Source of the DNA: Bedellia somnulentella
Taxonomy: Eukaryota; Arthropoda; Insecta; Lepidoptera; Bedelliidae
Length of the DNA: 64,000 nucleotides
Direction of reading: 5' to 3'
Assembly: GCA_963576735.1 (NCBI GenBank)
Contig: OY755197.1
Coordinates: 2,988,501 to 3,052,500, forward strand
Part shown: piece after piece, positions 1-64,000 of the stretch
Position numbering within the stretch: the stretch's first letter is position 1
Layout: the number at the start of each line of letters is the position of its first letter
Made by a program: the position numbers and the translations under genes
The notes under the pieces: generated by a model
Databases searched by the model: none
Seen by the model: only the letters and a program-made list of their open reading frames with translations
Told to the model about the DNA's origin: nothing

Positions 1-307
1 ACAAAGCCGGCACTACGTTAATTCTGCTCCGCACTACTTTTTTCGAACTTCTTCTTTTAGGGAAGCTACAATAAACGGTCTTGCTCTGCGTTTAAGAGGC
101 GTTAAATTACCAAGACGCTTATATAAAATCTAATATTACTTTCATCCAATTCTGTGTAAATGTCATTGATAAACTGATCAAGTATTATGTATATGTGTTT
201 TCATAATTGGTCTTAGTTAAGCAGAAAGGATTTAACCCACACATACGTCGAAACTAAGTTAAGTATTCCAGTGTTTAGCTGAGGGTTGAATCTATGAAGT
301 AGTAAAA
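1..307. other. No gene seen
   Basis: AT-rich sequence with no convincing open frame or known repeat. One arm of an imperfect inverted repeat (about 215-241) begins here. Confidence 0.5.
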
Positions 308-378
308 ACTCTTTCTGATTTCCTAGCTCTGGCTACCCCTTTGAGGGATATATAGCCATGAGTGTATGTATGTATGTA
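308..378 (+). mobile_element. N-SINE, tail-only fragment
   Basis: Only the 3' end of the N-SINE family (full reference copy 22269-22504) is present: the CTCTGGCTACCCC segment, the stem-loop and the (TATG)n tail. It is strongly 5' truncated. Confidence 0.75.
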
Positions 379-494
379 AAAACTGTACTTATAGAAAGTG
401 CGAGAAAACTGTTTATTTTAAACACCCAACCTTACCAACAGTTTGAAAAAAAGCACTATTATTTAAACTTTAATGCTATTATTTGTAAATCAAC

Positions 495-864
495 CAACCG
501 TGATAGCCCAGTGGGTAGAACACTCGGTTATCGTGCAAACGACTAGTGTTCAAATCCTGGGTCGGGCCTACACCAATTTGTCTTTTCTAAAGACATACGT
601 GTGGTTAATTTATCATGGTTGTTAACGGTGAGGGAAAACATCGTGAGGAAACCCACATGGCTGAGTTGTACTTAGTCATGTGACAGTGTATTCGTACAAA
701 AACGGCGATAGGCCTGCCCCCTATCACGTGAGTACACTGTCCATGCAAAACGTGGGTACTCTGAACACCAGGTGACAAAGTCACGTGATGTTCAGAAGTA
801 TTAGTACCTCTGCCAACCCCTTCGGGGATATTCGGCGTGAACGTTTATGTTTATGTTTATTATG
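495..864 (+). mobile_element. T-SINE, full-length tRNA-derived SINE
   Basis: The tRNA-like head has an A box (TAGCCCAGTGGG) and a B box (GTTCAAATCC), as expected for RNA polymerase III transcription. A family body and a tail of GGCGTGAACGTTTATG plus TTTATG-type repeats follow. The 13-bp direct repeat TTTGTAAATCAAC at 482-494 and 865-877 is the target duplication, giving a 370-bp element. Other full copies are at 49987-50355 and 56461-56832. The family is named only for use here. Confidence 0.9.
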
Positions 865-1020
865 TTTGTAAATCAACTTTTTGTGGGTTTAGTCCTTTCT
901 GCTTAACTGCTTCCAATTTATCAAATTCACATCGTTTATAATCCTCATAGCTTAAATATATCATTTTGGCATACCTATGCCTTTTTAAAATAGATGAGGG
1001 ATCTCTTTTAATTACATACT

Positions 1021-1262
1021 CGTAACATAACATAAAAATTCACGTCCTTTATGGTATCAATACTTCTGAACTCACATGGCAGCGCCATCTAGTATCCAGA
1101 GAAGGTACCCACGTTTTGCTTGGACAGTATACTAACGTGATAGGGGGTAGGCATTTGTACGAAAACACTTTCACTTGGCATAGTGCAACAAAGCCATGGG
1201 GGTGTCCTCACGATGTTTTCCCTCACCGTTAACAACCATTATAAATTAACCACACATATGAC
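1021..1262 (-). mobile_element. T-SINE, 5'-truncated
   Basis: Reverse-complement T-SINE body and tail, diverged. Together with about 40 bp of flank it matches 29040-29330 in the opposite orientation. Confidence 0.8.
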
Positions 1263-1395
1263 TTTTAGAAAAGACAAATTGATGTAAGCCCGTCAGTGTA
1301 CAAGTACAGTGCATCTCGACCATTCAATGAAAGAAGGGACCAGTCGTCCGGTGGTACAATAGAACTCCTAATATAAGCTGAATACATACATACAC

Positions 1396-1639
1396 ACTAA
1401 CGGCATTAGTTCCCGTTGGGATAGGCAGCGACTATCGATCGCCACTTTGTACGATCCTGGCAAACCCTTCCAGCTTCATTTACATCCATCAATCTTTTCA
1501 TAAGTGCTTTTTTATTCTTCATACTGCGGACGCCTGCCTTTTTAAGCACACTCTTTATTTGATCCAAATGTGTCCTACAAGGTCGTGCTCTACTAACATT
1601 ACCATTCACAATAGCTCCATAAATCTCTTTTACCAATTA
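1396..1639 (-). pseudogene. RTE-like LINE, 3'-terminal fragment
   Basis: The open frame 1406-1636 encodes the C-terminus of the RTE-like RT protein seen complete at 43563-45143. It ends in the same AYPNGN and stop, followed by the short 3' tail. It is 5' truncated. The orthologous piece in unit 2 is at about 33190-33406. Confidence 0.85.
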
Positions 1640-1651
1640 ACTATCATCATC

Positions 1652-2079
1652 ATATAGAAATGAGATCCCTCAGAAAAGTGTGTAATGTAAGGTTATGTGA
1701 TCGTGTGAGGAATGATGTGATTCGTGAAAGGTGTGGTGTAAAAGATGATATTGTAAGAAAGATAGAAAAAGGAATGTTGAGATGGTTTGGGCACATAGAG
1801 AGGATGGATGACAGTAAATTGGTGAAAGAGATATATAGAGCCAATGTGGAAGGTAATGTTAGTAGAGGACGACCTCGGAGGACACATTTGGATCAAATAG
1901 AAAATGTGCTCAAAAAGGCAGGTGTCCGCAGTATGAAGAATAAAAGAGCAAGTATGAAAAGATTGATGGATGTAAACGAAGCCAGAGAGGTTTGCCAGGA
2001 TCGTACAAAGTGGCGATCGATAGTCTCTGCCTACCCCAATGGGAACTAACGGCGTGAGAATATGTATGTATGTATGTAT
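1652..2079 (+). pseudogene. RTE-like LINE, 3'-terminal fragment
   Basis: The frame 1660-2049 encodes about 129 residues of the RTE C-terminus: the MRSLRKVCNVRLCDRVRN segment, WFGHIERMDD, and the final SAYPNGN stop. A short tail with (TATG)n follows. The insertion is absent from unit 2, where TATCATC-like target sequence is uninterrupted near 33710. The mode of insertion is 5'-truncated target-primed reverse transcription. Confidence 0.88.
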
Positions 2080-2089
2080 CTATCATCCA

Positions 2090-2200
2090 TCCTCCATTTG
2101 GTAGTAGATAGGGGACAAGATGGTAGAAAATATAAAGTATCGTTGGTGATGAGTCTTCAACCGCATCACTTAAAAACCACTTCAAAATGCCCAATAAAAA
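2090..2200 (-). mobile_element. N-SINE, diverged internal part
   Basis: The segment with TTGGTGATGAGTCTTCAACC and the following ATCACT/AAAACCAC matches the middle of the N-SINE in reverse complement. It is also present at 33729-33830 in unit 2, so it predates the duplication. Confidence 0.6.
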
Positions 2201-2312
2201 AACCAATTTCATAATATAGTCCCTGACCTCATAAATAAGCGCATTGAAAAGTTTCAACAATAACTTTTTTCCTGAACCCTGTAACATTCAATGAACCAGT
2301 CCTATGCCTTGG

Positions 2313-2668
2313 CAGCGTCATTGCTCTGCAGAGTTCGGGCCAGCTCTAACTCCATTCTGAAAACCATCGCAGGAAGGTTCGACTCGCCAATCTTTCGTCA
2401 TCTCTCCAATATATTGGTTAGGGGGAATGAAGGGCAAATTTATCGAAACTGATTTTATGTTTCATTAAGTTTTATGTTTGATTTAATTTAATTTTAATTT
2501 GATCTAAATTATAATTTATTTTTATTTTGTTTTGATTTAAATCGTAATTTATTTTAATTTGATGTAATTGTTAATTAAATTGTATTTATTTTTTAATACT
2601 AATATAGCTCTTAGTGTTACTAATAGAAATGGATCTATTGTTGTCTGAATAAATAAATAAATTATTAT
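2313..2668 (+). mobile_element. LINE 3' end (jockey/CR1-like?) with AAT-rich tail
   Basis: This 356-bp insertion is absent at the matching point of unit 2 (near 33960). The first 90 bases look like the last codons of a LINE RT ORF. A long AT-rich 3' UTR follows, ending in AATAAATAAATAAATTATTATTA. The clade cannot be assigned from so little sequence. Confidence 0.6.
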
Positions 2669-3181
2669 TATTATATAAGCTTTACATAAATTCTTTGAAG
2701 TATATTATTATTTCTTTTAAAGTTTTTATATATATATTTGGCGTGGTGCTTTATACAGTAAAATGTTCGTTTTAATACCCTTATTTTTAGTCTTCTTTTG
2801 CTGCCGGCCAAACCTTCTCTCCACAATATGGGTCATAGCCTATTCTATATATACGTAGATCAGGGTTGCAGAAAGGTTGCCACATCTCCGGCTAATTAGT
2901 CGTCGGAGTCCAACATTTGTTATAATGAGTGATGATTTGACACCCCTAATCTGACCCGACCCGCTTACAATAGATTTTTGTCGACAAGTGCCGGACTCAT
3001 AAGTCTTTTTTATTTGGAGTTTCGCCTTAGAAACGCACTTGCCGATTTCTTCCCATGGGTTTTGTAAGAGGCTACTTAGATTTATGGAGCATTTTATTTT
3101 GATAGCAATTTTGGCGTGTTGGAAGTTATTTCAAAATATTTCCCTTCCTTTCAACAGTGCGTAAGTAATTTCTAATTCTGA
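2669..3181. other. Intergenic, shared with unit 2
   Basis: No gene seen. The sequence matches 33963-34478 closely and ends at the provirus insertion point. Confidence 0.6.
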
Positions 3182-3185
3182 AGCC

Positions 3186-3452
3186 AATTACGTTAGCGAC
3201 AACCGAAGGACTTAAAAAAAACCAAAATTGTTTTAACTAAGTTTAATATAAAATAACTATAACTAATTACAACTAGTCTATTCGATGTTAGAAATAGGAA
3301 TGTGAAAAAGAATACAATATAAAATTACAATGTTCCGTGGAAACGCAGTGTCAGCAGTGACCGCGTATTGCTATGCACCGAAGTCACGTAGGCAGCGTAT
3401 GATACGATGTCACCTCGCGTCAGCGATATAGTATGGGCAGCGGTACATAATT
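3186..3452 (-). repeat. 3' LTR of provirus
   Basis: A 267-bp repeat differing from 13211-13477 at a single base (a T/A change near 3247). The ends are AATTA and TAATT. It lies downstream of a purine tract on the minus strand. Confidence 0.93.
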
Positions 3453-3462
3453 CCTCCCCTCT
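3453..3462 (-). promoter_or_regulatory. Polypurine tract
   Basis: On the minus strand AGAGGGGAGG abuts the 3' LTR, which is the expected position of the plus-strand DNA primer. Confidence 0.85.
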
Positions 3463-3473
3463 GAGAACAGCGA

Positions 3474-4600
3474 CTATTTGAGAATTTTGAGAGCAAATGT
3501 CGCTGGAGTTTGCTTGTTATGTTCGTTTCTCTCGTTGCCAATGTCCTCATAATTGTGGATTTTTGCTTCTGTCTTACTATGGCTGTTATCGGTAGATAAT
3601 CTCTTCTTTAGTTTAATTATGGTAAATGCGATGAGGGCGGTTAATGCTGCAGTTGTGAAGAAGTAGAATGGTACTGTGGTGTGATATATTATGTGGTCAT
3701 TTAATTGTAAAGGGGATTCCATTAACAGTTGATCTTGTATGGTTCGTAGTCCTTGAATATTAATTGTTTTTAAATATAATGAATTAGCTGGAGACTGTTC
3801 GCTTCGTTTTTCAAAATTATGTGGTATATCCATTAGCTTCAACGGTTGTCCCTTTACTTCGTCATTGTCGTTAAAAATTGTAAAATCCGGTGTTTTCATT
3901 ATGCAGTTTACTGGCACTGTTACTAAGTAGCTTCCGTGCAACATGATGACTTCTTCTCTTTTACAGCTTAGATGGATTCTGGTAGGTGTGGGCAGGTGAA
4001 GTATATATCTTTGATCATCTAATTTTTCTATTTCTTCTTTCAGGAGCTTTATACGAGTAAAGTTGCAGGTGATTGACAGGGTCTTCTTTTCGATCAGGTC
4101 ATGTATACAGTCTGATGAAGAACGAGCTTGCCGGGTGGATTCCTTCTCACAGAGATACCAGTCATTGAACTTCGGGCATTCTGCCTCTATGTACTTGAAT
4201 GAATTCTCAGTAGTTGCTAGGAATGGAAAGGAAGGAATGAGGATTTGATTTTCTTTGTTAGGAGCTATTGCTAATTTATAATAATCGAAGGTTTCATCGG
4301 AAACTATTGAATATTTAAATATTATAACGATTTGATTTTCAATAAAATAATATCCTGGCTTTATAACATCGTAATATTCTCTTAACTCTAGACTTATGAT
4401 ATGGTCTTTACCGTATATAACTTTTAACTTATCTATCATAGAGGCTAATACGTCAACAGCAATCATAGAATGATGGGTACTGGAAACGCGAATAAAACCT
4501 AACATATTTTCTATCCTTAATAACTCTGAAATAAGACTATCTATGTTATAATCTAATATGTCTAACAGTTGGGCAAACTTGGCATACTTAACTAAACTAT
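3474..4600 (-). pseudogene. env: Provirus env, C-terminal part
   Basis: The env open frame resumes on the gag/pol-sense strand after the LINE insertion and runs to a stop at 3474. The Met-initiated frame begins at 4505, but the reading is open up to about 4600. It resembles the membrane-anchored part of errantivirus/baculovirus-F envelope proteins. A hydrophobic segment near residues 280-302 of the Met-started frame acts as transmembrane anchor and is followed by a basic cytoplasmic tail. Several cysteines in the ectodomain are consistent with the family. The N-terminal part is at 6096-6600, and the gene cannot be expressed whole because of the intervening element. Confidence 0.85.
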
Positions 4601-4607
4601 TTTCCTT

Positions 4608-6095
4608 ATAATAATAATAATAATAAAATCTTTATTTCGGATCATAAAGTAAATCCATAGTAAAGTTAGTAAGTTAGTAACATCGAGATACTTGAATTAT
4701 GTTAGTTTGGTTAGACTTAGATTTAATAAATAAAAGTAAAATTTAAAATATTAACAATAAGCTATTTACATAAGGTGCCAAATCTAGCCAGAGAAGTGGC
4801 TCTAGTGTGCCGCTGCACATATACCCAGTGCCGATACATGGGATCGTCGAACTTATCGGCCAATACTCTCAAGAGCGTGTTGGAGCTGTCCCAGGTTCTC
4901 TGCATGATGGACGCGACACGCTTGCGGATGATTGCGTAGAAATCATCCACGCGACCCTCCGCAAACATCCCCGATGCACTGCAGTACCGAGGCAACCCCA
5001 TCATTACTCTGTACGCGTTGTTGTATTGGACCCGCAGGGCACTGTATGCTTTTTGCGTATATTTGACCCACAGGGCAGATGTATAAAATGATTGGCAAAA
5101 AGCTCTAAACAGGGTTATTTTCACCTCTGTTGAACATCGAGAAAACCTGCGAGCCAACATATTGCATCTGACAGACAGTGCCCTGCGTTCCCTATCTATG
5201 TCTAGGTCATCATTGAGGCCACTATTTACATAATGACCCAGATATCTAAATTGTGTAACGGTTTTTAATGGTTTGCCATACAACATTACTGGAGGAAACT
5301 GGTTAATCTTTTTATTTCTAGAGTTGAAAACCATAACTTCACTTTTCTTCTCATTGTATATTAAATAATGATCTTTAGCATACTGCTCACAGATTTGTAA
5401 GAGCTTTCTTAAAGCATTGATTGAGGGGCTCAAAAGAACCATATCGTCTGCATAACTAATATTATTGAACATAACACCATCGATGGAGCAGCCGACTCCT
5501 GTACTACAGAGCTCCTCAATCAGTGCGTTAACATACAAATTAAAAAGCTTTGGAGAGCTTACACCACCTTGTCTCACACCACACGTTAATTTATAATCAC
5601 AAGAGTAACATTCGTTCCATTTTATTGTGTTTATTTGATTTTTATACCAAAACTTAAAAAGGTTTGTTATGGCGAATGGGACTTCAGTCTTAAGCAATTT
5701 ACCCCATAATTTGTCATAACAAACAAGATCGAAAGCTTTTGAGAGATCTAAGAAACACGCAAAAACGGGAGTACTTCTGTCTGTGTAGTACTTGACTGTT
5801 CGCTTCAGACAGAGGATAGCACTTTCGGTAGACAGACCGGCCTTAAACCCAAACTGCGCATCATGCAATTTTAAGTGCTTATCAAGATTTCTATCCAACA
5901 AACAGTCAAGTACCTTAGCTACCACAGTCGCTAGAGAGATTGGCCGATAATTACGACTATCCGAGATATCACCTGTCTTATTTTTTACAATTGGAGATAC
6001 TATAGTTCGCATAAGATCGTGCGGCAAAAACGAGTGACTAATAAACAAATCAAATAAGAGCTTTAATACCCCAGGTAAATGTGGACCGGCACATA
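4608..6095 (-). mobile_element. Rex1/CR1-like LINE inserted in env
   Basis: A 5'-truncated LINE with a TTA/ATT-repeat 3' tail at 4608-4626. It interrupts env and has the same orientation as the provirus. The boundaries are set by where env coding stops and restarts and are accurate to a few bases. The same family occurs at 17633-17937, 45880-47575 and 63536-64000. Confidence 0.85.
4762..6048 (-). CDS. Reverse transcriptase of Rex1/CR1-like LINE (5' truncated)
   Basis: An open frame of 428 codons from the first Met; the frame is open a little further upstream to the element's truncated 5' end. RT motifs occur in order: NYRPISLATVVAKVLD, FGFKAGLSTESAI, motif A CFLDLSKAFD, motif B GVRQGGVSSPKLFNLYVNAL, motif C SYADDMVLL, then the C-terminal LRVQYNNAYR and GLPRYCSASGMF region typical of this LINE group. 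The catalytic aspartates are present. No endonuclease domain remains, so it is a dead-on-arrival copy with an intact RT region. The clade (Rex1/Daphne versus other CR1-related) is inferred from motif style only. Confidence 0.82.
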   Translation of the reverse strand: MFISHSFLPHDLMRTIVSPIVKNKTGDISDSRNYRPISLATVVAKVLDCLLDRNLDKHLKLHDAQFGFKAGLSTESAILCLKRTVKYYTDRSTPVFACFLDLSKAFDLVCYDKLWGKLLKTEVPFAITNLFKFWYKNQINTIKWNECYSCDYKLTCGVRQGGVSSPKLFNLYVNALIEELCSTGVGCSIDGVMFNNISYADDMVLLSPSINALRKLLQICEQYAKDHYLIYNEKKSEVMVFNSRNKKINQFPPVMLYGKPLKTVTQFRYLGHYVNSGLNDDLDIDRERRALSVRCNMLARRFSRCSTEVKITLFRAFCQSFYTSALWVKYTQKAYSALRVQYNNAYRVMMGLPRYCSASGMFAEGRVDDFYAIIRKRVASIMQRTWDSSNTLLRVLADKFDDPMYRHWVYVQRHTRATSLARFGTLCK

Positions 6096-6600
6096 TGATA
6101 TTCTCTATCTAATAACTGCTCTAAGGTTACATTAATTTTACTTTGGTTTTCGACCAACTGAGATAAAACATTATTATGTTTAGTCATCCAATCTTTACTA
6201 AGACTAATATGGTTATTAAATTCTGAGACTACCTTGTTCTGGTTTTTCTGTAAGAAATCTATGGCTTCATTAAACTTTAATGCGTCGGTGTAATCTAAAT
6301 TTCCTGTAATGCTTTTTACCACTGATCCAAGTCCATCGAGTAAACCTCTTTTCATACGGTTTGGCTCTAGAGACTTTAAATGTTTCAATGCACTGTCAAG
6401 TTTACTAGTCAAGTAATTAATTTGTAATTCGTAAAGTGATAAAGTATTATTACTAAGTCGATTTTTGTAGGTCTGTAACTGATTCTTTAAAGTTATAATG
6501 TTATTCGTAATATCATCTAGTTTAATATACTGTATAAAATTATGATAATGAGTAGTAAGTCTTGATAACCCTAACTTATAAGGTAAGAGTCCAATCCGTC
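6096..6600 (-). pseudogene. env: Provirus env, N-terminal part
   Basis: The open frame from about 6585 down to the LINE junction contains a furin-type site (RMKR), immediately followed by a glycine-rich fusion-peptide-like stretch. A heptad-rich helical region comes next, as in errantivirus and baculovirus F proteins. No signal peptide is evident. In this class env is normally made from a spliced RNA, and a TTTAG acceptor-like site sits just after the pol stop. The frame is cut by the LINE at 4608-6095. Confidence 0.85.
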
Positions 6601-6610
6601 TGCTAAACTC

Positions 6611-8400
6611 TCAAGTTTTATCTCCTGAGTCAACGCCAGAGGGACCGTCATTATCGTCAGAATCCTGTAACAATTTATTACTTTTAGGGGTTCGTTTGAG
6701 TCGAGATTTGGCTATGGGGCCGCGTTTCTTGGAAGTATATATATGTATGGGTAAGTCTGCTAAAACTATGTAATTGGTAAAACGAGGTGCTGTTTTTTGT
6801 CGAGCTGCTAGAGGATTTTTAATGAAAACTGGCTGTTGAGGTGAATACTGAACTTCTGGTTCTCGTGTTAGATTCCTGTTATCAATTAAGTTTGTGCGAT
6901 TAACTAGTGAAGATTCATTTATAATGTCGTATACCCTTTCCATTTGTTCTTTGTGGTTCTGGGTATACTGCTGCAAAAGATGTTCTGTAAAGTTAACGTC
7001 TTGGGGATCTCTAGGGTCAAAGTGACCATTTAATAACTCAAACGGTCTACATTTAGTGAAACTATGGATAGAGCTATTGTAGGCTATGAGAGCATATGGA
7101 ATTAAATTAATTATAGGTTCATCTTTTTGTTGTAATTTAAGAAGGCGTAAATGTTCTAAAATGGTTGAGTGGAAACGTTCTATGTTACCGTTATCATTGG
7201 GGGAATGGGCTAAGATTCTATGGTGATTAATCTTATGTAGACGGACAAATTCTGCAAATAACTGATTGGTGAATTCTGTTCCATTATCGGTGATGATGGT
7301 CATTGGAATACCATGATGGGTACAATAACGTAAAAGAGCTTGTAAAATGCTGATTGCGGTACCGTCTCGAAGATGATATGCTTGTCCGTATTTAGTAAAA
7401 ACGTCTATAAAGGTAACGTATTTCTCATTTTGAACTGTAAAGAGGTCCATATGAACTATTTCGAAGGGTTTTGTGGCAGGTGGTACAATGTTAAATTGTG
7501 GTCTAATGGGATTCCTATCATATTTTCCTTGTCCACAAACAGTACACTCATTAATATATTTAGTTATCTGGTCCTTTAATTTGGGCCAGTAATATCTTCT
7601 TGATAAAGCTAAGTATGTCTCGTTTATACCGCGGTGATTAGTTTTGCCATGGTGATAATTCCTAATAATATCTTTTACATTTTCTAATTCTTTTTTACAT
7701 AAAACTAAATTATATGAGGCACTTCTAAACGTTTCTTGTAAGATCGGTATGATTGAATACATTTCTAATGGAGGATTTATTAATAGCGCAGTTTTTATCT
7801 TGGGGTTCACATATTCTTTAATACAATCTATGATATCTCGTTGAAGGTCGGTCTGTAATAATTGAACAGCTATTCTAGTATGGGTTTCGAACGGTTTCGT
7901 AGTTACGGGTCGCCTTTTAACGTCTGGTACTATGGTTAAATACAGCTGTCTATGAAATTTGTTAAGGGGTTCATCTGTGATAGGGATCTCTAATATGGGA
8001 TTTTCTTTACTAGTGTGGACTGTTTCGGTAGTAGAATTAATATTTGAAGGTGCATGTTCAGATGGGTTGCCTTCAAGTGAACTCAATTCTTTTAAACTTT
8101 CTATCACACTATTGATCTCCTCATTATGAATTTCAACTCTTGAAAAGGCATCAGCAGTATGGTTAGAAATTATTTCTTTAGGAACAAAGATATCTGCATT
8201 GTGTGAATTAAAAGGTAAATTAACTATTTTTGAGCTATGGGATGGGATTAACTCTTCACAAAAGTTAACGTTTTGAAAATTAGACATATGAATGCTGTTA
8301 GAGGCATTGGATGTAGAAAGAATCTTGTTTTTCAAGTCTATTTTAGCTTGCCATTTTTCTAGGAGATCGATGCCAATAAGACCATCGAAGTAATTATGAA
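6611..8400 (-). pseudogene. pol: Provirus pol remnant: protease end joined to integrase, RT deleted
   Basis: The Met-initiated frame is 6611-8335, and the reading is open back to about 8400. At the start is the tail of a retropepsin (GLIGIDLL). About 45 codons later the sequence has the hallmark end of RNase H (ADAFSR), so the whole RT and nearly all of RNase H are missing with the frame kept. The integrase follows: an HHCC zinc finger (HHGKTNHRG...C..C), then the DDE core with D in HMDLF, D in IITDNGTEF and E in NGNIERFHS, and a basic C-terminus. It stops just before env. Defective for replication. Confidence 0.9.
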
Positions 8401-8420
8401 ATTTGTATATGAATAGTTTC

Positions 8421-8449
8421 GTGAACGTTTATGTTATGTTATGTTATGT
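8421..8449 (+). mobile_element. T-SINE tail, 29 bp only
   Basis: GTGAACGTTTATG plus TTATG repeats, identical to the T-SINE 3' end, sits exactly at the junction between the gag remnant and the protease remnant. It is either a minimal 5'-truncated insertion or filler at the deletion that removed the gag C-terminus and protease N-terminus. Confidence 0.7.
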
Positions 8450-8782
8450 TTCCGCTAAATATGTTCTAGGCATGTTCCTCTGTTGGAGGTACATGACATT
8501 TGTTTCTTCTTGGACAAATTCCAAGGCCTTTTCAATAGTATCCAGTCTCATACATCTAATCCTAGATCCTAAGGGTTCTTTAAGGCCCCGAACAAAAGCC
8601 TGCATAGCTAATTTTTTATATAATGTGCGTTTAGCCTCTATTGTGGTAGACAAAGACTCATGTAATGAGACATATGTCATTATGGTGCTAAATAAATTCT
8701 GACATTTGTCATAAAACTCTTGAGGGCTAGAATTGCCTTGGCAGGCCAAAGAGAGATCATTATAAAGAGCGGTTTCGTCTCT
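8444..8782 (-). pseudogene. gag: Provirus gag, C-terminal half
   Basis: The frame runs from the Harbinger junction to a stop at 8444. It is an errantivirus-type capsid region, including the DLSLACQGNSSPQEFYDKC stretch and a helix-rich segment. It continues the N-terminal half at 12496-12783 across the 3.7-kb insertion. The end of gag is lost at 8444, where a SINE tail begins. The 135-codon frame on this strand starts inside the transposon and is a chance fusion. Confidence 0.85.
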
Positions 8783-9323
8783 CTGCGGTGCTAGTACGAT
8801 AAGTAATGAAACACGTCGGGGCGCACGAGAAAGACGGTTTTGTCGATGCACCCGAAGAGAAGATTCGTTTCTCGACCGTCGCTAGCACAGCATGTAAAAT
8901 AAGCGTACGTTCAAGGGCGTGTGACGTCACTGACCGAACGGTTTCGTGTTTTCTCGACGTGGGTAACGACAAGCCTCTTCTTTTGCTAACACAGTGTCAC
9001 AATAAGGACGGGATATCTCTTCTTTTGACGTTTGGTTGAAGGGAAGTGTCGACGACTATTGTCTTGGTCGGATTGAGGTAACGACAAGGAATATTATCGA
9101 AATATTTTATTCAAGTTATCATTATTTTGCTTTCGTTTGGTGTGTAAAACCAAATATTTCTGTTTGATATTTCGTTCTATAAGTTTTAAATTCGTAAGTG
9201 TATTGTGTAGTATTTGTTTACGAGTAAGTATTGTCGTCTTTCTTGTTATTTATACAATTGATAACATCATAACAGTTTTGCAAGTGGGTTAAATGTGATT
9301 TGGCGAGACGAGCCGGGCGTAAA

Positions 9324-9407
9324 ATGCAAAGGCGTAGCATTCGTGATGCTTCAAATCCATTTTCGCTTCCCGACAATGAATTGAACATTGGAATTGAGTA
9401 TTCTTAA
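9324..9407 (+). pseudogene. Harbinger transposase N-terminal remnant
   Basis: A 27-codon frame reading MQRRSIRDASNPFSLPDNE, then diverging to a stop. The R-x-x-RD-SNPF-LPD pattern is the conserved start of many Harbinger nucleases. The rest of the catalytic domain does not follow. The call rests on this short motif plus the TIR and TSD context. Confidence 0.6.
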
Positions 9408-10028
9408 ACCATTTTTTTAAGTTAATTGGTTAAGATAGAAACAGAGATAACCTCTTAAAAAGCCCCATATGCATCCCATGAGAAGAACTGCATTAGTGCT
9501 ATTGTACTATATTTGTTTACAGTATAGGTATGTTTAATGTTTAAAATAAGGTTTAAGATTATACACTATGTAATACGTTTGGCTACAAGATGAAAAGGGG
9601 TATTTCATATTAGAATACAAGCAGGTATTTGTAAATGAAAGAAAGATATAAATAATAATATTCCTTTATTAGAATAAACACAATATACACAGTAATAAAA
9701 TGTAATATACATACAAAACACCTACTTACAAAAGGCTTAACAATTACTTCAAGCAACACATCACATACATTAGAAGTGTAGCATTATATTATGTTATAAC
9801 TAACCAAAGCAATGTGTTAAAACAGTAACATAAAGCAATACAACAAAAAGTTAATTAAACAAGGCAATGTGTTAAAACAGCAATAAGACATTAAATATAC
9901 AATATTATGCTGCATTTCAGGTATAATAAGAATTACATACATACAATTCAATTAACACCAACTAAAATTCATACACATGCTTCACAGCTTAGACAAGAAT
10001 ACTAATACAATTTACCCCATTTTTTCAG

Positions 10029-10167
10029 GTTTCCGATTGCAGATGTGGAGAACCCTGATTTAAGAGAAATTGGTTTACCTAACATCCCACAACAGCGTAA
10101 TTTAATTTTTTTGAGACAAGGTGAAGCAAAGAGAAGATTAATTATTGATTCTCATTTTATTAATTAA
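10029..10167 (+). pseudogene. Harbinger transposase C-terminal exon remnant
   Basis: An acceptor-like TTTTTCAG is followed by an open frame ending in KRRLIIDSHFIN and a stop. Harbinger nucleases typically end with a basic R-x-x-LI-x-x-HF motif, matching this tail. The DDE core between this and 9324-9407 is absent, so the element is non-autonomous. Confidence 0.58.
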
Positions 10168-11709
10168 AATTTGTTTTAAAACTCTACCTTCTTTTATTTT
10201 GTTGCATTTTTTGAAGCTCTATTAAGTTACGCAGGCGCAGTTAGGGCAATTGTGTTGGCCTCAGATTGCAGGTATATGAACTTTCTTACATAATTATTAT
10301 CGAGCAATTTTCGATTCACATTTAATCATTAAATCGTTGCTTGTAAACTTTACCTTCTTTTATTGTGCCGCAATTTTCTAACTCTATTAATATATGCAGG
10401 CACAGCTATTTTACCACAGCATCAGCATTATGCTGGGCAACAAAATTGCCCCAAGTTGCAATCTATATATTGCTTTAGCGATACACTTGATGGCAATATG
10501 TTCATATATATGATATAAGGAAATGGGTATTTGAAATAAAAAACAAGGATACAAAAAGAAGACATTTATTTATATTATATATATTTATTGTCGAACACAA
10601 GTAAAGCCACTTTTGTAAAATCCACACAAAGCAATATCTTAAAATTATTCAACAGCAACACAGTTATAGTGTAGTAGTCTATTAAATGACAATACAAAGC
10701 AATGTTTTAAAACAAACTGCCAAATTAATCCATATTATAATAGTGCATGCAGCTATATAAATATATTAACCCCAACCGCACAGCTATACAAATAATTGAG
10801 GTAGCATTTTAACTTACACAGCAATAATACAAAACTTTATTAAAAACTCACACATAATAAGAGTTGCATTTAAAGGACTATTGTATCATGCTTGTCTTAT
10901 TTGATACACTTACTTACAATATGTTACCAATACTGACTAACTAAAATGTTTTTAATTCATCAAGACATACTCATTTCAGTTACACACAGTATAGTAGTTC
11001 ACTATTTAACTAAAACTAAATTCGCAAAACGAATTTGCAACTGCAACACTTATATACCATTCAGAAGCTTCTCGGTCTTATTAGAGGACATTCAAAGTAA
11101 GATGGGTATATATATATATATGATACTCCTTTTCTGCAATGTTCTGAAAATAAAGAAAATATGCATTAGTTACTTCGGTGATTCTAAGTATAATCTAGTC
11201 ATAACACCTCCATTCATAACCTTACGATGGGGTACAGAGATCATGTGTACTGCTCAACATGGTCACCTAACGTTCTTATTTAGGTGTCTATGCCTAGATG
11301 AAGCTTTACTTGTACATACATGAACAATACATAATTAAATGAACTGAGAAGTTTTGGCTAGATATATATACCCTGTTTTATACAAAATAATGTGATTTAT
11401 AGCCATGAGTATAGGTATGGTGTGGCATAGGTAAGTATAAGTGTTATGTCTATTCCAAAATAAGATTGAGGAGTAATATTTAATTTTTGGTTTAACTACT
11501 TATTTCATATCATCGTCAATACATACATAGGATCGCGTCAAAAGTTCTCACTGGGGAAGGCAGATACTATCAATCATTACTTTTAGATTCATATAGCATT
11601 CTCTATAGGATTTAGATTGCGAATTGTTTCTTTTTTATTTCTTGTACGCTATACTTACGACTTGTAAAAAGTGAAATGAAAACTTACGATTTTATTAAGT
11701 CTCATCCGA

Positions 11710-11904
11710 TCAATATCGGTTTGCCGGATTCTTTGATCTCCGGATGGGCCTCAAGTTACGAGGGTCCAAAACTCCACATGGTCTATCCACTTGTGCATTG
11801 GAGGGATGAAGCCAAATAGTGGCTAAATCGGGGATGGTGTTTTGAGTTTCGAATACACTGGTCTGTAAAGTTAAAAAAATGCACATTAAACATATACAAC
11901 ACAT
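11710..11904 (-). pseudogene. Possible exon of the Harbinger's second gene
   Basis: On the minus strand, after an acceptor-like CTTTACAG, a frame of about 55 codons stops shortly before a GTAAGT donor. No domain is recognised. Harbinger elements normally carry a second, Myb/SANT-like gene, so a decayed exon is plausible but unproven. Confidence 0.25.
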
Positions 11905-12495
11905 TTATAATCACTCGCATATTCATAAAGAAACTTATATACTTACTATATCAACAAATAGTACTCCATCCTTGAAATTTGTCTATTTATATTTAAAACC
12001 GATAGAAACATAACTAAACAACACGAAACGACCATCTTGTTTATGTTATGTGGCAAATAATCCATAGAATGACCGCTTCTCTCTGCCAACGTCAACAAAA
12101 TCTTGAAAATTTCTACCTGTTAAAAATTTCGTTTACTCAAAGCTGTATAAATGGTATATTATCCATAATGTGTTATGAAACGAGAAAAATATAAGAGTGT
12201 ATTTAATATACCTACATAAACCTCTAAAATGGGTAAAATAATTAGCCGTAAGCAAAGTGGTAGAAAGACACCAACTAATTTTGAATGAACTCAAATACAC
12301 ACTGAAATAAAAAGTAAAAAACCTAATTGACCGACGGAAAGTGAACGAATAAACGTCTTCTCGGCCATGAAAGATTTGTCGTCCTCTCTCGACATACAAG
12401 ACTGTGCTAACAAAAGTGGGAGGAGTCCGAGAATTTCGGAAGCCACGACAGACGAGATATCTCGACTGTTATTACTTGCTATACTAGCGCCGCTG

Positions 12496-12783
12496 GTCAG
12501 AAAAAATATTAATAAGTGCATTACGAATGCCTAGCCAACTTTCGGGAATGCCGTTTGAATTTATTGTGCGTGCGGCAGGTCCCGTTATTTTATTTAATAT
12601 TCCATTAATAAGACAAAGATTTGATAACTCATGTCCCGGCGAAGAGTTAAGATAAATCGTACAAATCTGATCACAAAGTCTAATAAATCGTGTTAAAACA
12701 TTTGGATTTCCGTCAAACTCTGGGACGGGTTTTAACACCTTAAAAATTATTTCAGGGTCGACAGACTGCGCTGAAGTTGCCAT
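12496..12783 (-). pseudogene. gag: Provirus gag, N-terminal half
   Basis: The likely gag start is the ATG at 12783, beginning MATSAQSVDPEIIFKVLKPV; the capsid-like FDGNPNVLTRFIRLCD region follows. The frame runs up to the Harbinger insertion. The same frame is open upstream to 13122, but that part includes a pyrimidine-rich stretch that looks like an intron, so it is probably leader. The C-terminal half is at 8444-8782. Confidence 0.82.
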
Positions 12784-12907
12784 TTCGTTTTGACAATCTA
12801 AACTAACTAAATCAAATTCGCTATAATCACTAGTACTACTTCTATTTGAATCTAAAATACGTTGTCGGGTTTCCTGACGCGATGCAGGGTTCCGCTTACT
12901 ATCTTTC

Positions 12908-13014
12908 CTATTAAGAAAAATTTTGGAATAGGGATAGGGACACACAAAAAAAAAGGAATAAAAGGAAAGAAACAATGAAGGATAGCAATACGAGAATAAT
13001 TCAATTGTACTCAC
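12908..13014 (-). other. Candidate intron in provirus leader
   Basis: On the minus strand a TATGTGAGTAC donor is followed by about 90 bases of pyrimidine-rich sequence and the acceptor TTTTTCTTAATAG. The 107-nt span is not a multiple of three. It may be a leader intron, or the donor could serve the spliced env RNA. Confidence 0.35.
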
Positions 13015-13191
13015 ATAAGCTGCTTTATCATTCTGGTTCTCTTCTTGAATCGATTTTCGGATTCTCCTTCGGTATTCCTCGCTCGTAGATTCTGGATACT
13101 CGGCAGCGGTGCCAAAGGCCACCCGGGTGCCTCGCGAACACGAATTTTAGTTTTGAAAGAAAAAAATCTATGCACTCGCAAGTACCCGCGA

Positions 13192-13211
13192 GTATCCTAC
13201 CGACTGCGCCA
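13192..13211 (-). promoter_or_regulatory. Primer-binding site, tRNA-Ser type
   Basis: Directly after the 5' LTR on the minus strand, TGGCGCAGTCGGTAGGAT is complementary to the 3' end expected of insect serine tRNA plus CCA, with one difference. Several errantiviruses use this primer. Confidence 0.75.
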
Positions 13212-13477
13212 ATTACGTTAGCGACAACCGAAGGACTTAAAAAAAACCAAAATTGTTTTAACTAAGTTTAAAATAAAATAACTATAACTAATTACAACTA
13301 GTCTATTCGATGTTAGAAATAGGAATGTGAAAAAGAATACAATATAAAATTACAATGTTCCGTGGAAACGCAGTGTCAGCAGTGACCGCGTATTGCTATG
13401 CACCGAAGTCACGTAGGCAGCGTATGATACGATGTCACCTCGCGTCAGCGATATAGTATGGGCAGCGGTACATAATT
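13211..13477 (-). repeat. 5' LTR of provirus
   Basis: A 267-bp copy of the repeat at 3186-3452 with one substitution. It is followed on the plus-coordinate side by the AGCC target duplication. Confidence 0.93.
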
Positions 13478-13481
13478 AGCC

Positions 13482-13974
13482 CCCTTTGGAGTTTGTTTAT
13501 TTGTGTTACACTTGTAAATAAACAATTCAGTTATGTAGGTTTCCAGACCAGCTAGGAAGAGCAACCTTTTTAGTAGATACCGCGTGGTGTGAAACATAGA
13601 TCTCTTTCGCACTAACATAGTACAGTATATTTTAATCTCATTCTAACCGACAAAGTAACAATAAATTAACACTCGTGGTTCAGACGATGTTTCTCCCGAA
13701 TTAATACTGTTTGTTTATTTAACTAATAATCCTCGATTTACTTAATCCGTGCCTGCGTCACCCGCGTCACAGTACACAGACATAAAATGATCCATCCTTA
13801 TAAGTAACAGGTGTGAAGGGCTCCTTTTCTAAAGATAATTAATCACTTCATTATGAAACTCGGATAAATTAAGGCACACTTTTCATGTCGACGTAATTTT
13901 AGTACACGCATGAAGAAATATTGCTATTAAATTGACATTTTAACGTGTATTGCATGACTAGGTTTTACTTTACA
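13482..13974. other. No gene seen (shared with 34483-34960)
   Basis: AT-rich sequence resuming directly after the provirus and matching unit 2 closely. No domain-bearing frame on either strand. Confidence 0.5.
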
Positions 13975-14157
13975 TACATACATATACTCACGGCTATAAA
14001 TCCCTGAACGGGGTAGCCAGCCATAAATGTTTTTGGTGACGGGTCTCCAACCACATCGCCCAAAAATCACTTTAAAAGCCCCTATACCCCTAGTCGCCTC
14101 TTACGATCACCCACAGCTAGAAATGGGTAGTGTTATTCTAAGCCGACACTACACAGC
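13975..14157 (-). mobile_element. N-SINE
   Basis: Reverse-complement N-SINE running from the (CATA)n tail to the AGCCGACACTACACAGCC head. It is missing at the equivalent place in unit 2 (about 34965), so it inserted after the copies separated. Confidence 0.85.
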
Positions 14158-14254
14158 CAACTTTTACTTTCTGTTTACAAATTGAAGGAAATAGGAAATA
14201 TCTATTTATTTAATAGTGGAGCGAAGACTAAATAAATGATATACGTACATATGA

Positions 14255-14483
14255 TTGCCCAGTAGTGCTGGCTTGGAATGTCACCAGCCCTTTCTACCCA
14301 CGGGGGTGTTGTTAGAGACGACTAAGAGTAAAGGGTTTTTTAAGTGGTTTTCGGGCGATGTGATTTGTGTGGTCTTTGTCCCCTATCAACTTCCAAACAT
14401 GTCTGAGGAGTTTCTAGCTCTGAAGCTCTGGCTACCCACTTTTGGAATTTATGGCTGTGACTATGTGTGTGTATGTATGTAGT
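14255..14483 (+). mobile_element. N-SINE, diverged
   Basis: Head AGTAGTGCTGGCTT, internal GGGCGATGTG and a GTGTATGTATGTA tail. Also present at 35057-35283. The open frame across it is not a gene. Confidence 0.85.
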
Positions 14484-15631
14484 ATCATTAGTTGACTAAT
14501 CGATATTATAATAAAACTATTAACGTGGAATCCCATGCTATATTTATATCCAAGAAGTGTTCATGTCAATTACCCTTTTACACTCTTTTATATGACTAGT
14601 ATATAGAAATAAAGTCAATTTTGGAACCACGACTTTTTAGTTTTGAGAAAATATGAGGTTATAAAAGAACATCCCTGCTTTAATTTAGGCTAAAATATTT
14701 ACCCCCAGTCTTCCAAGGTTGTTATGAATATTTCAATTTACCTAAATGCCTTCGCAACACTCCACACAATCACTAATCATATTCACAAAACAGAACATTT
14801 CCTCTAAGTAAGTCGGCCATATTTGAACACTGGCGTCACAGGATGCCGCCAACTATGAGATATTTAAACTATTTTTCAACTAATCGACCTTACTACTATG
14901 TCAATAAAGTTCAAATTCCGCAAGCAAATACCGTAGCAATCATCTAATGCATGTTACATATTTATGATATCGAAGCAAAGAGCGATGATTGATGAATCAG
15001 TAATGCAAGCAAGTTTTGATCTTAATGTCAATGTAGTTATAAGGATAATAAAGAGTAGTATTGCTTGTGATGTTTGTTAAGGGTTGCTGAAATCGTAGTA
15101 CATTTGTTACTGAAAGGAAAGTCGAATGGTATTTCTTTCTTGCATTAGAGAGTATTAAACACTAACTTCACTAGCACTTGCAGATATAGTGGTAAATGAT
15201 TTGTCTTGAGTATGGAAAGTTCTGGTTCTAATCCGGTGTCGGTTTTATTGTTCCAATACAAACTTTGTGTTTTTTCTTAGGAAAATCGGCAAGAAAATTC
15301 TTTAGTATAGTTTGATCGTGGCCATTTGTACATAGCATATAATAATAGTGGGTTTTCTTATTGCTGTAATGGAATAATACAATTGATTTTCTATGAATAT
15401 TTCTAACCTTCACCAGTTATCGTTATCTATATAAAGCAAACTTTCGAAAAAGGCGTCTATGCCATCTAACTGCGTCTCGTGAGCTAGACATTAAAAGATG
15501 CAGCTAAAATGCTAAAAGTCAAATTTACAACACTTCACTCTTTGGATTAATTCATAAAAAAGACATCAGTATTCAAAAGCTGTTTTGGCCTGATATAAGA
15601 CCAACATTTAACTTCTTCGTTCCTCTCGTAC
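14484..15631. other. No gene seen (shared with 35284-36419)
   Basis: Unique-looking AT-rich sequence with no recognised gene; the short minus-strand frame 15228-15413 has no family features and is broken in unit 2. Confidence 0.5.
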
Positions 15632-15832
15632 TACTAAGGCGACTGAGGGTTTGGGGCTTTTTAATGTGGTTTTTGGGCGATGGGGTTGGAGACCCATCAC
15701 CAACGATACTTTATTTCTACCATCTGGTCCCCTATCAACTACCAATTGCGGCTGAGGATTTTTTCATTCTGAAGCTCTGGCTACCGATTTTAGGGATTTA
15801 TAGCCGTGAGTATATGTATCTATGTATGCTAT
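15632..15832 (+). mobile_element. N-SINE, 5' truncated
   Basis: Contains the GGGGTTGGAGACCCATCACC segment and the GTGAGTATATGTAT tail. Orthologue at 36420-36612. Confidence 0.85.
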
Positions 15833-16156
15833 ATAAACGACTTCAGAATTTAGACATTTTTTTCGCCTGCATAAGACCCACACTAACTCCTCCATTTCCC
15901 TGATAGTGCGGAAAAAATCAGGAGAAGAAAAAGTATCTATTTATTTAATGTAATTGATGCAGAGTATGTGCAGTACGTCTGTTTGTATTGTCGCAGTTCG
16001 CGGAATCCGAATAAATGAGCTAGTGATAAATAAAACTTAACGCGTCTCAAAATTGCGTTCCGAATGTTTTTAAAGTTATTTTGTGTTGATGCAAGTTGCA
16101 GGCCGAACAAGTGTGTTCGGTTTTGTTAAATGTGTCCGGTTTTGTTCATTTTTACA

Positions 16157-16394
16157 TAGATATACTCACGGCTATAAATCCCTCAAAAGAGTAGGCAGAG
16201 CTTGAGAATAACAAATTCCTTAACCAACTTTGGAATTTAAGTGAGTATAAGATTATAAACATAAAGGTTGGTGGTAACGGGTCTCCTACCGCATCACCCA
16301 ATAATGCCTTCAAAAGTTCCAATACCTTTAGTCGTCTCTTACGATCACCCACGGAAAGAAATAGGTGGTGCTATTATAAGCCGAAACCTTACAG
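16157..16394 (-). mobile_element. N-SINE
   Basis: Reverse complement, with the tail at 16157 and the head at 16394. Orthologue at 36927-37166. Confidence 0.82.
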
Positions 16395-17384
16395 CTCTCA
16401 TTTGTGCTTATACATTAATGTTTTCGTTTGGATGTTCGGCTTACTAATTTTATAGCTCTAGTTCATATTTTCCCAAGTGGTAACGATAGATGAGGCTCAA
16501 TTATTATATTTTTGTTCTAATTGTCCTTTATTGCCCAATGTATTCTTCTCTTGAAGTCCCAAGCATCAAGCGAATTATTAACTCTCAAACTCAGTCTCAC
16601 TATTATTAAATTATATTATTTTTGTTATAACCGCTGGTATAATGTTATTACTACAAATGATTAATATAGCACTAAAAAGTAATTATTGCATTTGTTTGAG
16701 GTCAAATTTCTTTGCCCTATGTGTTTATTTGCCCTATATATGAGGTGGGAGCTTAATTTCGATGCTACCCCTTTCTGGAATTTATAGTATGTATGCTATT
16801 TATTTATTTATACGATTTTTCATAGGAAGGAAAGTGCTAGCCGGAAGGTGCATATCCAAACATAAATCTGATAAATAATATTTGTACATCTTTTTACAAA
16901 AAAAAAGATATGTTATTAATTCTTCTTTTCTGAGCGTACACTATACCTAATCTAATTAAAACTTGTGATTACATTCAGATGTGATTTGGCTCTTGAGTAA
17001 TAAATACTTAAACATCCATCGCAATACATATTTAAGTAAAATGTATATCGCAATATACTTTGACAATTGTATTGTGCAACAAAAGACCTTAGTCATGAAT
17101 TTTGTTTTAAAATAAATAGAACTTCGCTATTGTATACGTATCTTATATTCGTACTTTGCCTGCAGCATTCTCGTTTATTTTTTTGCTTCTCTCACCGAGA
17201 GTAAATTCAGTTGGCACTAATATTTAACCCTTTAGTTTACTTTGTAAAACAAACACACTCTCTGTAATGTTTACATACTATAAAGTTTTTATTTCTTTTA
17301 ACATACAAACGTATATAAAAATCGGTTTTATTCAAATGATGTTATACTCGAAACACTCGTTAATTGTAGGTAGGACTCAAATAC
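16395..17384. other. No gene seen; holds the empty site of the tRNA-like array
   Basis: The single uninterrupted AATTATTGCATTT near 16683 corresponds to the duplicated target flanking 37471-38839 in unit 2. Near 17211-17218 the single GTTGGCAC is the empty site of the P-like element 39446-40889. Confidence 0.7.
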
Positions 17385-17560
17385 TCAAACGTTCACACCG
17401 CATATCGCCGAAGGGGTGGCAGAAGTACCTACTTCTACTTCTTAACTTAAGTACCCACGTTTTGCTTAGAGGGTTTACTCACGTGATACGGGGCAGGCCT
17501 ATCGTCGTTTTGCACCAATACACTGTACTTTAGAAAAGACTAATTGGTGTAGGCCCGACA
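17385..17560 (-). mobile_element. T-SINE, 5' truncated
   Basis: Reverse-complement tail and body with the GCCGAAGGGGTGGCAGAAG segment. Orthologue at about 41068-41240. Confidence 0.8.
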
Positions 17561-17632
17561 TGTGATTTAAACCCACGCTTGTCAGCATGATAGGCGTTGT
17601 TCTACAGACTGAATTTACAACACATGGTTGTT

Positions 17633-17937
17633 AAAATAAAATAAATAAAATTCATTTAATTCAGACTATTTTGTACGGTCCATAGTCCAACTTAAAGTTA
17701 ACAAAACTAATAATTAAGACAGAAAAAATAAAAAGGAAGACAAAAGCACAACACATAATCAACATTTATAAACATTATATAAAAGCTAATTTAAATATCG
17801 GCCACAAGCAGCACCTGGAACATGTGCGTACACACGCACCCAGTGACTGGCGAGTGGACAGTCTGGCCTCGCACTAATAGTCTTCAGGATGATGTTGGAA
17901 CTTCCACGCATTTGGCGCAACAAGGAAGCGATCCGCT
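17633..17937 (-). pseudogene. Rex1/CR1-like LINE, 3' fragment
   Basis: Absent from unit 2 (joined at about 41318). Read on the minus strand it encodes a short piece of the LINE C-terminus (SLLRQMRGSSNIILKTISAR), comparable to the ends of 4762-6048 and 47223-47573. An AT-rich 3' UTR with an AAATAAA-type tail follows. Confidence 0.75.
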
Positions 17938-18242
17938 TAAGCTTCGCGATGTCAAATGGGAGCGAAGTGGTTGTCGAGTCCTCACTAGGACAGTTTTATT
18001 ACACAAGACTGGCCAGTATTGTAGGGTTCCTGAGTTATTGTAGTAAGTGTGTTTCCCAAGGACTTACATGGGAAACTTTTAAGGGTGATCATTCCTCAAT
18101 AGCAACATCTATCTGAATTTTTTCTTCATTATAACCTGGTCCTCGATGGCTTTGATTATCGTGCCAATTTTGGTGTGGTGATCGGATTGACGTTTTAGGA
18201 AGAGTTCTGTGACAAGCCTTATACAAAATGTAAGACATATAC

Positions 18243-18500
18243 ATACATACGTACATACATATACTCACGGCTATAAATCCCTAGAAGGGGTAGCCAGAGC
18301 TAACGAATTAGAAATTCCTCAGCTACTTTTAGAAGTTGCGTGGGGAAAAGATGGTAAAATAAAGGTTGTTGGTGATGGCTCTCCAACAGCATCGCCCAAA
18401 AATCCCTTAAAAAGCCCCAATACCGTTAGTCGCCTCTTACGTAAACCCACCGGAAGAAAAGGGGTAGTGCTATTCTAAGCCGACACTACCCGGCAATAGT
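18243..18500 (-). mobile_element. N-SINE with 9-bp TSD
   Basis: Reverse-complement copy flanked by GACATATAC at 18234-18242 and 18501-18509. Not present in unit 2. Confidence 0.85.
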
Positions 18501-18526
18501 GACATATACCCGGTGCCATATTTATA

Positions 18527-18669
18527 TGTGGAAACAGCAAAGATATACTGGCCAGTACACCCTGCTGTGTACCAACTTATAATTACACTCCGCGATGTAG
18601 GAATATGAGTGAGACGCTGCTGTGTGCGTTTGAGTCCGCAGTAGTGTGCGCTCTAACATGACTCCCACA
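18527..18669 (-). repeat. TRIM LTR (3')
   Basis: The 143-bp terminal repeat, TGTGG...CCCACA. It lacks a 27-bp segment present in the other LTR. Confidence 0.82.
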
Positions 18670-18885
18670 GTACTCCCCTCCTAGTCGATACGACGATATC
18701 AAAGCTAGGAGGTACCTATTACCAATTACCAAATTCATTCAGTGTGAGCAGTGAGGCCGGTGATTGCATGCCTGTAGATGCTCTGCTGAATGAATGGTGT
18801 GGTGAGGTAAGCGAGGAATAGAAGTTGCGGGTAGATCGAGAAATGTAGTAGAAGGAAGCGTGTGTTCTTACCGCGGGGTCACCAC

Positions 18886-19057
18886 TGTGGAAACAGCAAA
18901 GATATACTGGCCAGTACTCCCTGCTGTGTACCAACTTATAATTTGTATCTATGCTTAACTCGAAAAATATTTACACTCCGCGATGTAGGAATATGAGTGA
19001 GACGCTGCTGTGTGCGTTTGAGTCCGCAGTAGTGTGCGCTCTAACATGACTCCCACA
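18886..19057 (-). repeat. TRIM LTR (5')
   Basis: The 172-bp terminal repeat with an additional TTGTATCTATGCTTAACTCG-containing piece. Confidence 0.82.
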
Positions 19058-19296
19058 TATATATGAGCTGTGATGATAATAATTTGTGGAAAATAACAAA
19101 AGTTCAACAGTAAACTTTCATTCGTCATAGCAAGTATGATAGTATAATACAGTCACGAACTAGTTGACTACAAGAAACTCCACTTACCTGTTAAATTATT
19201 TACCGTAGGAGATTGTTTTTTTCCTGTTCATTGAATAACTTCGAAACGTTGGTAAGACATTATTTGTGTTTTCATTTTATATTGTTATTTATATAT

Positions 19297-19390
19297 TGAT
19301 ACATACGTACTCGTATACTCACGACTATAAAGCCCTAGAAAGGGTAGCTAGAGCTTCGGAATAAGAAATTCCTCGACCACTTTTGGAAGT
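19297..19390 (-). mobile_element. N-SINE, 3' part
   Basis: Tail and stem-loop part only, reverse complement. Shared with 42285-42371. Confidence 0.75.
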
Positions 19391-19394
19391 ATAG

Positions 19395-20725
19395 CCTTTA
19401 ACAACGGACCTATACGTCTCACAGACGTAACAACTTTTAATTTTAAAGTATTTCAACAATTACGCCAACTTCGGCGCCGATCCTCCCGCTACCTTCCTCC
19501 CTCCGAGTCACAAATCATCAGTCGACACCGCGTCCGTGGCAATTGCACACGTCTTCGTATCGAAGCAGTCGACGTCTCACAGACGTAAGTACGTAGTTTA
19601 TGTATACAAATTTGTACGTCTCTTGATCGTCACCTCGGTGTGAATGTGAGTTAGCTAATAGTGTCTGATTGACGTCACATCGGTTTTGAAAGTGTACTAT
19701 CAATTGATGAATGCTTAAAAGAAGAAACATCACGTCTAGTGAGCAAACCCTGCATATGATGACGGTTCATATTCCGCTAAGTGTACGAAACTCCAAAAAC
19801 AGAATAAGTGTTTAAAATATAAAGAGATATTTGATAATCTCATAGACGAGGGTGATGACAACTGTAGCGATTTTGGAACAATGTAGGTGATCCTGATTTT
19901 ACTTTAGAAAGTAATCACAACATGTAATCCAAACAATCCGATAAGGCTGACGTTAAGGTCCCCGTCCCCATGTTGGAGGAGTTTACCACGGAGAAATCAA
20001 CCTTAATTACGAAGATATGGAACACTAAAGAGAAGTGCGAGATGATAAACGCTTAGACATAAGAGAGCAGAACAAGATCGTGGATTTACTTTCTTGGCCA
20101 TTATAAAGAGGGAGTACCCACTAGAATTTTAGCCTCACAAAGGTATAGTGGTTGATTCTTCGTTGCATGTTGTTTGATCATTCTTTCTTATGTGTCTAAG
20201 CTTAAAAAAGCTTCATTACTATTATTTTCTGTGCACCATATCAAAATGACTGATTCTGCATCTAAAAAACCTATGATGAAGTGGATGAGCTTTACAAGAA
20301 GAGTTCGAATTACTCATGCGTCCGAAGAACGTACGTAGTGAATGTACCAAATATTCAAGTGCTGACATTTTTTTTTTAAATTAGAAGTCAGATTTATAAT
20401 TTTGTCCAACGATTGATTATAGGAGATAACATATCTTAAGTTCAATTTGTTGTTAATTAGTCAATTTTTGAAAAAGAAAGTCCTTAAAATATTTTGTTAA
20501 ATAATTGTAATCTCACGAATTAATGATCATTTTACCTCAAAAATCACATCAGTGAATATTTTTAGAATCCCGTAGCTTAGATACCTTAAAAAACATTCTT
20601 TTCAAAAATGAAAAAAAAAAATGTAGCATGCAAAGACACTGTTTATTTTATTACTTGAATTTTGACGTCTCTCAGTCGTCACGTCGTCGTAAGTGCTACG
20701 TTTAGACTAGGTCGGCAGCTAAAGG
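19395..20725. mobile_element. Unclassified TIR transposon, non-autonomous
   Basis: A 1331-bp insertion absent from unit 2 (join at about 42372). The ends are CCTTTAACAACGGACCTA and, read inward from the right, CCTTTAGCTGCCGACCTA. A four-base ATAG repeat flanks it (19391-19394 and 20726-20729). A GACGTCTCACAGACGT-like motif recurs near both ends. Broken acidic coding traces occur near 19830-19900, but no transposase domain was recognised. The ends resemble piggyBac only superficially, and the target is not TTAA. Confidence 0.7.
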
Positions 20726-20882
20726 ATAGTTTATTGATATTGTGATGAATAGTGATGATACGTTGAATTACCAAACATACATACCAAAATGTTTTGCACA
20801 ATAAGATGTCAACTTTCAGTGAAATATGGGAAAGAAATAGTGCTCTACATATTCAATTTTGTTTTTTATTATAATATGCAAA

Positions 20883-20975
20883 CGTCAAACTCAAATGTTC
20901 ACGCCGTATACAAATACTTCTGATCATCACGTGGCATTGTCACCAGCTTGGCTAGTACGAGCAGTGTTTAAACCA
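20883..20975 (-). mobile_element. T-SINE, short diverged fragment
   Basis: A TTCACGCCGTATACAAATACTTCTGATCATCACGTGGC-like stretch, in reverse complement. Shared with 42725-42810. Confidence 0.55.
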
Positions 20976-21551
20976 GTTATCGCGTGGGATAAAGCAGCCA
21001 TCTCTTACGCACTTACTTAGTGTCTTATACTGCCATCTCATTCTAAACGATATCGTGTCGATAAAATAGCGCTCGTGCTTGCGTGTCCCCTTCTGGTGTT
21101 TAGAGTACCTACGTTTTGCTTGGGCAGCTTGCTACAACCCCTGGTTACCTCGTTCAAAAACTATATTTATACTTACGTAGTGCTCTTTGAAAACACAAAA
21201 CCTGTATCTGCCTTAATTGAGATATGAGAACTGCTATTTTAAACACTACACGTCGAACCTAAAACAATATGTGCAGAAATAATAGCTTTATTAATTGGAC
21301 ATAACAAGTTTAACAAAGCGCATCGTTCATTACTGCTCTGCAACAAAGCGATTTACTTTTGGACTGTATCCAGAAGCAATGTTCTTTAGACGGGTGTCTT
21401 GACCGCAAAGCGTCTTGTACTGCCATATGTCTCACAATATATTACTTAAATAAAAATATGTTAAGGCCGTATATTTCTGAAAAGATGGGAGAGGTACTTA
21501 TTATAATATTATACCATAAAGTCAAATTTCACATCCCTTTCTAACAAAAAT

Positions 21552-21643
21552 CTATTTTTGGGCGATGCGGTTGGAGACCCATCACCAACAACCTTTATAT
21601 CACCCTCTTTTCCCCACTCGACTTTCCAAAAGTGGCTTAGGAA
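21552..21643 (+). mobile_element. N-SINE, partial
   Basis: GGGCGATGCGGTTGGAGACC through the CACTCGACTTTCC segment. In unit 2 the same copy continues to a full tail (43392-43530). In unit 1 it breaks off where the duplication is interrupted. Confidence 0.75.
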
Positions 21644-21699
21644 TATATTCTCATGTACTCACTCGCAGCAATATTTTACTTTTTAAAATTCGACAACCG

Positions 21700-22090
21700 C
21701 AATTCAGGACTGATTTTTTGCAGACAACCCTATACCACCGTGTTCGTAATAAAATTATCTTTATTTTTATTTTAGTTTAATTCATTAACCGGACTGGTGC
21801 AAGTTACTAGTATCGATTTACCTGTTTATACCTGCCAACCCAAGAGTTGTGACAGGAAATAAATAGACAACCTAACGTTTGTATATTCTATAGGTTTCAT
21901 ATTTTCGATTGGAATAGAATTTGTTCATTAACCAAGCCAGTGTAATTGAAAAAAAAAATGATTTTTTAATTATTAATTAATCATACTCTGGACTGAAATT
22001 TTTCAGACAACCCATTCGCAATATATTTATTAACATATTTCATTTAATAAAAAATATCTTTCATCCATTAACCAGCCCGGTAAAGGTCGT
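21700..22090. repeat. Degenerate tandem repeat, about 146-bp period
   Basis: CATTAACC followed by a CCGG-like word occurs near 21783, 21927 and 22075. GACAACC with a preceding TTTTGCA/TTTCA occurs near 21720, 21866 and 22004. Three decayed units. Confidence 0.5.
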
Positions 22091-22268
22091 CTTATAGCGG
22101 GATCTTAGGCTATAACATAATGCGTAAAAAATACATTGAATGTTCTTTGGGGAAGGCAATGTTTGGCCGTTTTGAAATGTTTCTTTGTATTTAGGCTAGG
22201 TGATGATGGCTAGATGTCATCTTATCATATCAACTGTATCAACTTATCAAATAACAAGTTTTGAGCAC

Positions 22269-22504
22269 TGTGTAGTGTCGGCTTAATACTTAATACCCCA
22301 TTTCTTCCGGTGGGTGTACGTAAGAGGCGACTAACGGTATTGGGGCTTTAAGGGATTTTTGGGCGATGCGGTTGGAGTCCCATCACCAACGACCTTTATT
22401 TTACCATCCTTTCCCCACTCAACCTTCTAAAAGTGGCTGAGGAATTTCAAATTCCTTAGCTCTGGCTACCCCTTCTAGGGATTTATGGCTGTGAGTATAT
22501 GTAT
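22269..22504 (+). mobile_element. N-SINE, full-length reference copy
   Basis: A 236-bp insertion flanked by GAGCAC (22263-22268 and 22505-22510), with the unoccupied site in unit 2 near 49520. It begins TGTGTAGTGTCGGC and ends GTGAGTATATGTAT. Internally GGTTGGAGTCC resembles a polymerase III B box with one mismatch (most copies read GGTTGGAGACC); no clear A box. The 3' end carries the stem-loop shared with the RTE-like LINE. Confidence 0.9.
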
Positions 22505-22994
22505 GAGCACTAGTGTACTCTACTTCTTTTAATAAACGGGTGTTCAGAGTACCCGTTTTTTGCCGTGCATTTACATAATAGACGGAAAGCCTTTTGATCG
22601 CACTATTGCAGCGATGTTTACCAGTAAACTTCATAATGAAGTCATTTATGTATAGGGTTTTTCAGAATTTGCAATCATGCCTTTCTGTAGCGGAGGCAGT
22701 GCTCTTTTCCACTTAGTTGCCAGGACGGGAAATGAAAAATCTAGGAATGTGTACGGGTATCACTAGTTCGAAACGATGCTTCTTGTTATCATTATATATG
22801 TTCTCAAAGTATCTTTAGTGAAAGAGTAACAAACGATTGTGGGTGACTTCCTTTTTAAAGTTACGTAGTATTTTTATTTTCTCTATATTTACATGAAATA
22901 GAATCATCACAGGGTTAATACAAGGTAATTATATGCTACTCTCGCGTACATATTAAGTATTTTGATTATAATCACAACCCAAATATTGTAACTC

Positions 22995-23208
22995 TTTTTT
23001 TTTTAATCAAACCTTTTTTTATATAAAAGTAAAAAACCGATACCATTGACAACCTTTATCACTTAAGGGTATTAAAAAAAGTAATATACATATTTTTCGA
23101 CCTACCGAATGTGTATGCAAAATTTCATTTAAATCGGTTTAGCCGTATCGGAATAATTTGGTGACAAAGCACTGTGACACGCGAATTTTATATATTAGAG
23201 ATATATAA
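22995..23208 (+). mobile_element. Dispersed repeat insertion, unclassified
   Basis: An insert relative to unit 2 (which instead carries a T-SINE at nearly the same place). It contains AAATTTCATTTAAATCGGTT and ends in TATATATTAGAGAT, a style common in moth and butterfly dispersed repeats. Confidence 0.5.
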
Positions 23209-23257
23209 TCACTCTGCTAATACAAAGTCCCTCCTCTGCTGTATTGTTCAATAAAAT

Positions 23258-23336
23258 AGGGCTACCCCATGCGGGAATCGAACCCGCAACACTCTGAGTT
23301 CAGCTAGCTAACTGCCTTATCATCTAAGATAGTTTT
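23258..23336 (-). mobile_element. tRNA-like SINE head fragment
   Basis: On the minus strand, GCGGGTTCGATTCCCGC is a perfect T-arm/B-box. It is preceded by a decayed D-arm region (AAGGCAGTTAGC). Shared with 50434-50512. Confidence 0.6.
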
Positions 23337-23339
23337 AAC

Positions 23340-23575
23340 AGCGACGTGATTGTCCAATGAGTAGAACACCCGCCCATAAACAGACAGGCGTGAGTTCAAA
23401 TCCCGGGTCGGGCCTACACCAATTTGTATTTTTTAAAGTCATATGTGAACTTAATTTATAGTGGTTGTTAACGGTGAGGAAAAACATCGTGAGGAAACCC
23501 ACATGGCTGAAAACAGAATATGGCTGAGTTGTGCCTGCGGCCGGCGATAGGCCTGTCCCCTGTCATATTTAAAAT
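23340..23575 (+). mobile_element. T-SINE variant lacking the usual tail
   Basis: The tRNA-like head has GAGTTCAAATCCCGGG as B box. The body matches the T-SINE through the GGCGATAGGCCTGTCCCCTG segment, then it breaks off. Shared with 50515-50750. Confidence 0.75.
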
Positions 23576-23936
23576 ATTTAATACAGAATCATCCTTGTTA
23601 ATTAATACATATATAAATTAAACATACACAGTTCAAATAAAACACACGAATATTAACTAAGTATTTAATTAATTTATTGTATTTACATATTCACATAAAT
23701 TTGGCAACAGTTATAGGTATAATTAATTATAAATAACATAATACAGTTAATATTTTAATACACTTTTATACAATTATTACATTTAATTTTAATGTTTCTA
23801 TCACAACATTGAGTCTCTTAAACTATACGTAATTGAATATTTATTTCATTAAACGAACTTTAGCATTTTTCATTAAACTATTATACGTTAACAGTCATCT
23901 CCCCCTTCAGATACTTTAAATTTTTAAAATATATAT

Positions 23937-24187
23937 GTAGTGTAGTATTTGCTTAGAATAACACTACCCCATGTCGGGCGGCGGGTGTACGTAAGAGGCG
24001 ACTAACGGTATTAGGGCTTTTAAGGAATTTTTGGGCGATGCGGTTGGAGACCCATCACCAACAACCTTTATTTTGTCATCTTTTCCCCACTCAACTTTCC
24101 AAAAGTGGCTGAGGAATTTCTAGTTCCTTAGCTCTGGCTTGTAGGGATTTATAGCCATCAGTATATGTATGTATGTATGTATGTATA
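23937..24187 (+). mobile_element. N-SINE
   Basis: Nearly complete, with a TATGTATGTATG tail. Orthologue at 51128-51383. Confidence 0.85.
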
Positions 24188-24324
24188 TCAACCACAGTAC
24201 AGCTATCCGATTGAATATAGACCTTCTCCAATAAACTTTAGAATGATCTGGCGTTGCCCTTATTAATCGGTTTCACTATTTATTTCAGATTTTAAGCTTT
24301 TTGTCGACCGAAAAACGAAAAGAA

Positions 24325-24455
24325 AAAGTACATGGATGAAAATATTGATGAACGCAAATGAAGCTCGAGTTGTTTCCCAGGATCGTACAAAGTTGTGGTC
24401 GATAGTATCTGCCTACTCAAATGGTAACTAATTGCGTGAGTATATTTTTATATGT
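24325..24455 (+). pseudogene. RTE-like LINE, 3' end
   Basis: Encodes a decayed ILMNANEARVVSQDRTK...SAYSNGN and stop, then TTGCGTGAGTATA. Orthologue at 51507-51640. Confidence 0.75.
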
Positions 24456-25189
24456 GTGTTAATAAATTCTCTCATTCCATCTCCCTAAGTGTTTAACAAA
24501 ATGTGATAATAATTGTCATTATAATTATGTAGTCTTTGTTTGTTTAATTTTAATTTTATTTCATTTATTTACTAACGGTGTGCAAATCGGATATGAATCC
24601 AAACTTTCGGCAGTCTTACCCAAGCTTTTAACTACTGAGCTACTAAGGTAATTAACAGATACAATAAAAGCAATGAACTGTAAAAATGAAGCTAACCACA
24701 AACCACTTCACCCACATCAGCGTCAAACGTAGAATGGCGAGCAATGAGATCTGTGTGCATTCAATTTCACACCTTCCGCTATTGTGATAGAATTCAATTT
24801 GCTATTGGCTATTCGAACAAGTCTGAAACTGTAGTGCATCATACCATTCTTTTTCATTCTAGTCGGTTTGTAGTGTAATTAGTAAGGTTAGTTAGGTTGA
24901 AAAATTAACATTCTCGTTTTAATGTACGATAGTGTTGGTAAAGTTTTCTGGTTACGGCAAAGCTTAAAGATGTAATGGAAAGATATATAGTTGTATCTAA
25001 AGTCGTTCAAACGAGACGATAATTAAGCTTGATAACGTTGTAAAATAATATACAAAAGTAAAAAAAAAAGTTTAGGTGGAGATATTGTGCTGAGGCGGAA
25101 CGTAACACTATTACGAGCGAACAGCTTGCGTTAATCTTTTTATAACGCGTTGTCTGACCAAAAAATAGTATCAAGTAAACTCGGAGTAA

Positions 25190-25443
25190 CATAGTGAGGA
25201 TGGATGAACGTAAAGTGGCAAAAGAGATAGATAGAGCCATTGTGGATGGAGTTATTAGTAGAGGACGACTGCATAAGACGTTTGAAAATCACATCAAAAA
25301 CGTTCTTACGAATGCGAAAATCCGTAGTGAAAAAAATAAAAGAGCACGTATAAGAAGAATGGTAAATGTGGCAGAAGCAAGAGAGATGTCAGGATCGTAC
25401 AAAGTGGCGATCTATATACTCTGCCGACCCCAATGGCAACAAT
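25190..25443 (+). pseudogene. RTE-like LINE, older 3' fragment
   Basis: Frame 25194-25445 begins RMDERKVAKEIDRAIVDG and resembles the RMDDSKLVKEIYRANVEG region of the intact LINE, but is much diverged. Orthologue at 52395-52652. Confidence 0.7.
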
Positions 25444-25553
25444 AAGTAAGTAAACCCGGGCAAGTCACAAGTGAATACTAATTAAAAGCAAAGTTTCACA
25501 ACAGTAATCCAAGCATATCCTTATTGTTTCCGAGCTCAAACTAGTTCATATTA

Positions 25554-25655
25554 TCTATACTAATATTATAAAGCTGAAGAGTTTGTTTGTTTGAACGCTA
25601 GGATCTCAGGAACTGCTGAATCAAATTGAAAAATTCTTTTTGTAATACTAATATT
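25554..25655 (+). mobile_element. Dispersed repeat, 5' end
   Basis: CTATACTAATATTATAAAG followed by GTTTGTTTGTTTGAACGC is a style seen at the edge of a very common lepidopteran repeat. It starts exactly where similarity to unit 2 ends. Confidence 0.5.
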
Positions 25656-25946
25656 AATAAATTTCTTCGCTTAATTCCGCTAAATAATACCTGCAGTCTT
25701 CATGCAACATGCACTGTGCACCGCCCGCCCTTCCACTTACAAGAAATCGAAAAGCAGACAATGCACCACACACACACCCGCAAGCGAAAACCACAGGCAA
25801 CCACAAACATGCGACGCGTTTCGACTCAACACGAGTCATTGACGAGCAGTTAGTAGACAGTTCGGCAGCTGACCACCGAGTGCCGGTCATACGATTTGGC
25901 GGTTATATTTATAGGCCAGGCTCCCCACTCCCCCACCCAAAGAACA

Positions 25947-27378
25947 TCAATGACGAGTGACTATATTATTGGAAAAAATTGACAAAAGTGGGGAAACGGT
26001 GTAGCCCAGCTGTTCATTCAGCAGTGCAACGGAATTATCATTATCATATCTGGAGATTTCAAGTTTCTCTAAAAGACATAATCTTAATCCCTTATTACAA
26101 GTATGTAAAATCTCCAGATTATGATTATCGGGGAGAACGTGTCCAGTATCCAATAGATGTTTCGCAAAGTGAGACCTTTCTGGATGGTCGTTTCTGAATG
26201 CTGCCACGTGCTCCCCGTATCTTGTTAGAAAACTTCTACCAGTTTGCCCAATATAGACGCTGTTGCATTCAGGACAAACAATTTTGTAAACACCAGATTG
26301 TCTGTGTTTATCTAATTTCTCTTTTTGATTACATAAATAACGTTTCAAACTATTGTTTGTTCTGAACGCAACTTTAATACCAAACCCTTTAAGCGTCTTT
26401 GAAATCTTTTCAGAAATCGGACCAACATAGGTGAGACTGGACTTCATGCGGTCCAGTTTTTCAGGTGGTATAACATATAAGAGTCTGTTCACCATGTTGG
26501 TCCGTTTTCTTGTAATTAGTCTGTCTATTAATTGCTTGGTGTAACCGTTTGCAACAGCTATTTGGTAAATAGTACTTAATTCTTTATTGTAATTAGAAGG
26601 TGATAATGGAACTGTTAGCAAACGGTGTACATAGCAATGAAAAGCTGCAAGCTTGTGTTGCCAAGGATGGCAAGAAGATGCGGGGATTACTGTATCAGTC
26701 TGTGTAGGCTTTCTATAAATCTCAAAAACATGCTTATTTCCTGACCTTGTTATTTTAAGATCGAGGAAATTGAGAGATCCGTCCTGTTCCTTCTCTAACT
26801 TGAATTTAATTTTAGGATGTATTCTATTTAAAATTTGAACGAAACTATCGAGCTGCCTATATGTACCTGTCCAGCATACAATTATGTCATCGACATATCT
26901 ATAGTAATAAAGTATATTACTCCTCCCAACAATGTTGTTACGCTCAAAATTATCCATAAAAATGTCAGCCATCAAGGGACTCAATGGAGAACCCATTGCC
27001 AGACCTTCTCTCTGTTGGTAGAAATAATTATCAAACATGAAATAATTTTGCTGCATACAGATGGAAGTAAGCCTTGATAGCTGGCATCTTTCCTCCGGAT
27101 GTAGTCGCTGAGTTACCATGAATTCTGAGATGAAACGTAAGCAATCTTTATATGGTACGTTTGAAAACAGACTTTCTACATCCAGAGAAACGAGCTTGGC
27201 ATTGCAAGGAAGAACAACATCCTTTATTTTGTCAATAAGATCCAAACTGTTTTTTAAAGTGAAAATCGGATTAAAATTAGTCTTAGCTTTCAAAATGGCG
27301 TTAAGTTGTTTTGCTAAATTGTATGCCGGTGCAGCTACATAAGAAACAACAGGACGGATCGGAATATTATCTTTGTGA
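25947..27378 (-). CDS. Penelope-like RT with GIY-YIG endonuclease (5' end in gap)
   Basis: About 476 codons are readable up to the gap. The RT part has SLDVESLFSNVP (motif A), QREGLAMGSPLSPLMADIF (motif B), YRYVDDIIV near 26886-26909 (motif C) and LNFLDLKI. The GIY-YIG endonuclease is C-terminal: SGVYKIVCPECNSVYIGQTG with R and the EH further on, at roughly 26215-26300, and a cysteine pair in the usual PEC position. This order (RT, then GIY-YIG) defines canonical Penelope elements. The C-terminal stop is at 25947. On the far side of the gap a start MSSDQKQKVTKC at 27633 is in a compatible orientation and may be the true N-terminus. No internal stop in the readable part. Confidence 0.92.
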
Positions 27379-27578
27379 NNNNNNNNNNNNNNNNNNNNNN
27401 NNNNNNNNNNNNNNNNNNNNNNNNNNNNNNNNNNNNNNNNNNNNNNNNNNNNNNNNNNNNNNNNNNNNNNNNNNNNNNNNNNNNNNNNNNNNNNNNNNNN
27501 NNNNNNNNNNNNNNNNNNNNNNNNNNNNNNNNNNNNNNNNNNNNNNNNNNNNNNNNNNNNNNNNNNNNNNNNNNNNNN
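27379..27578. other. Assembly gap (200 N)
   Basis: Exactly 200 N, so probably a placeholder of unknown true size. It interrupts the Penelope-like ORF. Confidence 0.99.
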
Positions 27579-28720
27579 CATTTTTGACAAATTTTAAACA
27601 TTTCGTCACTTTTTGTTTTTGATCACTAGACATTTTTAGTGTTAAATATGTATTTCAACCAACAAATTAGAAAAAAATCATTATTGCCAAAAGGATACAC
27701 TAAGTGTATTCCTAATAAATGTTAATTTACAAGTAATATTCTTTAAAACTCTGAGAAAATAGTTAAAAACAACACTGTCAATATTAGGACAGTGACTAAG
27801 TAGGAACTCAATATGTACGAAATGGAATTATAAAGTTAAGTTCACAGCGCTACAAATATCACGACATAATTATTTAGAATCATTCAGTCATTGTTATTGT
27901 ACTATATTTTTATTAATACTAAAGAAATAATTTTAGTTAAATTATTTAACTATAATCATATACCTATCAGTCTAGAATTTCAATTCAGACTTACATAGAA
28001 AATTGTAATCAAGTGTGAATCTAAAAGAAAGGCATAAAGTGTTAATATACGGGTGTTTCAGGAACTTGAAATAAGTCAGGATTAGTAGGTGAAATAATAA
28101 AAATCTGACTTTTTTTTTCGACTCCACATAGACACTAGCGCTGTTGGAACTACGTTATAAATTTGTATGGGGAGTCGAAAAAAAAAGTCAGATTTTTATT
28201 ATTTCACCTACTAATCCTGACTTATTTCAAGTTCCTGAAACACCCGTATATTAACACTTTATGCCTTTCTTTTAGATTCACACTTGATTACAATTTTCTA
28301 TGTAAGTCTGAATTGAAATTCTAGACTGATAGGTATATGATTATAGTTAAATAATTTAACTAAAATTATTTCTTTAGTATTAATAAAAATATAGTACAAT
28401 AACAATGACTGAATGATTCTAAATAATTATGTCGTGATATTTGTAGCGCTGTGAACTTAACTTTATAATTCCATTTCGTACATATTGAGTTCCTACTTAG
28501 TCACTGTCCTAATATTGACAGTGTTGTTTTTAACTATTTTCTCAGAGTTTTAGAGAATATTACTTGTAAATTAACATTTATTAGGAATACACTTAGTGTA
28601 TCCTTTTGGCAATAATGATTTTTTTCTAATTTGTTGGTTGAAATACATATTTAACACTAAAAATGTCTAGTGATCAAAAACAAAAAGTGACGAAATGTTT
28701 AAAATTTGTCAAAAATGATA
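27579..28720. repeat. Long palindrome, arms about 535-555 bp
   Basis: The sequence 27579-28113 is the near-exact reverse complement of 28166-28718. A spacer of roughly 50 bp lies between GACTCC and GGAGTC. The left arm runs into the gap. Each arm carries the same short frame starting MSSDQKQKVTKC. Penelope-like elements often carry an inverted partial copy at the 5' end, but a long palindrome beside a gap can also be an assembly or fold-back artefact. Confidence 0.9.
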
Positions 28721-29045
28721 TTTTATATGATAATTATAACAATTATGTTGTTAAATTTCAAATATAAGATGTGTCTTGATAACAATCAAAATTGTTTTGT
28801 TACATGAAATTCCGAATTGTTTGATTTACATCCATTTGTGTAATGTGACTAAATGGAACTTTGCTTAGTCATGGCTACACAAAAAGTGATTTTAATCAAA
28901 TAATTACAGTCTAAATGTGTTTTAATTAAAAATAATTGATACTATATACCTTCTTTTACCGTCTAAAGTTAAGTATATTCAAGATTAACGTTGTACTTAA
29001 TTAACGTTTCCATTTCGAACATGTCGCCTTGAAATGAAAAAAGCT
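28721..29045. other. No gene seen
   Basis: AT-rich; nothing recognised. Confidence 0.5.
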
Positions 29046-29046
29046 T

Positions 29047-29284
29047 TTTATCATGGTTGTTAACGGCGAGGGAAAACATCGTGAGGAAACCCCCATGGCT
29101 TTGTTGTACTATGCCATGTGAAAGTGTTTTCGTACAAAACGGCGATAGGCCTGCCCCCTATCACGTGAGTACACTGTCCAAGCAAAACGTGGGTACCTTC
29201 TCTGGATACTAGATGGCGCTGCCATGTGAGTTCAGAAGTATTGATACCATAAAGGACGTGAATGTTTATGTTATGTTACGTAAT
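29047..29284 (+). mobile_element. T-SINE, 5' truncated
   Basis: T-SINE body and tail. With flank it is an inverted counterpart of 1000-1262. Confidence 0.82.
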
Positions 29285-29599
29285 GAAAAGAGATCCCTCA
29301 TCTATTTTTAATAGGCATAGGTACAGATCCACAATTTTTTCTTGGCCGGCGGCGACTACTGGTACTACTGTCGCCATTTTGAAATTTCGGCCTGTCATTG
29401 TCAGTTAGTTCTCAACTAAATAAAAATTATAGGGTGACCTACGTATATAATAAATTATCACTTTCATTAATATTTTTTGTAGTGAAACTTTTTTTATTCA
29501 TTCGGGTAGACATACCAGACAAGGGCAAAAATAAATAAATATAATTAGCTTACATTCAAACGAACTTGTTTACTTACAATAGTAGTTATTACATAAAAA

Positions 29600-29805
29600 C
29601 ATACATAAACTCACGGCTGTAAATCCTCAGCCACTTTTGGAAAGTTGAGTGGGTTAGAAATGGTAAAATAAAGGTTATTGGTAATGGGTCTCCAACCGCA
29701 TCGCCCAAAAATCTCTTAAAAGCCCCAGTACCGTTAGTACCTTACGTACAACCACCGGCAGAAATGGGGTAGTGCTATTCTAAGCCGACACTACACAGCA
29801 ACTAG
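29600..29805 (-). mobile_element. N-SINE
   Basis: Reverse-complement copy with a shortened stem-loop region; the head ends near 29805. Confidence 0.82.
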
Positions 29806-29849
29806 TTAATAATTAAATGAATATTATATAAATTGTTTTATTAACATAC

Positions 29850-31935
29850 ATACATATTCTCACGCCGTTAGTTCCCATTGGGGTAGGCAGAGACTATCGA
29901 TCGCCACTTTGTACGATCCTGGCAAACCTCTCTGGCTTCGTTTACATCCATCAATCTTTTCATACATGCTCTTTTATTCTTCATACTGCGGACACCTGCC
30001 TTTTTGAGCTCTATATATCTCTTTCACCAATTTACCATCATCCATCCTCTCTATGTGCCCAAACCATCTCAACATTCCTTTTTCTATCTTTCTTACAATA
30101 TCATCTTTTACACCACACCTTTCACGAATCACATCATTCCTCACACGATCACATAACCTTACATTACACACTTTTCTGAGGGATCTCATTTCTACTGCAT
30201 TCACTCTACTTTCATGCTTCTTCTGCCACACCCAACATTCACTGCCATACATAAGCGTAGGAACGAGGACAGCACCATGCACAGCCATTCGGGCCTTTTC
30301 AGACACCGACTGACTAGACATTAGACTATCCAGTGCTCCATTTACCGCATTACCCTTTTTCACTCTTCTCTCGATATCTTCATCACACTTTCCATCCCTA
30401 GTAAACAAACTTCCCAAATATACAAACTCTTTCACTTGTTCCACTTTCTTACCATTAATCTCAATCACGCATTCGGTCATATTCACCTCTCTCTCAAAAA
30501 CCATCGTTTTTGTTTTATCCACATTCACTCTCATTCCTTTTCTTTCAAACGACGCACATGCAATATTCATCATCTCTTGCAACTCCTCAACCGACGATGC
30601 AAGTAACACTTGATCATCAGCATATAAGAGGCATTTGATGATGAATCCACCCATTCTCAATCCATAATCACTTCACGCAACTCTGTTAAACAGTCATCCA
30701 TGAACAAATTGAAGAGCCACGGGGAAGCTACACAACCCTGTCGGACACCCGAGAGATCCCGAACCAGTCAGTATTTTCCCCGTTTACTCTCACACAGTGC
30801 ACGTATAAGTCGACTCCCCAAACCGAACTTGGATAACACCTCCCATAAACACTTTCTTACCACCCTATCATACGCCTTCTCTAAATCAATGAAGGAGCAA
30901 TACACCTTTCGGTTCTTAGCTAAGAACTTTTCGGTGATGCTTCTTAAAGAGAAGATTTGGTCCATACATCCCATTCCCTTTCTAAATCCTGCTTGCACAT
31001 CCCAAATTTTATCATCCGTTTCATTCATCACTCTTTCAATCAAAACCTTTGCATACAATTTACCGACAATGCTGAGTAGGCTAATTCCACGGTAGTTTCT
31101 AGCCTCCTGGTGTGACCCCTTTCCTTTATATAAAGGCACAATCACCGCTTTGCACCAGTCTTGTGGCACTTTGCCACTCGACCAGCATTTTTGGAAAAGG
31201 AAGTACAACCAGGAAGCCACCACCCCTTTACCAGCCCTCAGCATTTCAGTGTTTATCCTGTCATACCCTGCCGCTTTCCCTAGTTTCATACTTTTCATTG
31301 CTTTCATTATTTCTTCCATACTGATCTCACTGTCACTAGTCACCCATAACGTCGTTCCAATCAACATTACTGCTGATTGGCGAAGAAATTGATGAATCCT
31401 CTTTTTCAAAGAGTCCCTCAAAATAGTTCTTTTATACTCGTCTTATGCTACTTTCATCCGTCGCCAATTCACCCTGTTCATCTCTCACAACATTCACTCT
31501 CGTGTTTTGGGAAACTCCCTTTTCTTTCCGGATATACTTCCAGAACAACTTTTGGTTATTCCGGAAATTATTAGAGAGTTTCCTCTCACACCATTCTATC
31601 AGATCACGCTTTTTCTTTTCTATTTTGTCTTGACCTCATTCTTAACTCTCTTATATTCATCTTCAATGTTCTTCACTACATCATCTGTTAATCTCGCATC
31701 CATTCGTTTACTAGCTTTAATCGCTAGTAACTCTAACCAAGCTTTCTTCTTATCTCCAACTGCCTCTTTCACATCTTTATCCCACCAACTTGTTGGTGGT
31801 CTATTTGTTCTTTTACTCAACCCACATACTTCCGTCGCACATTCAACCATTGACGATTTGAGCACATCCCATACTTCTTCTATTTCCAATTCATCCTTCA
31901 TCTCCACGCAACTTAGCCTGTTAGCCTTAGTAAGT
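29850..31935 (-). pseudogene. RTE-like LINE, long 5'-truncated and broken copy
   Basis: Pieces of one RT ORF lie in order on the minus strand. 31620-31920 is the linker upstream of RT. 30768-31421 holds RT motifs up to the FIDLEKAYDRV motif A. 29974-30660 holds motif C LLYADDQVLL to the C-terminal domain. Small deletions and frameshifts break it: a 25-codon deletion after EIYRA near 30010, a frame change near 30665 and loss of the motif B approach near 30770. The 3' end has the family stem-loop and CATACATA tail at 29850. Compare the intact relative at 43563-45143. Confidence 0.88.
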
Positions 31936-32110
31936 GGAGTCGAAAAAAATGTCCCACTTTTATTACTTATTTTACTCAATTTTACCAATTTTAATCAGGG
32001 TAACCCAACATGAATCTGATAGGTAATATAATTTCAACTTCCTCAAACACCTGTATATAATTCTATCGAACTTAGTTTTAATAGGAGTTTTTTCTTGCCT
32101 TCGCTGGACC
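31936..32110. mobile_element. Diverged relative of the palindrome arm
   Basis: Begins TGGAGTCGAAAAAAA and runs to AACACCTGTATA, paralleling the inner end of the palindrome arm (GGAGTCGAAAAAAAAAG to ACACCCGTATA). It abuts the 5' end of the RTE-like LINE. Probably an older copy of the same repeat. Confidence 0.5.
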
Positions 32111-32990
32111 AAAAAATAATATAATTCATTCATTTATTTTAATGTCTGTTAATCAAAGCAATGTGGCTAATGCTTTAGAGTTCCATTTCGTCACTTTTTG
32201 ATTCCGCTCATACATCACAATACGAAATGGATGTGACGAAATCCTATTTTTTTTTGCAAATTATTACGTTTTAGAGTGAAAAATTGGTATAATATCAAAT
32301 TTAATCGTTGAAACCCATAAACTAATAACTAAACTACAATTTAATTTATAAATAAGCTAAAATATAACTTTACTTGCCTCAAAATCAAATAAATTAAATG
32401 GAAAACAATTTTTGGTAACAGATTACGCACTACCTATTATTCATGTTTTAACGAGACTGACAAGTTACACCAAACAAAAAAATGATGCCAGCACGCAAAC
32501 AATGTTGCCTATATTATAAAACAAATTTAATTTTGGGGTAATTCATTAGTTAAGCTAATCAAACCCACCTCTGAACGAAAGGGAATTCCACCTTTCAGAA
32601 ATCGTAGGACAATCGAAATTGTAGTTTTTTTCTATTTTTTTCTATTGTAATGGTATAAAAAGATAACTAAATTTGAATTTTGACTATATTCTTAATTAAA
32701 TAAAATAAAACAACACATGAGCTTTAGAGGAAAATAAACTAAAATTTCTCAATCAAAGTTGGGAACATAGTCGTAGGACACGTATAAAACAAGATGTTTT
32801 TTTCATTGAAAACACATTTTTTAAGTTATTTAGATAATAATGTTACTTTTTTTGTCTTAAATGTATTAAAAAATGCTTAAGAGATGAGAAAAACAGCCAG
32901 CGATGGTATTTCTATGAATTTTGTGTAACAATATTTGCTTTCAAAGTTGAAGGACACGAAAATTCTTGGTGGTCGCCCTAAGATGAAAAA
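32111..32990. other. No gene seen
   Basis: AT-rich sequence; only a TTTCGTCACTTTTTGATTC-like word recalls the palindrome arm. Confidence 0.5.
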
Positions 32991-33189
32991 AGCCAACCAC
33001 ACTTATGACTTTTAGAAAAGACAAATTGATGTAAGCCTGACCCGGGATTTGATAAAGATGATTATTTTCGTCATTACAGTGCATCTCAACTAGGGATAGA
33101 AAATGTAATGAATTCAATAAAAGAAGGGACCAGTCGTCCGGTGTCTCAAAAGAATTCCTAATATAAGCTGTATACATACATACACACTA

Positions 33190-33397
33190 ACGCCATTAGT
33201 TCCGGTTGGGATAGGCAGCGACTATCAATCGCCACTTTGTACGATCTTGGCAAACCCTTCTAGCTTCATTTACATCGATCAATCTTTTCATAAGTGCTTT
33301 TTTATTCTTCATACTACGGACGCCCGCCTTTTTAAGCACACTCTTTATTTGATCCAAATGCATCCTTCAAGGTCGTCCTCTTTTAACATTACCATCC
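33190..33397 (-). pseudogene. RTE-like LINE, 3' fragment (orthologue of 1396-1639)
   Basis: The same truncated LINE end as in unit 1, now split from its left flank by a T-SINE. Confidence 0.82.
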
Positions 33398-33406
33398 ACA
33401 ATAGCT

Positions 33407-33670
33407 ATAAACATAACATAACATAAACGTTCACGCCGTTTATCCCCGAAGGGGTTGGCAGAGGTACCAATACTCCTGAACTCACATGGCAAGCGCCATC
33501 TAGTTTCCAGAGAAGGTACCCACGTTTTGCTTAGACAGTGTACTCACGTGATAGGGGGCAGGCCTATCGCCGTTTTGTACGAATACACTGTCACATGACT
33601 AAGTATAACTCAGCCATGTGGGTTTCCTCACGATGTTTTCCCTCACCGTTAGCAACCATGATAAATTAAT
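33407..33670 (-). mobile_element. T-SINE with 9-bp TSD
   Basis: Flanked by ACAATAGCT (33398-33406 and 33671-33679). Unit 1 has the empty site near 1610. 264 bp, 5' truncated. Confidence 0.9.
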
Positions 33671-33728
33671 ACAATAGCTAATACATATAAATCTCTTTTA
33701 CCAATTAACTATCATCATCTATCGTCCG

Positions 33729-33830
33729 TCCTCCATTTGGTAGTAGATAGGGGACAAGATGGTAGAAATATTAAGTATCGTTGGTGATGAGTCTTCAACC
33801 GCATCACCTAAAAACCACTTTAAAAAGCCC
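33729..33830 (-). mobile_element. N-SINE, internal part
   Basis: Orthologue of 2090-2200. Confidence 0.6.
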
Positions 33831-35056
33831 AATCCACTTCATTCAAAAAAACTATTTTCAAAATATAGTCCCTGACCTCATAAATAAGCGCATCGAAAAG
33901 TTTCAACAATAACTTTTTCCTGAACCCTGTAAAATTCAATGAACCAGTGGTCCTATGCCTTGTTATATAAGCTTTACATAAATTCTTCGAAGTATATTAT
34001 TATTTCTTTTAAAGTCTCCATTTGGCGAGGTGCTTTATACTGTAAAATGTTCGTTTTAATGCCTTTATTTTTAGTCTTCCTTTGCTGCCGGCCAAACCTT
34101 CTCTCCACAATATGGGTCATAGCCTATTCTATATATACGTAGATCAGGGTTGCAGAAAGGTTGCCACATCTCCGGCTAATTAGTCGTCGGAGTCCAACAT
34201 TTGTTATAATGAGTGATGATTTGACACCCCTAATCTGACCCGACCCGCTTACAATAGATTTTTGTCGACAAGGGCCGGACTCATAAGTCTTTTTTATTTG
34301 GAGTTTACTATTGAGTTTATTGCGTCAGCAAAATAGTGTTGGCTTAGAAACGCACTTGCCGATTTCTTCCCACTTAATAAATGGAGCATTTTATTTTGAT
34401 AGCAATTTTGGCGTGTTGGTAGTTATTTCACAATATTTTCCTTCCTTTCAACAGTGCGTAAGTAATTTCTAATTCTGAAGCCCCCTTTGGAATTTGTTTA
34501 TTAGTGTTACACTTGTAAATAAACAATTAAGTAATGTTGGTTTCCAGCCCGGCTAGGACGAGCAACCTTTTAAGTAGATACCGCGTGGTGTGAAACATAG
34601 ATCTCTTTCGCACTAACATAGTACAGTATATTTTCATCTCATTCTTACCGACAAAGTAACAATAAAATAACACTCGTGCTTCAGACGATGTTTCTCCCGA
34701 ATTAATACTGTTTGTTTATTTAACTAATAATCCTCGATTTACTTAATCCGTGCCTGCGTCACCCGCGTCACAGTACACAGACATAAAATGATCCATCCTT
34801 ATAAGTAACAGGTGTGAGGGGCTCCTTTTCTAAAGATAATTAATCACTTCATTATGAAACTCGGATAAATTAAGGCACACTTTTCATGTTGACGTAATTT
34901 TAGTACACGCATGAAGAAATATTGCTGTTAAATTGACATTTTAACGTGTATTACATGACTAGGTTTTACTTTCTGTTTACAAATTGAAGGAAATAGGAAA
35001 TATCTATTTATTTAATAGTGAAGCGAAGACTAAATAAATGATATACGTACATATGA
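33831..35056. other. No gene seen; empty site of the provirus
   Basis: CTAATTCTGAAGCCCCCTTT at 34470-34489 is the uninterrupted target of the provirus; the AGCC at 34479-34482 occurs once here. Confidence 0.85.
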
Positions 35057-35283
35057 TTGCCCAGTAGTGCTGGCTTAGAATGTCACCACCCCTTTCTACC
35101 CACGGGGGTGTTGTTAGAGGCGACTAAGAGTAAAGGGTTTTAAAAGTGGTTTTCGGGCGATGTGGTTGGTGTGGTCTTTGTCCCCTATCAACTTCCAAAC
35201 ATGTCTGAGGAGTTTCTAGCTCTGAAGCTCTGGCTACCCACTTTTGGAATTTATGGCTGTGACTATGTGTGTGTATGTATGTA
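35057..35283 (+). mobile_element. N-SINE (orthologue of 14255-14483)
   Basis: Head, body and tail as in unit 1. Confidence 0.85.
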
Positions 35284-36419
35284 GTATCATTAGTTGACTA
35301 ATCGATATTATAATAAAACTATTAACGTGGAATCCCATGCTATATTTATATCCAAGAAGTGTTCATGTCAATTACCCTTTTACACTCTTTTATATGACTA
35401 GTATATAGAAATAAAGTCAATTTTGGAACCACGACTTTTTAGTTTTGAGAAAATATGAGGTTATAAAAGAACATCCCTGCTTTACTTTAGGCTAAAATAT
35501 TTACCCCCAGTCTTCCAAGGTTGTTATCAATATTTCAATTTACCTAAATGCCTTCGCAACACTCCACACAATCACTAATCATATTCACAAAACAGAACAT
35601 TTCCTCTAAGTAAGTCGGCCATATTTGAATTGAACACTACACTGGCGTCACAGGATGCCGCCAACTATGAGATATTGAAACTATTTCTCAACTAATCGAC
35701 CTTACCACTATGTCAATAAAGTTCAAATTCCGGAAGCAAATACCGTAGCAATCATCTAATGCATGTTACATATTTATGATATCGAAGCAAAGAGCGATGA
35801 TTGATGAATCAGTAATGCAAGCAAGTTTTGATCTTAATGTCAATGTAGTTATAAGGATAATAAAGAGTAGTATTGCTTGTGTTGTTTGTTAAGGGTTGCT
35901 GAAATCGTAGTACATTTGTTACTGAAAGGAAAGTCGAATGATATTTCTTTCTCGCATTAGAGAGTATTAACAACTAACTTCACTAGCACTTGCAGATATA
36001 GTAGTAAAAGATTTGTCTTGAGTATGGAAAGTTCTGGTTCGAATCCGGTGTCGGTTTTATTGTTCTAAAACAAACTTTGTGTTTTTTCTTAGGAAAAATC
36101 GGAAAAAAAAATCTTTAGTATAGTTTGATCATGGCTATTTGTATATAATAATAGTGGGTTTTCTTATTGCTGTAATGGAATAATACAATTAATTTTCTAT
36201 GAATATTTCTAACCTTCACTAGTTATCGTTATCTATATCAAGCAAACATTTCGAAAAAGGCGTGCCATCTAACAGACATTAAAAAATGCAGCTAAAAGGC
36301 TAAAATTAAAATTTATAACACTTCACTCTTTGGATTAATTCATAAAAAAGACATCAGTATTCAGAAGCTGTTTTGGCCTGATATAAGACCAACATTTAAC
36401 TTCTTCGTTCCTCTCGTAC
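35284..36419. other. No gene seen
   Basis: Counterpart of 14484-15631. Confidence 0.5.
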
Positions 36420-36612
36420 TACTAAGGCGACTGAGGGTATGGGGCTTTTTAATGTGGTTTTTGGGCGATGCGGTTGGAGACCCATCACCAACGATTCTTT
36501 ATTTCTACCATCTGGTCCCCTATCAACTACCAAATGCGGCTGAGGATTTTTTCATTCTGAAGCTCTGGCTACCGATTCTTGGGATTTATAGCCGTGAGTA
36601 TATGTATCTATG
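36420..36612 (+). mobile_element. N-SINE (orthologue of 15632-15832)
   Basis: Same truncated copy. Confidence 0.85.
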
Positions 36613-36926
36613 TATGCTATATAAACGACTTCAGAATTTATACGTTTTTTTCGCCTGCATACTCCTCCATTTCCCTGATAGTGCGGAAGAAAACAGGAGA
36701 AGAAAAAGTATCTTTTTACTTAATGTAATTGATGCAGAGTATGTGCAGTACGTCTGTTTGTATTGTCGCGGTTCGCGGAATCCGAATAAATGAGCAAGTG
36801 ATAAATAAAACTTAACGCGTCTCAAAATTGCGTTCCGAATGTTTTTAAAGCTATTTTGTTTTGATGCAAGTTGCAGGCCGAACAAGTGTGTCCGGTTTTG
36901 TTGAATGTGTCCGGTTTTGTTCATTT

Positions 36927-37166
36927 GTACATACATATACTCACGGCTATAAATCCCTCAAAAGAGTAGGCAGAGCTTGAGAATAACCAATTCCTTAACC
37001 AACTTTGGAATTTAAGTGAGTATAAGATTATAAACATAAAGGTTGTTGGTAACGGGTCTCCTACCGCATCGCCCAATAATGCCTGCAAAAGCTCCAATAC
37101 CTTTAGTCGTTTCTTACGAACACCCACGGGAAGAAATAGGGTGGTGCTATTATAAGCCGAAACCTC
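36927..37166 (-). mobile_element. N-SINE (orthologue of 16157-16394)
   Basis: Same copy, few differences. Confidence 0.82.
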
Positions 37167-37776
37167 ACAGCTCTCATTTGTGCTTATACATTAATGTTTT
37201 AGTTTGGATGTTCGGCTTACTAATTTTATAGCTCTAGTTCATATTTTTCCCAAGCGGTAACGAAAGATGAGGCTTAATTATTATATTTTTGTTCTAATTG
37301 TCCTTTATTGCCCAATGTTTTCTTCTCTTTAAGTCCCAAGCATCAGGCGAATTATTAACTCTCAAACTCAGTCTCACTATTATTAAATTATATTATTTTT
37401 GTTATAACCGCTGGTATAATGTTATTACTACAAATGATTAATATAGCACTAAAAAGTAATTATTGCATTTAATTTAATGTTTTTTGACATGAATTCCTCA
37501 TGTGGGGATTATTACTCATAACCCCGCCAGTGTCGAAATTTTTCTTTCCTTTAATAACATCTTTTATTTATGAGTAATAATCCCCACATGAGGAATTCAT
37601 GTCAAAAAACATTAAATTATGTGATAGTTAGGCGTTTCCAACATTTGCATTCTATCTGAAAAGGTAGACAAGTGGCCGTCCGAATTAGTTAAAATTCGGA
37701 GGTAGGAAACGCAAACACTACTTGAACGTGTAAAAAAGAAACAAAGGATAGAGAAATTTCGCGCTGGATGCCAACT

Positions 37777-37849
37777 GACACTGTAGCTCAGTTGGCAGAG
37801 CGACGGGGGCGTATACCCGAAGGTCGCGGGTTCGAACCCCGCCAGTGTC
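37777..37849 (+). tRNA. tRNA-like sequence, array copy 1
   Basis: A seven-base acceptor stem (GACACTG with CAGTGTC), a D arm with GCTC/GAGC and AGTTGGCA loop, and a T arm GCGGG-TTCGAAC-CCCGC. The A box (TAGCTCAGTTGG) and B box (GGTTCGAACCC) are perfect. The anticodon arm is irregular: four pairs CGGG/CCCG around an eight-base loop GGCGTATA that contains GTA. Spacing resembles tRNA-Tyr with one extra base. Probably a tRNA-derived module rather than a decoding tRNA. Confidence 0.65.
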
Positions 37850-38095
37850 GAAAAAAATTTTTCTTTCCTTTAATAACATCTTTTATTTATGAGTAATAAT
37901 CCCCACATGAGGAATTCATGTCAAAAAACATTAAATTATGTGATAGTTAGGCGTTTCCAACATTTGCATTCTATCTGAAAAGGTAGACAAGTGGCCGTCC
38001 GAATTAGTTAAAATTCGGAGGTAGGAAACGCAAACACTACTTGAACGTGTAAAAAAGAAACAAAGGATAGAGAAATTTCGCGCTGGATGCCAACT

Positions 38096-38168
38096 GACAC
38101 TGTAGCTCAGTTGGCAGAGCGACGGGGGCGTATACCCGAAGGTCGCGGGTTCGAACCCCGCCAGTGTC
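38096..38168 (+). tRNA. tRNA-like sequence, array copy 2
   Basis: Identical to copy 1, 319 bp downstream. Confidence 0.65.
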
Positions 38169-38414
38169 GAAAAAAATTTTTCTTTCCTTTAATAACATCT
38201 TTTATTTATGAGTAATAATCCCCACATGAGGAATTCATGTCAAAAAACATTAAATTATGTGATAGTTAGGCGTTTCCAACATTTGCATTCTATCTGAAAA
38301 GGTAGACAAGTGGCCGTCCGAATTAGTTAAAATTCGGAGGTAGGAAACGCAAACACTACTTGAACGTGTAAAAAAGAAACAAAGGATAGAGAAATTTCGC
38401 GCTGGATGCCAACT

Positions 38415-38487
38415 GACACTGTAGCTCAGTTGGCAGAGCGACGGGGGCGTATACCCGAAGGTCGCGGGTTCGAACCCCGCCAGTGTC
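38415..38487 (+). tRNA. tRNA-like sequence, array copy 3
   Basis: Identical to copy 1, 319 bp further on. Confidence 0.65.
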
Positions 38488-38729
38488 GAAATTTTTCTTT
38501 CCTTTAATAACATCTTTTATTTATGAGTAATAATCCCCACATGAGGAATTCATGTCAAAAAACATTAAATTATGTGATAGTTAGGCGTTTCCAACATTTG
38601 CATTCTATCTGAAAAGGTAGACAAGTGGCCGTCCGAATTAGTTAAAATTCGGAGGTAGGAAACGCAAACACTACTTGAACGTGTAAAAAAGAAACAAAGG
38701 ATAGAGAAATTTCGCGCTGGATGCCAACT

Positions 38730-38802
38730 GACACTGTAGCTCAGTTGGCAGAGCGACGGGGGCGTATACCCGAAGGTCGCGGGTTCGAACCCCGCCAGTG
38801 TC
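38730..38802 (+). tRNA. tRNA-like sequence, array copy 4
   Basis: Identical, 315 bp further on; the preceding spacer lacks four A residues. Confidence 0.65.
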
Positions 38803-38892
38803 GAAATTTTTCTTTCCTTTAATAACATCTTTTATTTATAATTATTGCATTTGTTTGAGGTCAAATTTCTTTGCCCTATGTCCGTTCATGAT

Positions 38893-39025
38893 ATTTATTA
38901 AACAACAACCTTTATTTGCATGCCTTTTCCTCACTTAACTTCCAAAAGTGGCTGAGGAGGTGGGAGCTTAATATCGATGCTACGTCTTTCTGGAATTTAT
39001 AGCCGTGAGTATATGTATGTATGCT
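38893..39025 (+). mobile_element. N-SINE, 5' truncated
   Basis: ACAACCTTTATTTGCATGCC to GTGAGTATATGTATG. In unit 1 most of it has been deleted (near 16730-16795). Confidence 0.75.
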
Positions 39026-39445
39026 ATTTATTTATTTACACGATTTTTCATAGGAAGGAAAGTGCTAGCCGGAAGGTGCATATCCAAACATAAATCTGAT
39101 AAATAATATTTGTACATCTTTTTACTTAAAAAGAATATGTTATTAACTCTTCTTTTCCGAGCGTACACTATACCTAATCTAATTAAAACTTGTGATGACA
39201 TTCAGATGTGATTTGGCTCTTGAGTAATAAATACGTAAACATCCATCGCAATACATATTTAAGTTAAAATGTATATCGCAATATACTTTGACAATTGTAT
39301 TGTGCAACAAAAGACCTTAGTCATGAATTTTGTTTTAAAATAAATAGAACTTCGCTATTGTATACGTATCTTATATTCGTACTTTGCCTGCAGCATTCTC
39401 GTTTATTTTTTTGCTTCTCTCACCGAGAGTAAATTCAGTTGGCAC

Positions 39446-40889
39446 CTTTGATTATGAACACTATAGATAGAGCGATGTTACGTCATCCATTTTAAAAAGA
39501 GAAGCCCTTATTTAAGTTCTTATATGTTAAAAAGAGACACAAAATCTTTATTGTCATCTCTATCGCGTAACCCGTTTTGTTGATGTCACGCTTTTAAAGC
39601 TTGACAAACAAAGCGTCGACTTGTGAGCGATTTTGGTTTTCTTTTGAATTTGAGAAAGATTTTATTCATTTGTATATTGTTATTGTGATAAAAGAGACTC
39701 CATTAGTCAAACTTATTATTTAGTGAGGTATGGTTGGGTGTAGCGTGCTTGGCTGCGGAAGCCGCAGCGAAAAACACATCGAAGGATTGACTTTCTGAAG
39801 TGAGTGAGTTTTTTAATGTTTTTCTACAGATAAATACATAATAAATACATTGCGCGATCAGAAAAAAAGTGATTCAAATGTTAATTACGTTGAACTAGAT
39901 TACTAGCATTTTCTTTAGTTATTTTGAGCAATTTTTTAATAGCATAACCTAAAAATATGCAGTATCTCAGTGTTCCCATAATTCACGTTTTTCATCCTAC
40001 CCTGTCGTTAGGGTAAAATTTTCAAATTAGTAAACTGATGTTAATGAGTGAGTATATTATGAATTTCGTCGCGCTATAGCGACGCTGAATGATTTCCAAT
40101 TGTTATCTACGGAATTAGTAAGTAATAAATTTGTTATATTTATTTAATTTCTTCGTATTCATTACAGTTTTCCTAAAGACCCGAATCTACGAGAAAAATG
40201 GATTGCGGCCACTGGAAGATGCAATTGGAAATCAACCAAATATAAAATACTTAGATGTACGAATACATCATCTTTTGAAAAATGTGACTGAAATAGACGA
40301 ATGAATTCGAAATTTTCACACGAAACTGATTTTGTTTAAAGGTCAATAGTAAATAATGCAATAAAACTCATGTACAAAATAGTGCTGTCTTTTATTTTTC
40401 AAAATACAAACATAGACCCCACTATACCCATGATGACCCGTATGATATTTACATAACTTGCACTTATGGAACAGCTGTTTTTTTTTGTCCAGTAACAAAG
40501 TTAGTCCCGTACAAAAATTTATTCGTAATCATGGGAAGATTCATCCCTGATAGTTAGTAAAATGCTTTAGATTCCACGGTGTATTAAACATCAGTATAAA
40601 TGGTAAAATTAAACAAAAAAGATTGTATAATACTAGGAGCAAGTATGTATAATTATATGATTGCAGGAAATAATATAGTAAACAGTGAACCTTTACAATA
40701 AATAAAACGACGTAACAATAAATTGACGTAATCAATTTTAAATTAAAAAGTAGCTTTTAGAATGGTGAGTATACTATTTTGGGGTAATTGTTTTCTAGTG
40801 ATCGCAACATTACAGGGAAAAATATTGCTATCTAAAAGAGGTACTCTCCCGTTGCATTATGACTCTGTCTATAGTGTTCATAGTCAAAG
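39446..40889. mobile_element. P-like DNA transposon, internally deleted
   Basis: Terminal inverted repeats of about 27 bp with three mismatches begin CTTTGATTATGAACACTATA on the left; the right end has C instead of T at two of the mismatches. The eight-base target duplication is GTTGGCAC (39438-39445 and 40890-40897), and the empty site is in unit 1 near 17211. THAP-type exons at 39730-39797 and 40168-40291 and the 8-bp duplication together point to the P superfamily. At 1444 bp it lacks a transposase core. Confidence 0.83.
39730..40291 (+). pseudogene. THAP domain of P-like transposase, two exons
   Basis: Exon 1 (39730 to about 39797) reads MVGCSVLGCGSRSEKHIEGL, with the CX4C pair that opens a THAP zinc finger. 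After an intron of roughly 370 bp, an acceptor CATTACAG leads into exon 2 (40168-40291) with FPKDPNLREKWIAATGR, the conserved FP, W and basic positions of THAP. The later C-x2-H of the finger is not intact (the segment reads ILRCTNTSSFEKCD, then stop), so the finger is probably dead. P-element transposases carry this domain at the N-terminus. The exon 1 donor is ambiguous. Confidence 0.75.
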
Positions 40890-41067
40890 GTTGGCACTAA
40901 TATTTAACCCTTTAGTTTACTTTGTAAAACAAACACACTCTCTGTAATGTTGTTTACATACTATAAAGTTTTTATTTCTTTTAACATACAAACGTATATA
41001 AAAATCGGTTTTATTCAAATGATGTTATACTCGAAAAACTCGTTAATTGTAGGTAGGACTCAAATAC

Positions 41068-41240
41068 TCAAACGTTCACACCGCATATCGCCGAAGGGGT
41101 GGCAGAAGTACCTACTTTTACTTCTTAACTTAAGTACCCACGTTTTGCTTAGAGAGTTTACTCACGTGATACGGGGCAGGCCTATCGTAGTTTTGCACCA
41201 ATACACTATACTTTAGAAAAGACTAATTGGTGTAGGCCCG
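41068..41240 (-). mobile_element. T-SINE (orthologue of 17385-17560)
   Basis: Same truncated copy. Confidence 0.8.
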
Positions 41241-41691
41241 GCACGTGATTTAAACCCACTCTTGTCAGCATGATAGGCGTTGTTCTACAAACTGTATTTA
41301 CAACACATGGTTGTTAAGATTCGCGATGTCAAATTGGAGCGAAGTGGTGAATGATTGTCGAGTCCTCACTAGGACAGTTTTATAACACAAGACTGGTCAG
41401 TACCTACGTGCACCTTGAACGATGCTATTTTTCGTTTGTAGGGTTGCTGAGTTGTTGTAGTAATAGTGTTTCTTAAAGACTTACATGGGAATCTTTTAAG
41501 GGTGATCATTTCTCAATAGCAACATCTATCAGAATTTTTCGTGCCAATTTTGGTGGTGATTGGATTGACGGTTTAGGAAGAGTTCTGTGACCAGCCTAAT
41601 ACAAAATGGGGGGTAAATTGAGTTTCACTCCAATCACGAACGTGACATATACCCGGTGCCATATTTATATATGAGCTGTGATGATAATAAT

Positions 41692-42066
41692 AGGCTATTT
41701 GACTGTAATAAAAATATACATTTCTTTTATTTCATTAGTCTTAATATTTCTTTTTTGGAGCAATATGTAATAATGCGAGATAAAAATATTGCATTATTTC
41801 ACCATAATCCGTCTTTTAAAATAAGTATTTTTGATGCAACTGTCACGTGACTAAAAACGACCGTGATTGGCTATTTATATAATGACGTAGATTGCACATA
41901 AACAGACTGTATATCGCTTCGCTCATTGGTGTTTAATGCGGAAGTGACGTCATTTGTGCTACAGCCGCCATATTACTTAAAGTCGCGTTTTCGCGGCACA
42001 TTTGAATATTATTATATAAACAAATTAACATTGTAAGATAGTTTTCAAAACTTAGTCAAATAGCCT
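41692..42066. mobile_element. MITE, 375 bp
   Basis: The inverted termini are AGGCTATTTGACT on the left and the same read inward from the right. Absent from unit 1 near 19085. The flanks share AT or ATT only, so a 2-3 bp target duplication. No coding. Superfamily not assigned. Confidence 0.8.
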
Positions 42067-42284
42067 ATTCGTGGAAAATAATAAAAGTTCAACAGTAAAC
42101 TTTCATTCGTCATGGCAAGTATGATAGTATAATACAGTCACGAACTAGTTGACTACAAGAAACTCCACTTACCTGATAAATAATTTACCATAGAAGATTG
42201 TTTTTTTCCTGTTCATTGAATAACTTCGAAACGTTGGTAAGACATTATTTGTGTTTTCATTTTGTATTGATATTTATGTATTGA

Positions 42285-42371
42285 TACATACGTATACTCA
42301 CGACTATAAAGCCCTAAAAGGGGTAGCTAGAGCTTCGGAATAAGAAATTCCTCGACCACTTTTGGAAGTAT
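42285..42371 (-). mobile_element. N-SINE, 3' part (orthologue of 19297-19390)
   Basis: Same fragment. The empty site of the unit 1 TIR element follows directly at about 42372. Confidence 0.75.
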
Positions 42372-42394
42372 AGTTTATTGATATTGTGATGATG

Positions 42395-42605
42395 TGTTTG
42401 CCGTGTAGTGCCGGCTTAGAATGTCGCTACCCCTTTCTACCCACGGGTGTCGTAAGAGGCGACTAAGGGTATTGGGGCTTTTTATTAGATTTTTGGGCGA
42501 TGCGGTTGGAGACCCATCACCAAAAACCTCTATTTTTACCATCTTTTCCCCACTCAACTTCCAAAAGTGGCTGAGGAATTTATAATTCTATGTATGTATG
42601 TATGT
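42395..42605 (+). mobile_element. N-SINE, unit 2 only
   Basis: GCCGTGTAGTGCCGGCTTAG head to a TATGTATGTATGT tail, partly deleted near the stem-loop. Unit 1 lacks it near 20750. Confidence 0.83.
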
Positions 42606-42724
42606 TGAATTACCAAACATACATACCAAAATGTACAATAAGATGTCAACTTTCAGTGAAATATGGTAAAGAAATAGTGCTCTACATATTCCATTTTGTT
42701 TTTTATTATAATATGCAAACATCA

Positions 42725-42810
42725 AACTCAAACCTTTACGCCGTATGCAAATACTTCTGATCATCACGTGGCATTGCCACCAGCTTGGCTAGAACGAGCG
42801 GTGTTTAAAC
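42725..42810 (-). mobile_element. T-SINE, short fragment
   Basis: Orthologue of 20883-20975. Confidence 0.5.
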
Positions 42811-43391
42811 CAGTTATCGCGTGGGATAAAGCAGCAATCTCTTACGCACTTACTTAGTGTCGTATACTGCCATCTCATTCTAACCGATATCGTGTCGATA
42901 AAATAGCGCTCGTGCTTGCCCTTCCCCTTCTGGTGTTCAGAGTACCTACGTTTTGCTTGGGCAGCTTGCTACAACCCCTGGTTACCTCGTTCAAAAACTA
43001 TATTTATACTTACGTAGTGCTCTTTGAAAACACAAAACCTGTATCTGCCTTAATTGAGATATGAGAACTGCTATTTTAAACACTACACGTCGAACCTAAA
43101 ACAATATGTGCAGAAATAATAGCTTTATTAATTGGACATAACAAGTTTAACAAAGCGCATCGTTCATTACTGCTCTGCAACAAAAGCGATTTACTTTTGG
43201 ACTGTATCCAGAAGCAATGTTCTTTAGACGGGTGTCTTGACCGCAAAGCGTCTTGTTCTGCCATATGTTTCACAATATATTACTTAAATAAAAATATGTT
43301 AAGGCCGTATATTTCTGTAAAGATGGAAGAAGTACTTATTATAATTATACCATAAAGTCAAATTTCTCATCCCTTTCTAACAAAAAACCTA

Positions 43392-43530
43392 TTTTTGGGC
43401 GATGCGGTCGGAGAACCATCACCAACAACTTTTATCTCACCATCTTTTCCCCACTCGACTTTCCAAAAGTGGCTTAGGATTTTTTAATTCCTCAGCTCTG
43501 GCTACCCCTTCTTGGGATTTATAGCCGTGA
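43392..43530 (+). mobile_element. N-SINE, joined tail-to-tail with an RTE-like LINE
   Basis: Ends in TAGCCGTGAG and runs straight into the CATACATA tail of the minus-strand LINE that follows. Confidence 0.8.
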
Positions 43531-43535
43531 GCATA

Positions 43536-45205
43536 CATACATACATACATATTCTCACGCCGTTAGTTCCCATTGGGGTAGGCAGAGACTATCGATCGCC
43601 ACTTTGTACGATCCTGGCAAACCTCTCTGGCTTCGTTTACATCCATCAATCTTTTCATACATGCTCTTTTATTCTTCATACTGCGGACACCTGCCTTTTT
43701 GAGCACATTTTCTATTTGATCCAAATGTGTCCTCCGAGGTCGTCCTCTACTAACACTACCTTCCACATTGGCTCTATATATCTCTTTCACCAATTTACTG
43801 TCATCCATCCTCTCTATGTGCCCAAACCATCTCAACATACCTTTTTCTATCTTTCTTACAATATCATCTTTTACACCAAACCTTTCACGAATCACATTAT
43901 TCCTCACACGATCACATAACCTTACATTACACACCTTTCTGAGGGACCTCATTTCTACTGCACTCACTCTGCTTTCATGCTTCTTCTGCCACACCCAACA
44001 TTCACTGCCATACATAAGCGTAGGAACAAGAACGGCATCATGCACAGCCATTCGGGCCCTTTCGGACACCGATTGACTAGACATTAGACTATCCAATGCT
44101 CCATTAATCGCATTACCCTTTTTCACTCTTCTCTCAATATCTTCATCACAATTTCCATCCCTTGTAAACAAACTTCCCAGATATACAAACTCCTTCACCT
44201 GTTCCACATTCTTACCATCAATTGCAATCACGCATTCTGTCACATCTTCCTGTCTCTCAAAAACCATCGTTTTGGTATTATCCACATTCACCCTCATTCC
44301 CTTTCTTACAAAAGACTCACATACAATATTCATCATCTCTTGCAACTCTTCTGCCGATGATGCAAGTAGCACTTGATCGTCAGCATACAAGAGGCATTTA
44401 ATGATGAATCCACCCATTCTCAGTCCATAATCACTTTCACGCAACTCTGTCAAACAGTCATCCATGAACAAATTGAAGAGCCACGGAGAAGCTACACATC
44501 CCTGTCGGACACCCCGAGAGATCCCGAACCAGTCAGTATTTTCCCCGTTTACTCTCGCACATGCACTGGAATCCTCATAGAGTGATACCAGTGCACGTAT
44601 AATTCGACTTCCCAAACCGAACTTAGATAACACCTCCCATAAACACTTTCTTACCACTCTATCATACGCCTTCTCTAAATCAATGAAGGAGCAGTACACC
44701 TTCCGGTTCTTAGCTAAGAACTTTTCGGTGATGCTCCTTAAAGAGAAGATTTGGTCCATACATCCCATTCCCTTTCTAAATCCTGCTTGCACATCCCAAA
44801 TTTTATCATCCGTTTCATTCATCACTCTTTCAATCAAAACCTTTGCATAAAATTTACCGACAATGCTGAGTAGGCTAATTCCACGGTAGTTTTTAGCCTC
44901 CTGGTGTGACCCCTTTCCTTTATATAAAGGCACAATTACCGCTTTGCACCAGTCTTGTGGCACTTTGCCACTCGACCAGCATTTTTGGAAAAGGAAGTAC
45001 AACCAGGAAGCCACCACCTCTTTACCAGCCCTCAGCATTTCAGTGTTTATCCTGTCATACCCTGCCGCTTTCTCTAGTTTCATACTTTTCATTGCTTTCA
45101 TTATTTCTTCCATACTGATCTCACTGTCACTAAAGTCACCCATAACGTCGTTCCAATCAACATTACTGCTGATTGGCGAAGAAATGGATGAATCCTTGAA
45201 TGAAT
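43536..45205 (-). mobile_element. RTE-like LINE, 5' truncated
   Basis: Contains an intact RT ORF, a very short 3' UTR and a (TATG)n tail. The 5' end at about 45205 is inside the ORF. The partner of both SINE families is inferred from the shared 3' end. Confidence 0.9.
43563..45143 (-). CDS. RTE-like LINE reverse transcriptase (5' truncated)
   Basis: An uninterrupted frame of 526 codons from the first Met; reading is open a further 20 codons upstream. The RT motifs are all present: NYRGISLLSIVGKF, QAGFRKGMGCMDQIF, motif A YCSFIDLEKAYD, motif B GVRQGCVASPWLFNLFMDD, motif C LLYADDQVLLA, then TKTMVFER and YLGSLFTRDG. The C-terminal domain has EMRSLRKVCNVRLCDRVRN and RWFGHIERMDD, typical of RTE-type LINEs, and ends AYPNGN. 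There is no endonuclease part and no RNase H. The codons for SAYPNGN and the stop form part of the 3' stem-loop shared with the SINEs. The RTE clade is a motif-based call. Confidence 0.88.
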   Translation of the reverse strand: MGDFSDSEISMEEIMKAMKSMKLEKAAGYDRINTEMLRAGKEVVASWLYFLFQKCWSSGKVPQDWCKAVIVPLYKGKGSHQEAKNYRGISLLSIVGKFYAKVLIERVMNETDDKIWDVQAGFRKGMGCMDQIFSLRSITEKFLAKNRKVYCSFIDLEKAYDRVVRKCLWEVLSKFGLGSRIIRALVSLYEDSSACARVNGENTDWFGISRGVRQGCVASPWLFNLFMDDCLTELRESDYGLRMGGFIIKCLLYADDQVLLASSAEELQEMMNIVCESFVRKGMRVNVDNTKTMVFERQEDVTECVIAIDGKNVEQVKEFVYLGSLFTRDGNCDEDIERRVKKGNAINGALDSLMSSQSVSERARMAVHDAVLVPTLMYGSECWVWQKKHESRVSAVEMRSLRKVCNVRLCDRVRNNVIRERFGVKDDIVRKIEKGMLRWFGHIERMDDSKLVKEIYRANVEGSVSRGRPRRTHLDQIENVLKKAGVRSMKNKRACMKRLMDVNEAREVCQDRTKWRSIVSAYPNGN

Positions 45206-45879
45206 GATATTATATATATATTGATGAATCCTAATAGCCGAGAGCATATGCATGTATGTATGTTTCTTACAAAAAAAGTGGACTGAGGACCATTTAAATT
45301 AACCAAAGTTTTAGTTTGTATGAAAAAGAGGTACTAGATCGCGAATCTTATTTAACACTAGTGGATCGGCCCAGCTTCGCACGGGTAGCATAGTTTCAAA
45401 AATATCTGAGGTTTCTCCAATCACTGCTCAACCTTTGTGAAATTAAGCGCAACTTATAGCACTCCTGATTAGTGAAGCTTTGTGATTGTGAAAGCGCTTT
45501 AATGAACGGTTCAGTATCTCCGAAAATAGTCCCTTGCAAACAAACAATCAGAGTAACAAACTTTGCACACATCATACATATACTCACGGCTATCTTTTGC
45601 CCGGGCAAATATTACTAAAAACAATATCCTTATAGCATGATTCAGTGGACACGTGCGACGACAGGACGCATGGCTTATTTCATGTATAAGTTTGGTGTTT
45701 CTATACCGATTTCTATGATTCTTTTTTTATAGAATATGTAATAATGTAAACTTTTTTAAATGAGAGATGAATGAGAGAACTATTAACTTAAGAGTAAACA
45801 AATATAATCAGAATGCTCCGAACTGCTAAGCTATCAGGAGTTACACGTGTTATTGAGAGTCGACTATAAAAGGTATACA
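45206..45879. other. No gene; dispersed repeat pieces
   Basis: A GGATCGGCCCAGCTTCGCAC word near 45364 and a minus-strand N/RTE tail remnant near 45575-45595 are repeat debris. Nothing else seen. Confidence 0.45.
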
Positions 45880-47575
45880 TATGCTGTTCTAGGATATTTT
45901 TTAGACACTTTGCAATATTTCCATCATACATGATTTCTATGTTGTTATCCCAATAGTGAAAAACAAAACGGGTGACATATCGGACAAAAACAACTACAGA
46001 CCGATTTCGTTGGCAGCAGTTGTTTCTAAGGTGTTTGATAGCATGCTTAATACAAAGCTTAATAAATATTACGCGCCGCATGATAACCAATTTGGTTTCA
46101 GACCTGGACTGTCAACGGAGACTGCGGTTCTGAGTCTTAAGCATGCTTTCAACTACTACACTAGGAGGAGTACGCCGGTATACGCCTGCTTTCTAGATCT
46201 TTCCAAGGCTTTTGACCTGGTTTTTTATGACTTATTGTGGAAAAAGCTCGAACAAGCAAAGCTTCCTAATGAAATTATTATTATTATTATTAATCTTTAT
46301 TAATATAAATGGTTACATTTAATTATAACAAAGCCCTGCAAAACTGTTTTACAGTTTGTCTGCAGGTAGAGTCTCTTTTAATAAATTTTTATTTAGTTAC
46401 ATCTATGGTAGTGAGTTAAGAAAATATTTTTTTAATTTGTTTTTAAATTTTTGTCTATAAGGCTCGAGGCGGATGTCCTCGGGCAGACTGTTGATCAAGT
46501 ACGGTAATCGCTTTTTAAGCGTCCTGTCCCCGTAGTAATTATTTACTCTGGGTACCTCCAGCCTGCCCGCCGACACCGACCTCGTGCCATAGCTATGACT
46601 CAGCTTCGTGATATTCTGCTCTTGACTGTCGTGGTTGTTAATTAATAAGAGGTATTTATGTTTCAGGCTGACAGGCAGAATTTTACATATTTTAAAATTA
46701 TAAATATGCTTAAATTCTGGTACCAAAACCAAGTAAATAATGTAAAATGGGAAGGTGCATTGTCCCGCGCATATAAGTTGGAGTGCGGAGTGAGACAAGG
46801 GGGGTTGAGTTCACCGTCTCTTTTTAACCTGTACGTCAATGACCTGATAGGAGAGCTCAGTTGCACCAGGGTTGCATGTCATATCGATGGAGTCAGTTTT
46901 AATAACATTTGTACGCGGATGACATGGTGCTGCTGAGTGCATCTATCTGTGGGTTAAGACAGCTTACCACTATCTGCGAGAAGTACGCTGACACTCACGG
47001 CTTGGTTTACAATGTAAAAAAAAAGAAATGTCGTGGTCTTTAAAGCCGGGAATCAGCGCCTAAATAAAGTACCACCTGTTAAGTTATATGGAAAAATTTT
47101 AAGTCGCGTATTTTCCTTTAAATACCTAGGCCACATACTGACGCTCGACCTCAAAGATGATGAGGACATTGAAAGGAAAAGGAGAGCGTTGTCGGTGAGA
47201 GCGAATATGCTGGCGCGCAGGTTTGCGCGTGGTTCGGTACAGGTTAAGCTTACGCTCTTTAGAGCATACTGAACATCATTTTACTTACACGTGCAGCCTG
47301 TGGGCGAGATATACTCAAAGCTCGCATAGCGCTCTCCGAGTACAATATAATAATGCGTTTAGACAGCTGTTGGGGCTGTCACGGTTCTGTAGCGCATCAG
47401 TGATGTTCGCGGACGCGAGAGTAGATTGTTTTTACGCGACAATGCGGAAACGATGCGCGTCCCTGGTGCGGCGGGTGCGGGGCAGCACTAACAGCATTCG
47501 AAACGTTATAGCTGATAGGTTAGATTGTCGGTACTTGGGTCATTGTTACGCTGTATCGACTGGTATACCGTGACA
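45880..47575 (+). pseudogene. Rex1/CR1-like LINE RT, broken and nested
   Basis: RT pieces lie in order on the plus strand. 45945-46276 holds NYRPISLAAVVSKVFD, FGFRPGLSTETAV and CFLDLSKAFD. 46683-46930 holds FWYQNQVNNVKWEG and CGVRQGGLSSPSLFNLYVND. A one-base shift follows before YADDMVLLSAS at 46910. 47033-47272 and 47223-47573 hold YLGHI, MLARRFARGS and the LRVQYNNAFRQLLGL end. It is interrupted by a minus-strand LINE tail (46277-46690). At least two frameshifts. Same family as 4762-6048. Confidence 0.85.
46277..46690 (-). pseudogene. LINE 3' end (jockey/CR1-like) nested in a Rex1-like LINE
   Basis: On the minus strand the frame 46403-46798 ends with HSYGTRSVSAGRLEVPRV and LPEDIRLEPYRQKFKNKLKK, the style of many LINE RT C-termini. 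An AT-rich UTR with an (AAT)n tail at 46277 follows. AAATTAT on both sides looks like the target duplication. The first part of that frame is host LINE read backwards. Confidence 0.75.
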
Positions 47576-47639
47576 TTGATTCGAGTGTCAGTTAATTAGG
47601 TAACTTTTTTTTTTTTTAAACTTTGTTTTTATATAACTT

Positions 47640-47874
47640 ACATACATACATATACATATACTCACGCCGTTAGTTCCCATTGGGGTAGGCAGAGACTATC
47701 GATCGCCATTTTGTACGATCCTGTCACACCTCTCTGGCTTCATTTACATCCATCAATCTTTTCATACATGCTCTTTTATTCTTCATACTGCGGACACCTG
47801 CCTTTTTGAGCACATTTTCTATTTGATCCAAATGTGTCCTCCGAGGTCGTCCTCTACTAACATTACCTTCCACA
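47640..47874 (-). pseudogene. RTE-like LINE, 235-bp 3' fragment with 14-bp TSD
   Basis: Flanked by TTTTTATATAACTT (47626-47639 and 47875-47888). Encodes only the last residues of the RT and the stem-loop tail. Confidence 0.9.
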
Positions 47875-48024
47875 TTTTTATATAACTTGTGAACATATTA
47901 TAATATTTTTTATTTTTTTGTAGACCTACTAACATCTTAAAAATAAGTACTACTAACATAATGAGTCTATGTTACTTTATATATTAATATATATGTAACT
48001 ATAACCATTAAGGCTGCACATGCG

Positions 48025-48775
48025 ACGGAAGCTTAAAAAGCGGCCAAGAGCGAGATGGACTCGCTAATGAAGGGTTCCGTAGCAGCACTAGCAGCAGGTA
48101 GGTAACATAGTAATATATACAAGTTTAAAATGTTTAGTTTAAAATGCTATTTACTTATCACTGATTTACTATAAGAAAACAATGGTTCACGTTTTATGCG
48201 TAAGGCCTGTGATAGTAAAATTATTGTTATATATTTCAGTGAAATTAATAAATTAAGTAAGTAATTTGATTTATGACGTTTAAAAATAGAACTACTGGCT
48301 AGATCTCATTCAAACCAATTTTTGTTAGTAGTTTGTATAGTAATACACATCATATATTTTTTTCAGTTTTATCATGCCCATATTTTAGAAGTTACGGGGG
48401 GGGGGACACACATTTTACCACTTTGGAAAAGTCTCTCGCGCAAACTATTCAGTTTTGAAAAAAAATATATAAGAAACCTCAACATCATTTTCAAATACCT
48501 TTTGATAGATAACCCACACGTATAGGTTTGATGAAAAAAAAATATTTGAGTTTCAGTTAAAAAATTTGGTTTTTTTTTCAGATTTTATTTTAAAATCTTA
48601 ATGCGGTTTACAGAATACATCTACGAACCAATTTTCAATAATGTAGTTCTTATAGTTTCGGAATAAACTGGCTGTGACATACGGACGGACGGACGGACGG
48701 ACGGACGGACAGAGAGACAGACATGACGAATCTATAAGGGTCCCGTATTTGCCATTTGGATACGGAACCCTAAAA
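48025..48775 (+). mobile_element. Dispersed lepidopteran-type repeat, unclassified
   Basis: Starts near GCGGCCAAGAGCGAG and GAAGGGTTCCGTAG, and ends with CATTTGGATACGGAACCCTA followed by A residues. Both words recur in many moth and butterfly genomic sequences from general knowledge. No coding recognised. Confidence 0.55.
48682..48711 (+). repeat. GGAC microsatellite
   Basis: Seven tandem GGAC units within the dispersed repeat. Confidence 0.9.
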
Positions 48776-49067
48776 ATTTAGTAACTTTCCCCGTTTTCCC
48801 AAAATTTCCTAAAATTCCCCTACATTACACTGCTGAAAAGTACACTATAACCTGCCCAGGAGTATGAAAAATAATTCTACCAAGTTTCGTTAAAATTCGT
48901 CGAGTAGTTTTTGTTTCCATAAGGAACATACAAACCGACAGACAGACAGACAGACTGATTAATTTTTGGCATCAGTATCGATCACTGATCACCCCCTGAT
49001 AGTTATTTTGAAAATATATTTAATGTACAGAATTGACCTCTCTACAGATTTATTATAAGTACCTATA

Positions 49068-49358
49068 AATAAAAGATGTTATTAAAGGAAAGAAAAATTT
49101 CGACACTGGCGGGGTTCGAACCCGCGACCTTCGGGTATACGCCCCCGTCGCTCTGCCAACTGAGCTACAGTGTCAGTTGGCATCCAGCGCGAAATTTCTC
49201 TATCCTTTGTTTCTTTTTTTACACGTTCAAGTAGTGTTTGCGTTTCCTACCTCCGAATTTTATTTTATTTAGGAGGTAGGAAACGCAAACACTACGATTG
49301 ATGATTATTTATGAGTAAAATAATCCCCACATGAAGAATTCATGTCAAAAAACATTAA
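49068..49358 (-). mobile_element. tRNA-like element, dispersed single copy with 13-bp TSD
   Basis: Flanked by ATAAGTACCTATA (49055-49067 and 49359-49371). It has the same two ends as the 37471-38839 array: AACATCTTTTATTT at the 3' end and AATGTTTTTTGACATG at the 5' end, here on the minus strand. It includes one full tRNA-like module and a 24-bp internal fold-back around GGAGGTAGGAAACGCAAAC (49230-49300). Confidence 0.85.
49102..49174 (-). tRNA. tRNA-like sequence, dispersed copy
   Basis: All 73 bases equal the array copies, including the odd eight-base anticodon loop, although the flanks differ. Confidence 0.65.
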
Positions 49359-49986
49359 ATAAGTACCTATAGATAATGCGTAAAAAATACATTGAATGTT
49401 CTTTGAGGATGGCAATGTTTGGCCGTTTTGAAATTTTTCTTTGTATTTAGGCAAGGTGATGATGGCTAGATGTCATCTTATCATATCAACTGTATCGAAT
49501 TATCAAATAACAAGTTTTGAGCACTAGTGTACTCTACTTCTTTTAATGGACGGGTGTTCAGAGTACCCGTTTTTTGCCGTGAATTTACATAATAGACGGA
49601 AAGCCTTTTGATCGCACTATTGCAGCGATATTTACTAGTAAACTTCATAATGAAGTCATTTATGTATAGGATTTTTCAGAATTTGCAATCATGCCTTTCT
49701 GTAGCGGAGGCAGTGCTCTTTTCCACTTAGTTGCCAGGGTGGGAAATGAAAAATCTAGGAATGTATACGGGTATCACTAGTTCGAAACGATGCTTCTTGT
49801 TATCATTATATATGTTCCCAAAGTATCTTTAGTGAAAGAGTAACAAATGATTTAGGGTTACTTCCTTTTTATAGTTTCGTGGTATTTTTATTTTCTCTAT
49901 ATTTACATGAAATAGAATCATCACAGGCTTAATCCAAGGTAATTATATGCTACTCTCGCGTACATATTGAGTATTTTGATTATAAT

Positions 49987-50355
49987 AGCAACCGTGATAG
50001 CCCAGTGGGTAGAACACTCGGTTATCGTGCAAACGACTAGTGTTCAAATCCTGGGTCGGGCCTACACCAATCTGTCTTTTCTAAAGACATATGTGTGGTT
50101 AATTTATCATGGTTGTTAACGGTGAGGAAAAACATCGTGAGGAAACCAACATGGCTGAGTTGTACTTAGTCATGTGACAGTGTATTCGTACAAAACGGCG
50201 ATAGGCCTGCCCCCTATCACGTGAGTACACTGTCCATGCAAAAACGTGGGTACTCTGAACACCAGGTGACAAAGTCAAGTGATGTTCAGAAGTATTAGTA
50301 CCTCTGCCAACTCCTTCGGGATATTCGGCGTGAACGTTTATGTTATGTTATGTAT
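49987..50355 (+). mobile_element. T-SINE, full length with 9-bp TSD
   Basis: Flanked by GATTATAAT (49978-49986 and 50356-50364); unit 1 lacks it near 22975. It starts AGCAACCGTGATAGCCCAG and ends with GTTATG repeats. Confidence 0.92.
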
Positions 50356-50433
50356 GATTATAATTAATCACAACCCTAATAATATAACTCTGCTAATACA
50401 AAGTCCCTCCTCTGTTGTATTTTTCAATGAAAC

Positions 50434-50512
50434 GGAGCTACCCCATGCGGGAATCGAACCCGCAACACTCTGAGTTCGGCTAGCTAACTGACTTTTCATC
50501 TAAGATAGTTTT
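50434..50512 (-). mobile_element. tRNA-like SINE head fragment (orthologue of 23258-23336)
   Basis: The same T-arm/B-box GCGGGTTCGATTCCCGC on the minus strand. Confidence 0.6.
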
Positions 50513-50514
50513 AA

Positions 50515-50750
50515 CAGCGACATGATTGTCCAATGAGTAGAACACCCGCCCGTAAACAGACAGGCGTGAGTTCAAATCCCGGGTCGGGCTTACACCTATT
50601 TGTCTTTTCTGAAGTCATATGTGCGCTTAATTTATCATGGTTGTTAACGGTGAGGAAAAACATCGTGAGGAAACCCACATGGCCGAAAACAGAATATGGC
50701 CGAGTTGTGCCTGCGGCCGGCGATAGGCCTGTCCCCTGTCATATTTAAAA
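50515..50750 (+). mobile_element. T-SINE variant (orthologue of 23340-23575)
   Basis: Head with the B box and body, no usual tail. Confidence 0.75.
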
Positions 50751-51127
50751 TATTTAATACAGAATCATTCTCGTTAATTAATACATATATAATTAAACCT
50801 ACACAGTGCAAATAAAACACACGAATATTAACTAAGTATTTAATTAATTTATTGTATTTACATATTCACATGAATTTGGCAACAGTTATAGGTATAATTA
50901 ATTATTAATAACATAATACAGTTAATATTTTAATACACTTTTATACAATTATTACATTCAATTTTAATGTTTCTATCACAACATTGAGTCTCTTAAACTA
51001 TACGTAATTGAATATTTATTTCATTAAACAAACTTTAGCATTTTTCATTAAACCATTATACGTTAACAGTCATCTGCCCCTTCAGATACTTTAAATTTTA
51101 AAATATATGGCAATAAATAGATACTTT

Positions 51128-51383
51128 TAGCTGTGTAGTGTTGGCTTAGAATAACACTACTCCATTTCTGCCGGCGGGTGTATGTAAGAGGCGACTGACG
51201 GTATTGGGAGGCCTTAAAAAAGGGATTTTTGGGCGATGCGGTTGGAGACCCATCACCAACAACCTTTATTTTGCCATCTTTTCCCCACTCAACTTTCCAA
51301 AAGTGGCTGAAGAATTTCGAGTTCCTTAGCTCTGGCTTCTAGGGATTTATAGCCGTGAGTATATGTATGTATGTATGTATATA
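51128..51383 (+). mobile_element. N-SINE (orthologue of 23937-24187)
   Basis: Complete copy with tail. Confidence 0.85.
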
Positions 51384-51506
51384 TTTATCAACCACAGTTT
51401 AGCTATCCAATTGCATATAGACCTTCTCCAATAAACTTTAGAATGATCTGGCGTTGCCCTTATTAATCGGTTTCACTATTAATTTCAGATTATAAGCTTT
51501 TTGTCG

Positions 51507-51640
51507 ACCGAAAAACGAAAAGAAAAAGTACATGGATGAAAATATTGATGAACGCAAATGAAGCTCGAATTGTTTCCCAGGATCGTACCAAGTTGTGGTC
51601 GATAGTATCTGCCTACTCAAATGGTTACTAATTGCGTGAG
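51507..51640 (+). pseudogene. RTE-like LINE 3' end (orthologue of 24325-24455)
   Basis: Same decayed C-terminus. Confidence 0.75.
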
Positions 51641-52394
51641 TATATTTTTGTATGTGTGTTAATAAATTCTCTCAATCCATCTCCCAAAGTGTTTAACAAA
51701 ATGTAAAAATAGTTGTCATTGTAATTGTGTAGTCTTTGTTTGTTTAATTTTAATTTTATTTCATATATTTACTAACGGTGCCGCAAATCGGATTTGAATC
51801 CAAACTTTCGGCAGTCTTACCCAAGCTTTTAACTACTGAGCTACTAAGGTAATTAACAGATACAGTAAAAGCAATGAACTGTAAAAATGAAGCTAACCGC
51901 AAACCACTTCACCCACATCAGCGTCAAACGTAGAATGGCGAGCAATGAGATCTGTGTGCATTCAATTTCACACCTTCCGCTATTGTGATAGAATTCAATT
52001 TGCTATTGGCTATTCGAACAAGTCTGAAACTGTAGTGCATCATTCCATTCTTTTTCATTCTAGTCGGTTTGTAGTGTAATTAGTAAGGTTAGTTAGGTTG
52101 AAAAATTAACATTCTCGTTTTAATGAACGATAGTGTTGGTAAAGTTTTCTGGTTATGGCAAAGCTTAAAAGATGTAATGGATAGATATATAGTTGTTTCT
52201 AAAGTCGTTTAAACGACGATAATTAAACTTGATAACGTTGTAAAAAAATAGACAAAACTAAAATAAAAAAAAAAGTTCAGGTGGAGATATTGTGCTGAGG
52301 CGGAACGTAACACTATTACGAGCGAACAGCTTGCGTTAATCTTTTTATAACGCGTTGTCTGACCAAAATAAAGTATCAAGTAAACTCTGAGTAA

Positions 52395-52652
52395 CATAGT
52401 GAGGATGGATGAACGTAAAGTGGCAAAAGAGATATATAGAGCCAATGGGGATGGAGTTATTAGTAGAGGACGACTGCATAAGACGTTTGAAAATCAAATC
52501 GAAAATGTTCTTACGAAGGCGAAAGTCCGTAGTGAAAAAATAAAAGAGCATGTATAAGAAGAATGGTGAATGTGACAGAAGCAAGAGCGATCTGTCAGGA
52601 TCGTACAAAGTGGCGATCTATAGTCTCTGCCGACCCCAATGGGAACAATAAG
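52395..52652 (+). pseudogene. RTE-like LINE 3' fragment (orthologue of 25190-25443)
   Basis: Same region; here the terminal TCTCTGCCGACCCCAATGGG is better kept. Confidence 0.7.
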
Positions 52653-52847
52653 CAAGTAAACCCGGGCAAGTCACAAGTGAATACTAATTAAAAGCAAAGT
52701 TTCACAACAGTAATCCAAGCATATCCTTATTGTTTCCGAGCTCAAACTAGTTCATATTATACAGTATAAGTAGCTTGCGTCCGTTGACTGGCACTCGCAT
52801 GAGAGTTTCACAAAGACATACCTAAGTTATTGATACATGAATATTTG

Positions 52848-53097
52848 CTGTGTAGTGCCGGCTTAGAATAGCACTACCCCATTTCTTCCGGTGGGTGTAC
52901 ATAAGAGGCGACTAACGGTATTGGGGCTTTTAAGGGATTTTTGGGCGATGCGGTTGGAGACCCATCACCAAAAACCTATATTCCACCATCTTTTCCCCAC
53001 TCAACTTTCCAAAAGTGGCTGAGGAATTTCTAATTCCTTAGCTCTGGCTACCCCTTATAGGGATTTATAGCCGTGAGTATATGAATGTATGTATGAT
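52848..53097 (+). mobile_element. N-SINE
   Basis: TGTGTAGTGCCGGCTTAG head to a GTGAGTATATGAATGTATG tail. ATACATGAATAT repeats on both sides and may be its target duplication. Confidence 0.87.
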
Positions 53098-53237
53098 ACA
53101 TGAATATATGCCAGGGATCCGCCTCTAATACCTTGTAATAGACTTAAGGTAAGGTTAGGGTTCACGCTTCTTAAGACACTTTGGCAAAAAGAAATATTGT
53201 GTTAATCTAATTGTCTTTTTTTTACTATTTAACGAAA

Positions 53238-53352
53238 TACTATTTTATTTCTACCATCTTGTAGAAACTTTTAAATGTGGCTGAGAAGTTTCTAGCTCTG
53301 AAGCTCCGGCTACCCTTTTTTGGAATTATGGCCGTAAGTATATTGATTGTAT
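53238..53352 (+). mobile_element. N-SINE, 3' half, diverged
   Basis: TTTATTTCTACCATCTTG to GGCCGTAAGTATATTG. Confidence 0.65.
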
Positions 53353-53769
53353 GTTATCCATGGTAATAGTTTTAGTTTAATGAAAATAACACAGACTTAT
53401 ACTGTTTTCACAGCAACTGCAGGCGTGCGTAACTTGAAAGATAAACAGGGAAGCCGTACCGACCAAACTTGGATAACTCAGTTAATATGTTGAAAGTTAT
53501 CATTGAATATTGCGTCACCGGATTCCCACAAGACACAACAATAGCGAACTTCTCCTGACAAGTTTTGATCCGTGGTTGATCGTACACTTTGAGGGAACAT
53601 TGTTTTAAACTTATTTAATTACTTTTGGAACTATCGATTTTGAAATGACGCGAAATATGTCTGAAGCAAGGTATGAAATAATGAAATTTATTTTAGTCAA
53701 TCTTAATTGAGTTAACAAACAATGTAGTAAACAAATATGAATGCATAACATAATTTGGTTTTGCATGAA
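53353..53769. other. No gene seen
   Basis: No recognised feature. Confidence 0.45.
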
Positions 53770-53905
53770 AACCTCATGTGGGGATTAATACTAATCCATT
53801 AAGCAAATAAAAAAAAAAAACAACAACAGCGGGACTCAAACCCACGACCGTATACCCGAGGTTGTGGGTTCGGATCCCACTGGTATCGAAAATTTTTATT
53901 AGCTT
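53770..53905 (+). mobile_element. tRNA-like element, old diverged copy
   Basis: An ATGAAAACCTCATGTGGGGA start, then a folded-back T arm and GTATACCCGAGGTTGTGGGTT, then CCCACTGGTATCGAAAATTT. Same family as the array but eroded. Confidence 0.6.
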
Positions 53906-53933
53906 AATTCATTAGTGAGTTAACTAATTTAAT

Positions 53934-54103
53934 GTTTTTTGACATGAATTCCTCATGTGGGGATTATTACTCATAAATAAAAGATGTTATTAAAGGAAAG
54001 AAAAATTTCGATACTATATATACGTACTACGTATACGCCGAAGGTCGCGGGTTCGAACCCCGCCAGTGTCGAAAATTTTCTTTCCTTTAATAACATCTTT
54101 TAT
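53934..54103 (+). mobile_element. tRNA-like element, short copy with long TSD
   Basis: A 22-bp direct repeat beginning TTAGTGAGTT lies at 53912-53933 and 54104-54125; its last five bases may belong to the element's 5' end. The 5' fold-back crosses the unit-to-unit junction of the tandem array (ATTACTCAT joined to AAATAAAAGATGTTATT). The 3' half of the tRNA-like module and the fixed 3' end follow. Confidence 0.8.
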
Positions 54104-54286
54104 TTAGTGAGTTAACTAATTTAATCAAATATCAGGTCACGCCCACGAGATGGCAACTATGGCTATGAGGCATTTAAAGTTATTCTTGTGTGACGATCTT
54201 CGGGACCAATAAACAGGATATTTTATTTAACTATTTCTTCCATATCAACTTCCAATGGTAATTCAGTTACTAATACTAAAAAGAGC

Positions 54287-54514
54287 TGTGTAGTGTCGGC
54301 TTACCGGTGGGTGTACGTAGAGGCGGCTAACGGTATTGGGGCATTTTAAGGGATTTTTGGGCGATGCGGTTGGAGACCCATCACCAACAATCTTTATTTT
54401 TACCACCTTTTCCCCACGCAACTTCCAAAAGTGGCTGAGGGATTTCTAATTCCATAGCTCTGGCTACCCCTTCTAGGGATTTATAGCCGTGAGTATATGT
54501 ATGTATGTATGTAA
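54287..54514 (+). mobile_element. N-SINE
   Basis: Copy with a small deletion near the head; tail TATGTATGTATGTA. Confidence 0.85.
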
Positions 54515-55177
54515 TCTTATGAATACGAAAAAAACTGAATGATACCACACGATAATCCGATAGTTTACTCTACAATCTAACAACGATTATGTCCGCTCTC
54601 CGTTATATGCTCTAAGGCTCTTCCTCTACCTCTTTGTAAAATTTATACGTGTTTCCCTTGCAGCCTCGAAGTTTTAAATAAAGATATCAAAAATGTTTGA
54701 TACAATAATAGTTATGGCGGTAACTAGTCGATGAAACAAACGACCACTGCGTAGGTGTAGTGTGTTTCGTCGGATATCCTCATGGCCATGGAAATACCCG
54801 AAATAAAGGAATCTCCAAACCCGAATCTTCATTTCGTGCAACCGTGACAGCAAGTTATGTTTGTAGGAGTTAGAAGAGATAAGGACGATATTATCGCTGT
54901 GGATTCAAAGAGTGGACTTCCTGATTCTCCAATGTTAACACGATAAAACTATAATAATTATGCTATTTTATTACACGTAACGAAGAGGCAGATGACTGCA
55001 AATACGAGTATAACGTCCACTCAATCCGACTTACAATTATTAATACAAACCTCATTTTATCCTATTTGTTTACAACATAGACTTTTTTATCCAATATTAT
55101 TTGTAATACATCTAATTGTTATTTAAGTATAAATATTATCGCTTTTTCTTACAAATACGTTTTTAACAAAGCTCCGA
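54515..55177 (-). other. Probable 3' UTR and flank of the host gene
   Basis: Downstream of the stop at 55178-55180 on the minus strand the sequence is AT-rich, with an AATAAA near 54968-54973 as a candidate polyadenylation signal. No other gene seen. Confidence 0.45.
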
Positions 55178-55242
55178 TCATAACAGTAAAACAATTAATG
55201 ATAGGGTTACTAAAACCGACGATACAACATGACTAGCAGCAC
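55178..55242 (-). CDS. Last coding exon of a putative GPI-anchored protein
   Basis: The acceptor TTTTTCTTTTTCCAG at 55243-55257 precedes the exon. In phase with the exon at 57587-57746 it adds GAASHVVSSVLVTLSLIVLLL minus its first G (that codon is split by the intron) and then TGA at 55178-55180. Small residues followed by about 15 hydrophobic residues at the extreme C-terminus fit a GPI-attachment signal. A single-pass anchor with no cytoplasmic tail is the alternative. Confidence 0.72.
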
Positions 55243-56084
55243 CTGGAAAAAGAAAAAAATATGGTTAGTTTTCAAAAGAATAAACCTTCATAGGTAGTAT
55301 TTATAAATATATTTAGTTAAAATATACAATTAAAAGTCTCTTGTAGATACTGAATCCATATTTCATCCGTGTACAGATCTTACATACAACCATGATTACC
55401 CCGACGCCGTAGAATATCGTGAGAGTCCCAATAGTATCCTAAAGGCTTAGTATCCAATAGTATACTGTACTTGAAGATTTTTGTAAGCCTTCTGCTAATA
55501 GTTGATCCACATGAATTTATACAAAAACTGGTAAAATGCAAAAATGCAAGCAAACTTCCACTGTCACAGCCTTAAGTTTTCTCAAAATATTTACGAAACG
55601 AGCTTCTACGCTCTTTGGCTTTGCGACTCTTCGCCAATCAGAGTTGTTTATGTTTGCAAAGTGCACTGCCCACTGCCACTTAGTTAAACAACTCTTTGAG
55701 TGATGACATTGATGACAGATGAAACGATAAAATTCTATATTCAGAAAAATTAAACAGCAATATATAACAAATAATTAGCCACATCCTTTTTTAGTTTGTA
55801 AATTATGACACTGTTGGACCCAGATGGTTGGTTTGTATCCATGCAGTAACTCCCATCATAGTCCTGTCCAAAACTCTTTTAAAAGTTCCGTTCAAAGAAA
55901 ATAACGATCTAATTTCGCCATATCTTTATACCTTACTATATATCGTCTTACTTAAACTTTGTGCTAGCCCTGCAGCGATAAAACGAAAGTTTTTATAAAC
56001 GATAAAAAGTGAGAAAACTTATATTGCCTTAATTAATTAGCTAGCATTTCTGCATTATGCTCGCTATTATTAGAAAGAAACTTA

Positions 56085-57490
56085 ATACCGTATCATCTCT
56101 TGTAATAGAGGCTTGTTGGGGCGTTTATTTTCTCTCACTGACCACTTTGTTGCACAGACTTCATACGCCATTTATTTAAATCGAAGTTTTTGACACCTAC
56201 AGCTTGTAAAAAATAAACTTGATACTAACCACTATCATCCCTAGTAACAAAGGCGGGTCAGGACGCATCTTCCCGAACACTTTCAATTGCTTTTTTACCC
56301 ATATGCCATTATTAATAACTTTCACGTGACTTCTACAGTTTAACTAACATTTACAACTTTAAATGGTAATATGAAAAAAAAACTGGCGCTTACCACCGTC
56401 ATTTTTAGCAACAGAGGCGGATGTGACGCATTTTCCAGACCACTAACTACTTCATTATTACATAACATAACATAAACATAAACGTTCACGCCGAATATCC
56501 CCGAAGGGGTTGGCAGAGGTACTAATTCTTCTGAACATCACGTGACTTTGTCACCTGGTGTTCAGAGTACCCACGTTTTGCATGGACAGTGTACTCACGT
56601 GATAGGGGGCAGGCCTATCGAAGTTTTGTACGAATACACTGTCACATGACTAAGTACAACTCAGCCATGTGGGTTTCCTCACGATGTTTTCCCTCACCGT
56701 TAACAATCATGATAAATTAACCACACATATGTCTTTAGAAAAGACAAATTGGTGTAGGCCCGACCCAGGATTTGAACACTAGTCGTTTGCACGATAACCG
56801 AGTGTCCTACCCACTGGGCTATCACGGTTGCTATGTTTTAATAACTAACTTATCTTTATTGAGTTTAATTACTTATCGATTTTTTCCTACTTTTATCCAA
56901 GGCTAATTGTAGCATACAAGCTTGCTCCTCACCACTATAATACATACCAACAGAGGCGAGATGAAGCGCTTCACACGAACACTGACCACATAGTTTTACC
57001 GGATCCATAGTTATTTATTTAAATCCGAGTTTTTTTACTGAATTCTTTTTTATGAGGCGGGTTGCGGCGCATCCTTCCAAACACTAACTACTTCGCTGGC
57101 GCGACTCCACACATCTAGGCAGTGCGCGACGCAGCGCAGCGAGAACTGGGCGGGCGGAGATATGCTGGTGCGGACTTGGTTTTTTCTACTTTTTATGAAG
57201 TTAATTAGAAGGATAAAGCTTGGGACTTACCGCTATCTTCCCTAGTTATATAGGTGGATTATCTAGTTAGAGCTTGGACGTATCTTCCAAACACTGACCA
57301 CTTAATTGTTTTCCATATGCCATTTTTTCATTTTATTTTTTTACTGCTACAGCCCACCAGACTTTTTCTGTTTCTATTATACAGGCCTATTATAACTACA
57401 ATATTAAAACTTACCACTATCATCCCTAGTAACAGAGGCGCGTCCTCCCGAACACTGACCACTTCGTTATATCGACTCCATACGCCTTTT
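56085..57490 (-). repeat. Array of decayed copies of the 57587-57746 exon
   Basis: Seven related segments lie at about 57414-57488, 57228-57325, 57050-57176, 56925-56990, 56389-56455, 56226-56310 and 56085-56180. Once the SINE 56461-56832 is subtracted the spacing is about 120-185 bp, mostly near 170. Several keep the exon end TCCCTAGT and GTAAG-type donors. The copy at 57050-57176 keeps the exon's 5' half but loses the donor. The others mostly hold the 3' half with indels that break the frame. Acceptors are not evident, so they look like dead exon duplicates. Confidence 0.75.
56461..56832 (-). mobile_element. T-SINE, full length
   Basis: Reverse complement, from the CATAACATAACAT tail to the head ATCACGGTTGCT at 56821-56832. 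It splits the exon-copy array. Confidence 0.88.
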
Positions 57491-57586
57491 TAAAATTTGT
57501 GACTCATACGGATATCTTGACTTTATCTACTTTTGATGAGGCCAATAGTAAGAAATAAGATTGTAAGAAATAAACATGCTCCTTAC

Positions 57587-57746
57587 CACTATCATCCCTA
57601 GTAACGGAGGCGGGTTGCGGCGCATCCTCCCGAACACTGACCACTTCGCTGGCGCGACTCCACACGTCTAGGCAGTGCGCGACGCAGCGCAGCGAGAACT
57701 GGGCGGGCGGAGATATGCTGGTGCGGACGGTTCCTTTGGGCGGAGG
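57587..57746 (-). CDS. Internal exon of a putative GPI-anchored protein
   Basis: 160 nt between the acceptor TTTTCTATAG and the donor GTAAGG on the minus strand, entered in phase 0 and left after one base of a codon. It encodes 53 residues beginning PPPKGTVRTSISPPAQFSLR, then CVAHC and SEVVSVRED. The two cysteines and an upstream cysteine pair suggest a secreted, disulphide-bonded domain. The exon is more GC-rich than its surroundings, as expected for conserved host coding sequence. The protein family is not recognised. This exon is the parent of the decayed copies at 56085-57490. Confidence 0.75.
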
Positions 57747-57915
57747 CTATAGAAAATATAGTTTTTTAAATAAGTGAATGAAGTCATAAGTTTTTAAGGT
57801 AATTACATTCTTAGTACATTATATTATCTGCTCTAGGAAGGTGTTCAAATATTAAGTTCATTTATACTATAAAATTATAATATTTGAGTTGCATCTTATG
57901 TAACTTTAATTTTAA

Positions 57916-58095
57916 CATACATACATACATTCGCGGCTATAATTCCCTAGAAGGGGTAGTTATAAAAGGAATTATAAATTCTTCAGCCACTTTTGGAAGT
58001 TGAGTGGGGAAAAGATGGTAAAATAAAGGTTTTTGGTGATGAAGGGTCTCCAACCGCATCGCCCAAAAATTCAATAAAAAGCCCCAATACCCTTA
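57916..58095 (-). mobile_element. N-SINE interrupted by a Harbinger-like MITE
   Basis: Tail and body in reverse complement up to CCCTTA; a short, eroded continuation (TTAGACCTCT) follows the MITE at 59118. Confidence 0.82.
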
Positions 58096-59117
58096 GGGCC
58101 AGTTTCACCGCTTACAGATAAAGTTTCAGATAGTTATTTGCCACATCACGTTATCTGATGAATAAAAGTGGCTGATATATTTTTTAGGTTTCACCATCTA
58201 TCTATTAGATAAATTACCCGTTAGTTAAATTTACCTGCCAGATAAGAATAAACCAGACGGCAACGTCGCTTTTATGCGTTTAGTTTTAAAATTTGTAAAT
58301 TAAGTCTTATTAAAAACATTTTAAATTGTCATAAAACCAACAGTTTTATTAAAACTACATTCAGAAACAATGTTTTTATTTAGAAAAATGCTTTTAAATG
58401 TTTGTTACCGTGTATATGTCACACAATTATGAATTACGATTTAAGAGCTTTAGTGAGGAATGAAATCTCGAAACGCAACGCAAATGCTGTTGGGCAACCG
58501 AGTGAAGTGTTTGTTTGTTCAACTTTGTTTTGCTTTTTTGCTGTGTTGAATTTCGTTTTTATAATTGAAGGGGTCCCCCGAATAACGTTACAAGTAGCAA
58601 AATAAAAACTTGTTTTTTTTTAATGCTTGGCTTGTCCATTAGGCTGTATAAAACGTTTTTCCGTCAAAAAATCGATTTAAAAAAAAATGTTTGTTACAAC
58701 GTTATTCGGGGGACCCCTTCAATTCACTATGGAAAAAAACGTGAAAGGAATGTTAACTTCACTCAGGAAGAAACGGACTTGTTGTTGTCGCTTGCAGAGG
58801 CCAAAAAATATATATTGAAAATTATTCCAAAAATTCAAATAGGTCCATGTTAGAGCACTTCTTATTACAATTTGAACATTGGTAAAGCAGTTTTATAATT
58901 TACCGTCTACAAGTGGCGGTAAATTATGAAAACAATGAGAAAAAAGTTTCTTATCTGCCAGATAAGAATTTAACAGCCACTTGTATTAAGATACCAGGGA
59001 ATTTATCTGCAAGATATTACTATCTGAAACCTGTGAAACCGAAACTTGTTATTTATCCGGCAGATAAGTGCCGAATAGACTATCAGAGAGTTTATCTGTG
59101 AGTGGTGAAACTGGCCC
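58096..59117. mobile_element. Harbinger-like non-autonomous transposon, 1022 bp
   Basis: TTA target duplication (58093-58095 and 59118-59120). The inverted ends start GGGCCAGTTTCACC and continue imperfectly for about 50 bp (CAGATAAA, GATAGT). TIR sequence and TTA duplication are typical of PIF/Harbinger. It carries a Myb/SANT-like coding remnant and an internal 27-bp hairpin. Confidence 0.87.
58729..58853 (+). pseudogene. Myb/SANT-like protein remnant of the Harbinger
   Basis: A frame with KKRERNVNFTQEETDLLLSL followed by AEAKKYIL. The R-x-x-NFT-x-E-x-x-LL pattern opens the Myb/SANT-like protein that accompanies Harbinger transposases and aids nuclear entry and DNA binding in that family. 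The ORF ends after about 40 residues. Confidence 0.6.
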
Positions 59118-59215
59118 TTAGACCTCTAAATTTGAAGCCGAGAATTTCACCGATGCTGATGGACCAATGTGACTCTTCTGAGTTATATTCGTCTGATTCG
59201 GACACTTCTCCTTAC

Positions 59216-59380
59216 CTTATGAAATTCATCAGTATCATGCGTGTAGTACTGGTAGACGTTTCCCGACGAATACGTGAAGTCCTGGGCGACTCCGTCCCGG
59301 ATCCGCAGCTCCAGTCTGCAGTGGGTCGGGCTTGGGGTGAAGTCGTTGTCAGGAGGAGTATCGCCTATGCATTGAGCGAT
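59216..59380 (-). CDS. Exon of a putative GPI-anchored secreted protein
   Basis: 165 nt, phase 0 at both ends, between the acceptor TTTGACCCACAG and the donor AAG|GTAAGG on the minus strand. It encodes 55 residues, including CIGDTPPDNDFTPSPTHCRL and then LRIRDGVAQDFTYSSGNVYQ. It joins in frame to 57587-57746 and then 55178-55242. The 5' exons lie beyond the recognisable part, perhaps outside the window. No known domain identified. The frame, GC content and consensus splice sites make a host exon likely. Confidence 0.75.
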
Positions 59381-59449
59381 CTGTGGGTCAAATATAATAT
59401 GGTTATGTTCACATTATATCTTCATGCGTAAGGAAGCCCGCTATTTATT

Positions 59450-59507
59450 TATACATATACTCACGCCGTTAACTGCCGATTGGTGTAGGCAGAGACTATC
59501 GAACGCC
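59450..59507 (-). mobile_element. RTE-like LINE or SINE tail, 58 bp
   Basis: Only the stem-loop tail (TCACGCCGTTAACTGCCGAT and GTAGGCAGAG). Confidence 0.65.
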
Positions 59508-59734
59508 ACTCTATATATACATACATACTCACGCCTCATTCATTAACGACATGATCGATTATATTAAAAAACAAGTGCCTGGAATCAACATTGTCATGTT
59601 GATTGTTTTCCTATATAGCAAGATATTATGTGTGAAGATTTGTAAATGGCTAAAAGATAATTAATTAAGTTTGTATCAAAAAGTTTTAATGCTGTAAATC
59701 TTCCGAATAAAATAAAATAAAATAAAAATTTGCT

Positions 59735-60090
59735 GATGACACAACCTCTATTATTACGGCTGAAACTGTCTCTGAACTAGAAACAAAGGCCAATGCTGCA
59801 TTATTTGAGTTCAATTGCTGGTTTCAATACAATAATTCAACACTAAATTTAACGAAAACTTATGCGATGCTTTTTAAAACAACAAGTAAGTAATAGAGAG
59901 AGTGTGAAATTATCTTTAAGTAATGCTAGTATTGAGATGGTCAATTCAGTGAAATTTCTGGGAGTTAATATTGACTCAAATTTAAACTGGAAAGCCGAAC
60001 TTTCAGCTGTAGAGGATACACTCAGTTCAGCATGCTATGCTCTGTGAACTCTCAGAGATAGCATTGAACTAAAATATTTAAAAATGATTT
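59735..60090 (+). pseudogene. LINE RT fragment (jockey/CR1-like)
   Basis: Begins at FADDTTSIITAET (RT motif C). FNCWFQYNNSTLNLTKT follows, then after a frame break VKFLGVNIDSNLNWKAEL. Broken by stops at 59890 and 60045. It is preceded by an AATAAAATAAAA tail of another element. Confidence 0.72.
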
Positions 60091-60379
60091 AATTTCATAA
60101 GTTGAATCTAAACACAGACCACCCCCAGTAGACTCCGCATACAGTTTATATTTGTATGAATCCAAACTGGCAACTCTTGGAGGAAAGCACGGGTAGCGGG
60201 GAACAACGCACAATGCCTGTGATTGGCTCTTTCAAGGTCACTCTATACTTGAACTCTTTAATAGTGATGGGACACATTTGAGAAATGATATTGATAAATT
60301 TTTGTACAAAAAAAAATAATTTTATTTTTTTACAGAATAACCTTAATCTATGAGTTTTAAATATATATACAAAAGATAG

Positions 60380-60600
60380 AAATAATAATTAAACAATATA
60401 AAAAATATTTTCATAATCACTGCCGCTAGGGGGAAGGGTTCCCAAAAGGCTGGCTGCATTGGCCCTTTGTACGGCAATACTTATTCTTTGGGCAAAGTAT
60501 GTAGCAGCCCTAGGATCCCCACTAGTTTCAACAAGGCGCGTAGGTATATCCTTGAATAATCTACGCGCATCTGGACCCCATGGGCCGAGGGCACAAGGGA
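60380..60600 (-). pseudogene. LINE C-terminal fragment
   Basis: On the minus strand a frame with GPWGPDARRLFKDIPTRLVE, SGDPRAATYFAQRIS and ANAASLLGTLP, then a stop and an AT-rich tail. This kind of C-terminus occurs in insect non-LTR retrotransposon ORFs from general knowledge; clade uncertain. Confidence 0.5.
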
Positions 60601-60610
60601 CTCTACAGCA

Positions 60611-61171
60611 AAAGGAACAAAAATTGATAAATTAGTTCGTAAGGAAAGAATAATAGATTTTAACATTCATATTTTTATTGAAAAGAAAGAAAGAAATGGA
60701 TATACATATATCGTCTGCTTACTGGTAAAATGTAGTAAATGCGGTTTTTACAAAAAAATAGTTAATAATGCATTTATATGTAATTTTTGACGCTCTTTCT
60801 ACTGGAAAAACGCAATAGATGATAGGACTGTTAAGTAAAAAAATACGAAATTTGAAACATTGAAAGTGCGGAATAATTTTAAAAATTCTTCTGGAATAGT
60901 GAAATAAATTCTCTTATCATCAAATGAGACGTCATTAAAGAGGAGTAAAAAATGAAGTATCACCTTATGTTTCTCTACTTTCTACTTTCGTGCCATTTGA
61001 ATATGTTTGCTACATTGTATTTTCTATGATAAGAGTAAAAGTATGTTGATGTCATTGTTGTATTTTAATTAAAGGGTTAATCTAAGTTATTAATCTTGAA
61101 TGTATAGGATTTCGAAGCGTTAAGTTGATATTATCCATAAATTCATTCAAGTAAAAGAAGGTAAATGCAGG
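60611..61171. other. No gene seen
   Basis: AT-rich; nothing recognised. Confidence 0.5.
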
Positions 61172-61709
61172 AAATTCGGTATGCAAAGTTTTTTTTTTTG
61201 GTATTTATTAAATATTTTTATTCGATAGCAAACATGAAAATAAATGACTAATTTGAATATTTTGCATTTAAAATGAGTAATTGTAAAGTTATGATTTTTT
61301 AAAGATTGTTCAACTTTTGTACTTAATGACGTCATCGATCAAAAATATCACGTAGCGACATGCAAATAAAGCGAAATGTTAAAAAAAAATGTTGCTAATT
61401 TCATTACATTTCATGACTTTGATCTCAAATGAAATTATTACTATACCTGATAATAAAGAAATCTATGATTTTCGATATTTCATTAATGAACTGCAAAAAC
61501 AAAGTGTCTTTGAAATAACACTGAAGGTCAAATACTGTTGCAGTTTTCTGACAAAATAACGGTCATCTTAGCTTTGTTTAATTTTATTTCAAGAAAATAT
61601 TGTTTAAAAATATAATATACCCAATCGCTGGTTGGGTATATTATATTTTTAAACAATAAATGGTTTCGCAATCAGCCCCACTTTTGTAAAACTTTGCATA
61701 CCGAATTGG
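61172..61709. mobile_element. MITE-like element with perfect internal hairpin
   Basis: The terminal inverted repeat AATTCGGTATGCAAAGTTTT is on the left and its complement ends at about 61709. Inside, at about 61598-61658, ATTGTTTAAAAATATAATAT and six more bases are perfectly repeated in inverse around a seven-base loop (TCGCTGG). No clear target duplication. Confidence 0.65.
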
Positions 61710-61714
61710 TCTAT

Positions 61715-63530
61715 AATTCATTTATTTATATATCTATCGAACAATTAACCAACACAATGGCTAGTTGCCGTTTTAATTATGTCTATATAATTAAATTCAC
61801 AAACAAGCATAACAATGTACAACCTAGACCTGGAACTATACCCTATTATTTTCAAAAAACCAATAAGAACATTTTTTTAGACAATTAGATAGAGACAAGT
61901 CTTTGAATAGGCATACTACTGTTTTCTCAAATTATGGCAGGCAAGACGACTGTAAAATTACAATTATGCATCAGAACATAGCTGGCTTCTTATCGAAAAA
62001 AGAATACTTGGAAATCGTGCTAAATGATTTCTCCAGTAAAGGTCAGGTAATTGATTTCATATGCTTAAGCGAGACATTCATTAGGGAAGGAAATGATGGG
62101 TTAATAAACTTAAAACATTACAATCTATCCTCTTATTACGGTCGTAAAGGGAAAAACAGAGGTGGAGTTTGTGTATTGAGTAATAAGTTTATAGAAACAA
62201 AGGATCTGAAAGTATGTTTAGAATTTCAACAAGAAATGATATTTGAATGCTGTGTTATTGAAGTGCCTGAATAATTATATGTTTATACAAGACTCCAAAA
62301 TCTAATCCAAAAATATTTCTATTCCGTTTAGAGGCATTACTAAATAAAGTTTATAATAAAATTAATAGGCGTAACAATAAAAAAAATATTATCACCGGAG
62401 ACTTTAACATTGACATTTTAAAAAATAATCTGACATCTAATGAATTAACTAATTTGATAAGTACATTCAATTTAACTTTATATATTAATTCCCCGACCCG
62501 AAGACAAGCCTGTATAGATAATTTCATAACTAACATACCAGAAGCTATAGGTTACACTTGTCCAGTAGGACTCTCGGATCATGAGACCGCTCAATGTTTG
62601 AATATACCAACTATTGAACGTAAAATACAACCAATGTACTGTTTTATAATGCGTAGAGATTTTGAAGAACCAAATATCAACAAATTTAAAGAAGTATTAA
62701 GTACTCTGTCTTGGACAGAAGTCCTTGAAGAAGTCAATGTGGATAAAGCGTTCAACAACTTCCATGACTTGTTAACTCTATTTTATAATTTATGTTTTCC
62801 TAAAATAAGAATAAGACTTAGTAATGTCAATAATAGAAAGATTCGATGGATGACTAGAGGTATCAAGAAATCATGTTTAACTAAAAGAAATCTTAGATTC
62901 AAATATTATTCATCTAAGGAACATTGGCATAAAATTAATTTCAATAAATATAAAAGGTTAGGCCGATACGGCGATAGGCCTGCCCCCTATCACGTGAGTA
63001 CACTGTCCATGCAAAACGTGGGTACTCTGAACACCAGGTGACAAAGTCACGTGATGTTCAGAAGTATTAGTACCTCTGCCAACCCCTTCGGGGATATTCG
63101 GCGTGAACGTTTATGTTATGTTATGTATGTATAAAAGGTTATTAAAAAAGTGTATATCTGCTTAACAGAGAATTGTGAATGAAAAATATATTAATGCGGC
63201 TGATAATAAATGTAGAGCTACTTGGCAAATTATACAAAATAATAGAAACGAGGTATCAACCGTCAATGAAATAAATAAAATGAAAAAAGACTCAACAGTT
63301 GTTTTGAATCCATCGGATATAGCACGGGCCTTTAATTCTTTTTTTATTTATTGAATCTGTTAGTAAATTTGAACAAAAATATGACAAACCTTCAGCAGCT
63401 TCTAGAGTCAAGTCTATTCAAAACAATATTTTTTTGAGTTCCTGTGATCAACAGGATATAGTCTCCACAATTAAATCACTGAAAAAGACTAATAATACAG
63501 GATATGAAGAAATCTCTACCTTAGTATTAA
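61715..63530 (+). pseudogene. LINE ORF: APE endonuclease and start of RT, broken
   Basis: The plus-strand reading contains the APE endonuclease: ITIMHQNIAGFLSKK at 61955, the SETF segment, GDFNID at 62397, and SDHETAQ (catalytic His) near 62575. A linker follows, then after the SINE 62961-63129 come NKCRATWQIIQNNRNEV and KSLKKTNNTGYEEISTLVL, the entry to the RT domain. Stops at 61888 and 62274 and frameshifts break it. The order and motifs fit a jockey-superfamily LINE, possibly the same group as the Rex1/CR1-like copies. It is cut at 63530 by another LINE. Confidence 0.82.
62961..63129 (+). mobile_element. T-SINE, 5' truncated, 12-bp TSD
   Basis: Flanked by TATAAAAGGTTA (62949-62960 and 63130-63141); inserted in the LINE ORF. 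Confidence 0.92.
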
Positions 63531-63535
63531 ATGAA

Positions 63536-64000
63536 TGAATGAATGAAAAAATTTATTTCAGACTTAAAAATATCCATACATTTATATTTATTAGTAAACA
63601 AGACTTAGTATCTATGTTAGTAGAACTTAAATAAATAATTACTATGTACATGAGTGGACATCCAGTAAGCCTGTATATGGCAATCCACCCTTTCAGCAAT
63701 AACCTTCAGGAGGGTGCCGGTACTGCCCCGCACTCTTTCCCACAGTGAAGCTGACCTCTTCCTCAACACCGCATGAAAGCCATCGGTATCCCACGCAGCA
63801 AACATTCCCGATGCGCTGCATCGCCAGGGCAGACCCAGCAACCCCCTGAAGGCATTGTTATATTGGACTCGTAGTGCATTGGCAGCCTTCTTGGTAAAAT
63901 TGGTCCACAGGCTGCACGTGTACAGGGTTTGGCAATATGCTTTGAAAAGAGTGATTTTCACTTCATACGAGCACCGTGCGAACCTGCGAGCGAGCATATT
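63536..64000 (-). pseudogene. Rex1/CR1-like LINE 3' part, continues past the window
   Basis: The frame 63617-63997 encodes MLARRFARCSYEVKITLFKA and LRVQYNNAFRGLLGLPWRCS, close to 4762-6048. The 3' tail is an (ATTC)n repeat at 63532-63548. Open at the right edge. Confidence 0.87.

What the first reader, a model, noticed from the sequence alone, without database searches (positions are those of the whole stretch)
37471..38839. A tandem array of tRNA-like units that moved as one piece
The 1369-bp array sits between 13-bp direct repeats, and unit 1 has the empty site near 16683, so four and a bit 319-bp units inserted together. Two other insertions (49068-49358, TSD 13 bp; 53934-54103, TSD 17-22 bp) share both end sequences. 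Long, variable TSDs point to a retro-type mechanism. The unit has no protein gene. A tRNA-like module in each unit could act as polymerase III promoter and as an RNase P/Z processing site cutting a multimer into unit RNAs, much as hammerhead ribozymes do in retrozymes. The processing idea is inference.
Basis: partly seen in the sequence, partly recalled or inferred. Interest (0 to 1): 0.86.

Follow-up and report, generated by a model that had tools for sequence, protein, structure and literature searches.

The report
tRNA-bearing retroelement riding Penelope machinery
The tandem tRNA-like array is a protein-less jumping element, present in thousands of copies in this moth-like genome, whose insertion scars match those left by Penelope-type retrotransposons, so it looks like a tRNA-carrying hitch-hiker on that little-understood machinery.

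Summary
A 1,368-bp piece (37471-38838) sits between 14-bp direct repeats; a segmental-duplicate copy of the locus has the empty site (16680-16693). It is not a plain tandem array but a two-armed head-to-head insert: a 49-bp inverted arm, then 4.2 direct units of 315/319 bp, each full unit with an intact tRNA fold. A 33-base tRNA motif has 7,387 matches in the 549-Mb genome. Of 28 two-armed copies tabulated, 24 have clear target-site duplications (11-16 bp, one 22; 18 of 24 are 12 or 13). In 24 of 24, one outer end stops near unit position 315 (site 1) and the other ~50 nt further on (site 2, a 'tail'). Targets favour AC-[TSD]-GT. A Penelope-like element (PLE) family present in the window shows the same scar elsewhere in the genome: TSD 12-15 bp and one site-1 plus one site-2 end in 7 of 8 copies examined. 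An Anolis PLE enzyme is reported to start at two adjacent internal sites. I conclude this is a non-autonomous, tRNA-bearing element mobilised by PLE machinery, both target strands priming cDNA. RNase P/Z processing into unit RNAs is not supported. The exact partner PLE was not found.

The parts
37457..37470 (.). left target-site duplication TAATTATTGCATTT
   Evidence: exact 14-bp repeat of 38839-38852, single in duplicate copy at 16680-16693
37471..37519 (-). inverted arm: reverse complement of unit head, starts at RT site 2 (u~49), stops near u313
   Evidence: blastn 100% to unit on minus strand
37520..38838 (+). direct arm: partial unit (37520-37570) plus four full units (37571-37889, 37890-38208, 38209-38523, 38524-38838), ending at RT site 1 (u315)
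   Evidence: TRF, unit alignment, blastn
38839..38852 (.). right target-site duplication
16680..16693 (.). empty site in the segmental duplicate of the locus
37777..37850 (+). tRNA-like module of unit 1; TTTTT follows after 7 bases
   Evidence: cmscan RF00005 55.1 bits; sequence
38096..38169 (+). tRNA-like module of unit 2
38415..38488 (+). tRNA-like module of unit 3; TTTTT follows after 3 bases
38730..38803 (+). tRNA-like module of unit 4 (unit positions 207-280)
38524..38572 (+). 'tail' of unit 4 (u1-49), between RT site 1 and RT site 2; TAATCCCCACATGAGG is shared with related families; at insertion ends it is present at one end only in the 24 TSD-bearing two-armed copies
38584..38665 (+). 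three-way-junction RNA fold (u61-142), z-score -7.75 for a 90-nt stretch around it
   Evidence: strand folding
49068..49358 (-). second insertion: direct arm on minus strand ending at site 1, inverted arm with internal deletion ending at site 2; TSD 13 bp (49055-49067 / 49359-49371)
53934..54103 (+). third insertion: inverted arm from site 2 across the unit junction, direct arm from the tRNA anticodon region to site 1; TSD 22 bp (53912-53933 / 54104-54125)
53744..53911 (.). diverged relative (family B) with inverted arm and T-arm of a tRNA; borders and TSD uncertain (9 bp shared)
25644..27378 (-). part of a Penelope-like element (RT by Pfam; GIY-YIG-like C-terminus read by eye); 3' end at its own site 1; upstream is masked N (27379-27578)

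Best explanation
A non-autonomous retroelement made of a ~315-bp unit: tail with RT start signals, a three-way-junction RNA, and a tRNA-derived module. It is copied and inserted by Penelope-like element (PLE) machinery. Inferred steps: (1) an RNA of one or several units is made, probably started from the tRNA's internal pol III promoter or by host read-through; (2) a PLE protein binds the ~50-nt tail and nicks both target strands (often at N^GT on each, 12-13 nt apart, 3' overhangs); (3) each target 3' end primes one cDNA on the same RNA species, one at site 1 and one at site 2; (4) the two antisense cDNAs run to variable lengths, often stopping in or near the tRNA, and are joined head to head at short homologies; (5) repair fills the overhangs and leaves 12-13-bp TSDs. 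Shown here: anatomy, TSDs, the paired-site rule, target motif, variants shared between arms in some copies, and the same scar on PLE copies in the same genome. Not shown: RNA, enzyme, exact partner.
For: Empty site and 14-bp TSD. 24 of 24 two-armed copies with a clear TSD have one site-1 and one site-2 end (0.5^24 = 6e-8 if ends were independent and equally likely). TSDs: 13 bp x10, 12 bp x8, 11 x2, 14, 15, 16, 22. Flank GT at 12 of 24 right ends and AC at 10 of 24 left ends against 5.6% background (p 1.4e-9 and 3e-7). The window's PLE family: of 8 two-armed copies whose ends were fetched, 7 have TSDs of 12-15 bp and all 7 have one site-1 and one site-2 end, with AC/GT at 5 of 14 flanks. Published PLE features: inverted pLTR, partial tandem, TSD, tail optionally at one of the inverted ends (PMC3846280, passages); RT of an Anolis PLE starts at two adjacent internal sites whose interval is the 'tail', and the protein cuts and extends both strands at AT-rich DNA (PMC11167929, parts 1-2 of 4). 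In 4 of 18 insertions compared (L007, L029, L034, L044) the two arms share a departure from the reference unit. The tail motif is shared by related families and by one copy with a different tRNA-like body (L015:4887-4944). 7,387 genome matches of the tRNA motif, 0 in the reversed-pattern control.
Against: No PLE carrying the CCCCACATGAGG tail was found: the window's PLE family has a different tail, and among 120 PLE relatives (P0121-P0240, the listed part of 467 hits) none has an N-terminus reading like the tail; the search for other PLE families did not complete. Of 28 two-armed rows 4 lacked a usable TSD: L026:4 and L040:2072 (5-6 bp), L040:1827 (an 11-bp word, but 22 bp beyond the element end), and L038, which has site 1 at both ends. 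L034 is two-armed with an unclear right end. Four single-armed copies end at site 2 (L002, L005, L025, L050; only L005 has a longer TSD, 10 bp). The eighth PLE pair has site 1 at both ends and no TSD. 12 of 18 insertions also have differences in one arm only, read here as later mutations. TSDs in the rotifer PLE passages are 8-10 bp, shorter than here, and the Anolis enzyme's favoured motif was 5'-ATT-3', not N^GT. No transcript data.
Confidence: 0.82

Rival explanations
1. Ordinary tRNA SINE mobilised by a LINE, with the inverted arm produced by twin priming.
For: tRNA-derived body, AT-rich surroundings and TSDs of 11-16 bp also fit LINE target-primed reverse transcription; twin priming also gives 5' inversions (recalled).
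Against: The second arm starts at one fixed place ~50 nt beyond the other end in 24 of 24 TSD-bearing two-armed copies, and either genomic side can carry either site. No poly-A at the ends listed. The same scar is on PLE copies of the same genome. LINE inversions start at many places (recalled).
Confidence: 0.07
2. tRNA-based retrozyme: RNase P and RNase Z cut a multimeric RNA at the tRNA, unit RNAs are circularised and used as template.
For: Unit size and tandem habit resemble animal retrozymes (PMC7229834, passages); intact tRNA folds. Three of 38 inner ends lie at u279, next to the tRNA 3' end.
Against: 0 of 38 inner ends at the RNase P border, 1 of 38 in u280-282; u279 lies inside the tRNA and fits an RT stop at the acceptor stem. 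Multi-unit arms show uncut template. The 7-unit array in L049/L050 has alternating unit variants with nested changes, which repeated copying of a one-unit circle would not give.
Confidence: 0.1
3. PLE machinery, but one cDNA that primes on itself (snap-back) makes both arms.
For: Self-priming was proposed for PLEs because of palindromes at the inverted junctions (PMC3846280, passages). Some junctions here lie at the 10-bp palindrome TGCCAACTGA/TCAGTTGGCA (L036, L043).
Against: A cDNA started at site 1 does not contain the tail, so its own copy cannot end at site 2; 24 of 24 TSD-bearing copies have one end of each kind. The tail end needs its own start, unless the cDNA starts at site 2 and its copy always stops at site 1.
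Confidence: 0.1
4. Unit number is set by unequal crossing-over (satellite-like growth), not by a multimeric template; this can be true beside the best explanation.
For: Dimer-step variant pattern X,Y,X,Y in the 7-unit array of L049/L050 with nested mutations; window units 1-2 share a 4-base insertion that units 3-4 lack.
Against: Unit junctions occur inside short inverted arms too (window 53934 copy, L024, L046), so templates spanning a junction are copied.
Confidence: 0.35

Closest known systems
Penelope-like elements (PLEs), Penelope/Poseidon type
   Same: Head-to-head inverted arm, partial tandem units, TSD, tail at one of the two ends, two RT start sites some 40-50 nt apart; same scar measured on the PLE of this genome.
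   Different: No ORF, 315-bp unit instead of 2,760 bp, a tRNA module, no hammerhead found; TSDs longer than the 8-10 bp in the rotifer passages seen.
Animal retrozymes (non-LTR, type I hammerhead)
   Same: Small tandem units (170-400 nt RNAs), no ORF, TSDs when present longer than 4 bp (PMC7229834, passages).
   Different: No hammerhead match in Rfam; a tRNA stands in the unit instead; circular RNA untested.
tRNA-derived SINEs
   Same: tRNA-derived module with intact fold, non-autonomous, high copy number.
   Different: tRNA lies at u207-279 near the 3' end of the unit rather than at the 5' end of the element; two-armed inserts; PLE-type tail instead of a LINE tail.
Short nonautonomous Penelope elements of heliconiine butterflies
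   Same: Short PLE-related elements in Lepidoptera (PMC6685494, one sentence in the passages seen).
   Different: The passages seen say nothing about a tRNA, unit structure or scars in those Penelope elements.

Membership tests
Penelope-like element (autonomous) | ORF with telomerase-like RT and GIY-YIG endonuclease | tested here: not met
   no stop-to-stop frame of 150 aa or more overlaps the array
Penelope-mobilised insert (scar) | inverted arm head to head with direct units | tested here: met
   28 two-armed rows (29 with L034) of 33 tabulated
Penelope-mobilised insert (scar) | tail present at one end only, equal to the interval between two RT start sites | tested here: met
   24 of 24 TSD-bearing two-armed copies; same in 7 of 7 TSD-bearing PLE copies; L038 and the eighth PLE pair, both without TSD, do not follow it. 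RT starts are inferred from ends, not assayed
Penelope-mobilised insert (scar) | target-site duplication like that of PLEs | tested here: met
   11-16 bp and one of 22 against 12-15 bp for the PLE of this genome; rotifer PLE passages give 8-10 bp
Penelope-mobilised insert (partner) | an autonomous PLE with the same tail in the genome | tested here: inconclusive
   window PLE family has another tail; only 90 of 1,049 candidates scored; the search for other families did not complete
Retrozyme | hammerhead ribozyme in the unit | tested here: not met
   no hammerhead in cmscan of the window at gathering or E<=5
Retrozyme | circular unit RNA | not testable with these tools
   no transcript data
tRNA SINE | tRNA-derived pol III promoter | tested here: met
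   tRNA fold RF00005 55.1 bits; relatives at 30.9-47.2 bits in 5 of 8 loci searched; promoter activity itself untested
tRNA SINE | tRNA at 5' end, 5'-3' colinear insert | tested here: not met
   tRNA at u207-279; two-armed inserts
Satellite DNA | blocks without TSDs or empty sites | tested here: not met
   empty site and TSDs

The most novel reading that the evidence does not exclude
A tRNA-bearing class of short retroelements, thousands of copies in one insect genome, parasitises Penelope machinery through a ~50-nt tail alone, and its scars show that Penelope-type insertion is a paired reaction: each event uses both start sites, one per target strand, rather than self-priming.
Probability: 0.65. 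Interest if true: 0.82.

Novelty: new variant of a known kind. Interest (0 to 1): 0.72.

Why it matters
How PLEs integrate is an open question: the in vitro study leaves second-strand steps to be shown (PMC11167929), and self-priming was the earlier proposal (PMC3846280). Thousands of small copies with readable ends give a natural data set, and the sample read here favours a two-primer reaction with one start at each of two adjacent sites. It also adds PLEs to the machinery that tRNA-bearing short elements can use, and points to the ~50-nt tail as the RNA signal that PLE proteins recognise.

Tried and rejected
Whole-genome DNA search with the whole unit: 0 candidates; the tool skips very common words; replaced by a pattern search. 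Viral and GTDB collections for exact tRNA or tail patterns: 0 matches. Rfam at E<=5 on the window: no hammerhead; the MIR7504-like hits at 28087-28209 lie on both strands of a palindrome. Window PLE as direct partner: its tail differs. L010 PLE fragment: another decayed family; no tail motif in L010. Idea that the tail codes for a PLE N-terminus (frame MSNNPHMR): among 120 PLE relatives NPH occurs in 7, at residues 130-571, none N-terminal. m1A58 stop at the tRNA T-loop (recalled): inner ends at 265-267 are 3 of 38, not conclusive. Literature searches for a PLE/tRNA element; no title, abstract start or passage that I saw describes one. Read in part: PMC11167929 (parts 1-2 of 4), and passages of PMC3846280, PMC7229834 and PMC6685494; the other papers were seen as listings only.

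Rows dropped: I left L017, L019, L020, L015:4887 and window 53744 out of the table (old, one-armed or unclear). Of 33 rows, 4 are single-armed, L034 has an unclear right end, and of the 28 two-armed rows 4 lacked a usable TSD (L026:4, L038, L040:1827, L040:2072). Overlapping loci (for example L022/L023) were counted once. The 38 inner ends (typed) leave out the 49068 copy (internal deletion), L034, L038 and the family-C copies.

Full report
What is there. TRF reports 4.2 copies of a 319-bp unit with 99% matches, and four tRNA folds are found by Rfam and ARAGORN. The insert runs 37471-38838 between two copies of a 14-bp sequence, and the duplicate of the locus has that sequence once at 16680-16693 with both adjoining flanks matching at 100%. 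So the piece was inserted as a whole. The four full units are identical except for a 4-base run of A that makes two of them 319 bp and two 315 bp.

The missing arm. The first 49 bases are the reverse complement of the unit head. The other two insertions are built alike: an inverted arm and a direct arm, head to head. In the 53934 copy the inverted arm crosses a unit junction, so the template had at least parts of two units or was a circle. This head-to-head anatomy is a published habit of Penelope-like elements (PMC3846280, passages).

Genome-wide. The window lies in an unnamed 549-Mb genome. The best named hits of an RT frame in the window are Phthorimaea and Plutella, and those of the PLE are also mostly Lepidoptera, so the host is probably a moth or butterfly; this is inference. 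A 33-base tRNA motif has 7,387 matches with up to 2 mismatches, against 0 for the reversed pattern. I read 20 flanking 10-kb stretches and 30 three-kb loci from the start of contig C1, some of which overlap one another.

Two end sites. Take unit position 1 as the base after TTTTATTTA; the tRNA is u207-279. Blast of the unit against these loci puts the outer ends of the tabulated two-armed copies at u298-u16 (site 1) or u43-u61 (site 2), the extremes coming from diverged family-C copies or chance matches into the flank. Of 28 two-armed rows, 24 have TSDs of 11 bp or more at the element ends, and in all 24 one end is site 1 and the other site 2. Four rows lack a usable TSD: L026:4 at a locus edge, L038 with site 1 at both ends, and two in L040. 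L034 has an unclear right end. Four single-armed copies end at site 2.

TSDs and target. Lengths are 13 (10 copies), 12 (8), 11 (2), 14, 15, 16 and 22. With site 1 put on the right, the two bases before the TSD are AC in 10 of 24 and the two after it are GT in 12 of 24, against 5.6% in the loci (p 3e-7 and 1.4e-9). The motif is symmetric, as expected if each strand is nicked at N^GT by a paired enzyme with a 12-13-nt 3' overhang.

The PLE control. The window holds part of a PLE (25644-27378, minus strand; RT domain by Pfam). The genome has many near-identical copies, several in tandem arrays spaced 2,760 bp with 827-aa frames (91 matches listed, only 90 of 1,049 candidates scored). I fetched both ends of 8 head-to-head pairs. 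Seven have TSDs of 12-15 bp, and all seven have one end within 3 bases before the ORF-start border (-1 to -3) and the other 38 to 48 bases after it. AC/GT is seen at 5 of 14 flanks (p 7e-4). The eighth pair has site 1 at both ends and no TSD. The tRNA elements and a PLE of the same genome thus carry the same scar.

Mechanism. An Anolis PLE protein cuts and extends both strands, prefers AT-rich sites (5'-ATT-3'), and starts reverse transcription at two adjacent internal sites, whose interval is the tail; in bulk the start sites did not differ between strands (PMC11167929, parts 1-2 of 4). Our scars add that each TSD-bearing two-armed insertion has one of each. A cDNA begun at site 1 lacks the tail, so a copy of itself could not end at site 2. 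I therefore favour two target-primed cDNAs, one per strand, on the same RNA species, joined head to head. In 4 of 18 insertions compared the arms share a departure from the reference unit (L007, L029, L034, L044), in line with one RNA source; 12 of 18 also have one-arm differences, read as later mutation. Some junctions lie at a 10-bp palindrome (L036, L043), which may help the joining.

The tRNA. It folds well in family A and is found, with weaker scores, in relatives (5 matches of 30.9-47.2 bits in 5 of 8 loci searched; family C is called tRNA-Asn by ARAGORN in L005 and L014). A natural role is an internal pol III promoter; this is untested. TTTTT follows after 3 or 7 bases, so read-through is needed. 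RNase P/Z processing is not seen in the template ends: 0 of 38 at u205-209, 1 of 38 in u280-282, 3 of 38 at u279, while 20 of 38 lie within u207-279. That fits RT stops in the tRNA fold, but ends near the start sites are expected to be frequent anyway, so this excess is not a test. A second structured part, a three-way junction at u61-142, has z -7.75 against shuffles; its role is unknown.

The tail as signal. TAATCCCCACATGAGG is found in families A, B and C. One copy, L015:4887-4944, joins this tail to a different tRNA-like body. This suggests that the tail is what the enzyme reads. It is one copy, so it is a lead.

Unit number. A 7-unit array (L049/L050) has alternating variants with nested changes. 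That fits growth in dimer steps, before or after insertion, and not repeated copying of a one-unit circle.

Limits. The partner PLE with this tail was not found; the search for other PLE families did not complete. No RNA data exist here. Sampling was from one stretch of contig C29 and the start of contig C1.

Verdict. I found no description of this combination, a tRNA-bearing short unit with a Penelope-type scar, in eight literature searches of an open-licence library; a butterfly study mentions short nonautonomous Penelope elements (PMC6685494, passages). I file it as a new variant of a known kind: non-autonomous, PLE-mobilised, tRNA-bearing.

Noticed in passing
window 13478-18230 and 34479-41608: Segmental duplication, mostly ~95% identical and broken by insertions; it supplies the empty site.
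   Followed up: partly
G000 C10:19047861-19084431: Head-to-head Penelope array with 13 matches listed, mostly spaced 2,760 bp, with equal scores and mostly 827-aa frames, which suggests recent activity or homogenisation.
   Followed up: partly
L049/L050 (C1, about 3188600-3190600): Seven-unit array of the tRNA element with alternating unit variants X,Y,X,Y and nested private mutations, a dimer-step pattern.
   Followed up: partly
L015:4887-4944 (-): A copy with a different tRNA-like body fused to the same CCCCACATGAGG tail.
   Followed up: partly
window 27579-28740: Long palindrome (seen by eye) next to the masked stretch; it triggers MIR7504-like matches on both strands.
   Followed up: no
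window 38584-38665 and each unit: Strongly structured three-way junction RNA with a GAAA loop, no Rfam match at E<=5; role unknown.
   Followed up: partly
L010:3103-3723 (-): Decayed fragment of a second, distant Penelope family (42-45% identity in two pieces).
   Followed up: partly
window 3474-8428 (-): Retroelement frames: integrase domains at 6611-8428 and an RT frame at 4762-6108; not sorted into elements.
   Followed up: no
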